Shown in pieces: positions 1 through 64,000 of a stretch of DNA of 64,000 bases (the first letter of the stretch is position 1; every line of letters starts with the position of its first letter). The notes beneath the pieces were generated by a model. That model searched no databases. It was not told where the DNA came from and was given only the letters and a program-made list of their open reading frames with translations. Source of the DNA: Phyllobacterium sophorae (lineage in GTDB: Bacteria; Pseudomonadota; Alphaproteobacteria; Rhizobiales; Rhizobiaceae); contig NZ_PGGM01000014.1 of NCBI RefSeq assembly GCF_003010965.1, positions 124,001 through 188,000 of the forward strand, in the 5' to 3' direction. The position numbers and the translations under genes were made by a program.

Positions 1-370
1 ATATTGCCGGAAGAGGGTAGCACGCACGCCCGGATCATCGCCTGCGTCGCGCCCACCAGTTCAGGAAGATTCTCTGCCTCGACAGCTGGCAGCCGGTTGG
101 CCAATCCTATGAAGTAGTCTGACAATAACCGGCCCATTGCCGTGTCGATCGCGGAGAACTCGGCAGCACCGAGAACATGTGCCGCCCCTGCGCAGAAGTC
201 ACGGGGAACAAACAGCATCAGCATTTCGCTATCTCAGGAATAGAAGTTGAATCGAAAGACGGTCGCTTCAATTGCAACGCGGAATATTCCGCGGCTGATG
301 CTGCTGCCGCGTGTGCGAAGTTGTGATCAAGCGATGCATCCGAGGGCATAATCTCATCATAGGCATTCAT
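1..370 (-). pseudogene. AraC-family regulator remnant (broken)
   Basis: Reading leftwards from position 226, the frame encodes residues resembling the middle of the ligand-binding domain of FeaR/AraC_binding_2-type regulators, with a VPRDF segment followed by an alanine-rich helix that runs off the left edge. The same frame continues upstream as plausible protein but carries a TGA near 236-238. An N-terminal-like stretch beginning MNAYDEI at 370 lies in a different frame and ends close to the same place. This fits a regulator gene broken by a frameshift or internal deletion near 235-300. The remainder, including any helix-turn-helix, lies outside the window. The family assignment is tentative because no DNA-binding domain is visible. 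Confidence 0.4.
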
Positions 371-626
371 AATTCACCCTTATGTTGTATCGGAACGACG
401 TCAAAACAGGGCCCGCAGTCTCGTCGTTTAAACGAGATGGTGATACTTCGATCTATATCGGCTGAGCATCGATACTCAAAAAGTCACTGGAGTGAGAAAA
501 AACGCAGCTACAAAAATGTATTTAATACAATCACAGAAGTCGGTTCAGTACGTAACCGTTACAAAACTAATTGCACAACTGGCAGGACGTCTTCCTTTGG
601 ACATTGAATATTAGGTTGAAGCTTTG
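371..626. other. Intergenic, no recognisable gene
   Basis: This stretch is relatively AT-rich. Only short reading frames cross it, and none resembles a protein family I recognise. It separates the AraC remnant from the AI-2E transporter remnant and probably holds decayed sequence or the regulator promoter. Confidence 0.4.
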
Positions 627-890
627 TCAGGATTGTCGAAAGACTTGGCCGAAAGCAATACGGCCCCCCGGTGCCTTTTCGCAGTAGGCAATGAACGCGA
701 TGGCAACTCCAATGCACGCGCCCGGCACGCCCCACATAAAGCTCCAGAAGAACACCGAGAAAATGACGACGAAACGCAAGATCGCCAACGATGTGCCGAT
801 CAACAAGGGTTCAAGATAGCTCCCAATCAGGAACTGGATCAGGTTCAGTCCGACGAAGATTGCCACGGCCAGGCGAGTCTCGTGCAGTGA
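627..890 (-). pseudogene. AI-2E family transporter, C-terminal remnant
   Basis: The last 87 codons of a longer minus-strand frame encode the C-terminal membrane region typical of the AI-2E/TqsA-PerM transporter family: a hydrophobic helix, the family-like block LNLIQFLIGSYLEPLL, then FFWSFMWGVPGA and a last helix ending near AYCEKAP. Family members are about 350 residues. Here everything upstream of residue about 188 of the frame is out-of-frame sequence that overlaps gltS and looks like a shadow. The 5' two-thirds of the gene is therefore missing. I call it a truncated relic with no expected function. Confidence 0.7.
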
Positions 891-1066
891 AGGCGAAAGA
901 CGGCTTCGCAATCGCGGATTCAGGGACATCAGGCGCATCGATTTGCCGCGGCCCCTTCTTCGTTCATCGCGCGTGGCGGCAGCAACCGCTTCGAAATCGC
1001 GATCAGGCAAAGGGATGGCCGCATTGTCGACATGCGCCGCATCAGCAGCAGCCAGGGCGACACCGC

Positions 1067-2269
1067 TCAATTGACGAGAAAACCGATCGCGAAGGCATTC
1101 GCGATGTCGATGAAAAAAGCGGATACTAAGGGCAGGATGATGAAGGCCATCGGTGCCGCGCCGTGGAGTTTGGTGATGGCCGTCATGTTGGCAATGGCTG
1201 TCGGGGTCGCCCCAAGGCTTATGCCGCTGAAGCCCCCGGCAATCACCGCTGCGTCGTAGTTGCGGCCCATCAGCGGGAATACAACGAAGAGTATGTAGGC
1301 GATCGCAGCGACTGTCTGAATAGCCAAAACGAGCAGAAGAGAGGATCCAAGCCCACCGAGTGTCCAGAGTTGCATGCTCATCAGTGACATTGCAAGAAAG
1401 ATGCTCAGCGAAAGGTCGGAGACAAGTGCCAGCGCGCGGGTGCGCGTTGGCCAAAACAGCGCTGGCACAATTCGCGGAATAACATTGGTCAGAACGATCG
1501 CCGACAGCAGGCAGGCAACGAAGAGGGGCAGACGAAATCCCAAGTCGGCCAACAGCTCATCGACCGTATAGCCGATGAGGACGGCAACGTTGAGGACGAG
1601 AATGGTGCGGAGCAGCGTGATGTGGTTGAGGTCGTCTTCGATTGCTTCGTCATCCGGCAATCCGATCGACGGAGCCGCGTCAGGTCCTTTGAGCCGATAG
1701 CGGGAAATCAAAAGGCCCGCGACAGGTCCACCGACAAGGCTCGCAATGACAAGACCGAGTGTTGCCGCCGCCACGCCAATTTCCATCGCATTGGTGAGGC
1801 TGAACCGTTCGGCGAGAATGGGTGCCCAGGCTATGGTCGTGCCGTGTCCGCCGAGCAGGGAAGCCGAACCGAGGAGCACGGCAATGCCTTCAGGCAAATC
1901 AAGGGCCGCGGCGCTGCCGGCGGCAATGAGATTCTGGATGACGAGATAGACGAGCGTCAGTCCAAGAAGGATCATCAACGGCTTGCCACCTGCGATCAGA
2001 TCGGCAACGCGCGCATTCAGGCCAATGCCAGTGAAAAAGTAGAGAAGCAGCAAGTCCCGCGCCGCGAGATCAAACGAGATCGCAATTCCCAAAACGCGAT
2101 AGGCGAGGAGCGTTGCAAGGGCCGCGAGCAGACCGCCTGTCACTGCTTCGGGAATGTTCCACTTCCGCAATGCCGCGATCCGGCCGTTCAGTCCGGCGCC
2201 AATGAAGTATACGACAATCGCTATCGTCAGACTGACAAAACCTGGAAACTCGATGTTTGTCACTGGCAA
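1067..2269 (-). CDS. gltS: Sodium/glutamate symporter (GltS family)
   Basis: This 400-residue inner-membrane protein matches the size of GltS (about 400). It has around ten hydrophobic segments, the two-half GltS fold, a glycine-rich reentrant-type segment LLGGHGTTIAWAP in the first half and GGFSGISLGATPTAIANM in the second. The family imports glutamate with sodium. The start is a TTG at 2269, preceded by GAGG five bases upstream, and it begins just after the relic at 2270-2614. It stands alone between broken genes, so its regulation is unclear. The family call is firm. Glutamate as the substrate is inferred from the family. Confidence 0.9.
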   Translation of the reverse strand: MPVTNIEFPGFVSLTIAIVVYFIGAGLNGRIAALRKWNIPEAVTGGLLAALATLLAYRVLGIAISFDLAARDLLLLYFFTGIGLNARVADLIAGGKPLMILLGLTLVYLVIQNLIAAGSAAALDLPEGIAVLLGSASLLGGHGTTIAWAPILAERFSLTNAMEIGVAAATLGLVIASLVGGPVAGLLISRYRLKGPDAAPSIGLPDDEAIEDDLNHITLLRTILVLNVAVLIGYTVDELLADLGFRLPLFVACLLSAIVLTNVIPRIVPALFWPTRTRALALVSDLSLSIFLAMSLMSMQLWTLGGLGSSLLLVLAIQTVAAIAYILFVVFPLMGRNYDAAVIAGGFSGISLGATPTAIANMTAITKLHGAAPMAFIILPLVSAFFIDIANAFAIGFLVN

Positions 2270-2614
2270 TCAAACCTCGTTCTTTGCTGAGCTTGTGCAG
2301 GGTCCTGTTAAAACAGGCTGCATGGCAACGCTGCTCGTCTTCGGGTCCTTGACGCGGAATGAGGCCACATAGCGGGCCCGCAGGAAGATCAGGGTGAGAA
2401 CTGTTGCCACTAGGATATGGCCGGCAAGTCTGACGCTCTCGCCAAGCTTGCAATGTTCGACCGTAACGGTTCTTACGGGGCGAATGACCGGGGCGGTTTC
2501 CTTGGTCTCCTCCCGGCGTCCAGCATGCGAGGGAACCGCGATCACAAGGCCAAACACGGCGCCTAGCGCCCGTACCCTTCGCATTAACCAATTCACTGAA
2601 ACCAGCATTCTCAT
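2270..2614 (-). pseudogene. RND efflux periplasmic adaptor (MFP), N-terminal remnant
   Basis: The predicted product has a signal-peptide-like start (hydrophobic AVFGLVIAV followed by PSHA) and then RPVRTVTVE...GESVRLAGHI. This is the usual opening of HlyD/AcrA-type membrane fusion proteins of tripartite efflux pumps. After about 75 residues the similarity stops and the frame ends at 114 residues, whereas the family is about 350-400. No hairpin, lipoyl or beta-barrel regions follow and no RND pump gene is adjacent. I read it as the 5' scrap of a deleted efflux operon, with gltS now starting at its end. Confidence 0.55.
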
Positions 2615-3400
2615 GCACTCCAGGAACTCTCATAACATGGGACAAAACGTGTGTCTGAGGGGCAATTCGACTATAACGTCTGTCTATGGTTTGTGATTGT
2701 TCGAAAATCCCAATTGGCTGCTTGGAATCCCAATTTCCGGCGGGGCAGGGAGTGGCTAAAAATGCCGATCTGAATTCAGACAAAACACGAGCGCCTCGCT
2801 GTTTCGTTTACCGATGCTCATCAATTAAAAGTACATGCCTTTCGCATTTGCCTGCCGTTCTGGTGATCCTACAGGATCATATGGACCTGCGACACTCAAG
2901 TTGACGCAAAGTTGAATTCTATCAGAAAAAACCGGCTTCCAACGGCAAAGACAGACATGTGCAGTCGGCCTCAGACACTAACGATGCTGGTCTGAAGCTC
3001 GACCACCCTTTGATCAGCTTGACCTTGAAGCCGACGGAACCATCTTGATCGGCATAGTTTCCTGCTCGGTATAAGTTCCGGATCTGCACATCGATACTCT
3101 GAAGGTGAAAAGCCGGAATTTATCGGGAAGGCGGTCCCAATGAAGGTTGCTTGAGGTTCGAACCCCGTCAAGGCGCACATTGGAAATCACTCATCCAGAC
3201 ATGCTTTAAAGAGTAATTGTAGAATTCTAGGAACCAATCGGATTCTGTGGAAAATCCGCTCTCAAACTGTACAACGGTAATGAACCTGCCTAGCAGCATA
3301 TCACGGAGAGCATAAGTTCTTTGGGACGGTTCAATACGGAGGTCTTTAGACGAGTGCCGATGCAACGTAGCTTCCGGTATCAAGCGTTTGATTGCAGGGT
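2615..3400. other. Intergenic, no recognisable gene
   Basis: About 790 bases separate the adaptor relic from the dehydrogenase gene. Short frames exist on both strands but none has a recognisable domain or a convincing ribosome-binding site. A GGTTCGAAC string near 3156 looks like a tRNA T-arm, but no tRNA can be folded around it. Low-complexity decay is the simplest reading. Confidence 0.45.
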
Positions 3401-4435
3401 TCACAATTTAATGATTTCGCCCGATCGTGCCGCGTGTTTCACTGCCGAAATCACCCTGAGCGTGTTCAATCCCTCCCTGCCACTCACCAACGGCGGTTCT
3501 TCGCCCCGAATGACTTTGCAGAACTGCTGGATTTGCAGAGCAAGGGGATCGGCTTCATCGAATACGATACGGCTTTTATCCAATGGTACCCACCAGCTGC
3601 GCTTGCCCGCATTTTTCCAGAGGTCCAACGTAGGGATTGTGATCGATCCGTGGGTGCCACCGATAGCGTAGCAAGCTTCATCGACTTTTGGATATACGGG
3701 ATTTTCTCCTGTCGTCATCTCCCAGCTCCAGGGCGCGACAACTGAATCCGAGACGGAGAGTGTCGCCAGCAAGCCGCTTTCGAACTCGAGCAGAATGACG
3801 GACGTCTCCTCGACAGCATTGCCACGCACGGCATTCGACTCGCGTGCCTGCACCGAAACAACCTCACCGAACAGGTACCGGAGATTGTCGACGTCGTGGA
3901 TAAGGTTGAGAAATACTGGACCTGCGCCTTTCTGCCGCCGCCATCCAATGTCGAAGTAATCATCGGGCTTGAACAGCCAGAACATGGCGTTGACCACAAG
4001 GACGCGCCCGAGTTGTCCCGATTCGATGATTTCCTTGGCCTTTTTCATCAAGGGATTGTGCCGCCGATGGTGACCTACCAGAAGCGGCACATTGGCGGCT
4101 TCCGCGGCCTCAACCAGCCGTTCAGCGGACGCGAGATCATCGGCGATCGGTTTCTCGATCAATGCCGGGACTCCCGCCGCGACGCTTTCCAGGCCATTTT
4201 GAACATGTATCTGGTTCGGCGTCGCCACGATTATTCCGTCTGGGCGATCGACCTTCATGAGCTCGGCAAAGCTCGACACCCACCGGACGCCGTGCTCGGC
4301 GGCCAGCTCCTTGGCAGCCGGCGTGGGATCGACGACGGCAATCAGTTCGGCTTCTGGCTCACGGAACACGTGCCCGATGTGGCGCTTGCCGATTAGTCCG
4401 GCACCAAGTACCGCCAGTTTTACCTTGTTCGCCAT
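3401..4435 (-). CDS. Gfo/Idh/MocA family oxidoreductase
   Basis: This 344-residue protein, starting at MANKVKL, has the N-terminal Rossmann motif LGAGLIGKRH, then VVDPTP, and the EKPIADDL block whose lysine is the usual catalytic or cofactor-contact residue of the family. The C-terminal half is the alpha/beta substrate domain with the DVDNLRYLFGEV and GGTHGSITIP stretches. The family oxidises sugars, inositols and cyclitol-like polyols with NAD(P). It lies 33 bases after aroQ on the same strand, so it probably belongs to the same transcript. A polyol or quinate-like substrate is an inference from its neighbours. An upstream in-frame ATG at 4459 is possible but less likely. Confidence 0.85.
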   Translation of the reverse strand: MANKVKLAVLGAGLIGKRHIGHVFREPEAELIAVVDPTPAAKELAAEHGVRWVSSFAELMKVDRPDGIIVATPNQIHVQNGLESVAAGVPALIEKPIADDLASAERLVEAAEAANVPLLVGHHRRHNPLMKKAKEIIESGQLGRVLVVNAMFWLFKPDDYFDIGWRRQKGAGPVFLNLIHDVDNLRYLFGEVVSVQARESNAVRGNAVEETSVILLEFESGLLATLSVSDSVVAPWSWEMTTGENPVYPKVDEACYAIGGTHGSITIPTLDLWKNAGKRSWWVPLDKSRIVFDEADPLALQIQQFCKVIRGEEPPLVSGREGLNTLRVISAVKHAARSGEIIKL

Positions 4436-4468
4436 CGTGGTTTTCTCTCTTCCGAACACGAAGCCAGC

Positions 4469-4918
4469 TTAGGCTTTTACCTGATTGATCAAATGCGCCA
4501 TTCGCTGGATTGCGAATTGGTAGCCTTGCGTGCCAAAGCCTGCGATCACGCCGGAAGCGACACTCGAGATGTAGGAATGGTGGCGGAACGCTTCCCGCTT
4601 GTGGACATTCGAGATGTGGACTTCGATAATTGGATTGTCGAAGGTGTTCAATGCATCGAGGATCGCAACGGAGGTGTGGGTAAACGCGGCCGGATTGATC
4701 ACGATGCCTGCCGCGTCCTCCCGCGCCTCATGTATCCAATCGATAATCTGGAACTCGGCATTGCTTTGCAGGAACCGAATGGCGAGGCTATGCTCGATCG
4801 CAACGCGGGTGCAATCGCGCTCCACATCTGCCAGTGTTTCATGGCCGTAGATCGCTGGCTGTCTTTTTCCAAGAAGATTGAGGTTGGGGCCGTTAAGCAC
4901 GTAGACGAGTTTGCTCAT
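4469..4918 (-). CDS. aroQ: Type II 3-dehydroquinate dehydratase
   Basis: This 149-residue cytoplasmic enzyme interconverts 3-dehydroquinate and 3-dehydroshikimate by the type II mechanism. Recognisable elements are NGPNLNLLG at residues 9-17, the lid with Tyr24, the NPAAFTHTS block near residue 77 that carries the substrate-binding Asn and the active-site His neighbourhood, and EVHISN near residue 100. Length and order match dodecameric AroQ enzymes. The start at 4918 is preceded by a purine-rich AGGAAACG stretch. Its position beside shikimate dehydrogenase, an uptake system and ring-cleavage genes suggests a catabolic (QutE/AroQ2-like) paralogue rather than the biosynthetic housekeeping copy. 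It is divergent from the CHMI-like gene with a 66-base gap. Confidence 0.93.
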
Positions 4919-4984
4919 GGTCGTTTCCTGTTGTTGAATGGGAATGTGAGGGAAGCCGCGCTTCCAGGAGAAAAGGGAGTGGAG

Positions 4985-5356
4985 ATGCCGCACATCACCA
5001 TCGAATACAGCCAAGGAGCAAAGGCGCGCGTGGATATCAGTCGGCTCGCGCAAGGAGTGCATGTTGCAGCGCGCGCCAGCGGCATTTTTCCGGCGAATGC
5101 CGTCAGGACTTTTGCGCGTGAAGCGACAATATCGTTCGTTGCCGACGAGCACCCCGAGAACGTCTTCGTCCAGATCGTTGCACGGGTCGCGCCCGGTCGG
5201 CCTGCGGACCTTTTGAAGCGAATTGCAGATCTGCTGTTCGCAGCCGCAGCTGCGGAAGCGGCCGAAGCACTTGAAGCTGGCCGGTTCGCATTGCGTGTGG
5301 ACCTGACGGAGTCGGATCCCGCGCTATCGGCATACCGGAATACGCTGCCCACATAG
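4985..5356 (+). CDS. 5-carboxymethyl-2-hydroxymuconate Delta-isomerase-like tautomerase
   Basis: This 123-residue protein begins MPHITIEYS. In the tautomerase superfamily the proline exposed after Met removal is the catalytic base, and this opening plus the length matches the HpaF/CHMI family, which ketonises hydroxymuconate-type dienols in meta-cleavage pathways. The internal REATISFV region and the C-terminal [11 protein letters not shown] fit the same fold. It lies on the plus strand between aroQ and aroE, which are both on the minus strand, and ends 46 bases from the aroE stop. An AGGGAG ribosome-binding site precedes the ATG. Its partners appear to be the hydratase and aldolase at 12.2-13.8 kb. 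The true substrate is unknown. Confidence 0.78.
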
Positions 5357-5401
5357 TTTCCCTGCAACGGCCGCCGGACGTCGGCTAGGTTGCTTTTCGC
5401 G

Positions 5402-6304
5402 TCAAACATTGTGCTGTCGCGCATCTTCTGATGCGATGATCTCTGCAAAATGCCGCCTCATTCGTTCGGCATCGGGTTCTATCCCTGAAAACAACCTGAG
5501 AGCGCCGATGGCCTGGAAGACCGTCATGCCGCCACCGTCGAGCGTACGGCAGCCGCGTTCGCGGGCCAGTTTCAGAAGTGGGGTGACAAGTGGCATATAG
5601 ACGATGTCGGCCACCCAATGTCTCGCATCCAGGGCGTGCGGTTCAACGGGCAGGCCCGGGTGGCTGCGCATTCCTGTTGGTGTCGCATGGATGAGTCCAT
5701 CGGCATCCTTCATGGCGGATGCGACGTCGGAAATTGCATGTGCCCGCGCAGATCCAAAACGATCATTCAACTGCGCGGCAAGTTCCTCGGCGCGATGCGT
5801 GTCTCGATCGGAAATGGCAAGGCGTTCGATGCCGAGTTTCAACGCCGCGTGGGCAACGGCAACACCTGCGCCGCCCGCACCCAGCAGAACTGCATGGCGC
5901 TTGGCAATATCTGGCAGGCCACGCGTAAAATTCTCATAGAAACCGGACCAGTCAGTGTTGTGACCAAAGCGCTTGCCGTCGCGCAAGACAATGGTGTTGA
6001 CAGCACCGAGAGCGGCCGCATCCTCGGATAGTTCGTGCAGATAAGGGATGACGAGCTGTTTGCAGGGATGGGTGATGTTCACCCCGGCAAAGCTTCGTTG
6101 TTCCACTTCGAGTAATAGGTCTTCCAGGTGGTCGGGCGATACGCCGCGCCGGGTAAGGTCGAACAGTTCGTAGTGGTAATCGAGCCCGTGCAAACCTGCC
6201 TCTCGCTCATGCAGGGCAGGCGATTTGGACATCTGGATATCCGCGCCGATCAGTCCCACCTGAATTTTTGGGCGGGGCATGGGCTTTTCAGAATGGTGAG
6301 ACAT
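5402..6304 (-). CDS. aroE: Shikimate (quinate/shikimate) dehydrogenase
   Basis: This 300-residue NAD(P)-dependent oxidoreductase interconverts shikimate and 3-dehydroshikimate. The substrate domain shows QMSKSPALHE (Ser pair that binds the carboxylate), NITHPCKQ (catalytic Lys) and GHNTDWSGF (catalytic Asp). The cofactor domain has GAGGAG, and DGGGMTVFQA carries the C-terminal Gln. It is longer than E. coli AroE (272). Its neighbours (a GntR regulator, ABC uptake system, TIM-barrel enzyme and aroQ) suggest a catabolic quinate/shikimate dehydrogenase. It is the last gene of the long minus-strand run from 10.3 kb, 80 bases after the ABC ATPase. MPRPKIQ at 6280 is an alternative start. Confidence 0.88.
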   Translation of the reverse strand: MSHHSEKPMPRPKIQVGLIGADIQMSKSPALHEREAGLHGLDYHYELFDLTRRGVSPDHLEDLLLEVEQRSFAGVNITHPCKQLVIPYLHELSEDAAALGAVNTIVLRDGKRFGHNTDWSGFYENFTRGLPDIAKRHAVLLGAGGAGVAVAHAALKLGIERLAISDRDTHRAEELAAQLNDRFGSARAHAISDVASAMKDADGLIHATPTGMRSHPGLPVEPHALDARHWVADIVYMPLVTPLLKLARERGCRTLDGGGMTVFQAIGALRLFSGIEPDAERMRRHFAEIIASEDARQHNV

Positions 6305-6384
6305 CAGATTTCCAATAATTGTCAGACCGGGGCCAACGCCGCAGCGGCTCGAGCATGTTGAATTTTTGCAAAGCCGAACTGGTT

Positions 6385-7146
6385 CTAGTGATGAGCTAGT
6401 ATTTCGCCTAAGAAAGCCCGCGTTCTGGCATGCGCGGGATTGCGGAAGAATACTTCCGGCTCGCCTTCCTCGATGATCTCGCCGGACGCCATGAAGATCA
6501 CGCGATCGGCAACCTGGCGCGCAAAGCCCATTTCGTGGGTGACGCAGATCATCGTCATGCCGTCGCGAGCAAGACCGATCATCGTATCGAGGACCTCCTT
6601 GACCATTTCAGGATCAAGTGCGCTGGTCGGTTCATCGAAGAGCATCGCCTTCGGTTCCATGCAGAGCGCCCGCGCGATGGCGACACGCTGCTGCTGTCCG
6701 CCACTGAGCTGTGCCGGATATTTGTCGGCCTGATCCTGAATTCGGACCCGTTCGAGATATTTTCTGGCGATAGATTCGGCTTCAGCCTTTTTCGTGCCAC
6801 GCACCCGCATGGGTGCAAGGGCGCAATTTTCGAGGACCGTCATGTGCGGAAACAGGTTGAAGCTCTGGAACACCATTCCCACTTCGCGGCGCACGGCGTC
6901 GATTGTCCTGGAGCTATCATCGAGCGCGGTTCCGTCGACAACGATGCGCCCCTCCTCAAAAGGTTCGAGGTGGTTGATACAGCGGATCAGCGTGGATTTT
7001 CCTGATCCGGACGGTCCGCAAAGGACGATTTTCTCGCCTTTGCGGACCATCAGATTGATGGATTTCAATGCGTGGAATGTCCCGTACCATTTTTCGACGC
7101 CTTCCATGGCGATCAATGGTGTATCGATGTTCGGCGTCTGTGGCAC
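6385..7146 (-). CDS. Amino-acid-type ABC transporter ATP-binding protein
   Basis: This 253-residue cytoplasmic ATPase of the polar amino acid (GlnQ/HisP) class has Walker A GPSGSGKS at residues 44-51, a Q-loop in [16 protein letters not shown], signature LSGGQQQR, Walker [14 protein letters not shown] and the switch His in [11 protein letters not shown]. It powers import through the two permeases encoded upstream (8059-9391) with the binding protein at 7169. The gap to the binding-protein gene is 22 bases, consistent with one transcript. In this locus the ligand may not be an amino acid, because the neighbours handle shikimate-type and aromatic compounds. That substrate idea is inference. Confidence 0.93.
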
Positions 7147-7168
7147 GGTTTCAACCTCGTCTAACAGC

Positions 7169-8011
7169 TTACTTCACGGTGAAGGGGATGTTCGGAATGG
7201 ATTCAGGAAATGCGGGCGGCTTCATGCCCATCCACTTTTCATAGACCTTGGCGTGTTCGCCGTCAGACATGATCTTGTCGAGGAACTTGTTGACGGTCTC
7301 GTTCCAGTCCTTTTCGCCCAGCCGCGTTCCGACGCCGTTGAATGTGGTTAGGAAGTCGATCTTACGTTCGTAAGTGTCGGCTTTCGCTTCATCGAGGCGC
7401 TGCATGTAGAACTGGTTGCCGCCGACAGCCTGGACCTGACCGGACAGCATTGCCTGGATTGCAGCAGCATCATCATCAAACCGGCGAACGGTGGCGGTCG
7501 TAGCCACCGCGTCGGTGACTGCCTTGTCTTGCGAACTGGAACGCGGCACGCCGATTTCCAATCCAGCGAGGTCGGCGACGGCAACGATCTTCTTTTCCTT
7601 TGGTCCATAGAGGGAGATGGTGTTGGCGGCATAAGGCTTGCTGTACTGGATCGACTTGGCGCGTTCCTCGGTCATCGCCATCGTCGCGAAGAGTATGTCG
7701 ACCTTACCGCTGACCAGAGCCGGTATCCGATTGGCTACGGCGAGCGGAGCAAATTCGACCTCGACGCCAAGATCCTTGCCAAACAACTTGGCGATGTCGG
7801 CATCATAGCCGTCCTGTACCCCGCTGGAGTTGACGAAGCCCCATGGACGGTTGTCGCCCTGGATGCCGACAACGATCTTGCCGCGCGCCTTGACTTCATC
7901 AACGGTTGCCGCCTGAGCCAGCGTTGCGCCTAGGAAGGACAGCGCGAAAAGTGCCATGGCAGCGGCGAGAACGTTGCGGCGCTTGAACTGCCGTAGTGAT
8001 ATGCTGATCAT
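7169..8011 (-). CDS. ABC transporter substrate-binding protein (SBP family 3)
   Basis: This 280-residue periplasmic protein has a positively charged start, a hydrophobic core [14 protein letters not shown] and a cleavage-like LAQA. It then has the family-3 layout: [38 protein letters not shown] and the hinge around [24 protein letters not shown]. This class feeds polar amino-acid-type ABC importers. A strong AAGGAGG site precedes the ATG at 8011. It sits between the permease and ATPase genes of the same system. Its ligand cannot be read from sequence, and the locus suggests a small hydroxylated acid. Confidence 0.92.
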
Positions 8012-8058
8012 AATGGTTCCTCCTTGGTAATTTTCCCGATTTTATTTTCGTTTGGACG

Positions 8059-8712
8059 CTAACGCGCTGCGGCAGCTGCCAACCGATTTTCCAGCCGTGC
8101 CCCATAGAGCGACAACGGCCAGCAAATGACGAAGTAAACGGCCCCGACGATGCCGAAGACGAGCAGGGGCTTGTAGGTCTGGTTCGAGACGATCTGCCCG
8201 GCGCGGGCAAGTTCGATGAAGCCCACGATGGCGGCAAGAGATGTGCCCTTGATCAGCTGGACAAGAAAGCCGACGGTCGCAGGCAGCGACAGACGCAGGG
8301 CCTGCGGCAGAATGATATCTTTCGTGCGCGAGACATAGTGCAGACCCAGCGCATTGGCGGCTTCGCTTTGACCTTTTGGCACGGCCTGAATGGCACCGCG
8401 CCAGATTTCTCCAAGGTAAGCGCTCGCATGCAGCGTTAAAGCAATCGTCACCGCGACCCAGGCGTCCACTTCCATGCCGATCAGCGTAATCCCGTAATAG
8501 ACGACGAAAAGCTGCATCAGCAGGGGCGTTCCCTGGAATACGGAGATGTATCCAGCGGTAGTGCGCCGGAGTGATTTCCAGTTCGAAGTCCGTGCCAGGG
8601 CGACAAGCAAACCAAAGACACCGCCGCCGACAAAGCCGATCGCAGAGAGCAGGATGGTCCATTTCAGACCCTGGAGCAGGAAGAGGATTTCGTTGGGGCC
8701 GATGATGTTCAT
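8059..8712 (-). CDS. Amino-acid-type ABC transporter permease
   Basis: This 217-residue inner-membrane protein has about five hydrophobic helices and the family-conserved FQGTPLLMQLFVVYYG, then the cytoplasmic EAA-type loop EAANALGLHYVSRTKDIILPQALRLSLPA. It is one of two permease subunits expected to pair with the protein encoded at 8723-9391 and the ATPase at 6385-7146. The 10-base spacing to the neighbouring permease gene indicates one operon. Length is normal for the HisQM/GltJK group. Confidence 0.92.
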   Translation of the reverse strand: MNIIGPNEILFLLQGLKWTILLSAIGFVGGGVFGLLVALARTSNWKSLRRTTAGYISVFQGTPLLMQLFVVYYGITLIGMEVDAWVAVTIALTLHASAYLGEIWRGAIQAVPKGQSEAANALGLHYVSRTKDIILPQALRLSLPATVGFLVQLIKGTSLAAIVGFIELARAGQIVSNQTYKPLLVFGIVGAVYFVICWPLSLYGARLENRLAAAAAR

Positions 8713-8722
8713 GATATTCCCC

Positions 8723-9391
8723 TCAACGAACCGGGTAACTGAAGTAGTGGCGGTTGATCAGGGCAAACATGCTCATCATCATCCACGAGATAATGAGGTA
8801 CATGATGGTAATCGTGAAATAGACCTCGAAGCTGCGGAACGTGTCTGATTCGATGATCTGGGCCACCGACGTCAGCTCATAGGCGGCGATCGAAGTACAC
8901 ACCGAAGACGTCAGGGTCAGCATGATGAACTGGCTGGTGAGCGATGGATAGATCGAGCGCAAGGCGGGCTTCAGCACGATGAGACGGAATACCTGCGCCT
9001 TGTGAAGGCCAAGTGCAAGACCAGCTTCAATCTGGCCTTTTTGAATATTATCGACCCCGCCGCGAATGATCTCGATGGCATAGGCACCGCCGTTAACTGC
9101 AAGCGCAATGATTGCGGTTACCGTTGGATTGAAGCGCAGCCCAAGCATGGGCAAAGCAAAGAAAATAAAGAATATCTGGACGAGGAAAGGTGTGTTGCGG
9201 ACGATTTCGACAAAGCCGATGACCAGACCTCGCAGAACGCAAAAACGCGATTTGCGTGCTGCTACACCCAATATGCCAATGATCAATGCGAGAGTCATGC
9301 CGGCAAGGGCGAGACCTAGCGTCGCCAAAGCCCCGAGCAAAAGATCGGGCATCTCGTCGAAGACGACGCTGAAATCCAGCTTGTAGTCCAT
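8723..9391 (-). CDS. Amino-acid-type ABC transporter permease
   Basis: This 222-residue inner-membrane permease carries EIVRNTPFLVQIFFIFF and the EAA-type loop EAGLALGLHKAQVFRLIVLKPALRSIYPS, the marks of the HisMQ class. I chose MDYKLDF at 9391 because GAGAGGCAACGGGA lies just upstream. A longer version starting at 9415 is possible. It forms a heterodimer with the product of the gene at 8059. It follows the TIM-barrel gene by about 50 bases, so the import system and that enzyme are probably co-expressed. Confidence 0.92.
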   Translation of the reverse strand: MDYKLDFSVVFDEMPDLLLGALATLGLALAGMTLALIIGILGVAARKSRFCVLRGLVIGFVEIVRNTPFLVQIFFIFFALPMLGLRFNPTVTAIIALAVNGGAYAIEIIRGGVDNIQKGQIEAGLALGLHKAQVFRLIVLKPALRSIYPSLTSQFIMLTLTSSVCTSIAAYELTSVAQIIESDTFRSFEVYFTITIMYLIISWMMMSMFALINRHYFSYPVR

Positions 9392-9443
9392 TCCCGTTGC
9401 CTCTCTCCCAAACAATCAATGTGGAATTTGTAGTTCCTGCGTT

Positions 9444-10286
9444 TCAGCGGAACCGCTCGACGTTTCCGGCCAAATCCAGCAAATGCCCGCTCGCAGCAAA
9501 CAGGTGACCAATGTGATCTTGCGGATCGACTGACGGACCGATCGGAACCTCCACCGATATTGCTGCATCTTCCGGAACCGCGCGTAGGATCGCAGTCAGT
9601 GTCAGCACACCTTCGCCAGGTGCAAGCCGTCCTGACCTGGCCTCGGCAATCATTTCTTCGTGTGACTGCGGGGCAGGTTGACCGGCGTCGCAAAGCTGAA
9701 CGCTTCTTATCCTCGACTTGGCCGCGGTACGAAGATCAGACGGCTCTCCTCCATTTCGCGAGAAGTGCAAGGTATCGACCAGTGCGCCGCCGTTCGGCCT
9801 CCCGGCTTGTTCGACAACGGCAAGAGCATCGGAAAAAGTAGCAACCGTTCTCCAGCCCATGTTTTCAAGATCGACACCCATGTCGAATCTGGCCGCGAGA
9901 TCGCAGAGTTCGGCAAAATTGGAGACGAGCCGGGAGCGATCAGGATCATCACCGCAAACGCTGAGGCGTTTGGCTCCAATCGCATTCGCCGCTTCAAGGA
10001 TCGGGGCAATCGAGTCGGGAACAAAATCGGCCGACAGGGTCACGAATTCGATGTCGTAAACCTGCACGCCTTCCCCATTCAAGCGTTGTTGCAGATCGTA
10101 CGACGCTGCGCTTCCGGCAGGGACTTCGTAGAAGGGTGCACCCGGAAAAGCCGGGTAAAGTCTGAGACCGACGGCCAAAAACCCGGCTTTCGCAGCCATT
10201 GGGACGAGTTCCTGCGGCGGTATTTGTATGGCCGAAAAATGGGCCAATCCCAAAGGCCGACATGCGTACGTGGAATTCATTTTCAC
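9444..10286 (-). CDS. Sugar-phosphate isomerase/epimerase-like TIM-barrel protein
   Basis: This 280-residue AP-endonuclease-2-type TIM barrel has LENMGW near residue 155 (the metal-binding Glu), VDTLHFSR near residue 190 (Asp and His ligands) and a late VEVPIG strand with a further Glu. The superfamily includes xylose-isomerase-like epimerases, inosose enzymes and 3-dehydroshikimate dehydratases (QuiC/AsbF type). Beside aroQ, aroE and ring-cleavage genes, a dehydroshikimate dehydratase-like role is attractive but unproven. It is 15 bases downstream of the GntR regulator gene and appears co-transcribed with it and the ABC genes. Confidence 0.75.
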   Translation of the reverse strand: MKMNSTYACRPLGLAHFSAIQIPPQELVPMAAKAGFLAVGLRLYPAFPGAPFYEVPAGSAASYDLQQRLNGEGVQVYDIEFVTLSADFVPDSIAPILEAANAIGAKRLSVCGDDPDRSRLVSNFAELCDLAARFDMGVDLENMGWRTVATFSDALAVVEQAGRPNGGALVDTLHFSRNGGEPSDLRTAAKSRIRSVQLCDAGQPAPQSHEEMIAEARSGRLAPGEGVLTLTAILRAVPEDAAISVEVPIGPSVDPQDHIGHLFAASGHLLDLAGNVERFR

Positions 10287-10301
10287 CTCCGTACCGGCTT
10301 T

Positions 10302-11051
10302 TCAGCCGATGCCCTTTTCGGACAAATGTTTTTGAAGATTGGTCCCTGTACGGTGGATGTGTTCGCGCAGTCGATTGCAGGCGTAGTCCATGTCACGTGC
10401 GATCGCACCTTGCGCTATTTCGCTGTGCTCCGTGTTGACATTGCGATCGCCTGAAGTCGCCCGCAAAAACGTGCGACGATAGCGGTCATTGAGATTCAAG
10501 AGGATGCTGCAGAAGCTCAGGAGCTGTGGTTTGCCGCAACCGGAAATCAGTGTGAGATGAAATTCACGGTGAATATCTTCCCATTGTTGCAGGGTTTCAG
10601 GTCGGGCAGCATCGCGCTCTGTGCGATTGAGGCGATGAAGGATACGCATGACGTTACCTTCCCACTCCACCGTACCGACCGTCATGGCTTCGCGAAGCGC
10701 ATAGGTTTCCATCTCCTCGCGAAGGCTGGTGACTTCTGCCAGATTGGCGAGGGAAAGCGGAGCGACGCGGTAACCGCGATTGTCCTCGAACTCGACCAGA
10801 CCGTCTGAGATTAACCTTGCCAAAGCTTCACGCAAAGGACTGAGACTGACCTGAAAGCGCTTACGTGCATTGTCGAGATTGATTTTGCTGCCGGCCTCCA
10901 ACTGGCCCGAAACGATTGCTTCGCGAAGCCGCGATACGAGCTGGCTTGCGATTGTGTTCTTCCCGTCATCGACGAATGAGTTTCCCCCGTCCGCTTCCCC
11001 GAGGGGAGTTGCCGCACCGGTAAGGTGCGTGTCTGTCCGATCGCTTTGCAA
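10302..11051 (-). CDS. GntR-family (FadR-type) transcriptional regulator
   Basis: This 249-residue regulator has an N-terminal winged helix at about residues 32-100 (LVSRLREAIVSGQLEAGSKI, then VSLSPLREALARLISDGLVE), followed by an all-helical FCD effector domain with the metal-type DIHREFHLTLISGCG and late HSEIAQGAIARD. The start is a TTG at 11051 with GGGAGG upstream. It is divergent from the dioxygenase operon across 258 bases and leads the minus-strand transport/enzyme run. It therefore probably controls both arms in response to a carboxylic-acid pathway intermediate. The role is inferred from family and position. Confidence 0.9.
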   Translation of the reverse strand: MQSDRTDTHLTGAATPLGEADGGNSFVDDGKNTIASQLVSRLREAIVSGQLEAGSKINLDNARKRFQVSLSPLREALARLISDGLVEFEDNRGYRVAPLSLANLAEVTSLREEMETYALREAMTVGTVEWEGNVMRILHRLNRTERDAARPETLQQWEDIHREFHLTLISGCGKPQLLSFCSILLNLNDRYRRTFLRATSGDRNVNTEHSEIAQGAIARDMDYACNRLREHIHRTGTNLQKHLSEKGIG

Positions 11052-11309
11052 TGGGTCCTCCCAAAGACCTGAGCATCTTTCAACTATCGATGATCAATAG
11101 AATAAACGATGATTTGTGTCAACAGTTTTGAGTCTCTTTGTCGGAATTGAATATTGACAAGCAGCGTGAACGACAAAAAACTACGAAAAATAAACATGTT
11201 AGCTCGTTATGGAGGCATCGTTTCATTTGAATAGGTGCTGAATCATCATTAATCGTGTTGACAAATAATCGATAATTTACGACACGTTTAGGAAAGCAGG
11301 GAGGCAAAG
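11052..11309. promoter_or_regulatory. Divergent promoter region of the catabolic locus
   Basis: This 258-base AT-rich spacer lies between the GntR gene and the dioxygenase gene. On the minus strand a TTGACA (complement of 11117-11122) is followed 17 bases later by TATTGA, a plausible sigma70 promoter for the regulator run. On the plus strand TTGACA occurs at 11153 and 11258. ATCGAT-centred AT-rich stretches (near 11088 and 11270) and repeated GTCAAC/TTGACA strings could be GntR operators. The exact operator is not decided by inspection. Confidence 0.5.
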
Positions 11310-12203
11310 ATGGCGATTGAGAGACAGGAAGACGTCACGGATGCTGTGCTGGAGGTCATGCAGCAGACGCGCGATCCGCGGCTTCGGGAGATCATGACGT
11401 CGCTTGTTACCCATGTCCATGCCTTCGTCAGGGAGGTCCGTCTCACCGAACAGGAGTTTCGCGAGACGACGGCGATTTTGAATGAAATTGGAAAGTTGCA
11501 GACCGACAGTCACAACGAGATGGTGCTAATGGCAGGGTCCCTCGGTGTGTCATCATTGGTATGCCTCCTCAACAACGGCGACAGCGGGCAGACCGAGACT
11601 TCACAATCCTTGCTGGGTCCTTTCTGGCGACTGAATTCTCCTCATGTCGACAACGGCGGGACAATCGTTCGCTCCGACACGCCGGGCCTGCCGCTTTTTG
11701 TTCATGCCAGTGTGCAGGACAGGGAAGGGAACCCGATTGCGGGAGCGGAAGTCGATGTCTGGCACGCGTCTCCGGTGGGTCTCTACGAAAACCAGGATCC
11801 TGAACAGGTGGAAATGAATTTGCGTGGCAAGTTCACGACGGATTCCGACGGACGTTTCTGGTTTCGCACTGTCAAGATGGTCGGATATCCCATTCCGACC
11901 GACGGCGTTGTCGGGCGCCTGTTGCAAGCACAAGATCGCCATCCTTACAGACCGGCGCATCTTCACGCCCTCATTTTCAAAGAGGGATTCAAGACGCTGA
12001 TTTCCCAGGTGTTCGATCCTCACGATCCCCATATCGATACGGATGTCCAGTTCGGCGTCACGCGCGCCCTGACAGGAGACTTCGTGCAGCATGACGAGGA
12101 CCATCCGACCGAGGCGGATATCAGCGCCCCCTGGTATAGCCTTGAATACGCGTACGTGATGGAGCCGGGTGAAGCCGTCCTTCCAAAACCCCCAATCAAG
12201 TAA
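11310..12203 (+). CDS. Intradiol ring-cleavage dioxygenase (catechol/hydroxyquinol 1,2-dioxygenase type)
   Basis: This 297-residue cytoplasmic non-haem Fe(III) enzyme opens catecholic rings between the hydroxyls. The N-terminal helical dimerisation domain (about residues 1-100) is of the catechol/hydroxyquinol type. The four iron ligands are visible: Tyr159 in GLYENQD, Tyr193 in VGYPIP, and His217 and His219 in RPAHLH, with Arg214 beside them. The ATG follows GGGAGG. It heads a plus-strand operon with hydratase, aldolase and solute-binding genes, which is unusual because intradiol enzymes normally feed the beta-ketoadipate route. Hydroxyquinol, pyrogallol-like or substituted catechol substrates are all possible. 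Confidence 0.9.
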   Translation: MAIERQEDVTDAVLEVMQQTRDPRLREIMTSLVTHVHAFVREVRLTEQEFRETTAILNEIGKLQTDSHNEMVLMAGSLGVSSLVCLLNNGDSGQTETSQSLLGPFWRLNSPHVDNGGTIVRSDTPGLPLFVHASVQDREGNPIAGAEVDVWHASPVGLYENQDPEQVEMNLRGKFTTDSDGRFWFRTVKMVGYPIPTDGVVGRLLQAQDRHPYRPAHLHALIFKEGFKTLISQVFDPHDPHIDTDVQFGVTRALTGDFVQHDEDHPTEADISAPWYSLEYAYVMEPGEAVLPKPPIK

Positions 12204-12239
12204 ATCTGCGGCGTTCGTTCGTGCCGAGTGGAGGAAAAC

Positions 12240-13022
12240 ATGCTGACTGATGAAGAGCGCCAGCGCGCCGCCAACGACCTTATGCGTGCCGAACAGGAGC
12301 GCAAGCCAATCCCGCAATTGAGCCGGACATTTCCGAATATTGAGATCGAGGATGCCTATCGGATTCAGGATCTATGGGCCGAGAAGCGTATCGCCAAGGG
12401 TGCCCGCGTTGTCGGTCACAAGATTGGCTTGACGTCACGGGCGATGCAGTTGGCTTCAAAAATGACCGAGCCGGACTATGGCCGCATTCTCGATGACGCG
12501 CTGTACAATGATGGAGCTCAGATCGACGCTAATTCCTTCCTCAAGCCGCGACTTGAGGTCGAACTGGCCTTCATCATGGGCGAGGACCTCGAGGGGCCGG
12601 GAACGCGGATTTATGACGTGATGCGTGCCACCGAATTTGTCGTTCCGGCCCTCGAAATCATCGATTACCGGACGGACGTTCCGCGCGCCATAACGGATAC
12701 AATTGCCGACAATGCGGCCTTTGGCGCTATCGTGGTTGGCGGACGGACGATCCGGCCGATGGATGTCGACGTGCGCTGGATCGGTGCCACGCTGTCGAAG
12801 AACGGGACGATTGAGGAGTCGGGTGTCTCCGCTGCAATCATGGGCCATCCGGCCGCCGGAATCGCGTGGCTGGTCAACAAGCTTCACCGCGTCGGTGCCA
12901 AACTTCAAAAGGGACAGATTGTCCTCGGCGGCTCTTTTACACGTCCGGTAGACATCGCAGCAGGTGATGTCATTCATGCAGATTACGGTTCCCTTGGCGC
13001 AATCGGCGTCTCGTTCAAATAG
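12240..13022 (+). CDS. 2-oxo-hept-4-ene-1,7-dioate hydratase-like (HpaH/MhpD family)
   Basis: This 260-residue enzyme of the fumarylacetoacetase-like hydratase/decarboxylase family is very close in layout to E. coli HpaH: IEDAYRIQDLW, GHKIGLTSRAMQ, EPDYGRILDD, the metal-binding PRLEVELAF and QIVLGGSFTRPV near the end. HpaH hydrates a 2-oxo-alkenedioate in homoprotocatechuate breakdown, and relatives act on 2-hydroxypentadienoate or decarboxylate oxalocrotonate. GGAGG precedes the ATG at 12240. It follows the dioxygenase by 36 bases and precedes the aldolase by 8, so the three are one operon. The family call is firm. The exact substrate is open. Confidence 0.88.
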   Translation: MLTDEERQRAANDLMRAEQERKPIPQLSRTFPNIEIEDAYRIQDLWAEKRIAKGARVVGHKIGLTSRAMQLASKMTEPDYGRILDDALYNDGAQIDANSFLKPRLEVELAFIMGEDLEGPGTRIYDVMRATEFVVPALEIIDYRTDVPRAITDTIADNAAFGAIVVGGRTIRPMDVDVRWIGATLSKNGTIEESGVSAAIMGHPAAGIAWLVNKLHRVGAKLQKGQIVLGGSFTRPVDIAAGDVIHADYGSLGAIGVSFK

Positions 13023-13030
13023 GTGATGCC

Positions 13031-13804
13031 ATGAAACTTCCAGAAAATCGCTTCAAGCGTGCCATTGCCGAACGGCGCCAACAGATTGGATTGTGGTGCA
13101 GTTTGCCGGGGAGCTACATCGCTGAAGCCGTGGCTGCTTCCGGGTTTGACTGGCTGCTTTTCGATACGGAACATTCACCCGGCGATGTTCTGAGCGTACT
13201 GCCGCAGTTGCAGGCGGTTGCGCCCTACGATGTGTCACCGATCATTCGTCCTGCCAGCAATGATACGGTTCTGATCAAGCGCTTTCTCGACATCGGTGCT
13301 CAGACGCTGTTGATTCCTTACGTGCAAAACCGGGAAGAAGCGCAAAGTGCAGTCGCGGCGATGCGCTATCCGCCTGACGGTGTACGCGGCGTGTCAGGTC
13401 TGACGAGGGCAACGCGGTTTGGCCGTGTCGGTGGTTACGCCAAACGTGCCCATGAAGAGCTTTGCCTTCTGGTTCAGGTGGAAACGGGCGAGGCGCTAGA
13501 GTCGTTGGAAAAAATTGCGACAGTCGATGGCGTCGATGGCATCTTTATCGGGCCTGCTGATCTGGCCGCGAGCCTCGGGTTCGCCGGAGAACCGGACCAT
13601 CCAGTGGTGATCTCTGCCGTCGAGGATGCCGTCGAACGCATTGAAAAGGCTGGAAAGCCGTCAGGTATCCTGACGCCCAACATTGCCTTTGCGCATCGAT
13701 GCATTTCGCTTGGTACCACATTTACTGCTGTGGGAATTGATGCCGGAATTCTGGCGCGCGGGACAGAGAGCCTTGCCCGCCAATTCCAGGAGCAGGGTTC
13801 ATGA
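13031..13804 (+). CDS. 4-hydroxy-2-oxo-heptane-1,7-dioate aldolase-like (HpaI/HpcH family)
   Basis: This 257-residue class II pyruvate aldolase is closely similar in order to E. coli HpaI: QIGLWCSLPGSYIAEAV, FDWLLFDTEHSP (catalytic His region), RYPPDGVRGV, LVQVETGEALE (metal Glu) and GIFIGPADLAASLG (metal Asp). HpaI splits 4-hydroxy-2-oxo-heptanedioate to pyruvate and succinic semialdehyde. It is the last catabolic step encoded here and overlaps the following solute-binding gene by four bases (ATGA), a sign of translational coupling. Confidence 0.9.
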   Translation: MKLPENRFKRAIAERRQQIGLWCSLPGSYIAEAVAASGFDWLLFDTEHSPGDVLSVLPQLQAVAPYDVSPIIRPASNDTVLIKRFLDIGAQTLLIPYVQNREEAQSAVAAMRYPPDGVRGVSGLTRATRFGRVGGYAKRAHEELCLLVQVETGEALESLEKIATVDGVDGIFIGPADLAASLGFAGEPDHPVVISAVEDAVERIEKAGKPSGILTPNIAFAHRCISLGTTFTAVGIDAGILARGTESLARQFQEQGS

Positions 13805-14541
13805 TCACGCCAGCGGTCACCGCGGTTATCGGCGATCTTGCTCCAACGGGAACGCTGCGCGCCGCGATCAATCTTGCCAACGCCGCTCTGGTCCAGCGTG
13901 ACCCGGCAACCGGCACGCTGACCGGGGTCAGCGTGCACCTTGCAACTGAGCTTGCAAATCGACTGGGTTGTCAGGTGAGCTTTGTAACTTACACCGCCGC
14001 CGGTCAGGTCTTCGATGCCCTGGATAAGAACGAGTGGGACATTGCCTTCCTGGCAGTAGATCCTCAACGCGCGACAAAACTTACCTTCTCGCCGCCCTAC
14101 GTCATGATTGAGGGCACGTATGTCGTCGTCGCAACCTCTCCTTTCCATACAGTCGAAGATCTCGACAAGGAAGGAAACCGCATCTCGGTGACCGTGAATG
14201 CGGCCTACGATCTGTTTTTGACACGCAATCTCAAACACGCGCAAATTGTCCGCGCAGCAACGCCTGCTGCCGCGCTCGAACAGTTCCTGAATGGTGGCTG
14301 CGAGGCAGCGGCGGGCGTCCGGCAAGTGCTGGAGCGCTCTTCTGGATCGGATCCAGAGCTGCGCATTTTGCCCGACCACTTTACGGTCATCCAGCAGGCC
14401 TTGGCTGTGCGCAGCGAACTGCAAGTGGCGTCTGCCTTTTTGCGGAACTTTATCGAGGAAATGAAGGAGACAGGCTTTGTCCGCGAGGCGCTCGACAGGA
14501 GCGGGCAGACTGAGATTGCGGTTGCGCCAAGAGAACCCTGA
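13801..14541 (+). CDS. Leaderless solute-binding-domain protein (SBP family 3 fold)
   Basis: This 246-residue protein has the family-3 binding fold: LAPTGTLRAAINLANAAL, GVSVHLATELANRLG, DIAFLAVDPQRATKLTFSPPYV and a second lobe with ISVTVNAAYDLFL. It starts directly at the fold with no signal peptide, so it is probably cytoplasmic. Such proteins occur beside catabolic genes in rhizobia and may sense or buffer a small acid rather than deliver it to a transporter. The overlap with the aldolase stop argues that it acts with that operon. Function is unknown beyond the fold. Confidence 0.82.
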   Translation: MITPAVTAVIGDLAPTGTLRAAINLANAALVQRDPATGTLTGVSVHLATELANRLGCQVSFVTYTAAGQVFDALDKNEWDIAFLAVDPQRATKLTFSPPYVMIEGTYVVVATSPFHTVEDLDKEGNRISVTVNAAYDLFLTRNLKHAQIVRAATPAAALEQFLNGGCEAAAGVRQVLERSSGSDPELRILPDHFTVIQQALAVRSELQVASAFLRNFIEEMKETGFVREALDRSGQTEIAVAPREP

Positions 14542-14837
14542 TCAGCACTGTTGCAGAAACGGATCTTCCGGATTCTTCAATAGGATCAGACGCTTGGTCT
14601 CGTCGATCAGTGATTGTAGACAATTTGGCACCAATCAAAATCCGCCCTATCGGCATTTTCAAACGCCGCATGGTCCCCTCCGCCTTTCTGAGTTGGAGAA
14701 CAAATAGAGAACATCAATATCCATGCTCTAACAAGTCCTTACTCTAACCGTCCTGAGCTCTCATCGGTTAGTGTCTCAGATCGGATTTCTGCTATGGCTG
14801 GGAAGCAAAACGCCCCCGACGTCATTAAATGCCGAAA
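14542..14837. other. Intergenic, no recognisable gene
   Basis: This spacer lies between the catabolic operon and the methyltransferase leader. No reading frame with a recognisable domain occurs here. It probably carries the promoter for the methyltransferase transcript. Confidence 0.4.
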
Positions 14838-14895
14838 GTGTGACGGGCGTCACCGGCTGATGGGCCACTCGCCCGTCGTGGCCTTTTGTTTTGAG
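14838..14895 (+). promoter_or_regulatory. Candidate structured 5' leader with terminator-like hairpin
   Basis: A small hairpin GTGAC-GGGC-GTCAC (14840-14853) is followed by a second hairpin GGCCAC...GTGGCC (stems 14863-14868 and 14878-14883) and a T-rich TTTTGTTTT run. The loop of the second hairpin contains CGCCCGTC, which is exactly complementary to GACGGGCG at 14842-14849. The two folds can therefore compete or kiss. This sits just upstream of the methyltransferase ribosome-binding site, the geometry of an attenuator or riboswitch. It matches no class I can name. It could also simply be the terminator of upstream transcription. Confidence 0.4.
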
Positions 14896-14909
14896 GGAGG
14901 AGCGCTACG

Positions 14910-15536
14910 ATGAGCACCGACCGGGATACTGTGCGGTCCTATGACGCCGTCGCGGCGGAATACGCTGCCGAAGCCGCGGCGATGCCGAAATGGGTCGCGG
15001 CGGAGATCGATGTGTTCGTGACCGAGCTGGGCGGCTCGGGCAGGGTGCTGGAGATCGGAAGCGGTGGCGGGCGAGATGCGCTTGAGCTTGAGAAGCGGGG
15101 GATCAGCGTCCGGCGCACCGACATTTCGAAGGGTTTCGTGGAACTGCTTCGCGAGAGTGGCTTTAAGGCCGACCTGTTGGATCCGCTGACCCAAGACCTC
15201 GCCGATCCGCAGCGTCCCGGCACGCCGTATGACGGGGTCTGGGCCTGTGCCTGCCTGATTCACGTCGCGCGCGAGGATTTCGTCACAGTGCTTGGACGGC
15301 TCGCCGAGGCGACCCGGACCGGTGGCCGACTGCACGTTTCGGTGAGGGAGGGCGATGGCGCGGACGTGTCCACCCACGGAAGCGCCGCAGCGCCTCGGCG
15401 GTACGTCGAAACGTACTGGCGCGAGCCTGCCCTGCGATCCGCAGTCACAGACGCCGGCTGGATAGTCGGCGAAGTACATCAGTGCATCGGAAAGCCCGAT
15501 GATCGATGGCTGACCGTTCGGGCGAGTCGGGCATGA
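14910..15536 (+). CDS. Class I SAM-dependent methyltransferase
   Basis: This 208-residue cytoplasmic methyltransferase has motif I VLEIGSGGGRDALELE (about residues 50-65) followed by an acidic-loop equivalent (VRRTDISKGFVELLR) and DGVWACACLIHV as the post-motif strand. The target is not evident. The start at 14910 has GGGAGG upstream. It lies 16 bases before a small acetyltransferase-like gene and behind a structured leader. Confidence 0.85.
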   Translation: MSTDRDTVRSYDAVAAEYAAEAAAMPKWVAAEIDVFVTELGGSGRVLEIGSGGGRDALELEKRGISVRRTDISKGFVELLRESGFKADLLDPLTQDLADPQRPGTPYDGVWACACLIHVAREDFVTVLGRLAEATRTGGRLHVSVREGDGADVSTHGSAAAPRRYVETYWREPALRSAVTDAGWIVGEVHQCIGKPDDRWLTVRASRA

Positions 15537-15552
15537 TACATACGGGCCTTGG

Positions 15553-15783
15553 ATGGAGGTTGTGGCCACTGCCGAGATGGCCTACAGTCGAGCGGGTCGA
15601 AAGCTGATCAACATTGACCACACAGAAGTCCCTGCCGCGTTGCGTGGCCGAAAAGTTGGCGAGCGGTTGGTCCGCCAGGCGGTAGAGGATGCCCGGCGCG
15701 AAGGCATTACGATCATTCCGCTTTGCCCATTCGCGAAAACCCAGATCGAACGCCACGCTGAATGGCAGGATGTTTTGAGATAG
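15553..15783 (+). CDS. Small GNAT-like N-acetyltransferase (YjdJ type)
   Basis: This 76-residue protein matches the core of the short YjdJ-like GNAT family (about 90-100 residues): INIDHTEVP, LRGRKVGERLVRQAVEDARR (acetyl-CoA-binding P-loop equivalent) and IIPLCPFAKTQIERH. The usual first 10-15 residues, including an N-terminal strand, seem to be missing because the start lies only 16 bases after the methyltransferase stop. It may be slightly truncated or start at a non-ATG codon. Substrate unknown. Confidence 0.6.
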   Translation: MEVVATAEMAYSRAGRKLINIDHTEVPAALRGRKVGERLVRQAVEDARREGITIIPLCPFAKTQIERHAEWQDVLR

Positions 15784-15901
15784 TGAGTAAATTCTGCCGA
15801 ACAACGAAATAGAGCCGGCAGAAAGGAATGGTATGCAGAAAACACCTTTCTGTTCCAAGAGGCGGATCAGGCCCTTCAAGCTGCTGCCGGTGAGGTGAAC
15901 A

Positions 15902-16243
15902 ATGGCCGAAAACACCCCTAATCTAACTTTGGCAGAGCGCCAGATCGTCGATGTCATCAGTCGCGCCGGCAGCAAGCTGGCTGCCGCGGTGTCGCGTGCT
16001 CTGGAGGAAGCGACCAAGAGGGCCGCCGTGGAAATGCAAGCGATCGGTCTGGAAGACGCTGCGCCAGCATTGCAATATTTCGCGGCAGTTGTGCATCAGC
16101 GAATGTATTGTCTCATGTATGGTGCAGACCCGGATACATTCGAAGGGGGAAACCCTGAAATTGCCTACCACGTCATCCGCAACTCCCAGAATATCGCCAA
16201 TCACTACTGGTCCGCAGACGTTGAGCCTTACCCGGCGAAATAG
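15902..16243 (+). CDS. Hypothetical small helical protein
   Basis: This 113-residue protein is not recognised. It is mostly helical by composition, with an alanine-rich stretch (KLAAAVSRALEEATKRAAVEM), then aromatic residues around HQRMYCLMYGADPDTFEGG. No signal peptide or membrane segment is seen. GGTGAGGTGAACA precedes the ATG, giving an acceptable ribosome-binding site. It stands alone between an acetyltransferase-like gene and a LysR pseudogene. Confidence 0.55.
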   Translation: MAENTPNLTLAERQIVDVISRAGSKLAAAVSRALEEATKRAAVEMQAIGLEDAAPALQYFAAVVHQRMYCLMYGADPDTFEGGNPEIAYHVIRNSQNIANHYWSADVEPYPAK

Positions 16244-16493
16244 CGGTGGATCATCGATCGACATCCAGCACCGCGCTATTCTTGCATCGGCGGCACCTTT
16301 AGTTGCCGATGCACTCAGCGTTAAGAAAGCCATTTCGCGACGTTGGGGAGCGGCCGGCCGCGTCCGCGATCGCCGATCCAGTTCCGATTTCTGTATAATC
16401 CGGAATCGCGGCGGCCTGTTATCCGCCGGGCAATTCTGCCAACGCATCCTATCCGTAACATATGCACGCTGCCCGACACCTTCCGGCAACCGC
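16244..16493. other. Intergenic, no recognisable gene
   Basis: A short spacer with frames in both directions that lack recognisable features. It precedes the displaced C-terminus of the LysR pseudogene. Confidence 0.35.
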
Positions 16494-17336
16494 CTACCCA
16501 ATACGCACCCGACCCGCCCGCTTGACCGCGAGGGTTCGATCGGGAACTTGATTGAGTTCAGGGCCAGTGATCTCTTGTGCCAAGCCACAGAGTTGGAGCG
16601 GTCGACCTTGCAATCTTGACGTTACCCACACGCTGATCGTTCGTCTTGCCTGCCCAAGGCCCGCCGCGCCGCCCTTGACGGACGCGGTTCCGAAACGTTC
16701 GATGAGCATTTCAGTGAGAATCCTCACCTTTCGCGAGGGATGCTGGCCGGGTGGCCTTACGACGAAGATGCCAGCCGGCGGAATCGGATGGCGCGTCATG
16801 ATTGGCACCAATGCGCCCGAACAAATATGATCCGCGACAAGCGATTCCGGTAGGTAGCCGATCCCAATACCATCCAGAGCGGCAGATGCGAGCGATATTC
16901 CGCTATCAGCTACGAACCGTCCCTGCGGACGCACCGTAATAATCCTATCGCCGTCCATGAATTGCCACCGTCTCGCATGACGACTTGATGATTTACGATC
17001 TCGTCCGGTGGTAAGGGAGCGCCGTGAGCGGACTATGTATTCAGGACTCGCAACCAGGATGCCGAAGATCGATCCGACACGCCTTGCGACTAGGACAGAA
17101 TCTGGAAGGTGGCCAACGCGAATGGCGCAGTCAAAACCCTTTCCGACGAGATCTACGAAACGATCGGTATAGGAAGAAAGGATGTGTAGTTGCGGATGTC
17201 CGCGGGCCATTTGAGAGAGGACGGGAGCAAAATGTGTCGGGCCAAAAGAAAGCGGCGCAGTGATGCGTAACCGGCCATGTCGTTTGGCAGCTAATGGTAA
17301 GAATGCGATGGTTTTGGCCAGCTACGACACTTAATC
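16494..17336 (-). pseudogene. LysR-family regulator, 5' end lost to IS scar
   Basis: The frame encodes the LysR effector domain: HGRLRITAPLSFGPTHFAPVL, then DCAIRVGHLPDSVLVARRVG and GIGIGYLPESLVADHI. The N-terminal helix-turn-helix and linker are absent. Reading upstream, the frame hits TAG and TAA exactly at the left end of an ISL3-family remnant at 17337. At the other end the frame runs about 65 residues past the usual LysR terminus, so the 3' end is also altered. Without a DNA-binding domain it is most likely non-functional. Confidence 0.85.
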
Positions 17337-17477
17337 GGGTCTTCCTCAATTTGTGTGGAGATCAGCCGATTTGATTGGCATCATCCGCGTTCTGAGAAGC
17401 TCTGGGCCCGCTCGGCCATACATTGCGCGCTTGATCGTCTTCAGTCGGTTGATCTCCACACAAATTGAGGAAGACCC
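17337..17477 (-). mobile_element. ISL3-family insertion sequence remnant (internal deletion, MITE-like)
   Basis: This 141-base element is bounded by inverted repeats starting GGGTCTTCCTCAATTTGTGT. The repeats match perfectly for 28 bases and for 33 with one mismatch. Between them, on the minus strand, about 30 codons read N-R-L-K-T-I-K-R-A-M-Y-G-R-A-G and onward to a stop inside the terminal repeat. This is the C-terminal signature of ISL3-family transposases (LK-KRQMYGRAGFDLLR type). The rest of the transposase is deleted, leaving a non-autonomous scar with both ends. No perfect target duplication is evident, although TTAA lies near both ends. It truncates the adjacent LysR gene. Confidence 0.85.
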
Positions 17478-17593
17478 TTAAAAAGTGAGACTCCAGTGAA
17501 CTCGAATCTCATGTGTGGAGCGGCCGTTGGGTGCAGAATTCTCAAAAAACTGCACGCTCTCAAATTAAGTGCAAAGCTAACTCGTTGAAACTC

Positions 17594-17747
17594 CTAACCG
17601 ATGTCGTAGCTCACTTTCTGTCCTTCACTCAGCAGCTGCCGCGCTCCAAAGCAGACACGTGTACAAACACGTCAGCTCCTGGGTTTTGGGTGTAATGAAG
17701 CCAAAACCTTTGTCTCCATTGAAAAACTTAACCGTGCCAGTGGGCAT
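17594..17747 (-). pseudogene. Cold-shock protein (CspA-like), frameshifted
   Basis: The minus strand begins MPTGTVKFFNGDKGFGFITP, the RNP1-containing start of CspA proteins. After about 24 codons the frame must shift to continue as GADVFVHVSALERG (RNP2 region), and shift again to read LLSEGQKVSYDIG before a stop. Two frameshifts in a gene of about 69 codons make it a clear pseudogene. It lies just beyond the ISL3 scar, within the same decayed stretch. Confidence 0.85.
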
Positions 17748-17954
17748 AAACAAATCCTCGACGCTTTCACGGCTGATTGCCGCTTCCAAAACCTTTAAGG
17801 CGGCGAAGTGTCATCCGCAATCTATTCATTTGGTTTGGATCTGAGCTCTGCCGATAACGGCAGTATGGAACACCTGCTGCGGAATTGTCCGTGCGGGATT
17901 GGGCTTGTGAACTATATCACGCGCTTCTCATTAAGGCATCGGCCGCGGAGCGCG

Positions 17955-19739
17955 TCAGACTGTCAGTCCCGCCTTGCGGAGTCCTTCAACGCGGTGCTCA
18001 AAGTCCACAGGATTCCGGAAGGGAAGGACGCGGCGGCGGCGCTCGATAGAGAAGGTGGGATTCAACTGGAGCGCTTGCTCCCACGCCCGCCGGCTCTCCT
18101 CCGGTCGTCCGAGGTGGCCATAACAGGACGCGAGCAGAGCCTGGGCGGTCTCTGACTGAGGGTTTCGTTCGAGCCGCTGCTCGAGCGCGATCATCGCTTG
18201 CTCATAATCGCCGAGGGAAAAGCGCGCGTCGGCAAGAAATTGGAGCAGGACTTCCGGGTAGTGCGGGTCCAACAGCATCGAAGCATCAAGTGTCTCGAGC
18301 GCACTTGCTGGATCACCCGAGAATATCTGGATATGGGCCATCAACATGAGGAGGTCGATTGAGTTGGGCGAAAGCGCAAGGCCACGTTGCACCTCCGCCC
18401 GCGCGCGGTCCAGGTCCCGGCTCCACATGCAAGCCATGCCCAACGCGAAGTGACCGTCGGGCTGTTCTTCGTCCATCCCTACGGCTTGCTGTGCGAGTTC
18501 CAGCCCCGTCCGTAGTGAGTGCTCAGGATCGGTGCTCCAGGCGTTGATGTAGTCGAGTACATGGGTGAAGGCGATAAGTGCGTGGGCCGCCTCAAATCTT
18601 GGATCGAGGGCGATGGCCGCTCCTGCCAAGTTGCGCGCCGCGATGTTTCCGGTTCGGGTGCAAGTCAAACTCTGTTCCCGACTGCGCAAGAAGAACTCGT
18701 ACGCCTCGACGTTCACCGCGCGCTCACGGGCTAGCTGAGCCTGTTCGCTAACCGTCAGCTTGAGCCTGAGCGCAGCCACGATCTCTTGCGTAATTTCGTC
18801 CTGAACCGCGAAAATATCGGTGAGGTCGCGATCGAATCGGTTAGCCCAGACATGTCCGCCGCTGCTCGAATCGATCAATTGGGCCGTGACTCGCACCCGG
18901 TTGCCAGCCTTGCGCACGCTGCCCTCGAGCACGTAGCGGACGCCAAGCGCCTTGGCCACGTCCGGGACGGAGACTGCTGCCTTCTTGTATACGAAAGACG
19001 AGTTGCGGGCGATCACGTGCAACTCGGACAGCCTCGAGAGGTCCGTAATAATGTCTTCGCTTATGCCGTCGGAGAAATACTCCTGTTCGGCATCGCCGCT
19101 CATGTTGTTGAACGCAAGTACGGCGATGGAGGGATTATCAGGAACGGGCGGCAACGCCGAAGGTCCTGCCGCCGCGCGCGTCTCCGCTGGTGTCGCGGAT
19201 TTCGCCTGAGCGGCGATGCCTACTTGCAGCGAATAAACCCGGACCGGATCAGCGATGTTCTTGAGCTGCACCGCGCCGCGATCATCGATCGCGAGATCGA
19301 GCCTTGCCTTGACCTGCCAGTACGCTTGCTCGGACAGACAGATACAGCCAGGCTCGCAAATGCCTTCGAGGCGCGCGGCGATATTGACGCCGTCTCCCAT
19401 GAGATCCCCATCGCTCTCCTCAACCACATCGCCCAGATGGATGCCGACGCGAAACTCGATCCGGCGATCGGGCGGCAGGCCGGCATTGCGCTCAACCATG
19501 CTGTTCTGCACTTCAATGGCGCAGCGCACGGCATCGACGACGCTGCGGAACTCGATGAGGCTTCCGTCTCCTGTGCGCTTGACTATGCGGCCATTGTGCA
19601 CGGCGATCGTGGGATCGATCAGATCGCTGCGCAGGGCGCGCAGCCGCGCTAGGATGCGATCCTCGTCCGCGCCAGCGAGACGGCTGTAGCCGACCACATC
19701 CGCGACCAGGATCGCCGCGATTTTCCGCATCTCGCTCAT
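17955..19739 (-). CDS. Class III adenylate/guanylate cyclase with TolB-like and TPR regions
   Basis: This 594-residue soluble protein has an N-terminal class III cyclase domain (residues 1-170) with metal-binding Asp14 and Asp58 and the transition-state pair Asn119/Arg123 in GDGVNIAARLE, so it looks catalytically complete. Residues about 200-345 form the TolB-like N-terminal module (SIAVLAFNNMSGDAEQEYFSDGISEDI) common in rhizobial cyclases. The rest is TPR-like repeats (PDGHFALGMACMWSRDLDRAR). It probably makes cAMP in response to protein contacts sensed by the TPR part. It is monocistronic, with neighbours giving no ligand clue. A paralogue lies at 42986-44722. Confidence 0.9.
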   Translation of the reverse strand: MSEMRKIAAILVADVVGYSRLAGADEDRILARLRALRSDLIDPTIAVHNGRIVKRTGDGSLIEFRSVVDAVRCAIEVQNSMVERNAGLPPDRRIEFRVGIHLGDVVEESDGDLMGDGVNIAARLEGICEPGCICLSEQAYWQVKARLDLAIDDRGAVQLKNIADPVRVYSLQVGIAAQAKSATPAETRAAAGPSALPPVPDNPSIAVLAFNNMSGDAEQEYFSDGISEDIITDLSRLSELHVIARNSSFVYKKAAVSVPDVAKALGVRYVLEGSVRKAGNRVRVTAQLIDSSSGGHVWANRFDRDLTDIFAVQDEITQEIVAALRLKLTVSEQAQLARERAVNVEAYEFFLRSREQSLTCTRTGNIAARNLAGAAIALDPRFEAAHALIAFTHVLDYINAWSTDPEHSLRTGLELAQQAVGMDEEQPDGHFALGMACMWSRDLDRARAEVQRGLALSPNSIDLLMLMAHIQIFSGDPASALETLDASMLLDPHYPEVLLQFLADARFSLGDYEQAMIALEQRLERNPQSETAQALLASCYGHLGRPEESRRAWEQALQLNPTFSIERRRRVLPFRNPVDFEHRVEGLRKAGLTV

Positions 19740-19919
19740 AGCGCCAGTCTCCTTTGGTCCAGACTAGCACAAAGTCCCCGCTAAGGCTCCCACGCCCGAC
19801 CTCACGAAACGATTGTAGTCACTGACGCACCAATCCTAAATCGGCAGAAATCGACTATTATCGGCATTTTCTAAGGAAGATTTATCCGCCACTTGTGCGC
19901 TTGTACAGGTGCAGACTCC
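19740..19919. promoter_or_regulatory. Upstream region of cyclase gene, with dispersed-repeat copy
   Basis: This spacer, upstream of the minus-strand cyclase gene, is AT-rich and should contain its promoter. It includes one copy of a 26-base sequence beginning TCGGCATTTTC at 19861 that recurs near 46237 and 60324. Confidence 0.4.
19861..19886 (+). repeat. Dispersed 26-base intergenic repeat, copy 1
   Basis: The sequence starts TCGGCATTTTCTAAGGAAGA and ends TTTATC. It matches 23 of 26 positions of the copy at 46237-46262 and is related to 60324-60350. All copies lie outside genes. Its function is unknown, and it could be a mobile-element end or a regulatory site. Confidence 0.5.
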
Positions 19920-20078
19920 ATGCCGCGGTTAACCATAAAAGCAGGAAATTTGAAGTTGCGTTTCAATCGACACGTAATCGGCGATGATCACTTGTTAAGT
20001 GGACTGCTTGCGAACGGGGATCCCGTTAAAATTTCAATTGTCCGTCAATGTGAATACCTTGATGTGTCAGTTGAATAG
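19920..20078 (+). CDS. Possible small protein (52 residues)
   Basis: The frame MPRLTIKAGNLKLRFNRHVI... encodes a basic 52-residue protein of beta-strand character with no signal or membrane segment. I do not recognise a family. The intergenic location and lack of a strong ribosome-binding site leave it uncertain. Its composition is less GC-biased than its neighbours. Confidence 0.3.
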   Translation: MPRLTIKAGNLKLRFNRHVIGDDHLLSGLLANGDPVKISIVRQCEYLDVSVE

Positions 20079-20288
20079 CGTTTTTATTTTCATTTTTTGC
20101 CAAAACTGAATTCACCGAAAATGGATTGCTGATCGGCAAGCCAAACCTGATGGATTTTGTCATCTTAGTGTTAACCAAATGAAATACTCAAATGGTCAGA
20201 ACGTCTTCAGTGTTCGAGGCGACTGCCTTGAATCGCGATTCTATAAATATGATTGGGTTCAACTGAGAACAGTGGCGAGGCATTGGTG
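20079..20288. other. Intergenic upstream of the pstS-like pseudogene
   Basis: An AT-rich spacer with no recognisable gene, presumed to hold the original promoter of the pstS-like gene. No Pho box is clear by eye. Confidence 0.35.
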
Positions 20289-21286
20289 ATGGAACGAATC
20301 TCTCTCCGGACCCGCTCGGTTCGTGCGGCTGTTGTCGCGATTGCATGCGTCACTCTCCTCCCTTTCAGTTTCGGCACTGCCGGCCAAGCAGAACCCATTC
20401 GCGGTGCGGGTTCGACCTTTGCAGCGCCGGCGATCGCGGAATGGTCGCAGGCCTATCAGGATGCGCGGGCGGATGGCGGTGATTTCATCTCGCCGGACTG
20501 GACCGTCGACTATGAACTAGTAGGCTCACTTGCCGGCGTGATGCGGCTTGATCAGACTGAACTCGACTTTGCCGCGACCGATGTCCCCATAAACCCAGCC
20601 GAACTCGAAAAACATGGGCGTGAACAATTTCCGATCGTGTTCGGCAGTGTAGCCGTGGTCGCGAATATCGACGGCTTCGAAAATGGCGTCTTGCGCCTTT
20701 CTGGACCGGTTCTGGCCAATATCTATCTCGGCAAGATCCAGTCGTGGTCCGATCCGGCCATCAGGGCGCTGAACCCCGATGCAGTGCTGCCTGATCTCAA
20801 GATCAGCGTGCTTTACCGCAAGGATGGATCCGGAACCACTTTTGTCTTTACCAAGTATCTCTCTGCCGTCAGTGCCGATTGGAAAAAGGCCCATGGTGCC
20901 GACACGCTGATCGCATGGCCGCTCGGAACCGGTGCCGAAGGCACCCAGGAACTGATCCGCGCCGTCCGGACGTCAAAGGTGCGATCGCCTATGCGGAATA
21001 TGGCCAGGTCGAGCGCGCAGGACTTCCTTCTGCATCGCTGCAGAACAAGGCGGATCGTTTCATCAGGCCGGGTCCTGACGGCGTGCGTGCCGCGATAAAC
21101 GCGATCGCCTGGGAAAGGGCACCACACTTCAACGCCACGCTGACCGATCTGCCTGGCGAAGGCGCCTATCCGATGACCGCTGCGACGTTCGCCGTGGTTC
21201 CGGTGGAAGAACGCTCAGTTGAACGCTATGGCAGGGTCCATGATCTCTTCTCACGGCCAGATCGATCGCTTATGACGTATAAATAG
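20289..21286 (+). pseudogene. PstS-like phosphate-binding protein, frameshifted
   Basis: The first frame gives a signal peptide (basic start, AAVVAIACVTLLPFS, then AGQA) and PstS hallmarks: IRGAGSTFAAPAIAEW, TELDFAATDVP, FPIVFGSVAVVAN and YRKDGSGTTFVFTKYLS. Near 20975 it leaves the family pattern, but a +1-shifted frame resumes exactly where expected (GAIAYAEYGQ, then PMTAATFAVVP) and ends at 21286. One missing base in GCCGTCC would restore about 330 codons, the usual length. No pstCAB or phoU is nearby. It is either a real pseudogene or a sequencing error. Confidence 0.85.
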
Positions 21287-21431
21287 GCAGATTATTTAAA
21301 CACAATTACGTATTGCGCAGAATCAGCTTATTTGGGATCGTTTCTATTATAGAGGGGGAAATAAAAACAATACGGGAGGGGGAAAGAGGAAGGAAACATA
21401 GTTCGCAAATCTCTTTGACGGAGTGGAAACT
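21287..21431 (+). promoter_or_regulatory. Upstream region of the polysaccharide operon
   Basis: A short AT-rich spacer containing a purine-rich GGAGGGGGAAAGAGGAAGGAAAC tract before the first gene of the polysaccharide operon. It is the most likely promoter region. No clear -35/-10 pair was assigned. Confidence 0.4.
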
Positions 21432-22997
21432 ATGATTTCTCGTCACCAGAATACCCCGATTGCAGGAAGACCAACTTCTGTAAAAATTGCTTCATATGGC
21501 GTGCTCGGCGTATTGGCGACGGTCTTCACGTCGTCTGTGCTGCCCCCAATATTTACTTCTACTTCCGCCAGGGCGGTTGTGAACGCTCCCGTGTCCGCGC
21601 TCACCTCACCGATCGCTGGAACAGTTACGAAAATGGCTAGCCATCTGGAAGATTCGTTCGAGGGGCCGATTGCAACGGTTCAGAATGAACGTGTCGACCG
21701 CACTACCTTGATCGGACTTCAGGTTGAGTCGACGTCACTTCAAAACGAGATGCTGCTCAAGGAAGCTAATCTTGAAGACTATTTCAAGCGGATCAAGGAC
21801 CTCGAAGCCGAATTGTCGACGCAGCAGGGCGCACTGATCGCGCGTTCGAGCAACGAGCTGCGGGATGCTGAAGTTCGGCTAAGTCTTGCGACATATTCAG
21901 CGGCAAATGAGAGGACCGACTCCGAGCGGAAGCTCCGCCTGGTATCCAAGGGTGTCTTACCGGGCACGAAAGACGAGCTTCTTAATAAGATCAAGCTGGA
22001 GGATGCGAAGGTTGAGGCGGCAAGGCTGAAAGTTGTCATGTCAAGCGACGATCTTGGTTTTGCTCAACGGGGAATATATGTCGGAGACAACAACCAGTAT
22101 CTGCAAAATCTGCAAAACGAGATTCGCGCAAGGAGGGCAGATGTCTCGCAAATCAGCATGCAAATTGCCTCGATAAAGACACGGCTTGCAGAACTGCAAA
22201 GCTTGACGGGGGCGGAAAAACGACGAATCGACAAGATGGTGAGAGCGGATGTCGCGATCACGAAATCCGAAAAAATCTATAAGACAGTCGCACAAGTAGG
22301 CAAACAAGTGAATGCAGGCGATACGCTTGCCCAATCAGTCGATTGCAGCGAAGCGTTTGTTGTTGCCATCTTTTCCGAACGCCAGGCACAAGCACTGTCG
22401 GTTGGCTCAAGAGTCGTTATTGAATCGTCCGCCTGGAAGGCACCTGTACTGGGGCTGGTAAGCCGCCTTCTACCTCGAACGACCGACCGTGTTGATCTCG
22501 ATTTTGCCATCCCGTTTCCTCCGACAGAACGGCGCGAACTTTACGCCTTTATCGTCCCCGAAAAATCAGACAAGAATAACACCGGCAATTTCTGCTCAGT
22601 GGGGACTTGGGTCGAAGTGACGCGGCAGAATGATTGGGCGGAAAAGACTCTCAGCTATGTAGACGAGGCGACAACGGCGCTCACGCGGGAGGTAAAAGAG
22701 TTAAAGGTGACTCTTGTCGCTGCTGGTTCAAGGATCGCTGGTGGAAGGGCATATGCGTCTTCGCCGGCCAATGCGGCAGAGCCGAAGCGGACCTCTCATA
22801 TTGCTGATCCTCAGATCGTAGACGGCAAGACAGCGACCCTGGGGGCGGTTAAGAATCGCAGGTGTCCACACGGCAAATGCCAGGCCTCGGACTATTTGTT
22901 CGAACCTCGGCTGGAAGGAAAACCACATCCATTCCGTGACGTCCGCATGATCGCAGAAAACGGCGCTCAGGTGGTTTTTGACACGAGATGGAATTAG
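21432..22997 (+). CDS. HlyD/membrane-fusion-like protein of polysaccharide operon (BgsB-like)
   Basis: This 521-residue protein is anchored by one N-terminal membrane segment (about residues 22-45). It then has SALTSPIAGTV, a half-lipoyl motif, and a long coiled-coil hairpin (about residues 90-270, rich in Glu, Lys, Leu and Gln) closing with a second half-lipoyl GKQVNAGDTLAQSVDC. This is the HlyD membrane-fusion layout. It sits first in an operon with a glycosidase-like protein and a GT2 beta-glucan synthase, the arrangement of S. meliloti bgsB beside bgsA. It probably links synthase and periplasm during export. The start at 21432 is favoured because GGAG precedes it. Confidence 0.78.
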   Translation: MISRHQNTPIAGRPTSVKIASYGVLGVLATVFTSSVLPPIFTSTSARAVVNAPVSALTSPIAGTVTKMASHLEDSFEGPIATVQNERVDRTTLIGLQVESTSLQNEMLLKEANLEDYFKRIKDLEAELSTQQGALIARSSNELRDAEVRLSLATYSAANERTDSERKLRLVSKGVLPGTKDELLNKIKLEDAKVEAARLKVVMSSDDLGFAQRGIYVGDNNQYLQNLQNEIRARRADVSQISMQIASIKTRLAELQSLTGAEKRRIDKMVRADVAITKSEKIYKTVAQVGKQVNAGDTLAQSVDCSEAFVVAIFSERQAQALSVGSRVVIESSAWKAPVLGLVSRLLPRTTDRVDLDFAIPFPPTERRELYAFIVPEKSDKNNTGNFCSVGTWVEVTRQNDWAEKTLSYVDEATTALTREVKELKVTLVAAGSRIAGGRAYASSPANAAEPKRTSHIADPQIVDGKTATLGAVKNRRCPHGKCQASDYLFEPRLEGKPHPFRDVRMIAENGAQVVFDTRWN

Positions 22998-23000
22998 CAC

Positions 23001-24239
23001 GTGAGGCGACGGGCCATCTTTGTCGCAGGCATTGCATTTGCGTGCGCGCTTGCCGCTTCGCAGGGGCACGCAACTGATCGTGCAACTGGATTGGGCTTGT
23101 GCGCAGCAATGGCGCGATCGAAGACAGATGAACCAAAAGGCGATTCCATCGGCTCATTTCTTCCAAGCTATCTCTCCAAGGGGACGAAGTTGCCGAAGGC
23201 GTTGCAGAACACAGCCTTTGTCTATGACAATGCGCTGGCGGCAATGGCTTTCTTGGCCTGTGGCCAGGTTGAGCGCGCCAGATCAATCGGTGAGGCGCTG
23301 ATTTCAGCAGGCAAGCGAGATCGATATTATACCGACGGCAGACTTCGTAACGCATATCGCTCAGGATATGTCGATGAAAAGATTGCACTCCCAGGATGGT
23401 GGGATGACGGCGCAAAAAGCTGGATCGAGGACGAGTATCAAATCAGTACTGCCTCGGGAAATGTCGCTTGGGCAGCGCTTGCGCTTCTTCAACTCCATCA
23501 CATAACGAAAGACCCCAAATATCTTGAGGAAGCGGAGCGCCTCGGATCGTGGTTGGAACAGTTGGACGGAAGGGATGAGCATCATCCCGGCGTTGCCGGT
23601 GGCTACTACGGCTTCGAACCAAATGCATCCCGCATTGCGTGGAAATCAACAGAGCACAACATCGATATCGTCGCCGTCTCAAGATGGCTCTGGATGACAA
23701 CCGAAAACCCGAGGTGGCATCGTCTTGCGCAAAATACGCTACGCTTCGTATCGGCAATGCACGATGACAAAGACGGTTTTCTGATTGGTACCGATGCGCA
23801 GGAGCAAGCGGTTCACAGCAAGGACCTGTGGCTTGACGTGCAAATCTGGCCACTCCTGGCCGTACCTGAAGCGCAGCGGCCCGCTCCATGGAATGATGCG
23901 GCGAACCTTATTGATCGTCGGCTTTCGGTTCCGGGCGGCTACGATTTCAATGGTGACCGCGACGGTCTGTGGATCGAGGGAACCGCGCAAGCCGCACTGA
24001 TGTTCAGCCTGGAGGGTGAACCGAAACGTGCCTCAACTCTGATCGGCAGCATACTTCAACATGTCGATCCGGAATCGGGCTGGCTTTACGCAACGCCGAG
24101 CGAGCAACTCTCGACGGGATTGACCATCGACGCCATGGGGCAGGGCGGCGCATTCATGTATCACCATTGGCCGCACTTGGGCGCGACCGCCTGGGCCGTA
24201 CTCGCCGCAATGGACTTCAATCCCTTTCAACCCAATTGA
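23001..24239 (+). CDS. Secreted six-hairpin glycosidase-like protein
   Basis: This 412-residue protein has a signal peptide (FVAGIAFACALAAS, then GHA) and an alpha/alpha-toroid pattern: TAFVYDNALAAMAFLACGQ, SGNVAWAALALLQLHH, EHNIDIVAVSRWLW, DGLWIEGTAQAALMF and HLGATAWAVLAAM. The series of helix pairs with aromatic and acidic residues fits six-hairpin glycosidases. It starts with GTG three bases after the upstream stop and ends nine bases before the synthase. A periplasmic hydrolase that trims or releases the growing glucan, as BcsZ does in cellulose operons, is a reasonable inference. The exact GH family is not decided. Confidence 0.75.
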   Translation: MRRRAIFVAGIAFACALAASQGHATDRATGLGLCAAMARSKTDEPKGDSIGSFLPSYLSKGTKLPKALQNTAFVYDNALAAMAFLACGQVERARSIGEALISAGKRDRYYTDGRLRNAYRSGYVDEKIALPGWWDDGAKSWIEDEYQISTASGNVAWAALALLQLHHITKDPKYLEEAERLGSWLEQLDGRDEHHPGVAGGYYGFEPNASRIAWKSTEHNIDIVAVSRWLWMTTENPRWHRLAQNTLRFVSAMHDDKDGFLIGTDAQEQAVHSKDLWLDVQIWPLLAVPEAQRPAPWNDAANLIDRRLSVPGGYDFNGDRDGLWIEGTAQAALMFSLEGEPKRASTLIGSILQHVDPESGWLYATPSEQLSTGLTIDAMGQGGAFMYHHWPHLGATAWAVLAAMDFNPFQPN

Positions 24240-24248
24240 GGTTTTCGA

Positions 24249-26216
24249 ATGTTTTTCAATGTGGATGACGATGTGGCGGGTGTCTTGCTGTTCGATGCCG
24301 GTGTTGCCCTCATGTTCATTGCCTTCTCCACGATCGCCGATCGGGAGCGTTTGGCCGACAGGATCTTGTTTGGCAGCGCTACTATCCTGTCACTGGTACT
24401 CTACATCTCGTGGCGATGGCTCGATACATTGCCTGATCTTGAAATGACCGGAAGCAGCCTCTGGGCCTATTTATACTTCACGTTCGAAACGGTGTCGGTT
24501 GTCTATGCGCTCGGTTCCATATTCATCCTGTTCAGGGTGTCCGACTGGACGCCGGAAGCTGACGACGCGCAGCAGCAATTGAAGGCGCAGAGCACATATC
24601 CGGCTGTCGACGTCTTCATCTGCACTTACAACGAACCCATAAACATTCTGGAGAAATCCGTCATCAGCGCGAAGTCGATGGATTACCCCAAGTTCACCGT
24701 CTATGTGTGCGATGATACGCGCCGTCCAGAGATCCAAGCTTACTGCTCGCAAGTTGGGGTCAACTACATTACCCGCCCTGACAACCGCCACGCAAAGGCC
24801 GGCAACCTTAACAATGCGCTGAAGCGAACTAATTTTGCTGACAATGCATCCGATCTGATCATGATTTTGGATGCAGATTTCGCACCGCAGGAGAATTTCC
24901 TAATGCGCGTTGTGGGACTGTTCCGCAACGATGAAATCGGGCTCGTGCAGACGCCGCAGTTCTATTTCAATTCCGATCCAATCCAGCACAATCTCGGTAT
25001 CAAGTCATCATTCGTTGACGACCAGCGCGTCTTCTTTGATACCTTCCAGCCTGCCAAAGATGCCGTGGGGTGCGCGTTTTGTGTGGGCACAAGCTTCGTC
25101 GTGAGGCGGTCGCTGATCAACGACATGGGTGGGTTCCCGCACGAAGTGTTGTCGGAAGATATGCTGTTGACCTATCGCCTTATGGAACGCGGCTATGTGA
25201 CACGATGGTTGAACGAGAAACTGAGTGTTGGACTGTCGGCCGAGGGTATCCCTGAATATATAACCCAGCGGACACGCTGGTGCCTTGGAACGATCCAGAT
25301 CGGCCTTCTCAAAGATGGGCCGTTGTGGCGCGGACGATTTACGCTCACGCAGCGCCTGCACTATATACACGGACTACTCAGTTGGCTGTCGAAGCCGTTC
25401 ATTCTGTGCATGCTGTTCGCACCGTCCATCTATTGGCTCTTCGATGTCACAGCCATTCAAGCCGATGAGATAGTCTTCATGAAATACGGAATTTCAGCCC
25501 TTTTCGTTTTCTGGAGCTATTCGTCGTGGATTTCCGGGCGAAGAACCTTACCGTTATTCACGGAAGTGACCCACGCGATAACTGCACTGCCTGTCACGAT
25601 CACTCTCTGCCAAGCCATCCGCAAACCCTTCGGGCGGCCTTTCAAGGTAACCGAGAAGGGTGGCGACAGATCCACGATACGAATTCATACCCCCACCGCT
25701 GTTTTCTTCGGTCTGGTCACATTGCTCTCTGCATTTTCGGTGGTGTCGACGGTATTCATGTGGAGTTCGCCAGTCGAATTTTCTGCGCGCGACTGTATGA
25801 ACCTTATCTGGTCGGCATTTTCCATGCTTATCGCATTTGTCAGTCTTCTGGTTTGCATCGAACTGCCAAGATTTGGACAGGAGGAGCTCATCAACGTTCA
25901 GATGCAATCATCACTTCGTTCCGCTGGAGCGATATGCGAGGTCCATATCGATGCGCTATCGACGGCGCATGTGCTGATCAAAAACGTGACGCTGTCCGGC
26001 GCGGGCGATGAGGCCGTGTCGATAGGCGGCGTCGGGTGGGTAGCCATTGGCGCCGATCCGTCGATGCCGCCGCATTGTTTCAGGATATTGCCGACGTCTC
26101 AACAGCATGACGACATCCTCCGTATGCTGTTCCAGAAATCTCCTGACAATGTCGCGAAGACCGGGACGCTTAGCAGGTCAATAATCGGCTTGTGCAGACG
26201 GGCATTCGTGGGCTGA
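24249..26216 (+). CDS. Processive GT2 beta-glucan synthase (BgsA/curdlan-synthase-like)
   Basis: This 655-residue inner-membrane glycosyltransferase of the cellulose synthase superfamily matches BgsA and CrdS in length (about 650). The UDP-sugar site is complete: CDD at residues 154-156, DAD at 208-210, SED at 302-304 and QRTRW at 340-344. Several membrane helices flank the catalytic region. The C-terminal 80 residues are cytoplasmic and could be the c-di-GMP-responsive tail known in S. meliloti BgsA, although no canonical PilZ RxxxR is evident. GAGG precedes the ATG. It likely makes a linear (mixed-linkage or 1,3-) beta-glucan from UDP-glucose. Linkage cannot be told from sequence. Confidence 0.88.
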   Translation: MFFNVDDDVAGVLLFDAGVALMFIAFSTIADRERLADRILFGSATILSLVLYISWRWLDTLPDLEMTGSSLWAYLYFTFETVSVVYALGSIFILFRVSDWTPEADDAQQQLKAQSTYPAVDVFICTYNEPINILEKSVISAKSMDYPKFTVYVCDDTRRPEIQAYCSQVGVNYITRPDNRHAKAGNLNNALKRTNFADNASDLIMILDADFAPQENFLMRVVGLFRNDEIGLVQTPQFYFNSDPIQHNLGIKSSFVDDQRVFFDTFQPAKDAVGCAFCVGTSFVVRRSLINDMGGFPHEVLSEDMLLTYRLMERGYVTRWLNEKLSVGLSAEGIPEYITQRTRWCLGTIQIGLLKDGPLWRGRFTLTQRLHYIHGLLSWLSKPFILCMLFAPSIYWLFDVTAIQADEIVFMKYGISALFVFWSYSSWISGRRTLPLFTEVTHAITALPVTITLCQAIRKPFGRPFKVTEKGGDRSTIRIHTPTAVFFGLVTLLSAFSVVSTVFMWSSPVEFSARDCMNLIWSAFSMLIAFVSLLVCIELPRFGQEELINVQMQSSLRSAGAICEVHIDALSTAHVLIKNVTLSGAGDEAVSIGGVGWVAIGADPSMPPHCFRILPTSQQHDDILRMLFQKSPDNVAKTGTLSRSIIGLCRRAFVG

Positions 26217-26401
26217 CTAAATCCTGGACTTCGGGGGAAATGACCGCTTTGAGGACTGGAAATGTCGGAGCTTAACGACCGGGCGCATTGCAGCCGTTCC
26301 ACGTGACGGCTCAGGGCGACAGGTGTAAGCTGTATATCCTCGACTCGTGGGAAAGCGCCTCAGAGCAATCCGAATTCGACCATGTCAGAGGATGCTATGT
26401 C

Positions 26402-29400
26402 ATGCCCGACATCGGAGACTGGCTCGCCAGCATCAGGCTTGAGCGGTATCGCCAAACCTTCTTGAAGAACGGCATCGATCTCGATGTCGTCGACGATCTC
26501 ACCGATGCCGACCTCAAGGAGCTCGGACTGTCCCTTGGTGACCGCAAGCGTTTTCTCAGGGCGGCCGCGACTCTGGCTCAGAAGTCGCCGCCGCCCACGG
26601 CGGCACTACGTCCCTCCGTGTCACCGATTCACAGCGAGGCGGAACGGCGACAGCTTACAGTGATGTTCTGCGATCTCGTTGGATCGACAGCACTCTCCGC
26701 CCGCCTCGATCCAGAAGACCTACGGCAGTCGATCGTTGCGTACCGTGCTTGCGCCACCGAGATCGTCGGCCGGTACGACGGTTTTGTTGCCAAGTATATG
26801 GGCGACGGCGTCCTCGTATACTTCGGCTATCCCCAGGCTCACGAGGAAGATGCCGAGCGGGCCGTGAGGGCCGGCCTCGCGGTCGTTGAGGCCGTCGACC
26901 GGCTGGATGCGGCAGGCGAACACCTGGCTGTTCGGATCGGAATCGCCACTGGCCTGGTCGTGGTGGGTGACATCATCGGCACCGGCGAGGCCGAGGAATG
27001 CAGCGTCGTAGGTGAAACGCCGAACCTGGCGGCCCGCCTACAGGAGTTGGCCGGATCCGGCACAGTGGTCATTGCCGAAGCAACGCGCGCACTGCTGCGG
27101 GGCCAGTTCAAGCTCGAAAGCATCGGACTGCGGCCGATCAAAGGTTTTTCCGGGGCGGCTGAAGCGTTTCGGGTGCTCGGCGAAGTGCGTAGCGACGACC
27201 GCTTCGAGGCCGGTCACGCTACCGTGCTGCCGTTGGTCGGCCGTGACCCGGAACTCGCATTGTTGGTCGATCGCTGGACTCAGGCCAAGGCCAAGGACGG
27301 TCAGGTCGTCCTGCTCGAGGGTGAGGCCGGAATCGGCAAGTCGCGTCTCGCCCTGGCCCTTCGCGAGCGTCTCCTTCGAGAACCACACAGGTTGCGCCGG
27401 TACTTCGCCTCGCCATACCACATCAACAGCGCGCTTCGTCCGGTGATTGGCCAGCTTGAACAGGAAGCGGGATTTGAACGCGAGGATTCATCGGTCGTGA
27501 AGCTCGCCAAACTCCAGGCGCTGATCGCGGAACAGGTGGGTGAGGTGAGCGAAGCGCTCCCATTGTTGGCCGAGCTTCTCGGAATTCCAGGCACTGGCCG
27601 CTGTCCAATACTGGACCTCGCGCCCCAACAGCGTAAGAACCGAACCTTCGACGTGCTCATCGCCCAGCTTGGCAGACTGGCTGCGAAGCAGCCGGTGCTC
27701 CTGGTGCTTGAGGACGCTCACTGGCTGGACGCGAGTAGCCTTGAGCTGTTCGGCTTGTTCGTGAACCACATCCGGCAGCTCCCGGTGCTGCTGGTCATTA
27801 CCTACAGGCCCGAATTCGTCCCGCCTTGGCGTAGTTACCGGCACGTGACAAAAGTGGTCCTGAATCGCCTCGACCGGGTGCACGCTCAATCGCTGGTCGA
27901 ACGGCTGACCGGCGGAAAGGCACTGCCTGCCGGAGTGCTTGATTACATCCTGGCCAACACCGATGGCGTACCGCTGTACCTTGAGGAGTTGACCAAAACC
28001 ATGCTCGAATCTGGTCTCCTGGGAGTGGCCGGCGATCAGTTTGGACTGGCTGCACATATGCCGCCGCTGGCGATCCCGGTAACGCTATACGACTCGCTGA
28101 TGTCCCGCCTCGACCGCCTCGGCAGGGCCAAGGTGGTGGCCCAGATCGGCGCCTGCATTGGGCGCGAGTTCTCCTATGAGCTGATTGCGGCGTTAGCAGT
28201 GCTCGATGAGCATGAGCTGCAGAGGAGCCTTGATCAACTGGTTGCTACTGAGCTAGTTTTTCGGCGCGGAAGCCCCCCTAACGCGATCTACAGCTTCAAG
28301 CACGCGCTCGTCCGAGATACCGCATATCAGTCGCTCCTCAAGAGCCGCCGCCGGGAACTACATCGCCGTATTGCGCAGGTCTTCGAAGAACTCGCCCCAC
28401 ATGTCGTGTCCGCTCAGCCGGAGCTCCTGGCCCATCATCTGACGGAGGCAGGAGAGCTGCCGCAAGCCGTCGTGTTCTGGCACCGGGCCGCCGAGCACGC
28501 AAACGAGCGGGCGGCGAATACCGAGGCCGTCGGGCATTTGGCCAAGGCACTCGACCTGCTCGCCCAGATGCCCGAGAATCCGGAGCAACTCGAGCTTGAG
28601 CTGACGTTGTTGATCACCATGGGACGAGTGCTTACCGCCGCGAAGGGCTATGGCCACCCGGAGGTCGAGCGCGTCTACAACCGTGCTCTCAACCTGGCGG
28701 AGCGGATCCAGGAAACGCCTAGGCTGTTCCCGGTGCTCCTCGGTCTCACCATTCATCATGCGGTGCGGTCCGAGCTTTCCGCGGCGCGGGATCTTGGCGA
28801 ACGGCTTCTGAGGTTGGCGCAGCAGATCTCGGATCCTGTGCTCGTGGTGGAAGCGTCCTATGCTTTGGGCATTACCTGCTCCTGGCGTGGCGAATTCGCC
28901 TCGGCATGGAAGCACTTCGAGCACGGGATCGGCCAATACGACATCGCCCAGCACCGGGCCCATCTAGCGCTCTATGGACAGGATGGAGGACCGATCTGCC
29001 TGTGCCGTGGCGGCATGGCGCTGTGGTATCTCGGCCGCGATGACCGGGCGCTGGAGCTGATGGACGAGGCGCTCGCCATGACCGCGAGCCTCAGGCATTT
29101 GTTCAGCCGTGCCTACGTACTGACATGGGCGGCGATTTTGCAGGTGCATCGACGCGACATCGCCAAGGCGCAAGAGGCGGCGGAGTTGGCGTTGGCGTTC
29201 GCGGCCGAACACGAATTTCCATTCTGGCACACCCAGGGAGTCTTCCTGCAGGGGTGGGTGCTGGCGGAGCGGGGCCTGATCGCGGAAGGCATCGAGCGGT
29301 TGCGAGACGGGTTGGCTGGCATGCAGGCGATCGGGTCAGGAATGACGGCGCCTTGGGCGATGGGCTTACTCGCTGAGGCGTATGGAAAGGCTGATCGTTT

Positions 29401-29767
29401 TGCCGAGGGTAGCACCTTGATTGACGAGGCGCTTACCATTGTCGCACGCACTGGCAACCGCTGGTGCGAGGCGGAGCTGCATCGGCTCAAGGGCGAACTC
29501 ATATCATCGAGCTCAGAGTGCGATCCTGCCGAAATCGAGGCGTGCTTCCGCCGTGCGCTCGACGTCGCCCGCATGCAGGATGCGAAGATGTGGGAACTGC
29601 GCTCGGCGGTGAGTTTGGCCCGGCTTTGGCGAGCACAGGGTCTTAGAGCGCAGGCCTGCGAGCTGCTCATGCCGCTCCTCGGCTGTCCCTCTAGCGGCCA
29701 CGGGACGCTCGATCTTCAGGATGCTCAAGCGGTCCTTGAGAGCTGCGGAGGTAGTATGAGCACCTGA
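26402..29767 (+). CDS. SAM-cyclase-ATPase-TPR regulator (giant class III cyclase)
   Basis: This 1121-residue cytoplasmic protein starts with a SAM domain (about 1-66, IGDWLASIRLERYRQTF). A class III cyclase domain follows (about 80-255: VMFCDLVGSTALSARLD, YMGDGVLVYFG and NLAARLQ with the Asn/Arg pair kept). Next come an AAA/STAND-type ATPase (Walker A EGEAGIGKSRLAL, Walker B-like LLVLEDAHWLD) and a long TPR-rich C-terminal half. The class couples ATP-dependent, protein-ligand sensing to cyclic nucleotide synthesis. The start at 26402 is favoured over 26288 because the SAM domain begins there. Whether it belongs with the glucan operon upstream is unknown. Confidence 0.88.
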   Translation: MPDIGDWLASIRLERYRQTFLKNGIDLDVVDDLTDADLKELGLSLGDRKRFLRAAATLAQKSPPPTAALRPSVSPIHSEAERRQLTVMFCDLVGSTALSARLDPEDLRQSIVAYRACATEIVGRYDGFVAKYMGDGVLVYFGYPQAHEEDAERAVRAGLAVVEAVDRLDAAGEHLAVRIGIATGLVVVGDIIGTGEAEECSVVGETPNLAARLQELAGSGTVVIAEATRALLRGQFKLESIGLRPIKGFSGAAEAFRVLGEVRSDDRFEAGHATVLPLVGRDPELALLVDRWTQAKAKDGQVVLLEGEAGIGKSRLALALRERLLREPHRLRRYFASPYHINSALRPVIGQLEQEAGFEREDSSVVKLAKLQALIAEQVGEVSEALPLLAELLGIPGTGRCPILDLAPQQRKNRTFDVLIAQLGRLAAKQPVLLVLEDAHWLDASSLELFGLFVNHIRQLPVLLVITYRPEFVPPWRSYRHVTKVVLNRLDRVHAQSLVERLTGGKALPAGVLDYILANTDGVPLYLEELTKTMLESGLLGVAGDQFGLAAHMPPLAIPVTLYDSLMSRLDRLGRAKVVAQIGACIGREFSYELIAALAVLDEHELQRSLDQLVATELVFRRGSPPNAIYSFKHALVRDTAYQSLLKSRRRELHRRIAQVFEELAPHVVSAQPELLAHHLTEAGELPQAVVFWHRAAEHANERAANTEAVGHLAKALDLLAQMPENPEQLELELTLLITMGRVLTAAKGYGHPEVERVYNRALNLAERIQETPRLFPVLLGLTIHHAVRSELSAARDLGERLLRLAQQISDPVLVVEASYALGITCSWRGEFASAWKHFEHGIGQYDIAQHRAHLALYGQDGGPICLCRGGMALWYLGRDDRALELMDEALAMTASLRHLFSRAYVLTWAAILQVHRRDIAKAQEAAELALAFAAEHEFPFWHTQGVFLQGWVLAERGLIAEGIERLRDGLAGMQAIGSGMTAPWAMGLLAEAYGKADRFAEGSTLIDEALTIVARTGNRWCEAELHRLKGELISSSSECDPAEIEACFRRALDVARMQDAKMWELRSAVSLARLWRAQGLRAQACELLMPLLGCPSSGHGTLDLQDAQAVLESCGGSMST

Positions 29768-30216
29768 ACACTTGCTCCGCTGCAACGACTTTGATGGAGC
29801 GATGATTCTGACTCCGACATTTGTTATTGCGATGTCGCAGTGTAGCGAGTCACGCAACGACTGCAACCCGGTGGGAGCAGACCTCAGCCGAGGGGCGTCT
29901 GAACTTCGGCTTCCCACCCTATTGAAAAGTTCAGCGCCCGCGCCGCGGTCCCGAATTGTGGGAGGCGTTTTCCAGCCGCGCCGGCATGGCCGGCATAAGC
30001 GGCCGCAGCGAACCTCAGGAGAGCGGAGCAGCCGAGGCAACCCGCGCCCGCCAGGTAGCGCCGTAGGGTTTGGCGGAGGATTGTGGTAAACCGGGCGGGT
30101 GCTGCCATACCCACTGAGCAGCCACGGCCAATCGGCCGCTTGACCCAAAAGGAACCGCCTGCCGGGGGCAGTCGGTCCCGGTTTCCGCCCTTCGGGCGGC
30201 GCTTCTCTAATCGGCG
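29768..30216. other. Intergenic, GC-rich hairpins, no recognisable gene
   Basis: About 450 bases without a supported gene. A perfect CCGCCC-TTC-GGGCGG hairpin lies at 30185-30199 but has no T-run, so it is not a confident terminator. Confidence 0.4.
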
Positions 30217-30409
30217 TGTCGAGGTCAAGCTCTTCCGGATCGGGCTGGGCCGCGCCGTCCTACATGCCGCGCTCGACAGGGCGTGGAACGCCGATTGCTA
30301 TAAGGTTCTGCTGGCGACCGGGTCTCAGAGGGAGTCCACTCTACACTTCTATGAAGGTGCAGGGTTCCAGCGAGGCGCAAAAACTTACTTCGAGATTCGT
30401 CGATCATAG
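30217..30409 (+). pseudogene. GNAT acetyltransferase, C-terminal remnant
   Basis: About 63 codons read VEVKLFRIGLGRAVLHAALD...CYKVLLATGSQRESTLHFYEGAGFQRG. This is the acetyl-CoA-binding and C-terminal part of a GNAT acetyltransferase. The N-terminal strand-helix half is missing and no start belongs to it, so it is a truncated relic. It borders the integrase relic, suggesting an island edge. Confidence 0.7.
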
Positions 30410-30528
30410 AACCGCTTGCGGCCGCAATGTCTGGACTGAGGCGCATAGCGGCGCGGCAGCAATCTCCAAGAAGAGCACACCTAATGTTGACACACTTGCG
30501 GCCCCGCTGTGCGCGAGGCCGCAGGCTC

Positions 30529-31099
30529 TCAGATCTCAGTATGTTCCGCTAATTCCAACGCATCCTCAATGTCCACTCCTAGATACCTGACGGTATTTTC
30601 GATCTTAGTGTGGCCGAGGAGGATTTGGATCGCCCGAAGATTTCCTGTTGCCTTGTAAATCATTGCGGCTTTGGTGCGCCGAAGCGAGTGCGTGCCGTAG
30701 TCTTCGCGTCGTAGACCAATTGCGGTCACCCACTCATCCACCAATCGGGCATACTGGCGAGTACTCAGATGATCGGCATGGTCGATGCGACTGGGAAAGG
30801 CGTAGTCATCAACGGTTCCACCTCTCCTTTCAAGCCACGCAAGCAGACTTGCCCTCACGTCCGCCGTGATTTCGAACTGCACCGGACGGCCGGTCTTTTG
30901 CTGAATGACCATGGAACGGGTTCGAATTTCCGCTCCTGTCACGAGACTTCCGATTTTCATTTTCACGAGATCGCAACCACGGAGTTTGCTGTCGATTGCG
31001 AGGTCGAACAACGCGCGATCTCGCATGCGTCCCTCCCGGTCGAGGAAAAAGCGGATCGCTCAAATCTGGCGCTGTTTCAGCGGCTTCTAATACCGGAAG
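30529..31099 (-). pseudogene. Tyrosine recombinase/integrase with in-frame stop
   Basis: The frame from 31026 encodes 165 residues of a phage-type tyrosine recombinase: RDRALFDLAIDSKLRGCDLV, MVIQQKTGRPVQFEIT, then the catalytic HSLRRTKAAMIY box, LGHTK and Tyr in NTVRYLG. In related proteins an N-terminal K-P-L-K-...-W-A-I-R-F segment precedes this. Here the same codons are present (from about 31085), but the Trp position is TGA at 31060-31062 and a TAG lies further up. The catalytic part survives, but the N-terminal domain is broken. A shortened product from 31026 is possible but unlikely to be active. Confidence 0.8.
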
Positions 31100-31335
31100 A
31101 AATGGGACCTTGATGCGTCTTATCCGATGGTTGCGCCAAATTATGCGGCAACTCGTTCACAGCTTGCAGTTAAAATGGGGCTTGGCAAAAAGTCGGGGAG
31201 GGCTCGTTAACTTAGCCATCGTGATTGGATGCCGCTCGAAAACAGCATGAGGTTACAAGCAAGTCGCCGGCAGGCTCTCAGGGGATCGATTGGGAGCTCT
31301 GTAAATGATTAACCCGCATGCGTCAGGGGACCTTC
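31100..31335. other. Intergenic, no recognisable gene
   Basis: Sequence between the integrase relic and a small minus-strand gene. No supported feature. Confidence 0.35.
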
Positions 31336-31500
31336 TTAGCGCCGATCCATCTCCCGCAAATCGGCGAGCGCTTGAATTGCCGCTTCCTCGCGCGTCATGC
31401 CCTCTATAATATACTTGATAATCAGACGCTCCTGAAACTGCAGCTCTTCCACAGTGTGTTGGTCTAAGGGGCTGTCTGGGGATTTGGACTTTCGCTTCAT
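31336..31500 (-). CDS. Small charged protein (54 residues)
   Basis: MKRKSKSPDSPLDQHTVEEL starts a 54-residue, strongly charged, probably helical protein ending REMDRR. GGAG lies six bases before the ATG at 31500, giving a credible translation start. No membrane segment or known domain is visible. It lies between an integrase relic and a metabolic operon and may be island cargo. Confidence 0.5.
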   Translation of the reverse strand: MKRKSKSPDSPLDQHTVEELQFQERLIIKYIIEGMTREEAAIQALADLREMDRR

Positions 31501-32095
31501 GGCCACTCCGCCTTTTTTTCAGCAGGAATGTTGTCAGGAAAAAGTGGCATTTTATTCATGATGCCATGAAGCGAAAATTATGCTCAGCGCGCTGATAATG
31601 GTTTTTCAAAATCTCAATCAGAGAGAATTTTGAATGTCAGCTTAGCGTTCAGCATGTTGCTGACAGTGGAAAAACAAAAATCGGAGCAGGGAGAAGCTGC
31701 TTTGGTAGAGAAGGCCTCCAATTCCTGATCTTTCAACTCTCGAAGCTGCAGAACGTCATGACCATTTTCACCTAATGACGCCCGCTTGGGCAGGCCACGA
31801 GCTGACAGAAGAATTGCAGTGCGGCGATCAGTACGAGCTTTGCAATAGCCTGAGACTTGTCCGCCTTCCCCCGAGGGAACAATAGGCTTCCTCCTCTGCC
31901 GAGGTCGCCTTTCGGGCCCGAAGCGGCCGCTCGTGCCAAACCAGCCAATGTCTCCAACGCGTGGAGAGCGGTCGTCGCCAAGCTGATCCCCGAATGACGT
32001 GTTTCGGGCCGCATTCCGGACGGGCAGATTCCTGCGATTAGGATCGCAGACGTTCAACTGCGGCCGGGTGGTGTACTGACCGAAGCGGGAACTGA
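31501..32095. other. Intergenic, unrecognised frames only
   Basis: About 600 bases. A minus-strand frame of 147 codons (31614-32057) is open but has no recognised domain, no convincing start site and a proline/arginine-rich, shadow-like composition. I do not call it a gene. Confidence 0.4.
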
Positions 32096-33073
32096 TTACC
32101 CCGCTACATTGTATATCTTGGCAAGGTCGCGTAGATCCCAGTTCCCGCCAGACAACACCGCACAGACTTTTTCATCGGGCTTGACGTCTATGCTGCCCGC
32201 CAACAGTGCTCCGACGCCAATCGAGGCGGCTGGTTCAGCGATCAATTTCGCATCCTTGGCAAGAGCGCGCATCCCGGCGATGATGTGTTCGTCTTCAACA
32301 AGAACAATCTCGTCCACATACTTTTCGATAATCGGATACGGGTTTTGACCGGGAACGCTTATCCTCAAGCCATCCGCAATAGTGTTCTTCAAGGGAAGCG
32401 TTGTGCGCTCCTTGTTTATCCGGCTGTGAAAATACTTCGGTGTCAAGGCGGGCTCTGCCCCGATAACGCGCACCGATGGTTTCGTTTCTTTTATAGCGGT
32501 AGCGATTCCCGAGATTAGGCCCCCGCCGCCTACGGGAACGATGAGGGTATCTACATCGTCCAGGTCCTGCAGTATTTCACACCCGATCGTTCCCTGACCG
32601 GCCATCACGATGGGGTCCTCAAAAGCGTGAACAGTCGCGTATTTGTTTTCTTCAGCAATTTCATACACCCTTTTCCATCTGGCGGCGGTGTCGCCATCGA
32701 AAAGAATGACTTCTGCCCCGAGGGCTTTTGTGTTTTCGATCTTGATTTTGGGCGTGGTGACCGGAAGGACCAGTATCGCTTTTACGCAAAGCATCCTGGC
32801 GGCATAAGCAAGCCCTTGGGCATGATTGCCCGACGACGTCGCAATAATGCCGTTTGCGATCTCTCCTCTCGAGAGCGAGAGAGCCTTGTTTAGGGCGCCG
32901 CGGATTTTGAATGCGCCAGTAATCTGCAGGGTTTCCGGTTTGAGATATAGCTGACAACCAGCGGCTTTCTCTATTTTGTCTGCACGCAATAGCGGCGTGT
33001 GCCTGACGTGCGGTTTCAGCCGTTCCTGAGCTTCACGGATGTCCTGAATGGTGGGGTAGTTGCGCATAGTCAT
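32096..33073 (-). CDS. PLP-dependent dehydratase (threonine/hydroxyaspartate dehydratase type, EutB/BhcB-like)
   Basis: This 325-residue fold-type II PLP enzyme has the lysine in GAFKIRGA (about residue 55), the phosphate-contacting SSGNHAQG loop and the glycine loop PVGGGGLISG. Family members dehydrate beta-hydroxy amino acids to imines or enamines. There is no C-terminal ACT domain, so it is the catabolic class. Its ATG overlaps the stop of the ornithine-cyclodeaminase-like gene by one base (TAATG), so the two are translated together. In EutB/EutC (hydroxyectoine) and BhcB/BhcD (beta-hydroxyaspartate) systems the same two families cooperate. Which substrate applies here is open. Confidence 0.87.
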   Translation of the reverse strand: MTMRNYPTIQDIREAQERLKPHVRHTPLLRADKIEKAAGCQLYLKPETLQITGAFKIRGALNKALSLSRGEIANGIIATSSGNHAQGLAYAARMLCVKAILVLPVTTPKIKIENTKALGAEVILFDGDTAARWKRVYEIAEENKYATVHAFEDPIVMAGQGTIGCEILQDLDDVDTLIVPVGGGGLISGIATAIKETKPSVRVIGAEPALTPKYFHSRINKERTTLPLKNTIADGLRISVPGQNPYPIIEKYVDEIVLVEDEHIIAGMRALAKDAKLIAEPAASIGVGALLAGSIDVKPDEKVCAVLSGGNWDLRDLAKIYNVAG

Positions 33074-34065
33074 TACTCAAAAAACTGAAAGAAAGTGCCG
33101 ACGTTATTGGCTATTGCGTTCTGATAGATTTTGCCGGCTGTCGTATTGTCTTGTATGGCCATCCCCGTGGAATCGAAAATCGTGATTTCGTCATCACTTT
33201 CTCGTCCAGGCTTTCTTCCCAACAATACCTCGCCGATTTCGCCATGGATGTCGTCTTTGGCGATGATGTTTTTATTCAGCGGGTGCCAAGTCTCGCCCTT
33301 TTCTGTGCATTGCGAGATCGAGTCGACGATGATTTTCGCGTTCCTGAAGAGTTCCGGATCCAGCTCCTGCTTGCCGTGTTGATCTGTGCCGATTGCAACG
33401 ATGTGTGTACCGGGCTTCACCCAATCCGCTTCCACAAGCGACCCTTTCCCGCGGGTCGTCGTAATCAAGATATCGGCCTGCTCAACGGCTTCTTTTTTGG
33501 AGTTTGCCATGATTACAGGAATGCCAAATTCGCTTTCGATATCCGTCTTGTATTTGGAAAGCGTATCCGGGTTTCTGTCCCATGCGTGGATCTCTCCAAT
33601 TTTCATGATCTCGTTGATCGCCCGGATTTGCATTCTTGCCTGATTTCCTGTCCCGACCGATGCGATCGTCCTGGCGTTCTTCCTCGCCAGGGCTTTTACG
33701 GAAACTGCTCCAGCCGCTCCGGTTCTGAGGCCAGTGATCAAGCTTCCGTCCATAACGCAAATCAACGCACCGCTCCTGGCATCAAACAGGAGAATGGTCC
33801 CCATGCCATTAGGTACCCCGTGTGCTGCCGGGTTATCAATGAACCCACCAGAAGACGCCTTCATGGAGATCACTTCATTGGCTTTGTAGTAACCAAGCTT
33901 GAAGTCAATTTCCCCACGAGGCGATGGGAGATGCATCCCTATATAATCAGGTTGTTCCACCTGATCGCTGTTAAAGGCTTTGTATGCCTCTTCCACCGCG
34001 CCGATGACTTCTGTCATACCGATTAGCCGCCTTACTTCATCCTTCTTAAGCAGCATCGTTTTCAT
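33073..34065 (-). CDS. Ornithine cyclodeaminase/mu-crystallin family dehydrogenase (EutC/BhcD-like)
   Basis: This 330-residue NAD(P)-binding protein has DFKLGYY with the family Lys, the [24 protein letters not shown] helix, the Rossmann motif [10 protein letters not shown] and [11 protein letters not shown]. The family reduces imines or forms cyclic amines (ornithine cyclodeaminase, alanine dehydrogenase, iminosuccinate reductase). The start at 34065 is supported by AGAGAGG. It is the first gene of a two-gene unit with the PLP dehydratase. The chemistry suggests that the imine made by the dehydratase is reduced to an amino acid. Confidence 0.87.
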
Positions 34066-34755
34066 GCCTGACCTCTCTATTTTGGGTTCATGGGATGCAT
34101 CGGCACAGTACGCCCCGTACCGCAATCACCATAGTGGGTGAGCGGCGAGACTAGTGGCCGCATTCGCCGCGACCGGAAGCAGATTGTTCTGTATCGGATA
34201 GGGGCTTTGGCAGAGAGTTGCGGCAGGCGTCTGGCCGCAGCCGGATGTGCAGGGCGCCAGTAGCCACGGCACTTGAGGGTTGGTTATTCATTCCGAATGT
34301 GCGTTTGAGAGAATCGCACATATCTATCGTCTGCCGCCGTTAGGCGTTTCGAAAGTCGCATAATGGCTCATCCGGAACCGCAGTTTAAGAATGCAGTATC
34401 CAGGACCTCGTTGGTTCGAATCTTTTCAAGGCGTAGAGAGCCAAATAACGCATACGCACCCTCCAATCATTATTGTGGTCGCATTAATGACTGAGATGGG
34501 GCCGCTTCCGGTCAGGCAGCTTTCAAGAACCGCCCAGCGAAAGCAGACGTTTAGGTCGGCTGCCGTGATGTCTGGGACTGGCCCAAAGCGGATCTTTGTT
34601 AGTCGTTGGATGCGGCGGTGAAAACTGCTGGCTGGGTGGCAGAAGCGCGGTTGTAATACGCTCCGGACAAGGTACAAGCTAGTTCCAACCGGCGCTAAAT
34701 ATTTACGGCGGGAACGCACGTCGTGTACAAGGCCGGTGCCTTGCATCAATGGAAT
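34066..34755. other. Intergenic, no recognisable gene
   Basis: About 690 bases upstream of the dehydratase/cyclodeaminase pair. Only short frames without known domains occur. The promoter of the pair should lie near 34066-34200. Confidence 0.4.
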
Positions 34756-34777
34756 GGGAAGGTGGACTCACCTTCCC
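34756..34777 (-). terminator. Perfect hairpin after small lipoprotein gene
   Basis: GGGAAGGTG and CACCTTCCC form a perfect nine-pair stem with a four-base loop, 18 bases beyond the lipoprotein stop. There is no T-run, so rho-independent termination is uncertain. The stem sequence recurs at 35148. Confidence 0.45.
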
Positions 34778-34795
34778 TTAGCACAGAAGCAGCCT

Positions 34796-34924
34796 TTATT
34801 TATACACTGGCGCTGCAGTCGGTTCTGCCATTGGCGGAGGCGCTTTTCCTTTGCCGATTGATCCGCAGGCACTTAAACTCATAGCTGTTAGTACGGCAAC
34901 GACGGTGATCAGAGCTCTATTCAT
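34796..34924 (-). CDS. Small lipoprotein (42 residues)
   Basis: The product begins MNRALITVVAVLTAMSLSAC, a basic start and hydrophobic core ending in the lipobox L-S-A-C. It is then a short Gly/Lys/Pro-rich mature part ending PVYK. AAGGA precedes the ATG by about seven bases. It should be an entericidin-like or small anchoring lipoprotein lipidated at the Cys. No family function can be named. Confidence 0.7.
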   Translation of the reverse strand: MNRALITVVAVLTAMSLSACGSIGKGKAPPPMAEPTAAPVYK

Positions 34925-35019
34925 TCGAAGATCCTTTTCATCAAGTTGAAGTAGGCCAACCACTCCAGGCTACTATGGAAAGTGTTAAGAACTGGTCGTC
35001 GGATCGGGAACGTATGGAT

Positions 35020-35157
35020 ATTTTTAGAGTGCGGGATCAACTCAGAGGGCGAAAGGCAAAGCAATTGCTCCTAGAGACTGACCTGAATTTCACCGAGGTT
35101 GCAGTCGGGGCTCTTGGGCACCAAAACACTGAGCAGAGCTTTCATAAGGGAAGGTGA
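35020..35157 (+). pseudogene. AraC-type helix-turn-helix remnant
   Basis: The frame reads LRGRKAKQLLLETDLNFTEVAV, then ALGHQNTEQSFHK before a stop. This resembles the tail of an AraC regulator (RAKQLLL...SIxEIAxxLGFxxxSxFxRAFR) and is missing the final RAFR segment and everything upstream. The similarity stops exactly where a 14-base sequence found inverted at 34767-34780 begins. Likely a relic. Confidence 0.5.
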
Positions 35158-35158
35158 G
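35145..35158 (+). repeat. 14-base inverted copy of the sequence at 34767-34780
   Basis: TAAGGGAAGGTGAG here is the exact reverse complement of 34767-34780. The two copies bracket the small lipoprotein gene and the AraC relic, 364 bases apart. Confidence 0.5.
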
Positions 35159-35316
35159 GCTTTGCCCAGGCAGCAGCGCGCTGCTCGGCGTTAGCTCGAT
35201 CCGCGTCGGACCAATGATAAGTTTTGCCCCATCTTCTTGTCCGTTTATGGTCGACACTCACGTCCATCAATTCAAGATAGCGAATTGGTCATCATTCATT
35301 CGCGGAGTTTAACGTT

Positions 35317-35478
35317 GCTGAGCCACTGCTTGGGAGCGTGGTTGTTGGCCAGTCCATGGTGATCGCATTCAACACAGCGTTCAACGCCGTCGCGCTGCTC
35401 TTCGTATTTGCAGTGCCAGTGCTGTTGACGATCAAGATTGGACTTTCAAGACACGCGAAAGCTGCTCACTCGCATTGA
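35317..35478 (+). pseudogene. DHA2-type MFS transporter, C-terminal remnant
   Basis: Fifty-three codons read AEPLLGSVVVGQSMVIAFNTA, then ALLFVFAVPVLLTIKIGL and a stop. This is the final periplasmic loop and last membrane helix of a 14-helix drug:H+ antiporter (EmrB/QacA class), in which a Q-A/S-x-x-x-A-x-x-x-AF segment precedes the last helix. The remaining 450 or so codons are absent. It is the relic of a lost exporter. Confidence 0.65.
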
Positions 35479-35923
35479 CCAACTGTTTGACAGGACTGTG
35501 TACCATGACCTCGAAAACCCGCCTGTCTAACCGGTCCGAGCGTTGTGCTCGCATCCCGCATTTGCCGCAAACAGCGTCTGCGAAACATGCGTGGGTGTGC
35601 AGCGAGACGACAACTTGGTTGCATATGTTTGAAGGCCGCCCCGCGATAGCCCGTAGACCCCCAGAATACCGACCCGAGTTGAGTGCCTTGGCCCAGGCCG
35701 TGAGCGTTGAAATCCACCCGGAGGGACTATCGAAGGTTACAGCTGCAGTGGCCGAGCAACGCATGCGTTCAATGGCCGATTTGCTCATTCAACTCTTGTT
35801 AAAGCCGATCAAGCCTTGATCAGCGGTTATGCGCCCAAAGAGCTGTCATAGTGCAACCAGCGGAGCTGAAGCGGATTTACGCACGCTGCTAAACACCGTA
35901 AAACACCGCGGAGGAGGAAAATT
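35479..35923. other. Intergenic, unrecognised frames only
   Basis: About 445 bases. Two overlapping open frames (plus 35475-35819, minus 35432-35788) have no known domain and I cannot choose between them. Confidence 0.35.
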
Positions 35924-36001
35924 ATGTGGCAAACAGCTATTGCGTTGCTGGTCTTGGTCCTGGTCGCCAATTCACCAGCCTGGGACAGGTGGTATCAATA
36001 A
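35924..36001 (+). CDS. Small membrane leader peptide (25 residues)
   Basis: A strong GGAGGA site lies seven bases before an ATG encoding MWQTAIALLVLVLVANSPAW..., a single hydrophobic segment with a stop 15 bases before the lipoprotein hydrolase ATG. It could be a short membrane peptide or a translational leader coupling expression of the next gene. No homologous family is known to me. Confidence 0.5.
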   Translation: MWQTAIALLVLVLVANSPAWDRWYQ

Positions 36002-36015
36002 ATTTTTGTCGGGCA

Positions 36016-37299
36016 ATGGCGAGGCTTCTCTTGCTTGTCTTCCTCGCTGGCTGTGCCACGGAGCGCGCGGAGGTTGCAACGCTGCCCGTTACTGCGTCGC
36101 CGGCGTTGCAAAGCAGCCAGACGGCTCAGTACCGGCAGAGTTCCGGAGCCTTCGACCTCCTCTACGTTACCGACCGGGGACCTGTAACTGCTCCGGACAG
36201 CACGTTGTCCTACGGTGCCGAAAGAGCCATATTCTTGAGCTTCGGATCGGTGTCGACCATCCCGACACGCAACTCTCCCTCCAGCAAAAGTAAGTTTCGT
36301 GTCAGCGGCATTTCCGAGACCGGACGGTTTCCGGCGACACCTTACGGCGTCGTGGCGACCGCGAGCGGGCCACGCCGTCCGCCGACGGCAGTCGCGGCCC
36401 ATGAACAGGCTGCCGCATTGCTGCAGGGCGAAGTCGCTCGCCGTCTCGCAACAGCCAAACGTAAGGAGGTCGTGGTCTTTATTCACGGATACGGCAACAG
36501 TTTCGACGACGCTGCGCTCGCCACAGGTGAGATTTGCAGGACCCTGCAGAACCAGTTTGTCTGCATTGTCCTGACATGGCCTGCGGGGGGCTCCCGCGGC
36601 TTCTTCTTTGGCTACAACGTCGACCGCGAGTCGAGCGAGTTTGCAGTCGCGGACCTCAAGAAAGCTATTCGCATCATCGCCGAAACCAAGGGTGTCGAGC
36701 GGCTTCACCTTCTGGCGCACAGCCGCGGAACCGACGTGCTCGCGAGTATAGTCCAGCAACTCGCCATTGAAGCTTATGTCAGCCGGTCCTCGCTTTGGCA
36801 GCGCTACAAGATCGCGAACGCGGTGTTTTTCGCTCCCGATATTGATCTCGATGTGGCTTCTTCCAAGCTGTTCGCGTGGGTATCTGACCCGGACCTTCCT
36901 TTCGGCAGCAAATCAAGTCCAAGCATGTTCCCGCCGCAGGGCCCTATGCATCTCACGGTCTATTCTTCACCTGGAGACAAGGCGTTGGGAGTATCAACAT
37001 TGCTCTTCGGCAGTGCCTTGCGGCTGGGGCAGCTCGCGGTCGCAAGGATTCCCAAGGACAGGAGCGAGGCGGCGTCCCAATGGGCAGGGGCCAACATGGA
37101 AGGGCTGGTCGATTTCATCGAGTATTCAGGCGGCCGCGGCTTTATCGGCCATAGCTATTTCTTGTCCGATCCGGCGGTTAAGGCGGACTTGGTTGCGCTC
37201 ATCCGCGACAGAGTCAAGGCCGGCGATCCCCGTCGCCAACTCGTCGAAATCAAACGACCTTTCTGGAGAATCTCGGATGTCCAGCAGGCCTCGCAATGA
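36016..37299 (+). CDS. Alpha/beta-hydrolase lipoprotein (DUF900-like)
   Basis: This 427-residue protein starts MARLLLLVFLAGC, a lipoprotein signal with lipobox F-L-A-G-C. The body is an alpha/beta hydrolase of the DUF900 type: FDLLYVTDRGP, VVFIHGYGNSFDDAALATGEI (oxyanion-hole HGY), the nucleophile elbow HSRGTDVLASI (Ser in H-S-R-G), FFAPDIDLDVA (Asp) and a late GHSYF (His). It is predicted to be anchored in the outer or inner membrane facing the periplasm. Substrate unknown. Earlier in-frame ATGs lack the lipoprotein layout, so 36016 is preferred. Confidence 0.85.
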   Translation: MARLLLLVFLAGCATERAEVATLPVTASPALQSSQTAQYRQSSGAFDLLYVTDRGPVTAPDSTLSYGAERAIFLSFGSVSTIPTRNSPSSKSKFRVSGISETGRFPATPYGVVATASGPRRPPTAVAAHEQAAALLQGEVARRLATAKRKEVVVFIHGYGNSFDDAALATGEICRTLQNQFVCIVLTWPAGGSRGFFFGYNVDRESSEFAVADLKKAIRIIAETKGVERLHLLAHSRGTDVLASIVQQLAIEAYVSRSSLWQRYKIANAVFFAPDIDLDVASSKLFAWVSDPDLPFGSKSSPSMFPPQGPMHLTVYSSPGDKALGVSTLLFGSALRLGQLAVARIPKDRSEAASQWAGANMEGLVDFIEYSGGRGFIGHSYFLSDPAVKADLVALIRDRVKAGDPRRQLVEIKRPFWRISDVQQASQ

Positions 37300-37384
37300 C
37301 TGTGTCCCGAAATGACCTTATTGGCCCGGGAAGGGGCCACCAAGGATTCGTGAAAGGGTCGCCTTGTTCTCCGAACGCTAGTAG

Positions 37385-38050
37385 CTAATCGCCGACGAAA
37401 GTGACCGTCTCGGCGAGCGGGGCGCGGCCCGTACGGGGAAAACTTACCGCGGGGTCCTCGTACCCGATCGACATGCCGCAGAAGAGGATGAGCTCCTCCG
37501 GGGGTGACAGGGCCTCCGCGACCGTCTCGCGAACCTGCGACCACGCCATCTGCGTGACACTGTGCAGTCCTTCGGCGCGAAGTAGCAGCATGATGGTCTG
37601 CAGATACATGCCGACATCGGCCCATTGGGGCCGACCCAGGTCGCGGTCGATGTAGCAAAACAGGGCGGCGGGCGCGCCGAAACAGTTCCAGTTGGCGATG
37701 GCTGCCCGCTGGCGCGCCTCCCAGTCCTCGCGCGCAATGCCAAGCGCGCTGTAGCGCTCCTTGCCGAAAGCGGATCGGCGCTCCGCGTACGGAGACTTCA
37801 GCTCGGTCGGGTACATCTTGTACTGCCGCTTGTCCCAGGGGTCGCCGTGGGCGACGCGCTCGACGGCGTTCGTCTTGAGCTCGGCCAGCGGCGCGCCCGT
37901 CAGCACGTAGGTGTTCCACGGCTGGATGTTCGATCCGGACGGCGCCCAGGCTGCGGCGGACAGCACGCGCTCAAGCACCTCCCTCGACACAGGCTCGTCG
38001 GTGAATCCGCGCACCGCCCGGCGGCTTTTGACTGCTTCATATACGTCCAT
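37385..38050 (-). CDS. Nitroreductase family protein
   Basis: This 221-residue FMN-dependent oxidoreductase has the N-terminal phosphate-binding AVKSRRAVRGFTDEPV, APSGSNIQPWNTYVLTG, and the C-terminal GMSIGYEDPAVSFPRTGRAPL typical of nitroreductase family II. It reduces nitroaromatics or quinones, or acts on an unknown metabolite. The start at 38050 has AAGGAGG six bases upstream. It is convergent with the lipoprotein hydrolase gene and followed upstream by a metallo-beta-lactamase-fold gene on the same strand. Confidence 0.9.
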   Translation of the reverse strand: MDVYEAVKSRRAVRGFTDEPVSREVLERVLSAAAWAPSGSNIQPWNTYVLTGAPLAELKTNAVERVAHGDPWDKRQYKMYPTELKSPYAERRSAFGKERYSALGIAREDWEARQRAAIANWNCFGAPAALFCYIDRDLGRPQWADVGMYLQTIMLLLRAEGLHSVTQMAWSQVRETVAEALSPPEELILFCGMSIGYEDPAVSFPRTGRAPLAETVTFVGD

Positions 38051-38129
38051 GATCGCCTCCTTACCGCCGGCCATTCATTTCGTTCAACGCCATGCGGTCG
38101 TCTAGTTCGGACCCTGATCCAACAAGCGG

Positions 38130-39086
38130 TCAATATTCCCAAGGCCCCGGCACCCAACGAAAGTGGTCGCCGGCGACCGCCACATGGCAGACTGACGGGA
38201 ACGACAGGTGAGTGGCCACCAGCGATTCGCGATTCGCCGCAAGCTCCCGCAAAAGACGGACTCTAACACGGGCCGCCTCCTCGGGATCGTGTTCGAAGCC
38301 GTTGAACCAGTCGGGATGTTCGAACCCGACTTCGAACACGGCGTCGCCGGCGAAGGTCAGCCGGTTGCCGCCGGATGCGAGGCGGACCACGCTGTGCCCG
38401 GGGGTGTGGCCGCCCGTGCGTTGGACAACAACCCCCGGCGCAATTTCGTACTCGTCCTCGAACGTCCGCAGCCTACTGTGGTACTCGTTCAAGAACCGCT
38501 TGCCCGTCTGCCGGAGCGCGTCCGGGAACCCCGGCGGCATGGAGACGCGGGAGAAATCGGGCGATTCCCAGAACTCTGCCTCGGCGGCCGCCACGTGAAC
38601 ACGCAGGTCCGGACGCAACAGCTCTTTCACCTCGTCGACGAGCAGCCCACCACAGTGGTCCATGTGCATGTGAGTCAGCACCACGTCGGTCACAGATGAA
38701 AGATCGAGGCCCGCGGACTCCAGTCGCTGGGCCCACTGCCCGGCACGCGGCAAGTCCGCGAACTCTCCCCCTATCCCCGCATCAACGAGTATGGTTCTGC
38801 CGCCGCTTCGCACCACGACCGCATTCAGCGGCCACTCGAGCACATCCGGCGGAAGGAACTGGTCCTCCAGCCAGGCCGCCCGGACGGCCGGGTCGACGTT
38901 GTGGCCCAGCATCGCTTCTGGCAACGATAGCACCCCATCGCTGACCACCATTACGTCAATTTCGCCAACCTTGAGCGCGTAGCGCGACGGAACCAACTCG
39001 TGGTCCGGTCTACCATGGAAGTGCCTCGCGCTCACTGTGTCAGCGCAGTGCTTGATCGAGGGGTGTGGGGTTTTGTTCGAGCTCAT
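38130..39086 (-). CDS. Metallo-beta-lactamase-fold hydrolase
   Basis: This 318-residue protein has the zinc motif HMHMDHCGG (HxHxDH), RTGGHTPGHSVVRLASGG with the next His, GDAVFEVGFEHPDW (bridging Asp) and a late THLSFPS (His). Lengths near 300 with this pattern occur in lactonases and MBL-fold hydrolases of the AttM/quorum-quenching kind. No signal peptide. Together with the nitroreductase it may form a two-gene unit. The lactone substrate idea is inference. Confidence 0.88.
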   Translation of the reverse strand: MSSNKTPHPSIKHCADTVSARHFHGRPDHELVPSRYALKVGEIDVMVVSDGVLSLPEAMLGHNVDPAVRAAWLEDQFLPPDVLEWPLNAVVVRSGGRTILVDAGIGGEFADLPRAGQWAQRLESAGLDLSSVTDVVLTHMHMDHCGGLLVDEVKELLRPDLRVHVAAAEAEFWESPDFSRVSMPPGFPDALRQTGKRFLNEYHSRLRTFEDEYEIAPGVVVQRTGGHTPGHSVVRLASGGNRLTFAGDAVFEVGFEHPDWFNGFEHDPEEAARVRVRLLRELAANRESLVATHLSFPSVCHVAVAGDHFRWVPGPWEY

Positions 39087-39251
39087 GTTGGCCTCCTACT
39101 GACGTTCCCATTTTTGATGGTTACTTTACGCCTTTTGCAGTGGAGATTGAACCAGCCTGTGGTATAGGCTGCTTATATCCAACGCATAAGCGTCGTTACC
39201 TGCGCTAGACGCTCCCTTGAGTGTCTCTAAAGGGTTGTAGGCCGACACGTG

Positions 39252-39899
39252 TTATTCGGTAAAAGGAGCGTCCATCACAAGATCGACAGCTGAAACGGCC
39301 GCGTAACCTTTGACGAAACGGGTGCCGAAATCGCGGGCAAAGTTGTCATAGGTTGTCTCAGGTCTGACCTCCGCGATATGACAGAAGCATTTCGACATGC
39401 GGCGTTTCATCTGCAGGCGAGGAAATTCCTCCACAACCTTCGCGATTTCGTCGGGAGGCAGCAGATCGTATTGCCAGCCGATCACATCAAGGCAGATACC
39501 GGCTGTGCAGAGCGCAACCTCGGCCTCCTTGAAGAGGCCGATTGAGGCCGTCGAGTTCAATGCGACACTGTCCCAGATCAACTGTGCCCGGCGTTCGTCG
39601 AAACCGGACTTCCTCGCAAAGGTTCTGGCAATATCGGCGGCTTCAACCTCGAAGCGTCTCGGCCCGTTGAAGCGCTCGTTCAGCGTGATGTCGTGGAGCA
39701 GCGTCCCGACGGCAACGACCTCCGCGTCGTGTTCGATGGACTGAATTTGTCCCAACCGTGCCGCAAAGAGCCAGGAGCGGACAACGTGGTTGAACAGATA
39801 CGGTTCACATCGCTCCCGGGCATACTCCATCACTTGGGTCACAATCTGCGTGTCGGGAACCGAAATTCCTGCAAGCATACGGCTGTCGGTTGCGTTCAT
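39252..39899 (-). CDS. HD domain-containing protein
   Basis: This 215-residue protein has the HD phosphohydrolase-fold pattern: VVRSWLFAARLG (first His region replaced by helix), GTLLHDITLNERF with the HD pair, then further helices with D in LCTAGICLDVIGW. Related proteins include cyanamide-hydratase-like enzymes. Metal-dependent hydrolase activity is plausible but the substrate is not known. It is followed by two NmrA-like genes and a cupin on the same strand. Confidence 0.75.
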   Translation of the reverse strand: MNATDSRMLAGISVPDTQIVTQVMEYARERCEPYLFNHVVRSWLFAARLGQIQSIEHDAEVVAVGTLLHDITLNERFNGPRRFEVEAADIARTFARKSGFDERRAQLIWDSVALNSTASIGLFKEAEVALCTAGICLDVIGWQYDLLPPDEIAKVVEEFPRLQMKRRMSKCFCHIAEVRPETTYDNFARDFGTRFVKGYAAVSAVDLVMDAPFTE

Positions 39900-39995
39900 G
39901 TCCGTTTCCAGTATTTGTTGGGGAAGGGCGGAAGCCGTCCTTACCTCGTAGTTTGTAGGGTCCTTCGCTGGTATCGATGGCGTTTCGGACGATGT

Positions 39996-40742
39996 CTAAT
40001 CGGCCATGGAACGGTACAGCCAGTCGACATAGCTCAGCGAACCGGCACGCGCTCCCGCGAGCGGCAGCAATGTGTCATCGTTCAGTTCGACGCCGTAGTA
40101 GCGGGCGCTGTCATCGGTAATCACCTGGCGCGTGTCTTGGTTTGCCGTGAGGTGCATACGGGCAATTTCGTCGAGACCGAACTGGTCGTGCCCGCCGATC
40201 TCCATGGTCACGTTCCTTGGTTTTCCCATCGCCAATTCGGTCAGCATTTCAGCGACATTATCCGCAGCTATCGGACTTACCGATGCCGACGGGAGCCGAA
40301 AAGCGTCTCCCTCTGCTCCCATGTCAACCACGCCGCTGATGAACTCAAAAAATTGCGTGGAATGGAGAATTGTGTAGGGCCGTCTTGCCGCCCGGATGAG
40401 ATTTTCCTGAACCATCTTCGCGCGGAAATAGTCACTCTCGATCAGGCGGGGTGTCCCCACCACAGAAAGCGCGATGTAATGTTTGACGCCTGCCGAGGCA
40501 GCCAGAAGATTCCGGGTGGAAGCCTTGAAAAAATCGAGCGCCGTATCGTCGCCGAACGACGCGGCGTTGGTGACGTCGATGAGAACGTCGGCTCCCGCTA
40601 TCGCTGCTCGGAGGCCCTCCCCCGTTGCACTGTTGACTCCGAGCGAAGGGGACGCCGTGACTACTTCGACACCTGTCTCTTCAAGTTTTTCTACGAGGTG
40701 CATCCCAATACGTCCGGTCGCTCCCATGACCGTGATTTTCAT
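39996..40742 (-). CDS. NmrA-like SDR-type NAD(P)-binding protein
   Basis: This 248-residue Rossmann protein has GATGRIG at residues 8-14, VASPSLGV-type loop, a mid-protein YTILHSTQFFEF and late YGVELNDDTLLPLAG. It is a close paralogue of the gene at 41318, with the same loop TGVN/GVN-TGEGL and C-terminal block. NmrA-like proteins sense the NADP/NAD ratio or act as quinone/aldehyde reductases. The two paralogues flank a secreted cupin, suggesting a stress- or quinone-related unit. Confidence 0.83.
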   Translation of the reverse strand: MKITVMGATGRIGMHLVEKLEETGVEVVTASPSLGVNSATGEGLRAAIAGADVLIDVTNAASFGDDTALDFFKASTRNLLAASAGVKHYIALSVVGTPRLIESDYFRAKMVQENLIRAARRPYTILHSTQFFEFISGVVDMGAEGDAFRLPSASVSPIAADNVAEMLTELAMGKPRNVTMEIGGHDQFGLDEIARMHLTANQDTRQVITDDSARYYGVELNDDTLLPLAGARAGSLSYVDWLYRSMAD

Positions 40743-40832
40743 CGACTTGCTCCCTCCACCGTGCCTCGAATAGAGGTATGGTTTCGCTCTGCCAAACCGC
40801 TGACAAACATCCGACCATCGCTTTCTTGAGAA

Positions 40833-41240
40833 TCACTCCACCGGCAGGACGACCGGAGCGTCCTTGTTCTTGAGCAGCACAACAATAAATTTCGCTGGTT
40901 CGGTCGTGCTCGCATTGCGGCTGACGAGGTGAATGTCGGAAGGACCTTCGTAGAAGGTCTCTCCCGGCGATAAGGTGATTTCCTTTTCTCCCTTGACCTG
41001 CATCACGATCGAACCCTCGAGAACGTAGACGAACGCATTTGCGTCGTGCTTGTGGATGGGATCGGAACCCCCTGGCCCATACTCGACCGAAATCATCAGC
41101 CCCTCCTTGCCGGGATAATTTGGAAGGTCCTTTTTCATGAGGTCCGTGACCTTCGCTGTGTTATCTGCGGCGGCGGCAGGCAAAGCGCCAAGCAGACAAA
41201 CTGAAGCTGATACAAACAGCGTTAACAAAGCTGACTTCAT
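40833..41240 (-). CDS. Secreted cupin-domain protein
   Basis: This 135-residue protein has a signal peptide (LTLFVSASVCLLGALPAAAA) and a single small cupin barrel: GPGGSDPIHKHDANAFVYVLEGSI (metal-type His pair) and LSPGETFYEGPSDIHLVSRN. It should fold in the periplasm and may bind a metal through the barrel histidines. AGGGA precedes the ATG at 41240. The longer reading from 41348 would bury the signal peptide and is rejected. Function unknown. Confidence 0.83.
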   Translation of the reverse strand: MKSALLTLFVSASVCLLGALPAAAADNTAKVTDLMKKDLPNYPGKEGLMISVEYGPGGSDPIHKHDANAFVYVLEGSIVMQVKGEKEITLSPGETFYEGPSDIHLVSRNASTTEPAKFIVVLLKNKDAPVVLPVE

Positions 41241-41317
41241 TGTCGTATTCCCTGTGGTTGTTGACGCATGTAAATTTTGGCTGAAGACAATCGCCAAGGT
41301 GTTGTCCGATGATTGGC

Positions 41318-42073
41318 TTATTTCGGCTGCTGGGATTGACGGTACCAATCCTCGAAGTTGATCTTTCCGAGCCGGGCCCCACCTAAGGGCACAAGCGACT
41401 GATCGTTGAGCTCAGCGCCGAAATAGCGCGCGTGGACGTCCGCCTCGACCGTCCGCGGATCGTTGGCCGCTTTCAGGTACCGGGCAATGATTTCGTTCAT
41501 GGGAGCGCGCTCTGGCCCCGCAATCTCGATCGTGCCGTTGCTCGGTTTCGCGACGGCGACGTCCGCCATCGCATCGGCTACGTCGTCCGAGGCGATGGGC
41601 TGGAAAGCGGCGGGTGAAAGACGCGCGACGGTACCAACGGTTCCTCCATCGGCGATGCCTTTCAGGAATTCCATGAACTGGGTGGAATGAACAATCGTAT
41701 AGGGGATCGGCGATTCCTTGATGAGCTTCTCCTGGGCAAGCTTGGCCCTCATATACCCGCTTTCCGGCAACCGCTCCGTCCCAACGATCGAGAGGGCGAT
41801 GTGATGCTTGACGCCTGCCTTGGCTTCGGCGGCAAGCAGGTTGCGGCCGGATGTTTCGAAGAATTCAAGGACGGCCTTGTCTTCCCACGAAGGTGAGTTT
41901 GCAAGGTCAATGACGACCTCCGCACCGACCAGCGCTTCCGCCAGGCCTTCGCCGGTGATGGTGTTGACGCCAGTGTTGGGCGACACGGCAAGAACCTCGT
42001 GCCCCTTGTCGCGCAAACGCGCGGTGGTCTTGGACCCGATAAGCCCAGTCCCGCCAATAATGACTATTTTCAT
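41318..42073 (-). CDS. NmrA-like SDR-type NAD(P)-binding protein (paralogue)
   Basis: This 251-residue Rossmann protein has GGTGLIG at residues 8-14, the same organisation as the gene at 39996-40742 and YFGAELNDQSLVPLGG near the C-terminus. The high similarity implies a local duplication that later took in the cupin gene between. A reductase or redox-sensing role is inferred from the family. Confidence 0.83.
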   Translation of the reverse strand: MKIVIIGGTGLIGSKTTARLRDKGHEVLAVSPNTGVNTITGEGLAEALVGAEVVIDLANSPSWEDKAVLEFFETSGRNLLAAEAKAGVKHHIALSIVGTERLPESGYMRAKLAQEKLIKESPIPYTIVHSTQFMEFLKGIADGGTVGTVARLSPAAFQPIASDDVADAMADVAVAKPSNGTIEIAGPERAPMNEIIARYLKAANDPRTVEADVHARYFGAELNDQSLVPLGGARLGKINFEDWYRQSQQPK

Positions 42074-42985
42074 AACGGATCTCCCCTCGTTGCGACCCTC
42101 ACGGGGCCAAATGACTCGATCGCATCGGAAAATGACTGGGGAGACAAAGTCATTCCATCGTGCAGAGGGTATAGCGCTCTAGCCGCCAGGTTTAGGTGAC
42201 CTGTCCTTAGTTATAGAGTGATACACATGATGCACGGGCTGACGAAAACTGCCCGTCGGTTCAAACGCCGTACTTCACCCCGTCATTGCAGACAGAGTAC
42301 CACCCGTGCACTTTTTCGACTATAAAAAAACTCTCATGCATTGTATGCGACGCAGCTTCACGAGATACCCCTACGCATAATACCGTTCGATGCGGAAGCG
42401 AGGTTACTCATTTACCCAGCAACAAGGTTCGACCACGTACTGGCGGAATCCCCAAACGACAATCTGCGCAACGACGGTAACCAGCAACGGGAAGTTTCAA
42501 GCTATCAGAACGGCAACAATGCGCTACTGCGGCCAGCAATAATCATATCTGCGCCATCGGCTATGGCCGAAAAGCAGTCCTTACTCGGTCAAAACCTGCA
42601 GCATGTGGTCTGAGTAAATCTATTTCAATAATGCTTGATCCGGTGTCGGATTGACAAAGCCTCGTTCGACCTAAGGACCATGCCAGATGGGAGTCTGCTA
42701 ATGGGGCAAACATGTCGTCGCGTCAGACAAATGCGGTGGCTGCTTTCGGGAAGAGGAAACAACAGTTGGTATGACCGACAAGAGGGCGCAAAGCAGTCTG
42801 ATCGGTTGCGAAAATGCGGACCTTCTTCGAAGCAAGCCCAAGCGCAAGTCATGAGCCCAAAGGGACAATCGACTGGCGGGATCACTCCATGTAGCCTGCT
42901 GGCGGTCGAAACTCGAAGTCCCCGATAGACTTTTGAAATAGTCGTCATACAATCCGATCTCTGCGTCTTAGGAAGGCAATGTGAA
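42074..42985. other. Intergenic, no recognisable gene
   Basis: About 910 bases without a supportable gene. Frames on both strands are short and lack domains. The promoter of the cyclase-TPR gene should lie in the last 150 bases. Confidence 0.45.
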
Positions 42986-44722
42986 ATGTCCGAAGAACGG
43001 GCCCAGCGCCGTCTTGCCGCCATATTGGCTGCCGACGTGGTGGGCTACAGTCGCCTTCTGGACCAGGACGAGCAAGGAACATTGGCCGCGTTAAGGGGGC
43101 GGCGAAAGGAGATCCTCGAACCCCTGGTCCGCGACCGCCAAGGCCGTGTCGTAAAAGTGATGGGTGATGGCGTTCTCGTGGAGTTCGGAAGTGCTGTGAA
43201 CGCTGTGTTATGCGCCGTCGAACTCCAGAAGCGGATGGCGGCCGCCAACGAGGGTATGCCTGCCGACCGGCAAATCAACCTTCATATCGGCATTAATCTG
43301 GGCGACGTCGTTGTCGAGGCCGGCGATCTGTTCGGCGATGGCGTCGTTGTCGCCGTGCGACTTCAGGCGATGGCCGGGGCAGGAGATATCTGTGTCTCCG
43401 GCGGCATCTACGACCAGGTCAAGCGGAAGCTTGATTGCGGCTTCGACGAACTCGGTCCGCAATCGATCAAGAACGTCGCCGAACCTGTGTCGGTCTACCG
43501 GATTCGGTTGTCGACCGCATCGGAAGATGGCGTGCCGGCGGACAAAGCGCCGCTGCCGCTCCCCACCAAGCCCTCCATCGCCGTCCTCCCATTTACGAAC
43601 ATGAGCAACGATCCGGAGCAGGAGGCATTTGTCGATGGCCTCACCGAAGACCTGATCACGGATCTGTCGAGAACCAGTGAGTTGTTCGTCATTGCCAGCA
43701 ACTCGGCATTTGCCTACAAGGGCAGGCACATGGATGTGCGTCGCATCGCGCGCGAGCTAGGAGTGCGCCATCTTCTTGAAGGGAGTGCACGGCGGGCAGC
43801 GGGACGGGTGCGTATAAATGCTCAACTGATCGACGCGATCGCGGGTGACCATCTTTGGGCCGAACGATTCGACCGGAGCCTTGAAGATATCTTCGCTGTT
43901 CAGGACGAGGTGACCGGCAAAATTGTCGAAGCTTTGGTGGGCCGCCTGATCGCCGCGCCGGCGCGCAACAGACCAAGCAACCTGGAAGCCTATGACCTCT
44001 GTGTGCGCGCGCGGGCCCTTGGCCTGCAAACGGCGCTCACCGCGAAAGAAGCCATTTTCCTGCTGAACCGGGCAATCGCGCTCGATCCGGAATACGCGGA
44101 GGCGCACCGTTGGCTGGCATTGAACCTCTGGCTGGGCTGGGAGTTCTGGGACGAACCGATGGATCCCAACCGCGCAAAAGCCCTTGCCGAAGCACAGCGC
44201 GCGGTCGAACTCGACCCGAACGATGCAGGGAATCGCTGGGTATTGGGCGTAATATTGGGCCACGAGAGCCGCTGGGCGGATTCGGATGCCGAATTCAACG
44301 CCGCCCACAAGCTGGACCCCAACCACGCCGACGCATGGGCGATGCAGGCTGAACTGACGACGGAAAACGGGCGGCCTGCGGAAGCCATTGAGCAGGTGCG
44401 GAAGGCGCTCCGGCTCAATCCTCACCCGCCCGGTTGGTATTACTGGATGTTGGGCCAGGCTCAATATTCCATCGGCGACTACAAATCATCGGTCCAAACG
44501 CTGCGCAGGCCCGAAACTTATCGCACGACTTCACGACGCCTGCTGGCAGCGAGTCTGGCGCAGCTTGGCCGCTTGGAGGAGGCGCGCTGGGAGGCGAAAA
44601 TGTTCATGATAAGCAACCCGCACTTCACCATCCGGCACTGGTCGGCATCGCAGCCTTTCCCGGCGGAAGACGTGCGCCAGCATATCGTGGCTGGCTATCG
44701 CCTAGCGGGGCTTCCGGAATGA
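42986..44722 (+). CDS. Class III cyclase-like protein with TolB-like and TPR regions; catalytic Asn replaced
   Basis: This 578-residue protein has the same layout as the gene at 17955-19739: cyclase domain (1-175), TolB-like block (SIAVLPFTNMSNDPEQEAF) and TPR repeats. The two metal Asp residues (Asp17, Asp61) are kept and Arg125 is kept. The transition-state Asn, normally in GDGVN, is Val121 (FGDGVVVAVRLQ). Loss of that Asn usually abolishes or strongly lowers cyclase activity, so this may be a degenerate sensor. AATGTGAAATG gives an acceptable start. Confidence 0.88.
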   Translation: MSEERAQRRLAAILAADVVGYSRLLDQDEQGTLAALRGRRKEILEPLVRDRQGRVVKVMGDGVLVEFGSAVNAVLCAVELQKRMAAANEGMPADRQINLHIGINLGDVVVEAGDLFGDGVVVAVRLQAMAGAGDICVSGGIYDQVKRKLDCGFDELGPQSIKNVAEPVSVYRIRLSTASEDGVPADKAPLPLPTKPSIAVLPFTNMSNDPEQEAFVDGLTEDLITDLSRTSELFVIASNSAFAYKGRHMDVRRIARELGVRHLLEGSARRAAGRVRINAQLIDAIAGDHLWAERFDRSLEDIFAVQDEVTGKIVEALVGRLIAAPARNRPSNLEAYDLCVRARALGLQTALTAKEAIFLLNRAIALDPEYAEAHRWLALNLWLGWEFWDEPMDPNRAKALAEAQRAVELDPNDAGNRWVLGVILGHESRWADSDAEFNAAHKLDPNHADAWAMQAELTTENGRPAEAIEQVRKALRLNPHPPGWYYWMLGQAQYSIGDYKSSVQTLRRPETYRTTSRRLLAASLAQLGRLEEARWEAKMFMISNPHFTIRHWSASQPFPAEDVRQHIVAGYRLAGLPE

Positions 44723-45368
44723 ACCGCGTCTGGCAAGTCTCCCGAAGCCCGCCGCCGTTCGACTTCCGCTCCATGCTCGAGTCCCAATCTACCTTGGCGA
44801 GTGGCCGCTCTCCACCCCAGATCGGATGTTGAGACGGCCCGAGCCCAACGTGTGCTTTCGGGGATTCGGCATAGCCGCCGGAACGGCAGACTAGAGCGCG
44901 AAGCAGCCGTTGTTTGGCTCCCTTCATTCGCGTTTTGTCAGAAACGGCCGCATAGTAGCAAAGTGCAACCATGAGAAGTGAATGGGTCCGCAGCTCACCC
45001 GTCTTTTTGAGACTTTACCATAAGCGAATTGGTGAAAATGGGGGGCTGACATGGATTGTCGACATTCAAGCTACAATCCAAATTGTTCGAAATTCGCGTG
45101 TTATCGGCATATCAAAGGAAGGGTTTCTCGCAGCTCTTCAGTCTGAACAACCGGCGCCAAATCCATGTTCTCCGGCATACACCTGGTCAGGCCATGTCCT
45201 ATTTCGCAATTGTGATGGACAATTGCCAATATGACCAACCGCGATCCTATCCACCATTCACTCTGCGCAATTCCTGCACAAAACTCCTGAAATTCTCCGC
45301 TTTCCCACCATACGCGCTCCTCGTCCCCTGCCTTGCCGCCTGCGCTCTGATGGCTGGTGGCTCGTGGA
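44723..45368. other. Intergenic, no recognisable gene
   Basis: About 650 bases without recognised features. Frames are short and compositionally shadow-like. Confidence 0.4.
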
Positions 45369-45669
45369 TCAAGCAACGCCCTGCGCTGGCGCGGTGATGA
45401 GAGGTCCCTGGTTTATGGGCAAATGTTCCAACGGCCAATACAATCGCGATTCGGCCCGAAATGTGCGATGCTGCCAGCGCCGGTCCATGCGCGACCGATA
45501 ACCGCGAGCTCGCTTCTTTCGTAGCAGACTGAGAAACAGTCGGACAGCGTCCTCTTCGCGGCTGAAGATTAGCACTTCATAGTTTTTCGCCCAAGCGGAT
45601 CATTCCGCCGGGCTATTTCACGCAACACGGCATCAGCTGCGTATCGAGTCTTTGCAACGACGCGAGTTC
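45369..45669 (-). pseudogene. Possible frameshifted remnant, family unknown
   Basis: On the minus strand a stretch reading TRYAADAVLREIARRNDP (from about 45664) appears to continue, after a frame change, as NYEVLIFSREEDAVRLFLSLLRKKRARGY and on to a stop at 45369. The pieces have gene-like composition, but neither is a complete open frame with a start. I do not recognise the family, so the call is weak. Confidence 0.3.
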
Positions 45670-45975
45670 TTAAATCCCTGAACCGTCGAGTTGCTCGGCG
45701 TCTTCGCCTTCCCAGGGTGAGGGCATAGAGGTGCGGTGGAGATTGGCCGAGGGCATCGGCATCCAGCACTTCAATTCCGGCTCGGCATATTCGACAACGC
45801 GGCCGGGTGAGGAATCGGAGGCGCGCCAGCCTTCGGCACCGAACTGGTCGCCATTAGACCAATACGCGAGATCAACTTCTGCCTGCCCCTGTTCGGACGG
45901 TCGGATCGTTACGAGGATTCGACTGCCGTCTTTCGGCGCGCTTGCCATGTGCCGCCAGCGCTCTGGCTCGTCCAT
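45670..45975 (-). CDS. Hypothetical protein (DUF551-like composition)
   Basis: This 101-residue protein starts MDEPERWRHMASAPKDGSRI. The W-x-x-x-x-x-A-P-K-D-G opening and a late ELKCWMPMP resemble the small DUF551-type proteins often found near phage or mobile genes. AGAGGAAAAACG precedes the ATG. No function known. It is adjacent to an HTH gene on the same strand. Confidence 0.55.
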   Translation of the reverse strand: MDEPERWRHMASAPKDGSRILVTIRPSEQGQAEVDLAYWSNGDQFGAEGWRASDSSPGRVVEYAEPELKCWMPMPSANLHRTSMPSPWEGEDAEQLDGSGI

Positions 45976-46236
45976 CGTTTTTCCTCTTGCCTTGCTGCTG
46001 GTTCCAAGTGTCGCCTCGCCATCGAAAACGGTCAACCCAAACTTTTTGCAACCATCCTGCGAATTCACGCACACGGCCCGTATAAGGGTCGATAATTCGC
46101 GCGCCAGCTTTCTTCAAATAACAGGTGCGTGATTCCGATTCCGATCTGGGTGACATGGGACGCTTATAAAACAGCGCCGCTATAAGGATCGTATACCTTT
46201 ACGCTACATTAGAAACTGACGGAAAGTGGGCGCTCA

Positions 46237-46262
46237 TCGGCATTTTCGAAGGAACGTTTATC
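46237..46262 (+). repeat. Dispersed 26-base intergenic repeat, copy 2
   Basis: Starts TCGGCATTTTCGAAGGAACG and ends TTTATC. It differs from copy 1 (19861) at three positions and lies between genes near the XRE regulator. Confidence 0.5.
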
Positions 46263-46374
46263 AACAAATCCCCAAGAATGCACGAGGCAAGGCGCAGACG
46301 ATCTTACGTCCATCGGTTGAAAACAAGGCTTCTGGGGAGTCGCCAAAAATTGGTCAGCGTGGTGAAGAGGACGC

Positions 46375-46617
46375 TCATTTGCGCAACCTCACACCTGAGC
46401 CACCTTCCACCAACTCTCCATCGTTGAGGAGAGTGATACCCGCCTCTTCAAGCGTCCGCTTTACCAGCGCAACGTTCCCGGCGGAGCTCCGGTCAGGGCC
46501 AATTGCGTCATCTTCCATTCGTCGGATCGTTGTCAGCGACAGACCCGTTTTTTGCACGAGATCATTCTGTGACCAGTTTAGCAGCGCACGCGCTGCCCTG
46601 ATTTGATTGGCGTCCAC
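46375..46617 (-). CDS. XRE-family helix-turn-helix protein
   Basis: This 80-residue DNA-binding protein has QIRAARALLNWSQNDLVQKTGLSLTTIRRMEDD, a typical HTH_3 domain. The rest (LEEAGITLLNDGELVEGGSGVRLR) is a short beta-type tail common in antitoxin-like or phage-type regulators. It starts with GTG at 46617 and has AAGGA upstream. No toxin gene is adjacent. The plus-strand gene at 47074 is divergent and might be controlled by it. Confidence 0.82.
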   Translation of the reverse strand: MDANQIRAARALLNWSQNDLVQKTGLSLTTIRRMEDDAIGPDRSSAGNVALVKRTLEEAGITLLNDGELVEGGSGVRLRK

Positions 46618-47073
46618 GTCAATCCTTGCTTTAAATTAGAGTAAACATTTTTTGTCCATCCATAAACAATTATTGTTGACATAGGCTGGTGGGCATGTTT
46701 GAATAGACAGAAAGTGTTCATATCAGAGGGGAAGCTCTTGTGCCAGACCGGGATGGTTTGGCGCACGTCGAAGGTTTGGCCAAGGTTACACTCCGAGCCG
46801 CTCTTGTAGTCAGTCCGGTTGCTGTTGCCGCCGCCTTTGCAAGCGGCTTGCGAGTTCATCTTGTCTTGCCAGCTCAATGGACGCCACTCCGACGTCTGGA
46901 ACGTGAGCTGAGTATTTGCTGATAGTTCCGCGCTACAACGCGGAGAACCACAGGGGCCAGTCCCACCCTCTAGGACGGGGCAACTGGAAATTCGATAAGT
47001 TGAGGCTGTGCAAGGTGCTGGCGACACCGTGTCCAGCCTGATCACAAATCAGACTATCAGGGAGCTCGGATCG
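46618..47073. promoter_or_regulatory. Divergent spacer between XRE gene and hypothetical gene
   Basis: About 455 bases separate the XRE gene (minus) and the hypothetical gene (plus). The part next to the regulator is AT-rich (TTTAAATTAGAGTAAAC and TTGTTGACATAGG near 46640-46685), including a TTGACA-like -35 at 46675. The rest has no recognised feature. Confidence 0.4.
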
Positions 47074-47733
47074 ATGGCTGATTCTGAGAATAGCAGAACT
47101 TTGTTGCCAGTCACTCGCGGAGGGTTGCTCTCGGGTACGGAGATATGGCTCACGGAACAAATCGCTACTATGTCACCTGATTGTGACGTGACCGCTTCGA
47201 GAGGAGTGGATGAGCGGGTGCTTTACATGTGGCGAAAATGGATGGCGGCTCACAGAAAGGTTGAGCAGTTCTGCCGGGCGCAGCAGCGGCTTGAGCGTCG
47301 TCTGGTCAGAGCTATTGGCTTCCCTCGCGTTGAAATATTGGCAGCGGATATGGAGCGACCGGTCGTGGCATTTTCAGCGGATAAGATCGATACCCTACTT
47401 GGCGGGGCAACAGAGACGGCCGACGCGCGAAATGAGGCGAAGGCCGTTCTTCAGGCGCGACAGCACGCCTGGGACGCAATGGACGAGCGTCTGGGTTACA
47501 GTCGTGCCAGGCGTGTCGAGGCAGAGGCGGAGGTCCATCGGGACGAACTGGCGGAAGCCCTTTGGGCCGAGCGTGCCCAATCCGTCGCTGGAATTGTCGC
47601 GAAGCTCCATGCTGTTCTGCTGAGATTTGAGGACGACGGTCCCCACGTCGAACCGCCATGGCCGCAAATCCGGTCGATCCTGATGGATCTCACCCGCCTT
47701 GATGCCACCCGCTCTGGCCGTTCCGATGCGTGA
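47074..47733 (+). CDS. Hypothetical helical protein
   Basis: This 219-residue cytoplasmic protein has a long alpha-helical, Arg/Glu/Ala-rich central part (HRKVEQFCRAQQRLERRLV, then ARNEAKAVLQARQHAWDAM and a coiled-coil-like VEAEAEVHRDELAEALWAERAQS). There is no signal or membrane segment. GGGAG precedes the ATG at 47074. Helical proteins of this kind recur in rhizobial accessory regions. Function unknown. Confidence 0.6.
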   Translation: MADSENSRTLLPVTRGGLLSGTEIWLTEQIATMSPDCDVTASRGVDERVLYMWRKWMAAHRKVEQFCRAQQRLERRLVRAIGFPRVEILAADMERPVVAFSADKIDTLLGGATETADARNEAKAVLQARQHAWDAMDERLGYSRARRVEAEAEVHRDELAEALWAERAQSVAGIVAKLHAVLLRFEDDGPHVEPPWPQIRSILMDLTRLDATRSGRSDA

Positions 47734-48019
47734 CCGCTCACGTTATCAACTGTTGGATAGCGCTTGAGCGGCTGCGCTTCGATATCTGCTGGGCAAGTCA
47801 CCGTGCAAGAAGTTTTCCGGCGATCGCCTTCTCCAGGCTTTAAGTTTCTCACAGCCCTGTGAGCAGAGCTGCTTCAAGCGAACGACATTTTGTCTAACCT
47901 TCTCGATCCGGCGGGTTTCCACCCACAGTACGCCCCAGTCGAGCGCGCTTGTGCCCGAAGTCCTCGTGAGACCGGCCCTCGGACGGTCGTCATGGCGGTT
48001 ACTAGCGTCGAATGTCTGC

Positions 48020-50128
48020 TTAATCGCATAGTGCATCGGCGTAGAGTAGGTGATCTGTAGTGCCATAGGCCATGATACTCTGATCGAAGCAGAACCTCTT
48101 GGAGAGTATCCGAACGAGGTATCGCCGATTGCACTTGGCAGGTAGGTCTATCCTGAAATCCCGCAGATCCGTCGACGGCATCGGTTCGGTGAACCTTGAA
48201 TGTCCAAAATAGGAAATATTCTGGATCAGTTTGATGGCACCAGAATTTCCCACTTCGCCGCCCGTGACCGCGAAGTCTTGACCTTTTGTTTCATCCAAAC
48301 CTGGATAGTCTCCTGCAGATGGAGGTTCCCCTGATAGCGGAATCGCTGTCGACTTGACCGCCACATTAAATCGGACATCGTCCCTCTGCGGAACGTTTCC
48401 ATAACCGTTGAGATATCTCCAACGCACTCGAACCACGTGGGTTGCTTCGCTCTCACCCAACGGCAATGGAAATACAGCAATCGAGGTGTCCGTGGGTGCG
48501 GATCCGTCCCCTTGAGACTTTGATCCGGGGGCAGGACAAGGAGTATATAGAGGGCGATAACCGCATTCGGCCCCACCAGCGTCCCACAAGCAGTTACTCA
48601 ACCGCCGCCAGTCCGCGGAACTTATAGCTGGTGGCAGTGCTGACAACTCGTTGCCGTTGCCGGGCACCATCCAGGGATGAATCTTGCCGGCCCCCGAACG
48701 AAGCGCCCAGTCCGTACGGCGAATGCCGACGCGTGCGTATTTTTTCTTCTCGTCCCGAAGCTCGAGTGCTTGCGCCCAGGTGGGTTTCGAAATCCATGGT
48801 TCCTGCGCAGCCGCATCTGCCGCGAAGCGGCGTCCCGTGATCTGCGTTGTCAACGTATGGCACGCTGTACAATTCCCTGTTGGATCCCGTATGGTCTTGG
48901 CGCGCCCGAGTTTGACATTGTGAGTGCTGGTGTAGCCCGAGCCGATGACACGAAATGGCGCGCGCTCGTTGCGGGGAGTTTCAGGCAGGTAGTCACCGAG
49001 ACTGAAGGCAACTGCTCTCGGGTCATCCTTCCCGCCGAAGTAACCCACCCTGGCTTGTTGAGCATGCGGATTGATGACATACGGGTTCTTGTTATCGTGG
49101 CATGCGTAGCACTGAACCTGAAATGTCTGATCGTATAGTGCCTCAGCAGAAGCACGACCGACCCTGTCGGAATATGAATGGCCGCCTGGTGGCACAAATG
49201 GGCTTGACCAGTCAAACTCGCTCCGGTCTTTCCGTCCGTCGAAGAACACAATTTCACCAGTGAGGCTGTTGAAACCAATCGTTCCCAGAAGAGCGAATTT
49301 TGGATTCGACTGCTCCCAGTATGGAATCGAGCCCACCAGCAGGTTGGTGGTTGACTTGCGGCATAAAAATAGCCACTCCACACTGCCTTTGACAACGCGC
49401 TTCAAGCGCGAACTCGGACCACAGTAGGTGACATTTCCGGCTAGTGAGGGCTTGTCGCATTTCTGGATGCCTTTCGTCCATTTGACGACTTTGCCCGCGG
49501 CATCGCGATGTTCGAACTCCAGCGGGTGCCCCGTTTTTCCGGCGTTGGGCTTCAACTCCACGAGATTGCCTTCCACCTCCAAGGGGATCGTTTTCGCACC
49601 TTGTGCACAGTCTGCATCCGGAATCGGTCCAAACACGCTACGGGCCTCGTCGCCAAATCTGCTGATGACGTTGCTGCTTGCCGAGGCTGGCTCCCAAAAA
49701 AAATCGCCATTCAAACGTCGAACTGCTTCTTCGAATGACTCCGCCTCAAGCGTAGCGCGATCGGGCCCGAGGCCAACGAGCTGGACGTCACTTTTTTGCC
49801 GCTTCATCACGGAAAGCACCATCTCCCGGCAAGCCTGAAAGACCTGCAGGTCCCGCAGATACCTGTCATATATTCTACCCTGCGGGAGGACTTTGGCGGT
49901 TGACCCCGGTGGAGGAGAAGGAGCGATGCAGCCGGTCCATACATCGCATCTGCTGCCCTGTTGGCACACTTTTCCGCCGCCCCTGCCAAGCGCTGCATCA
50001 GCCATCCTCGAGCCGAGACGAAGGATTTCAACTGGTTGCGGCATGTACTGCGAAGGCCCGTTCGAACCGCCGGCGAAAGCAATCACCGCAACAATACCCA
50101 AGATAGATGCGAATTCTCTGACAGCCAT
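48020..50128 (-). CDS. Secreted two-haem-c-motif protein (cytochrome-like)
   Basis: This 702-residue protein has an N-terminal hydrophobic segment (ILGIVAVIAFAG) consistent with a signal or anchor. It has two CxxCH haem c attachment motifs: CYACH at residues 340-344 and CTACH at 420-424. The first 300 residues are an unrecognised domain with several Cys. The segment after residue 430 is also unassigned, with more Cys (CLWDAGGAECG and CPAPGS). It could act as a periplasmic electron carrier or oxidase-like enzyme. The size and arrangement match no family I can name. Confidence 0.75.
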   Translation of the reverse strand: MAVREFASILGIVAVIAFAGGSNGPSQYMPQPVEILRLGSRMADAALGRGGGKVCQQGSRCDVWTGCIAPSPPPGSTAKVLPQGRIYDRYLRDLQVFQACREMVLSVMKRQKSDVQLVGLGPDRATLEAESFEEAVRRLNGDFFWEPASASSNVISRFGDEARSVFGPIPDADCAQGAKTIPLEVEGNLVELKPNAGKTGHPLEFEHRDAAGKVVKWTKGIQKCDKPSLAGNVTYCGPSSRLKRVVKGSVEWLFLCRKSTTNLLVGSIPYWEQSNPKFALLGTIGFNSLTGEIVFFDGRKDRSEFDWSSPFVPPGGHSYSDRVGRASAEALYDQTFQVQCYACHDNKNPYVINPHAQQARVGYFGGKDDPRAVAFSLGDYLPETPRNERAPFRVIGSGYTSTHNVKLGRAKTIRDPTGNCTACHTLTTQITGRRFAADAAAQEPWISKPTWAQALELRDEKKKYARVGIRRTDWALRSGAGKIHPWMVPGNGNELSALPPAISSADWRRLSNCLWDAGGAECGYRPLYTPCPAPGSKSQGDGSAPTDTSIAVFPLPLGESEATHVVRVRWRYLNGYGNVPQRDDVRFNVAVKSTAIPLSGEPPSAGDYPGLDETKGQDFAVTGGEVGNSGAIKLIQNISYFGHSRFTEPMPSTDLRDFRIDLPAKCNRRYLVRILSKRFCFDQSIMAYGTTDHLLYADALCD

Positions 50129-50172
50129 TTCGCGCAGTCCTCCCGGGACTACTGCGCGGCCAAACTACCGTG

Positions 50173-50439
50173 TCAACGTGCTCGTGCCTGAGTCCCAGGC
50201 GTGTCCGTGATGAGCGTTAGCCTTGAGAACCGCCAAACGTTGTCGGTGCCTCTTGCGAACGTCGCCTTTAGAACTGCGGTGTAGTCCAAATTCGGAACTT
50301 CCATATCCGCCCACTGAATGGTTACGAGCAAGGTCGTTTTTCCTATTACCGTATCCTTATCCTGAGCGTGTAGGAGTGTGTTGCTCTCGAAGTGCCGGGC
50401 TTGCCGATCGTCACCGAGGTCATTGAGAATACCCGCCAT
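50173..50439 (-). CDS. Hypothetical protein next to cytochrome-like gene
   Basis: This 88-residue protein starts MAGILNDLGDDRQARHF. The second half has alternating hydrophobic residues (TTLLVTIQWADMEVPNLDYTAVL and NVWRFSRLTLIT), suggesting a small beta-barrel or NTF2-like piece. It is 44 bases upstream of the cytochrome-like gene on the same strand and could be co-expressed. Its upstream sequence continues open, so it may be the end of a decayed longer gene. Confidence 0.4.
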   Translation of the reverse strand: MAGILNDLGDDRQARHFESNTLLHAQDKDTVIGKTTLLVTIQWADMEVPNLDYTAVLKATFARGTDNVWRFSRLTLITDTPGTQARAR

Positions 50440-50676
50440 GAATGTTCCCAGGTCCTCTGTGGAAACCGCGCCTCAGAAACCGCTTCGGGTGGGTCTGCGG
50501 TTCGATTTCTTTCAGGAGCACTGACTCATGGCCCAATTCAAGACTCAGTTTGACCAAGCAATTGTGTTGAACGTAGTCAAGGCGTTGATCCAGTGTGCCG
50601 GCTTTTTCAACGTTTGTCCTGAGGGGCAGCCGCAAGTGGGCGAAGCCTGCTTGTAGACGGTCCGCCCGATGAAAGG

Positions 50677-51051
50677 TTAGGCCTCAGGTTCGTGGCAAAC
50701 CGCTTCAATGTTGTGCCCGTCCGGACCAATGACGAACGCTGCATAATAATTCGAGTGGTAGTGCGGGCGCAGACCAGGCGCACCATTATCTTTGCCACCG
50801 GCCTCCAGAGCCGCGCGATAGAAGGCTTCGACTTGCTGGCGTTTCTCGGCCGTGAACGCCAGGTGAAGATGCGCCGGCTTCTCCTCGGTTTGGTACAGGC
50901 ACAAAGAAGCCTTCCCCTTTGGGCTAAGCTCGACGCCGTACGTGGGCGATCCCTCCGATACAACAGCTACGCCGAGTGGTTCGAGCGCCTTGAGGAAGAA
51001 CGCTTTGCTCGCTGCATAATCGCTGACTCCGAATTTGACGTGGTCAAACAT
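50677..51051 (-). CDS. VOC/glyoxalase-superfamily protein
   Basis: This 124-residue vicinal-oxygen-chelate protein starts MFDHVKFGVSDYAASKAFF, a first beta-alpha-beta module with the His and later FVIGPDGHNIEAVCHE, the family's second-module end with Glu. Members bind a metal and act as isomerases, dioxygenases or resistance proteins. GGAG precedes the ATG. No neighbour fixes its role. Confidence 0.88.
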   Translation of the reverse strand: MFDHVKFGVSDYAASKAFFLKALEPLGVAVVSEGSPTYGVELSPKGKASLCLYQTEEKPAHLHLAFTAEKRQQVEAFYRAALEAGGKDNGAPGLRPHYHSNYYAAFVIGPDGHNIEAVCHEPEA

Positions 51052-51434
51052 GCGTACTCCTGAAATGTGTAGGCCTGCCGGACGGTGCCTCTGCTACGCA
51101 TCTTGCCAAGTCTGCTGCGCTGCAGAACGGTCCTTCGCGGCCGGTTTTGCGTCTCAGACTTTATTGCCATGTCTCAGCCGCCGATGGCAAGGAACAGGGT
51201 GGAAGTCGAGAGAGCAGCGCTCACTTTGTGTAAACCCGCAGGGTAGGTAGCTTGAGCTGACAAGAGTGCGCACTCGAGCCTTGCGTCGCTTCGGCGATGC
51301 TATCCATCAGGTGGAGGAAGCACTGCCGACGCGCTCGCCATGACCTCATGTCCCGCCTTGCAGATGCGCCGACGTCTCGCCGCATCTTCAACCCGCGCAA
51401 CTTGGCGATGGCGTCCGGTTGTTCTGCCAAAGAA
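51052..51434. other. Intergenic, no recognisable gene
   Basis: About 380 bases between the VOC gene and the MFS gene. No supported feature. Confidence 0.4.
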
Positions 51435-52643
51435 TCAGCTGCGCGGCTGCAACAGCGCCAGGGCGACTGTCGATGCGGCAAGGACGGCGGTAAGGGTCAG
51501 GGGCCCGGTAGCGCCATAGTTGTCCACGACATAGCCGCCGACAACCGCGCCAATAGTGATGGCGACCTGGAAAGAGGTGACCATCAAGCTGCCCGCTGCT
51601 TCCAGCGCGTCGGGCGCCGCGCGGGACAGATTGGTCGGCAGCACCACCGGCGCCATGCCGAAGGCGAAGCCCCACAGTGTAGCGAAGCCGAAGGCAACGC
51701 CGATGTGCACGCCCCAAAGTACCAAAGCGAGCGCCGCAAACGCCATTAACGCAGCGGTGGCCGCTAGGGCCATGCGGATATTGGCGTCAGCCATGCGGCC
51801 ACCGGCAATATTACCGATCACAGCCGCGATGCCAAACCCGAGCAGCGCCAGGGCAATCGGCCCGGTTGCAAGGAGCGTTACCTGTTCGAGGAAGGGGCGC
51901 ACATAGACCGAGCCGGCAAAATGCCCCGTCATGAGCAAAAGAATAGCAAGCATGCCGAGTTGAATGCCACGCCGCCGCGTCAGCCGAAGGACATCGGCAA
52001 GACTGTTGCTTGTGCTTGCAGGCAGGGTCGGCAGGCTGAGCAACTGCAGCAGCATGGCAAGCGCAGCCAGCCCCGCTGTCATGGCCATGGCGCTGCGCCA
52101 GCCGAGCCAGTCGCTGATCAACGCGCCCATCGAGGGTGCGGCAATGGTGGCCAGCGAGACACCGAGGGTGACGATAGCCATGCCCCGGCCTGTCGCATTG
52201 GCGCCAACCAGCCTCGCTACCACGGCAACTGAAAGCGCCCAGAAAGCGCTGAGGGCGATGCCGAGCCCGGCCCGGCCTAACAATAATAGCCAGAAATCGG
52301 TCGCTACCGCCGCAAGAATATTGGAGGCGATCGCCAAGGCACTGAGACCAACCAGCACGGTCTTGCGGTTCAATCGGCCGATGAGAACATTGCTCAGCAT
52401 GGCCGTCACGGCGCCGACGGAAGCGGTGGCGGTGACAACCTGTCCGGCGGTTCCCTCGCTGATGCCGAGATCGCGCGCCATTGGCGTCAACAGGCCTGCC
52501 GGCAGAAACTCGGCTGACACCAGCGCAAAACTGGTGGCCGCCATCGAAAGGACCGCGAACCAGGTTGCCGGGCTCCACGCGGCTGGCGCAGCGGCATCAA
52601 GGTCTATCGCGGCGCCATCAAGCTGTAATGTTGTGTCCGTCAT
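51435..52643 (-). CDS. MFS transporter (AraJ/sugar-efflux or drug-efflux type)
   Basis: This 402-residue inner-membrane protein has twelve hydrophobic segments and the DHA1-like LPAGLLTPMARDLGISEGTAGQ, the loop-2/3 motif LIGRLNRKTVLV and a second-half equivalent GGRMADANIRMAL. The order is typical of AraJ/NepI/Cmx-like efflux permeases. It is 60 bases downstream of an AraC regulator on the same strand, so its expression may depend on that regulator. Substrate unknown. Confidence 0.9.
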   Translation of the reverse strand: MTDTTLQLDGAAIDLDAAAPAAWSPATWFAVLSMAATSFALVSAEFLPAGLLTPMARDLGISEGTAGQVVTATASVGAVTAMLSNVLIGRLNRKTVLVGLSALAIASNILAAVATDFWLLLLGRAGLGIALSAFWALSVAVVARLVGANATGRGMAIVTLGVSLATIAAPSMGALISDWLGWRSAMAMTAGLAALAMLLQLLSLPTLPASTSNSLADVLRLTRRRGIQLGMLAILLLMTGHFAGSVYVRPFLEQVTLLATGPIALALLGFGIAAVIGNIAGGRMADANIRMALAATAALMAFAALALVLWGVHIGVAFGFATLWGFAFGMAPVVLPTNLSRAAPDALEAAGSLMVTSFQVAITIGAVVGGYVVDNYGATGPLTLTAVLAASTVALALLQPRS

Positions 52644-52702
52644 TGAAGTATCTCCAAGGTTTAGAGATCTTCATAGACGAGTCTTTTCGGATGATATGTA
52701 TC

Positions 52703-53647
52703 TTATAATCCGAATTCCATGTCCGTTCGTCCGGAAATTGTGCGACGCACAACGCCGGGCGAGACGCTGGTAATGCGCTTGAACGCGCGAGCGAAGGATG
52801 CCTCGGACTCATAGCCCAAGCGGGTAGCGACCTCGGCAACCGACATGCCGCTTTGCCCCAATAATTCGCGGGCAAGCTGCATACGCAGACGGGCGAGATA
52901 GCGTGCCGCGCCTTCCCCTAAAACAGCGCTGAAGCGCTCGGCGAAAATCGAGCGCGATTGGCCTGCCAGGCCGGCGAGGCTTTCGAGCGTCCAGTTGTGG
53001 CCGGGGTCTCGGTGCATGGCTGCCAGGGCTCGGCCGATATGGGGGTCGCGGATGGCGGCGAGCCAACCGGTGGTCGGGGCTCCGGTGCAATTGACCCAGC
53101 AGCGGATGAGCCGCGCTGTGAGCAGGTCCGCCATTCGTGACAAGATAGTGGCGCTGCCCATTTGCGGTTGTGTGGCCTCAGCCGTCATAGCCGCGAGCAA
53201 GGGACTAACGATCGGGTCATTGCCAGCCACGTCGCAGCCCTTGATGATTGGCGGCATCAATGTGATCAAGGGGTTAAGCGCACAGGCGCCCAAGGCCATG
53301 GAGCCGCAGAAAAGGGTGCTGGTCGCCCCCGTTCCTTCCCGCACCACTTCGCAGACGTTGCTCCCCAACTTGGTCACCTGACAACCCTTGAGCGAATCGC
53401 CTACAACATCCGGCGCGCTGGCCAGCCGATGGGCGATGCCTTGCGGCAGCAGCACCAGATCGCCATCGTGCAACTCCTGCCAGCCTTGCGCTTCGGTATG
53501 AATCCAGCATGGGCCTTGGCTGACAAAGTGAAAACGAAGCAGTGGTTGTTGCGGAAAGGCGATGCTCCATGGATGTCGCAGCTCGCAGCGGCCATAGTTG
53601 ACGCCACTCAAGCGAAAGTCTTGGAGGACTTCGCTGAGCGCATCCAT
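52703..53647 (-). CDS. AraC-family regulator with cupin-type sensor domain
   Basis: This 314-residue regulator starts MDALSEVLQDFRLSGV, the opening of cupin_6-type AraC proteins. The first 180 residues form the sensor (CWIHTEAQGWQELHDGDLVLLPQGIAH). The C-terminal 100 carry two HTHs (IGRALAAMHRDPGHNWTLESLAGLAGQS and LAREL...SVAEVATRLGYESEASFARAFK). It probably controls the downstream MFS exporter. A longer start at 53692 has no better ribosome-binding site. Confidence 0.9.
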   Translation of the reverse strand: MDALSEVLQDFRLSGVNYGRCELRHPWSIAFPQQPLLRFHFVSQGPCWIHTEAQGWQELHDGDLVLLPQGIAHRLASAPDVVGDSLKGCQVTKLGSNVCEVVREGTGATSTLFCGSMALGACALNPLITLMPPIIKGCDVAGNDPIVSPLLAAMTAEATQPQMGSATILSRMADLLTARLIRCWVNCTGAPTTGWLAAIRDPHIGRALAAMHRDPGHNWTLESLAGLAGQSRSIFAERFSAVLGEGAARYLARLRMQLARELLGQSGMSVAEVATRLGYESEASFARAFKRITSVSPGVVRRTISGRTDMEFGL

Positions 53648-53941
53648 CGGGATCTGCGGCGGCGACGATGGTCGGGACGAATGGTCAAGCATTTGGCAAA
53701 TATAAATGCCGATCGTCCGGCAGGCAAGTGGAGATGTGTTCGACACAATAGCGTTTCCGTGACTTTTCAACGCGAAACTTGGGGTTTGTCATGACATCGC
53801 TTAGGGATCTGTGCATGAGACCGTCATCGCAATGCAAACTGTTGCTTAAGATGGCGGCACTACCTTTTTAGGCGTTTCGAATTTCTTCCCGGTCTTCCTC
53901 GACAAGAAACAGCGGAAGATCCATCGGGCAGTTTTGCAACG

Positions 53942-54340
53942 TCACGCATTCGAGGGAATGCGGGCGATGACCTTTATCTCGAAGTCGAAGCCGGCTAGCC
54001 AGTTTACGCCTAGCGCAGTCCAGTTCGGGTAAGGTGCCTTGCTGAAAATCCGTTGCTTGACAGCCATGATTGTTGCGAACTGGTTCTCGGGGTCAGTGTG
54101 GAACGTCGTCACATCCACGATATCGTCGAACGTGCAGCCTGCGGCATCCAGTGTCGCCTTGAGGTTTTCGAAGGCCAGCTGGACCTGACGTTCAAAATCA
54201 GGTTCAGGCGTTCCATCGGAACGGCTGCCGACCTGCCCGGACACGAACAGGAGATCGCCGGATCGGATAGCGGCGGAATAGCCATGTTCCTCGTACAGAG
54301 CATGCCTGTTTGCAGGAAAGATTGCTTCGCGTTGGGCCAT
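53942..54340 (-). CDS. RidA/YjgF-family protein
   Basis: This 132-residue protein of the imine/enamine deaminase RidA superfamily has SGDLLFVSGQVGSRSDG, FENLKATLDAAGCTFDDIVDVTTF, and the late YPNWTALGVNWLAG. Most family members carry an Arg near residue 105 in xRxAV; here the equivalent region reads YPNWTALGVNWL, so it belongs to a non-archetypal (Rid4-7-like) group and may not deaminate enamines. It is divergent from a TetR gene, and their shared spacer carries four similar operators. The start at 54340 has GAGAGATC upstream. Confidence 0.88.
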   Translation of the reverse strand: MAQREAIFPANRHALYEEHGYSAAIRSGDLLFVSGQVGSRSDGTPEPDFERQVQLAFENLKATLDAAGCTFDDIVDVTTFHTDPENQFATIMAVKQRIFSKAPYPNWTALGVNWLAGFDFEIKVIARIPSNA

Positions 54341-54403
54341 TGTCGATCTCTCTTGATTATCCGGGTTGATGACCGGTGAGTGCAGCGTGAACTGCAGCAG
54401 CTT

Positions 54404-54493
54404 CACATACGCCCGTATCATCTGATATACGGTGCGTATGTGAAATATTCTACATACGCACCGTATGTCAAGTTAATATACGCGTCGTATGTG
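54404..54493. promoter_or_regulatory. Four-copy TetR operator array between ridA-like and tetR genes
   Basis: The sequence holds four 17-base near-palindromes around ATACG-nnn-CGTAT: 54404-54420, 54426-54442, 54452-54468 and 54477-54493. Two are nearly identical (ACATACGCACCGTATGT and its complement). The spacing and the divergent gene pair strongly suggest that the TetR protein represses both genes by binding here. Promoter boxes overlap the array. Confidence 0.8.
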
Positions 54494-54507
54494 AAATCAA
54501 GGCTAAG

Positions 54508-55101
54508 ATGGCTAAACGACGCGTTGAGACGATGGAAGAGAACCGCGCCAAGCTAATCGCGGCTGCCCGAAAGGCTTTTGCGAAAAAGGGATACTCCGCC
54601 GCTTCAATGGATGAGTTGACCGCTGAAGTCAGTCTGACGCGGGGTGCGCTCTACCACAATTTCGGAGACAAGCGCGGGCTTTTGGCGGCAGTTGTCGATC
54701 AGATTGACTCGGAAATGGCATCGCGCGCCCAGAAGATCGGCGCCCGTGCTGGCAACGATTGGCAGGGCCTGCTTGCCGAGGGTGCCGCCTATATCGAGAT
54801 GGCGCTTGATCCGGAAGTCCAACGCATCGTCCTGCTCGATGGACCTGCGGTGTTGGGTGATCCCTCGCGATGGCCCAGCCAGAGCAGTTGTCTCCAGGTC
54901 ACCAAGCGAACAGTTGAACGCCTTATCGCACAAGGGCTCCTCAAGCCCATTGATGCAGAAGCGGCGGCGCGGCTTCTAAGTGGAGCTGCTCTCAATGCTG
55001 CTCTTTGGATCGCCGCCAGCGACGATCCAAAGGATGTACTGCCGAAGGCCATCCAGGCATTCCGTTCCTTGGCTGCGGGTCTGCTTGTGAACCCTGTGTG
55101 A
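54508..55101 (+). CDS. TetR-family regulator
   Basis: This 197-residue repressor has the N-terminal HTH (AARKAFAKKGYSAASMDELTAEVSLTRGALYHNFGDKRGL, residues about 15-55) and a ligand-binding helical domain of the tetracyclin_C-like type. It is divergent from the ridA-like gene across an operator array, so it probably autoregulates and represses that gene. The start at 54508 is preceded by AAGG. Confidence 0.92.
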   Translation: MAKRRVETMEENRAKLIAAARKAFAKKGYSAASMDELTAEVSLTRGALYHNFGDKRGLLAAVVDQIDSEMASRAQKIGARAGNDWQGLLAEGAAYIEMALDPEVQRIVLLDGPAVLGDPSRWPSQSSCLQVTKRTVERLIAQGLLKPIDAEAAARLLSGAALNAALWIAASDDPKDVLPKAIQAFRSLAAGLLVNPV

Positions 55102-55528
55102 ACTTTTCGGGGCCCACCACTCCCGCCTGTTTGGAAATATGGCCTTGGCCGTTTGCTGCCGGCGGATATTCTTGCGGGCGGATGTCAGCGTCAGTGTCAA
55201 TGTGGAAGTTCATTCAACAATCGAATTTTCGTCCTTATCTGCGTCCTTAGACGAACCGCTGTTGCTGTCTCTTCTAGGGCTTTTTCAGATAACTCTTAAA
55301 AACCTGTGGCGACAAAACCATGGGACTGGGAGCGACGTCCCCTGTCAGCATCTTGAAACGAATGCGCCTCGCCGGTCATCGCGCAAACAGCGCCCGATGT
55401 TCTCAACGTTGCTTCAAAAGGTGAAATGGCTCGACTGAACCTTTGATGCAGCTTCGTTGGGAGACGGACGTTCGGTTGTTCAAAGATAGCTGCCCCAACC
55501 CGGCCATGACGCAAGTTGTTGATCACAG
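55102..55528. other. Intergenic, no recognisable gene
   Basis: About 430 bases between the TetR gene and the LysR gene, both of which end facing it. No supported feature. Confidence 0.4.
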
Positions 55529-56434
55529 CTACCGCTCGGAGAGGCGACGTTGATTGCTCGATGACAAATACTCCAAGAGGTCCCGCGCGGGCGACGATAA
55601 TTCCTCCTCGGTGCGAAAGCAGATCGACAGCCGGCGTGTAGCCCAGTCATCGGCAAGGCGGACAAACGCGATCTTTGCAGATCGGCTGCAGCGGCGCGCC
55701 GCCGTCTCGGGCATGATGCCGAAACCGACGCCGGCGGCCGCCATGTGGCAGATGCCCTCAAAAGTGCGCATCCGCACCCGCACCTTCAGCTTGACGCCCG
55801 TCCTCGCGGCCTGGACAGCGAGGTGATCCTGCAGCGCGCCGCCCGCCAGACCGACAAAGTGTTGATCCAGAATATCGGCAAAGGCGACGCGCTTTTTCGC
55901 CGCCAGCACATGATCGCGCGAGATCACGACGACCAACCGGTCGATGGCGAAGGGACGCAACGGCAGGCCGGTGGTGGCGGCCGCATCCGAGAGAATGCCG
56001 AACTCCACTAATCCGCCCGAGACGGCTCTCGCGATTTCATCGCTCTGGCGCTCTCTCAGATCGACATCGATCTGCGGATGGACCGCCATCCATGTGCTGA
56101 GCCTTTCCGGCAAAAACTCGGTGAGGGTGGCCGTGTTTGCGGCAATCCGGACCGTCGCACGCAGGCCACTGGCGTGTTCGCCGAGTTCGCCGCGCATCTG
56201 CGCCATCTGGCGCTGGATCAGGCGGGCGTGATGCGCCAAGGTTTCGCCGGCCGCCGTCGGCCATACGCCGCGACGGCCGCGTTCGAGCAACTTGACTTCG
56301 CCGGCAGCTTCCATGTCGCGCAGCCGCTCGCTGGCCGCCGGCAACGAAAGTCCAACGTCCGCCGCCCCGTGCGTGATGCTGCCGGCATCTACCACGGCGA
56401 GGAACAGGCGAAGGTCGGTCAGATCAAAGCGCAT
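55529..56434 (-). CDS. LysR-family transcriptional regulator
   Basis: This 301-residue regulator starts MRFDLTDLRLFLAVVDAGSITHGAADVGLSLPAASERLRDMEAAG, a full LysR HTH, followed by an effector domain (RATVRIAANTATLTEFLPERL and later GVGFGIMPETAARR). It is divergent from the TauE gene with 97 bases between, so it most likely controls that exporter, responding to an unknown small anion. Confidence 0.92.
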   Translation of the reverse strand: MRFDLTDLRLFLAVVDAGSITHGAADVGLSLPAASERLRDMEAAGEVKLLERGRRGVWPTAAGETLAHHARLIQRQMAQMRGELGEHASGLRATVRIAANTATLTEFLPERLSTWMAVHPQIDVDLRERQSDEIARAVSGGLVEFGILSDAAATTGLPLRPFAIDRLVVVISRDHVLAAKKRVAFADILDQHFVGLAGGALQDHLAVQAARTGVKLKVRVRMRTFEGICHMAAAGVGFGIMPETAARRCSRSAKIAFVRLADDWATRRLSICFRTEEELSSPARDLLEYLSSSNQRRLSER

Positions 56435-56531
56435 ACACAGAGCATATCCGATATCCAGCCTTCGGGCCAGCCGAAGCCTGGATATGGATCTTCCGCATTG
56501 TGTCTGCCGGGAGACCCCTTAAGCCAAGCTT

Positions 56532-57281
56532 ATGATGGATTCCTCGATACCTCTCGTCGTCGCAGTAACCGCGACCTTTTTCGCCGCCGGCTTGGTGAAG
56601 GGCGTCACTGGCATGGGACTGCCAACGGTGGCCATGGGCGTGCTCGGCGCGCTGTTCTCGCCACTGTCCGCGGCCAGCCTGCTGATAGTCCCATCATTCG
56701 TGACCAATGTCTGGCAGCTTCTCGCAGGTCCGAATCTCGGCACGCTCGGGCGCAGATTCTGGCCAATGATGCTCGGGGTCGTCGTGGGGACAATTGCCGG
56801 CTCGTCGCTGCTCACCAGCGGCGACACCGTCCTCACAACGAGCGCGCTCGGGTGTGCTCTTGTCCTCTATGCCGTTTGGACGCTGGTTGCTCGTCAGATT
56901 CGCGTGCCAGCGATCCTGGAACCGTGGCTTTCTCCGGTCATCGGCGTTGCAACCGGCGCAATAACCGGGGGCACCGGCGTCTTCGTCATCCCGGCAGTGC
57001 CCTACCTTCAGGCGCTCGGCCTCGAAAAGGACGATCTGGTCCAGGCGCTCGGCCTGTCCTTCACCGTTTCCACGATTGCACTTGCGGCAGCCTTGCAATG
57101 GCGAAGCGCCCTTCAAATCGACAATCTCGCCGTTTCGGCGCTGGCGACCGCGCCGGCACTCGCCGGCATGTGGGCCGGGCAGATCATTCGCAACCGCGTC
57201 AGCTCGTCGACCTTCCGCCACTGGTTCCTGATCAGTCTGTGCGTTCTCGGCGCTGAAATGTTCACGAGGCCGTTTCTGTAG
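56532..57281 (+). CDS. TauE/SafE-family sulfite/organosulfonate exporter
   Basis: This 249-residue inner-membrane protein has about eight hydrophobic helices, the family's GVTGMGLPTVAMGVLGALFSP in the first half and the repeated TGGTGVFVIPAVPYLQALGLEKDDLVQALGLSF in the second. Members export sulfite or sulfoacetate, or take up similar anions. It is divergent from LysR. The start at 56532 gives MMDSSIPL with no strong ribosome-binding site. Substrate unknown. Confidence 0.88.
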   Translation: MMDSSIPLVVAVTATFFAAGLVKGVTGMGLPTVAMGVLGALFSPLSAASLLIVPSFVTNVWQLLAGPNLGTLGRRFWPMMLGVVVGTIAGSSLLTSGDTVLTTSALGCALVLYAVWTLVARQIRVPAILEPWLSPVIGVATGAITGGTGVFVIPAVPYLQALGLEKDDLVQALGLSFTVSTIALAAALQWRSALQIDNLAVSALATAPALAGMWAGQIIRNRVSSSTFRHWFLISLCVLGAEMFTRPFL

Positions 57282-57314
57282 GTGGGGCTATGCGTTCTGT
57301 TTGAAAGTATCATT

Positions 57315-57629
57315 CTATTCAACCGTAACCCGGGCCTTCATATTCGGGTGAAAGCGGCAATAATATTCGAACAACCCCACCTCTTGCAGAACCAGACTTG
57401 CCGACTTGCCAGCCGGCATCAAGACTTCCCAGCCCCCCTTCACGGTGGCTGTGTGATCCAGAATATCCGTGTTGACCCATTCGATCGTATCGCCGATCTT
57501 TGCATTGATGGCCACAGGCGAGAATACGAGCTTGTCAATCGTAACCTGAATGGTTTCCGCCTGCGCCTGAACGGCGCCCAGGTTCATTACAACAAAAATG
57601 CCGATCCACAGATACCGTCGCGACAACAT
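57315..57629 (-). CDS. Periplasmic cupredoxin (amicyanin/pseudoazurin-like)
   Basis: This 104-residue blue-copper-type protein has a signal peptide (LWIGIFVVMNLGAVQAQA), a beta-sandwich and all four ligands: His59 in DHTA, Cys91, His94 and Met97 in YYCRFHPNM. It should bind one copper and carry electrons in the periplasm. The start at 57629 lies 10 bases after the DUF4142 stop, so the two are an operon. Neighbouring sigma and promoter-like motifs suggest stress induction. Confidence 0.9.
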   Translation of the reverse strand: MLSRRYLWIGIFVVMNLGAVQAQAETIQVTIDKLVFSPVAINAKIGDTIEWVNTDILDHTATVKGGWEVLMPAGKSASLVLQEVGLFEYYCRFHPNMKARVTVE

Positions 57630-57639
57630 GTTCCTGCCC

Positions 57640-58164
57640 TTACTTGAGTTCAGACGCAACGTGCTCGGCGTGCTGTTGGTGTCCCTGGAATATTTTCAGA
57701 CCAGTTTCCAGCAGGCTCTTGAGTTCAGAGTTACTCGCTGACGGGATCAGTACTGTTTCCAGCGCGCCATTTACCTGTTTGTGGTAGGCGACCTCGTTTT
57801 CGACATAGGCTTTGTCAAATGCACCACCGCTAAGTTTTGAGAGTTTGCCCTTTTCGGCCGCCGCTGCTTTGGCCAAGGCACGACTGGTATCATTATCCTC
57901 AGGGGTCACTTTGAGTTTCTTGACAAGGTCGAGTGCTTGTTTGTTCACCGCTTCATGGTCGCGAACCATGTCATTGGCGAAAGCCATGACATCCTTGTTT
58001 TTAGATTTTTCGATCGCTAGCTTCGCCGCCTCGATATCAATGGTGCCAGCAGTGTAGGCAATGTGCGCGATCTGGGGGTCGGTTGGCTTGTCGGCGGCTT
58101 GCGTCAGGGATGTGCCACCCAGCAAACAGAATATGGCCAATGCCGTGGTTGTTCGTGTAAACAT
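57640..58164 (-). CDS. DUF4142-containing secreted protein
   Basis: This 174-residue protein has a signal peptide (ALAIFCLLGGTSLTQA) and a four-helix DUF4142 domain: IAHIAYTAGTIDIEAAKLAI, VMAFANDMVRDHEAVNKQALDL and the C-terminal FQGHQQHAEHVASEL. The His-rich end and ferritin-like helices suggest a metal or stress role. GGAGGATCCC precedes the ATG at 58164. It is the first gene of the unit with the cupredoxin. Confidence 0.88.
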   Translation of the reverse strand: MFTRTTTALAIFCLLGGTSLTQAADKPTDPQIAHIAYTAGTIDIEAAKLAIEKSKNKDVMAFANDMVRDHEAVNKQALDLVKKLKVTPEDNDTSRALAKAAAAEKGKLSKLSGGAFDKAYVENEVAYHKQVNGALETVLIPSASNSELKSLLETGLKIFQGHQQHAEHVASELK

Positions 58165-58219
58165 GGGATCCTCCATCATCCGGACACAAACGGTCCGGGC
58201 ATCGTTTCCAATTGACCAC

Positions 58220-58249
58220 CATTGGATGCCGCGCGGGGAAAAGGTTCCC
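58220..58249 (-). promoter_or_regulatory. Promoter-like motif of the DUF4142-cupredoxin unit
   Basis: GGGAACCTTT (complement of 58240-58249) is followed 17 bases on by ATCCAATG. The same pair, GGGAACCTTT and ATCTAATG, occurs upstream of the sigma-factor gene at 58970-59000. GGAAC is the -35 of EcfG-type sigma factors, but the usual -10 CGTT is not at the standard distance, so this is a candidate only. Confidence 0.5.
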
Positions 58250-58256
58250 GGAAAAA

Positions 58257-58949
58257 TTAGCCTGGAAAGCCGAGGCGTTTCATGACGGAGGCTGTGATCC
58301 GCTCGCAGCGCCGGCCAGCAAACGGGAAAGCGTCCAGTAGCATCGGTCCGATCTGCTGGTCAATTTGTTTGCGTACAAGATGCCGGGCACGGTGCAGCCT
58401 TGTCTTGACAGTCTCTGGCCGCAAACAAAGCAGTTCCGCCGTCTCATCGATACTCAGTCCTTCGATGATCCTGGCGATGAAAACTGTCCGGTAGGCGTCC
58501 GGGAGATTGTCGGTCGCCCTTTCGACCAGCTGGAGGATTTGCCGTTGCGCCATCGTCCGCTCCGGGTCTTCGCTTGTGTTAAGGGGAAACTGGATGATTT
58601 GCGCTGCTGAGTTCTGGGCGATCTTTGCAGCGGCGGCAGAGGCACGCCGATTCTTGCGCAGGCGTCCGAGCGCTTCGTTAATCACGATACGGGAAAGCCA
58701 TGTGGAGAGTGAAGAAGCGCCACCAAAACTGTCGAGGGCGGTGAAAGCACTGACATAGGCCTCCTGGACTATATCCTCGGCTTCGCCGTCGTTACGGACG
58801 ATGGCTCTGGCAAGCCGGTAGAGTCTGCGGTTGTGGGTCTGCATGATCGTACGAAATGCATCCGCGTCGCGGGTCAGCGCGCGGCGAACAAGATCGATAT
58901 CGCCAGCGGGAGCTTCGGCAGCGTTTCTCTTATTGCGAACAACCGGCAT
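58257..58949 (-). CDS. ECF-type RNA polymerase sigma factor
   Basis: This 230-residue sigma factor has region 2 (FRTIMQTHNRRLYRLARAIV, GEAEDIVQEAYVSAFTAL) and region 4 (LPDAYRTVFIARIIEGLSIDETAELLCLRPETVKTRLHRARHL). There is no region 3, so it is an ECF member. A linker of about 40 residues and a C-terminal tail with Cys make it longer than EcfG (about 180). No anti-sigma gene is adjacent. Its gene and the DUF4142 unit share an upstream motif, so autoregulation is likely. GAGGAG precedes the ATG. Confidence 0.9.
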   Translation of the reverse strand: MPVVRNKRNAAEAPAGDIDLVRRALTRDADAFRTIMQTHNRRLYRLARAIVRNDGEAEDIVQEAYVSAFTALDSFGGASSLSTWLSRIVINEALGRLRKNRRASAAAAKIAQNSAAQIIQFPLNTSEDPERTMAQRQILQLVERATDNLPDAYRTVFIARIIEGLSIDETAELLCLRPETVKTRLHRARHLVRKQIDQQIGPMLLDAFPFAGRRCERITASVMKRLGFPG

Positions 58950-58969
58950 GACAAATCTCCTCTACAACG

Positions 58970-59000
58970 CATTAGATGATGTTTGCGCGCAAAGGTTCCC
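58970..59000 (-). promoter_or_regulatory. Promoter-like motif of the sigma-factor gene
   Basis: GGGAACCTTT (complement of 58991-59000) with ATCTAATG (complement of 58970-58977) following 17 bases later matches the motif ahead of the DUF4142 gene. It lies just upstream of the sigma ribosome-binding site. Confidence 0.5.
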
Positions 59001-59155
59001 AGATCATCGCCTCTTTTATGATGCAAGTTAAGCCTGTTGGAGCTGTCTATTGCATCCGGCAGTCGCCATTGGTGCTGTGACGTTGTTGGAAACGTTCAGC
59101 ATTGAGCAGGGCTAAAGTGCTGATTCAGTCTCCTTGGTGGAAGGACATTGAGATT
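59001..59155. other. Intergenic upstream of sigma motif
   Basis: No gene or clear site seen beyond the sigma promoter motif. Confidence 0.3.
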
Positions 59156-59305
59156 ATGGATGACGAAGACCACAGCACAAGGGGCAGTCCTACCGCTCCA
59201 GCCCCGACTGGCATGTGCCTTGGGAAGCAGCCGCTCAGAATGATCGACCACTTCGTACACAGCGCGTCGTGGATGCGACAGTATATCGCGAAGTTGGAAA
59301 GCTAA
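59156..59305 (+). CDS. Possible small protein (49 residues)
   Basis: MDDEDHSTRGSPTAPAPTG begins a 49-residue frame with AAGGA upstream. The second part (MIDHFVHSASWMRQYIAKLE) could be a short amphipathic helix. It is not recognisable as an anti-sigma factor. Existence is uncertain. Confidence 0.3.
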   Translation: MDDEDHSTRGSPTAPAPTGMCLGKQPLRMIDHFVHSASWMRQYIAKLES

Positions 59306-59504
59306 CCTTTACCCGGGAAAGAGTACGTCAATCGCAGCAGATTGTCCCACAGTCTCCTCACAGATTTCTGCACTGTCACAAAGTCCTCTCCGAGTCCGGT
59401 GGCAGCGGCCCAGCAGGTTCAGCGTCAAGTAGATCGCGTGCAACGGGCGTCAGGCTTACTCGAACCTGCCTTTCGTCAGCGGGAGCGCGCTGGCGCCGGC
59501 AGCC

Positions 59505-60104
59505 TCATTTCCTTTTCTGAGGGTAAAGCGTTTCCCCGCGCTTAAGCATCTCGACGAAGGTCTCGATCTTCTCCTTCCGCCCAGCCTCTGTCTTCATGTT
59601 GTGCGTGCGGAAGGCCAGTGCGAAACGGTTCTGCTCGGTTAGCTTCGCCAGCATCTCTTTAGCCCTAGGCTCGGCATCGATGGCAGCCTGAAGATCGCTC
59701 GGGATCTTCATTTCCTTGCCGCTCCCGTACGCGCGGTCCCACCGGCCATCTCCCCTTGCCGCATCAACTTCCTTCAACCCGTGCTCCGTCATCCGGCCTT
59801 CGCTTATGAGCCGAGCGACGTTGTTGACATTGATCTGGCTCCAAGTACTTTTCCTGCCGCGCCGCGTGTAGCGCTGTAGATAGCTTTTGCTGTCAAGGCC
59901 TTTGCGGATCGCGTCGATCCAGCCCCAGCAGAGCGCCACGTCGATTGCCTCCTTGGGAGTGATCGATTTGAGCCCGGAACCCATCTTGTGGATTTTGATC
60001 CAGACCTCATCCTCGCTGTCGTGGTGCTCGCCGAGCCATTCGTAGAAGCTCTCGCCACTCTCGAACGTATGAACCTTGGCGGGATCAACCCGCACCAGTG
60101 TCAC
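59505..60104 (-). CDS. YdeI/OmpD-associated family protein
   Basis: This 199-residue protein has the family layout: FYEWLGEHHDSEDEVWIKIHK, ITPKEAIDVALCWGWIDAIRKGLD, YTRRGRKSTWSQINVNNV and a C-terminal region with a conserved F-A-L-A-F-R-T. The family has loose links to peptide/bacteriocin tolerance in some bacteria. The biochemical role is unknown. Cytoplasmic, with no signal. Confidence 0.85.
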   Translation of the reverse strand: MTLVRVDPAKVHTFESGESFYEWLGEHHDSEDEVWIKIHKMGSGLKSITPKEAIDVALCWGWIDAIRKGLDSKSYLQRYTRRGRKSTWSQINVNNVARLISEGRMTEHGLKEVDAARGDGRWDRAYGSGKEMKIPSDLQAAIDAEPRAKEMLAKLTEQNRFALAFRTHNMKTEAGRKEKIETFVEMLKRGETLYPQKRK

Positions 60105-60714
60105 TGGGTAAATCCCATGGCGACTGGAACATGGATGTTTGACAAGCCTTCAGCTCCACGAATCATTCCTTGCTTGTGGTTTCAAATTTGCAACGCCTAG
60201 TTCAAATTGGTTTGTCGCCTAGCGAATCGAAACAAAATTTAGCAGGAAGTTTCCACATCCCAAATCGGTTTCGTGGCCCGACTGAAACCGTGGAATTACA
60301 TTATCAAAGTGAATCGCAAGTTATCGGCCTTTTCCAGGGAACCGTTTCTCCGGGGGGTGAACAACGCTCGCCGCAGCGCATGCAAGCGATTGCTTGGTCA
60401 GCGTCACAAAGACACTCTTGTCTCTGCTTTGATCGTGCTCATCTTTCAGCCCCGGTCTACGATCCGCGCTGGTCAGTGTTTGCAGATACAACCAGCGGCC
60501 CGGCCCGGATTTAGCTGGCCGCAACGTTCCGACCGGCTCATATGGCAAACCCTCCTGTAACAACCCGTGTCGAAGCAATTCGCAGTGATCCGGACGCTTG
60601 AGAACGGCCGCACATTTTAAAATCATCATCGGTTGAGAAACGGGAGCGATCCCTCAAAAGGAGGGCAAATTCGACCCGCGGGCCGAACGATACGAGGAGG
60701 GCTGCAGGATTTTG
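60105..60714. other. Intergenic with dispersed-repeat copy
   Basis: About 610 bases without a supported gene. It contains one copy of the dispersed repeat (60324-60350). Open frames on both strands look like shadows. Confidence 0.4.
60324..60350 (+). repeat. Dispersed 26-27-base intergenic repeat, copy 3 (diverged)
   Basis: Starts TCGGCCTTTTCCAGGGAACC and ends GTTTCTC. It aligns with copies 1 and 2 with one inserted base and a few substitutions. Confidence 0.4.
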
Positions 60715-62277
60715 TCAGGTTGGCACACCATACATTTCATTGCGCACTGGACGGGCGAAAGGAATGACCAGGAGGGAAATGAGGGTGATCAATGCGATCA
60801 TCGCCCAAGCGTCGTTGATCGACTCAACAAGCGCTGCCTTCGTTACCAAAGGACTGAATATGGCTTGGGCTCCCGCGCCAAACCCGGCGAGGCCTTCGCC
60901 ATGGAGTTTGTCGAGTGGGATTCCGACAAACTGTGCCGTTTGCGGGTCCCCAGCCAGCAGCCGATTTGCTAGATCTACACCATGCGTGGATGCCCGCGAG
61001 TAGATAACGGTATCGATCAGGGCCAAGCCGAGCGCGCCTCCCAGATTGCGCATGAGGTTGAACAGGCCACTTGCGTCGGGTATCCGATGATGCGGTAGAT
61101 TTCCGAGCGCCAGACGCGTGGGCGCCAAAATGCAGAACATCACCGCAACGCCTCGGATGATTTGAGGCCAAAACATCTCGTCGGCATCCGTTGCCGGTGT
61201 TTGGAACGCGCTGCATCCGAGACCCACGGCAAATACCGAGTAACCCAGCGCCGTGAGAAGCCTTGCATCCATGCGCTGCTCGAGAAAAACAGCGATCGGG
61301 GCAACGATGATTTGCGCTACTCCCGTTGCCAGCATCATCGTCCCAATCATGAATGCGCTGTGACCACGAACGTAAGCCAGGAATACGGGCATCAGGTAAA
61401 CCGAGCCGAACAGGCCAAACCCAAGCAGAAAGCTCAAGGCGCACCCGATCGTAAAGTTGAGGTCGTTGAAGTTGCGCAGGTTCACCAAAGGGACCGGGTT
61501 GCTCCAGGTGCGATGGACAAATCCGGCAAAGCTGGCAGCGCCGAGAACGGCAAGGCCGAGGACTTGACCGTCCGTCCAACCGCGCTTGGGCGCTTCCTTC
61601 AGTGCGATTTCCATGGCGGCGAGTGCGATCGCCATCATAAAAAGGGAGATTAAATCCAACTTTCGTATCTCACCAAGTCGTGTTTGTTCGCGCGGCAATA
61701 GCGTGGCTGCAAGAACTGCCGCCGTGATCCCCGGCAGGACATTGATGAGAAACAACCAGTGCCAGGAATATGATTCGGTGATCCAGCCTCCCACCATGGG
61801 ACCGACAGTGGGTGCCAATACTGCGACGACACCGGCAGCGGTCGTGGCGATGCCTTGGAGATTTTCCGGAAAAAGAATGAACACCGCGGAGAAGATGAGT
61901 GGTATGAGCGCGCCGCCGGCGAGCCCTTGGACAATACGCCATGCAAGCAATTCTGAGAAATTGCCGCTCAAAGCGCACCCGACAGATGCGAGTGTGAACA
62001 GGATTATCCCGCATACAAAGAGCCAACGCATCGTGAGCAGTCGGGTCAAGAAGCCATTCAGCGGTATGGCGACCACTTCTGCGATCAGATAGGCAGTTTG
62101 TATCCAGCTCATCTGATCGGGATCGATGTCGAGAGCGTGCTGAATGTTCGGCAATGACGTTGACACGATCTGTACGTCGAGGATTGCCATGAACATGCCA
62201 ATGCACAGGGCGGCAAAACCGAACCAGGTGCTCACCGTCGGAGGTGTTATAACGATCGACTTAGCATCGGGAGGCAT
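60715..62277 (-). CDS. DHA2-family (EmrB/QacA-type) MFS exporter
   Basis: This 520-residue inner-membrane protein with fourteen hydrophobic segments has the DHA2 motifs MFMAILDVQIVSTSLPNIQ (motif D1), WRIVQGLAGGALIPLIFS, GPMVGGWITESYSWHWLFLIN (motif C) and a C-terminal last helix before VRNEMYG. EmrB-like proteins export drugs or metabolites with protons, often with an EmrA membrane-fusion partner. No EmrA gene is adjacent here. Regulation unknown. Confidence 0.92.
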   Translation of the reverse strand: MPPDAKSIVITPPTVSTWFGFAALCIGMFMAILDVQIVSTSLPNIQHALDIDPDQMSWIQTAYLIAEVVAIPLNGFLTRLLTMRWLFVCGIILFTLASVGCALSGNFSELLAWRIVQGLAGGALIPLIFSAVFILFPENLQGIATTAAGVVAVLAPTVGPMVGGWITESYSWHWLFLINVLPGITAAVLAATLLPREQTRLGEIRKLDLISLFMMAIALAAMEIALKEAPKRGWTDGQVLGLAVLGAASFAGFVHRTWSNPVPLVNLRNFNDLNFTIGCALSFLLGFGLFGSVYLMPVFLAYVRGHSAFMIGTMMLATGVAQIIVAPIAVFLEQRMDARLLTALGYSVFAVGLGCSAFQTPATDADEMFWPQIIRGVAVMFCILAPTRLALGNLPHHRIPDASGLFNLMRNLGGALGLALIDTVIYSRASTHGVDLANRLLAGDPQTAQFVGIPLDKLHGEGLAGFGAGAQAIFSPLVTKAALVESINDAWAMIALITLISLLVIPFARPVRNEMYGVPT

Positions 62278-62834
62278 CGCGGAACTCCGATAGCGCCAAT
62301 TCTAATTCTCACTGACGGATTGCCGCTATGCAAACTGTCCAGCATGGGCCTTACCCGATGTCCAGCGGACGGAGGGGTCAGCTATTCACTAGGAGCTACC
62401 GCACCATAGCACCAGTAACATACAGTATGAACTGTCAGGTGGGTGGCCGGCTTCGACCTCCCTGCCTCGTTCAATCCGCTGCGGTGGAGGACCTGAGTTT
62501 GAATCGCCTTCCACTTGGGTTGTTCCCGTGTGTGTGTCGGAAGCCGCCTGTTTCAGTGTAGGCTACATTCACCTGCTCCCCCAACGGCCCAAGGTTCGCT
62601 ATGCGTTATGGGCATTAATAAGTTTATTGGTAGCAGCACACAGCGCTCTCCACAGAGGGTCGGTAACGGGCCCATATGACCCAGCATGTAAATTTTTACG
62701 AACAGACCTCCGCATTGCAGATAGCTCCATTGGAACGATTATATGACGCGGACGTTAGGCGGAGGCGGCTGGTCGGCCGTGGACGCTAGTCCTACAGGCA
62801 TCGCTGCTAGGAAGCTGCAGACAAGGAGCATATC
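62278..62834. other. Intergenic, no recognisable gene
   Basis: About 560 bases upstream of the DHA2 gene and before a small membrane-peptide gene. No supported feature. Confidence 0.4.
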
Positions 62835-62909
62835 ATGAACAACCTCATCTGGCTGGTCGGAGCCGTCGTCATTGTTCTGTTCATACTCGGATTTTTTGGA
62901 CTTCGTTAG
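62835..62909 (+). CDS. Tiny membrane protein (24 residues)
   Basis: MNNLIWLVGAVVIVLFILGF is followed by FGLR and a stop. AAGGAG lies seven bases upstream of the ATG. This one-helix pattern recurs among small alphaproteobacterial stress-linked membrane peptides. It should insert in the inner membrane. Function unknown. Confidence 0.65.
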   Translation: MNNLIWLVGAVVIVLFILGFFGLR

Positions 62910-63170
62910 GGTCCCAAATTAGTCGCTTTTAAGAAAAGTTCGTCTCGGCTCTTCGGTTCATAGGAGGGCTCGAATAGCGATCGCCATAGTGGGCCATAAA
63001 GAACGCGGCGTCTTGGCTCGTCCGTGTCTTTGCGCGCTCGAGACAATCGTCGTGGTGCCGCAAGGCCAGCGCACGCCTCCTTCACGCAGAACGGCTTGAA
63101 TGACAAATTTTTCCTGCGTTACAAAGCCTTCAAGTCGTTCTAGCCTATACACAGAATTATGGAGGCTACG
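62910..63170. other. Intergenic upstream of MttB-like gene
   Basis: No gene seen. It probably holds the promoter of the MttB-like gene. Confidence 0.35.
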
Positions 63171-64000
63171 ATGACCGCAGAAAAGGCCGCCAGACGTGGG
63201 CGAAGCGCGCGACGCGATGGCGCGGCAAAACCTCACGGTGTGCCCTATATCGTTCGAAACATCCCGACATACGACATTCTGTCTGAAGAAAACCTCCAGA
63301 AGATCGAGCGCACGGCAGACCGCATCCTGGCCGAGGTCGGGATAGAGTTTCGCGACGATCCTGCTGCGGTCGATCACTGGAAGCGGGCCGGAGCCAAGGT
63401 GGACGGCGTCCTTGTCCGCTTCGAGCCGGGAATGCTTCGCGAAATCGTCTCTTCCGCGCCGAGTATGTTCACCCAGCACGCCCGCAATCCTGCAAACAAC
63501 GTCCAAATCGGGGGCGATAATGTCGTCTTTTCGCCCGCCTACGGTTCGCCCTTCGTCATGGATCTCGATAAAGGCCGTCGCTACGGCACGATCGAGGACT
63601 TTCGCAACTTCATCAAGCTTGCCCAGAGTAGCCCTTGGCTGCACCATTCTGGTGGTACGATCTGCGAACCTGTTGACGTTCCAGTCAACAAACGTCACCT
63701 CGACATGGTTTACAGCCATATCAAGTATTCAGATCGCGCGTTCATGGGATCGGTGACGGCGGAGGCGCGCGCGGAGGACTCGGTCGAAATGGCACGCATC
63801 CTTTTCGGTGCGGAGTTCGTCGACCAGAGCTGTGTCATCCTGGGCAACGTCAATGTGAACTCCCCGCTGGTCTGGGACGGCACCATGACGACGTCTCTAC
63901 GCGCCTACGCCCGCGCCAACCAAGCTGCCGTCGTCGTGCCCTTCATTCTTGGTGGTGCAATGGGACCGGTCACCAATGCGGGAGCCATTGCACAGTCCCT
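63171..64000 (+). CDS. Trimethylamine methyltransferase (MttB)-family protein, 5' part
   Basis: The frame from ATG 63171 (GGAGG at 63161) stays open to the window edge. About 276 residues include DILSEENLQKIERTADRILAEVGIEF, VLVRFEPGMLREIVSSAP, NNVQIGGDNVVFSPAYGSPFV and VVPFILGGAMGPVTNAGAIAQS, all typical of the MttB superfamily. Most bacterial members outside pyrrolysine users are corrinoid-dependent demethylases of betaines or choline-derived quaternary amines. The C-terminal region where a pyrrolysine codon would sit is outside the window. A long antisense open frame covers the same DNA. Confidence 0.9.
   Translation, partial: MTAEKAARRGRSARRDGAAKPHGVPYIVRNIPTYDILSEENLQKIERTADRILAEVGIEFRDDPAAVDHWKRAGAKVDGVLVRFEPGMLREIVSSAPSMFTQHARNPANNVQIGGDNVVFSPAYGSPFVMDLDKGRRYGTIEDFRNFIKLAQSSPWLHHSGGTICEPVDVPVNKRHLDMVYSHIKYSDRAFMGSVTAEARAEDSVEMARILFGAEFVDQSCVILGNVNVNSPLVWDGTMTTSLRAYARANQAAVVVPFILGGAMGPVTNAGAIAQS

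Follow-up and report, generated by a model that had tools for sequence, protein, structure and literature searches.

A locus at positions 3401-14541 of the window, the 64,000-nucleotide stretch of Phyllobacterium sophorae DNA analyzed here, may be a GntR-controlled regulon that turns a shikimate- or quinate-type acid into gallate, opens gallate by intradiol cleavage and carries the product to pyruvate and oxaloacetate, a reading that we put at slightly under an even chance (about 0.48). One half of the locus would take up the acid and convert it to 3-dehydroshikimate, with AroE, assigned at family level like AroQ, acting on shikimate and AroQ on dehydroquinate. A dehydrogenase, the Gfo/Idh protein here and a ketosteroid-dehydrogenase-like flavoenzyme in Bradyrhizobium-type loci, would then oxidize 3-dehydroshikimate to gallate. 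The intradiol dioxygenase would open gallate between two adjacent hydroxyls to give 4-carboxy-2-hydroxymuconate, the enol of 4-oxalomesaconate (OMA), which CHMI would tautomerize, HpaH hydrate and HpaI split into pyruvate and oxaloacetate. By acting on 4-oxalomesaconate, these three enzymes would replace the known trio GalD/GalB/GalC (LigU/LigJ/LigK). The features of the locus are as follows:

3401-4435, minus strand: Gfo/Idh/MocA-family dehydrogenase (Pfam PF01408, PF22725 and PF02894), absent from the initial annotation
4469-4918, minus strand: aroQ, type II 3-dehydroquinate dehydratase (NCBIfam NF003806 and TIGR01088)
4985-5356, plus strand: CHMI-family tautomerase with Pro at position 2 (PF02962)
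5402-6304, minus strand: aroE-type shikimate dehydrogenase (NF009201)
6385-9391, minus strand: ABC importer of the polar-amino-acid type as a whole, named by synteny
6385-7146, minus strand: importer ATPase, polar-amino-acid type (synteny and annotation)
7169-8011, minus strand: importer solute-binding protein (synteny and annotation)
8059-8712, minus strand: importer permease 1 (synteny and annotation)
8723-9391, minus strand: importer permease 2 (synteny and annotation)
9444-10286, minus strand: xylose-isomerase-like TIM barrel of the QuiC/Lmo2234/IolI group
10302-11051, minus strand: GntR/FCD regulator (PF00392 and PF07729)
11101-11114: putative operator near the GntR operon, AATAAACGATGATT
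11264-11277: putative operator near the dioxygenase operon, AATAATCGATAATT
11310-12203, plus strand: intradiol dioxygenase (IDO; PF00775 and PF04444)
12240-13022, plus strand: HpaH-like hydratase (TIGR02312)
13031-13804, plus strand: HpaI-like pyruvate aldolase (TIGR02311)
13801-14541, plus strand: solute-binding-protein family 3-like protein (SBP2), with no signal peptide evident by eye

Every gene named in the initial annotation was found at its coordinates within this interval, and the Gfo/Idh dehydrogenase and the binding-protein-like SBP2 also belong to the locus. The importer ATPase is 81-85% identical to those of loci L034, L035 and L116, the last of which is annotated as an amino acid ABC transporter. 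SBP2, aligned to cyclohexadienyl dehydratase, has Val near the place of Glu173, presumably the catalytic residue of that enzyme.

The grouping of these genes is not chance and recurs across relatives. Among 93 relatives' loci examined, 91 carry the dioxygenase at 55% identity or more and 38 of those 91 also carry HpaH; the 38 HpaH-bearing loci hold the GntR regulator in 34 cases, the TIM barrel in 30, HpaI in 29 and AroQ in 20, partner counts that are lower bounds set by identity thresholds and contig ends (in Sagittula L121, for example, HpaI, GntR and Gfo/Idh narrowly miss the thresholds). The palindrome AATAATCGATTATT lies in the divergent promoter region of all 29 loci compared, and thus the two divergent operons appear to share one putative operator and both halves look like a single GntR regulon, bearing out the earlier proposal of one GntR-centered locus. 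A hunt for further recurrent unlabeled genes returned mostly apparent antisense frames, together with AroE, aldehyde dehydrogenase, QuiC-like, FolD, PurU and transporter genes.

The same comparison bears on a reading in which one regulator governs two pathways, one leading from quinate and shikimate through AroE, AroQ and a TIM-barrel dehydratase to protocatechuate and the pca pathway, the other using the dioxygenase, HpaH and HpaI on a different aromatic such as galloyl esters or syringate. We regard this as quite unlikely. The dioxygenase-HpaH-HpaI set does occur without AroQ or the TIM barrel in L067, L104, L119 and L120, 42 of the 91 loci (none of them an HpaH locus) have pcaH no more than 3 kb from the dioxygenase, and structural comparison places the TIM barrel with QuiC and Lmo2234. 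Against it, the TIM barrel still accompanies the dioxygenase operon where AroQ is missing (L044, L045, L081, L084, L117 and L118), L121 has a single co-directional run of TIM-AroQ-Gfo-IDO-HpaH-HpaI-SBP2, and a two-domain QuiC-like gene lies apart from the locus, next to an AroE at C10 of the P. sophorae genome. This QuiC-like gene scores 703 bits against a cut-off of 1200 for the two-domain QuiC model NF042435, a cut-off that none of the full-length two-domain proteins, whether at C10, in L034 or in L048, reaches (667-727); the single-domain TIM barrel scores 28.8. A QuiC-like gene likewise coexists with the TIM barrel in seven HpaH-bearing relatives, for two of which NCBIfam was used as a check. 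The dehydroshikimate dehydratase role suggested for the TIM barrel in the initial annotation thus keeps its structural grouping but is doubtful, because separate QuiC-like genes occur here and in these relatives, and its candidacy as the only such dehydratase is weakened. No enzyme function is given for Lmo2234 in the titles and abstracts among the matches listed.

A feed from the shikimate pathway into the locus is supported by AroE and AroQ at family level. AroQ, which has two further copies in the genome, scores 228.5 against 171 (NF003806) and 194.5 against 169.85 (TIGR01088) and has its active-site motifs, and AroE scores 434.4 against 235 (NF009201) and has the SKS, ITHPCK and NTD motifs. 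The window resembles quinate/shikimate catabolism (AroQ/QuiB, AroE/QuiA, QuiC) in its dehydroquinate dehydratase, shikimate dehydrogenase, QuiC-group TIM barrel and importer, but differs in linking them to an intradiol dioxygenase and a tautomerase-hydratase-aldolase set, with the two-domain QuiC-like gene elsewhere in the genome. Only putative candidates can be named for the oxidation of dehydroshikimate to gallate. The Gfo/Idh protein, whose nearest NCBIfam model is IolG (140.9 against a cut-off of 355) and which reaches at least 55% identity in 10 of the 38 HpaH-bearing loci, may oxidize a cyclitol acid or 3-dehydroshikimate. A flavoprotein-AroQ-c110-IDO run, in which the flavoenzyme is ketosteroid-dehydrogenase-like, is found in four Bradyrhizobium-type loci (L052, L053, L054 and L061). 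Plant DQD/SDH enzymes are reported to oxidize 3-dehydroshikimate to gallate (PMC7752791), so that in plants dehydroquinase and shikimate dehydrogenase activities supply gallate, as they would here. The plant enzymes are, however, bifunctional and biosynthetic, and the window AroE keeps GAVNT and NTD without the substitutions described for gallate formation at AtDQD/SDH Asn406, Thr407 and Thr422 (matched by motif, by eye); these canonical Asn, Thr and Thr residues argue against the gallate reading.

The dioxygenase belongs to the intradiol class by its PF00775 and PF04444 domains and its Tyr-Tyr-His-His iron ligands. Y159, Y193, H217 and H219 are conserved in all 93 close relatives from other genomes, a set obtained from 95 by leaving out two own-genome copies. 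Its closest solved relatives, PnpC and hydroxyquinol 1,2-dioxygenase (1TMX), are alike in domain architecture and in all four iron ligands, but the window clade differs from 1TMX in Asp83 to Gly, Val251 to Gln and Phe224 to Ala (1TMX numbering). Asp83 and Val251, presumably pocket residues of hydroxyquinol 1,2-dioxygenase, are replaced by Gly (G76 in the window) and Gln in all 93 close relatives and kept in all 14 rows of the comparison clade, among which one gene of this genome appears twice. A PADLOC scan of the dioxygenase gave no match.

A separate hydroxyquinol-type dioxygenase lies with a maleylacetate reductase (MAR) homologue at C1 of this genome, and such a dioxygenase also accompanies MAR on the Bosea plasmid L119; no MAR was among the families recognized by Pfam and NCBIfam in 3401-14541. 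Hydroxyquinol cleavage yields maleylacetate, which is not an expected HpaH or HpaI substrate. Because Asp83 is Gly throughout the clade and a separate gene set exists, hydroxyquinol is an unlikely substrate, and it was rejected as the ring on these grounds and on chemistry. The broader proposal that the dioxygenase acts on hydroxyquinol, a catechol, 3-O-methylgallate or a trihydroxyphenylacetate draws on the solved relatives and on the chemistry of 2,3,4-trihydroxyphenylacetate, whose intradiol cleavage would yield a true CHMI substrate. We consider it very doubtful in view of the altered pocket, the separate hydroxyquinol genes and the lack of a recognized HpaG-like gene nearby: two FAH-family probes, which are not proven to report HpaG, matched one of the 38 HpaH loci, some 6 kb away from its dioxygenase, and nothing in the first 24 kb of the window.

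The first proposal, that a pyrogallol-type ring is opened by an intradiol enzyme, is supported as the chemistry that would tie the dioxygenase to CHMI, HpaH and HpaI, and gene context makes gallate likelier than an unspecified trihydroxy aromatic. In Agrobacterium, the O-demethylase gene ligM follows dioxygenase-HpaH-HpaI-SBP2 in two of four loci viewed (L115 and L120, not L117 or L118), with LigM equivalog scores of 854 and 822 against 580, and L120 also has a DesA-like gene (548, below the 800 cut-off) with MetF, PurU and FolD. DesA and LigM convert syringate to gallate in SYK-6, according to one report (PMC6888825). The flavoprotein-AroQ-c110-IDO runs of the four Bradyrhizobium-type loci also speak for gallate; the two loci long enough to show the genes beyond the run, L052 and L061, have OMA tautomerase, LigJ-like and LigK genes there (in L052, OMA tautomerase 532 against 440 and LigK 412 against 304.5). 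The genome holds pcaH, its protocatechuate and hydroxyquinol gene sets are separate from the locus, and no LigB-family (class III, PF02900) dioxygenase was matched in the whole genome. Gallate is likeliest on this evidence, and a gallate route would require no decarboxylase, in line with the single FAH-family probe match among the 38 HpaH loci. Against gallate, protocatechuate is suggested as well by LigM, by PobA and by the pcaH genes that accompany the dioxygenase in 42 of the 91 loci.

The proposed route would resemble the gal/lig gallate pathway (GalA/DesB/LigAB, GalD/LigU, GalB/LigJ, GalC/LigK) in passing through 4-oxalomesaconate to pyruvate and oxaloacetate, with tautomerase, hydratase and aldolase in the same order. 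It differs in that a PF00775 intradiol enzyme, not a LigB-family extradiol enzyme, would cleave the ring and that the CHMI, HpaH and HpaI families would supply the tautomerase, hydratase and aldolase; 4-oxalomesaconate tautomerase, LigJ and LigK were absent from the families recognized in 3401-14541. The window shares HpaF-family (CHMI), HpaH and HpaI proteins with the homoprotocatechuate hpa pathway (HpaD-E-F-G-H-I), but it has a different ring cleavage, no recognized HpaD, HpaE or HpaG, and an HpaH just 49-52% identical to four high-scoring HpaH proteins (L145-L148), as against 78-86% in dioxygenase-linked loci. HpaH and HpaI pass their NCBIfam cut-offs narrowly (361.1 against 351.5 bits, TIGR02312; 370.7 against 368.8 bits, TIGR02311), and the HpaI counterparts of L120 (352.0) and L121 (323.9) fall below.

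The tautomerase placed in the locus by the initial annotation is present, but its gene is inverted relative to its neighbors and to L035, L116 and L126, in which the CHMI gene, aroQ and aroE all point the same way. CHMI fits PF02962 well (86.5 bits, cut-off 26.5) and lies far under the NCBIfam HpaF equivalog (40.9 against 215). It was found as a single copy in the genome, is 52-54% identical to the CHMI of L035, L115, L116 and L126, and had no match in 19 of 19 other genomes of the genus (E 0.001). No putative operator for the inverted gene was found in the window, the flanking inverted repeats are short and imperfect, and the nearest promoter-like match on its strand (4602-4630) lies about 355 bases upstream, inside aroQ, in a scan that gave fewer matches than shuffles do; neither repeats nor promoter scan revealed a mechanism for the inversion. 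Because an OMA tautomerase-family gene, the only match to that family in the genome, lies on C3 (515 against 440), CHMI may not be the sole tautomerase; no LigJ or LigK homologues were found in the 17 kb around that C3 gene. This second candidate and the rarity of CHMI among HpaH loci (4 of 38) count against gallate.

Since the ring is more likely gallate, the second end product beside pyruvate is more likely oxaloacetate than the aldehyde first proposed. HpaI-type aldolases normally release aldehydes, which counts against gallate, and in Methylobacterium L036 the gene after HpaI matches methylmalonate-semialdehyde dehydrogenase (MMSDH; 594 against 448.5), which suggests an aldehyde product. 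Genes 87-92% identical to it occur in L114, where a stop interrupts the gene, and in L046, where the contig ends within it, and these three Methylobacterium loci keep live an aldehyde route in which the dioxygenase would convert pyrogallol to 2-hydroxymuconate, CHMI would tautomerize it, HpaH would form 4-hydroxy-2-oxoadipate without decarboxylation, and HpaI would release pyruvate and malonate semialdehyde, the latter reaching acetyl-CoA through the semialdehyde dehydrogenase. HpaH and HpaI would require just a one-carbon-shorter substrate, and a yeast intradiol catechol dioxygenase is reported to accept pyrogallol and to be necessary for growth on gallate (PMC9204233). Nevertheless, we judge this route unlikely: MMSDH-like genes occur in 3 of 38 HpaH loci, the downstream genes of L052 and L061 serve 4-oxalomesaconate, a C7 acid, and no gallate decarboxylase was recognized in the loci that were annotated or scanned with models of other families.

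The dioxygenase family spans 214 related stretches in the genome collection and is common in plant-associated Alphaproteobacteria. Its members are variously annotated as catechol 1,2-dioxygenase, intradiol ring-cleavage dioxygenase or plain dioxygenase, and many of these annotations may therefore mislead. Descriptions of gallate cleavage in bacteria name GalA, an Fe(II) extradiol enzyme, and DesB. DesB is extradiol as well. No intradiol gallate enzyme or locus of this kind was found described in the open-licence literature searched, mostly through listings of matches. We tentatively suggest, as a possibility well short of an even chance, a dedicated Alphaproteobacterial family of intradiol gallate dioxygenases that would convert gallate to 4-oxalomesaconate and pair with either CHMI/HpaH/HpaI or LigU/LigJ/LigK. 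The gallate would itself arise as a catabolic intermediate, formed from shikimate-pathway acids through dehydroquinate dehydratase and a dehydrogenase (Gfo/Idh or the ketosteroid-dehydrogenase-like flavoenzyme). If so, the intradiol gallate enzyme would be a second solution to a step common to tannin and syringyl-lignin breakdown, and the catabolic shikimate-to-gallate step would mirror gallate biosynthesis in plants.

The gene set assigned to 3401-14541 in the initial annotation is confirmed. It consists of two divergent gene runs with a GntR/FCD regulator at the center, in a host genome of 6.35 Mb (49 contigs). The leftward run comprises, in order, GntR, a TIM barrel, two permeases, a binding protein, an ABC ATPase, AroE, AroQ, and a Gfo/Idh/MocA dehydrogenase, and the rightward run comprises an intradiol dioxygenase (IDO), HpaH, HpaI, and SBP2. 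The genes referred to individually are:

4985-5356, + strand, CHMI-family tautomerase (CHMI)
9444-10286, - strand, xylose-isomerase-like TIM barrel
11310-12203, + strand, IDO
13801-14541, + strand, SBP2, an SBP family 3-like protein with no evident signal peptide

No 2-oxo- or 2-hydroxy-dienoate arises when catechol, protocatechuate, or hydroxyquinol is opened in the intradiol mode, which would leave HpaH and HpaI without a substrate; a ring bearing three neighboring hydroxyls does yield such a product when opened in this way. The earlier claim that intradiol cleavage of this type of ring links IDO to HpaH and HpaI therefore stands on established chemistry. Opening of a 1,2,3-trihydroxy ring is the activity predicted for IDO, to which we assign a probability of roughly 70%, and we judge gallate about twice as likely as pyrogallol to be that ring. 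The four iron ligands are kept in all 93 close relatives outside the own genome, and in the same 93 Asp83 and Val251 of hydroxyquinol dioxygenase are replaced by Gly and Gln; Phe224 is replaced by Ala in nearly all. We take these three positions to line the pocket. Asp83 is kept in 9 of 11 relatives at 58-64% identity, including some without HpaH, and its replacement is characteristic of the closest IDO clade.

The 93 loci compared were the best 80 of 214 IDO relatives in a genome collection plus 13 added plasmid loci, and 91 of them encode IDO at at least 55% identity. HpaH is present in 38 of the 91, accompanied by GntR (34 loci), the TIM barrel (30), HpaI (29), AroQ (20), SBP2 (17), an ABC permease (15), Gfo/Idh (10), AroE at at least 38% identity (8), and CHMI (4), all of these counts being lower bounds because contig ends cut some loci and identity thresholds miss some genes. 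A pcaH gene lies at most 3 kb from IDO in 42 of the 91 loci; HpaH and pcaH never occur together within that distance (0/91), and 11 loci have neither. In a side clade at 47-61% identity (L122-L125, L011-L017, L019-L023), SDR and BKACE genes take the place of HpaH and HpaI, some loci also carrying GST, zinc-ADH, cupin, and gamma-carbonic-anhydrase genes. This gene content probably denotes another uncharacterized aromatic pathway; members of the wider dioxygenase family thus do not all share one pathway context.

Support for gallate comes from the neighbors of IDO in other genomes. On A. tumefaciens pAt (L115), LigM (854 bits against a cut-off of 580), MetF, and PurU come after IDO-HpaH-HpaI-SBP2. 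On A. fabrum pAt2 (L120), the genes that come next are LigM (822 against 580) and MetF, and a DesA-like gene that stays under its cut-off (548 against 800) lies with FolD and PurU across a transporter. In Sphingobium SYK-6, syringate is turned into gallate by DesA and LigM (PMC6888825). LigM by itself would fit vanillate too, and two further Agrobacterium loci viewed, L117 and L118, have no LigM.

In the Bradyrhizobium-type loci L052, L053, L054, and L061, a flavoprotein dehydrogenase, AroQ, and a protein termed c110 form a co-directional run with IDO last; only L052 and L053 have a TIM barrel separating c110 from IDO. The NCBIfam neighbors of the flavoprotein homologues in L056 and in the C1 cluster of the own genome are ketosteroid delta-1-dehydrogenases and 4-oxocyclohex-2-ene-1-carboxylate 5-dehydrogenase, below cut-offs, and such a ketosteroid-dehydrogenase-like flavoenzyme could convert 3-dehydroshikimate to gallate. 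Downstream in L052 and L061 (L053 and L054 stop short of this position) lie genes for a 4-oxalomesaconate (OMA) tautomerase, LigJ-like, LigK, LigI-like, LigA, LigB, and LigC-like proteins. Scores in L052 exceed the cut-offs for OMA tautomerase (532 against 440), LigK (412 against 304.5), LigA (218 against 108.6), and LigB (585 against 317); LigJ, LigI, and LigC, with no NCBIfam match above cut-off, are putative names. HpaH and HpaI are absent from these loci. Thus, one dioxygenase stands beside either of two distinct tautomerase-hydratase-aldolase sets, and L047 holds both in one locus. As a caution on gallate, the lig cluster of L052 and L061 serves protocatechuate 4,5-cleavage as well. In L035 (Rhizobium sophorae), a gene homologous to the OMA tautomerase (48%) lies roughly 9 kb away from IDO; it supports an OMA product, yet questions the need for CHMI. 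A gallate route requires no decarboxylase, and two FAH-family probes found no HpaG-like gene near IDO. The c110 protein (217 residues; 8321-8974 in L052) has relatives in L053, L054, L056, L058, L061, and L079; it adjoins AroQ in seven loci and has no NCBIfam match, and its L056 homologue has no Pfam match.

Pyrogallol, which we consider about half as likely as gallate, would end in pyruvate and malonate semialdehyde. This outcome suits the methylmalonate-semialdehyde dehydrogenase gene (594 against 448.5) after HpaI in Methylobacterium L036, copies of which occur in L114 (87% identical, interrupted by a stop) and L046 (92% identical fragment at a contig end); the gene is present in 3 of the 38 HpaH loci. 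The stop-interrupted M. nodulans copy (L114, 14846-16114) is missing from the plasmid gene table, and in L118 a more distantly related aldehyde dehydrogenase (32%) is encoded roughly 7 kb away from IDO. Both the semialdehyde dehydrogenase gene and the still hypothetical step from dehydroshikimate to gallate count against gallate. The window AroE retains the residues altered in plant gallate-forming enzymes (PMC7752791), mapped by motif and by eye.

A palindrome, AATAATCGATTATT, lies upstream of IDO, and a variant lies upstream of GntR. The window was compared with the 28 relatives whose divergent GntR lies no more than 600 bases away; in all 29 intergenic regions the best site agreed at 11 or more of 14 bases, against 0.33 per shuffled set, a control that is partly circular since the consensus derives from the same regions. 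The 12-base core matched four times in the window (1.03 expected; four reached by 0 of 100 shuffles), two of these being the intergenic sites, which were also the only close pair genome-wide, beside five single sites; a reversed control pattern gave one site. Both halves of the locus thus look like one regulon. One of the five single sites, which has one mismatch (L169, own genome C10:46000-60000, ~1730-1743), precedes a TRAP-AroE-QuiC-like gene run by about 0.4 kb, falls inside a neighboring regulator-like frame, and may be due to chance.

CHMI lies between aroE and aroQ, yet on the + strand. Because it is co-directional with both in three syntenic loci (L035, L116, L126), it appears to have been inverted as a single gene in the window. 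Its ribosome-binding site is plausible by eye, scanning the window with the 12-base core gave no operator for it, and the closest promoter-like sequence on the same strand lies within aroQ, some 355 bases upstream. Repeat, operator, and promoter scans found no clear repeats or operator to account for the inversion.

Elsewhere in the own genome, C10 carries a two-domain QuiC-like gene next to AroE (703 bits against 1200), C5 a pcaH above its cut-off with neighbors resembling pobA and other pca genes by eye, and C1 a dioxygenase of the hydroxyquinol type together with a homologue of maleylacetate reductase. A family search found no LigB-family extradiol enzyme. These findings speak against the locus encoding one of the ordinary pathways. 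An OMA tautomerase-family gene lies on C3 (515 against 440), and neither LigJ nor LigK has a homologue in the flanking 17 kb. A second AroQ-TIM barrel pair with a ketosteroid-dehydrogenase-like flavoprotein (L167, C1:84000-103900, at 8793-12982) resembles the Bradyrhizobium-type IDO loci; a further gene beside it may, by eye, encode a binding protein, and no IDO was recognized in that stretch. In the window, genes at 17955-19739 and 42986-44722 have similar N-termini and look adenylate/guanylate-cyclase-like by eye.

The initial proposal of a route from quinate- or shikimate-like compounds through a trihydroxy aromatic is partly supported, and is sharpened to gallate as the likelier ring. Since IDO was found in only 1 of 20 genomes of the genus (E 1e-90), the locus is accessory there. 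Bacterial gallate cleavage as described in PMC10512348 and PMC12314914 proceeds by GalA (extradiol) or DesB, whereas the enzyme predicted to act on gallate here is intradiol.
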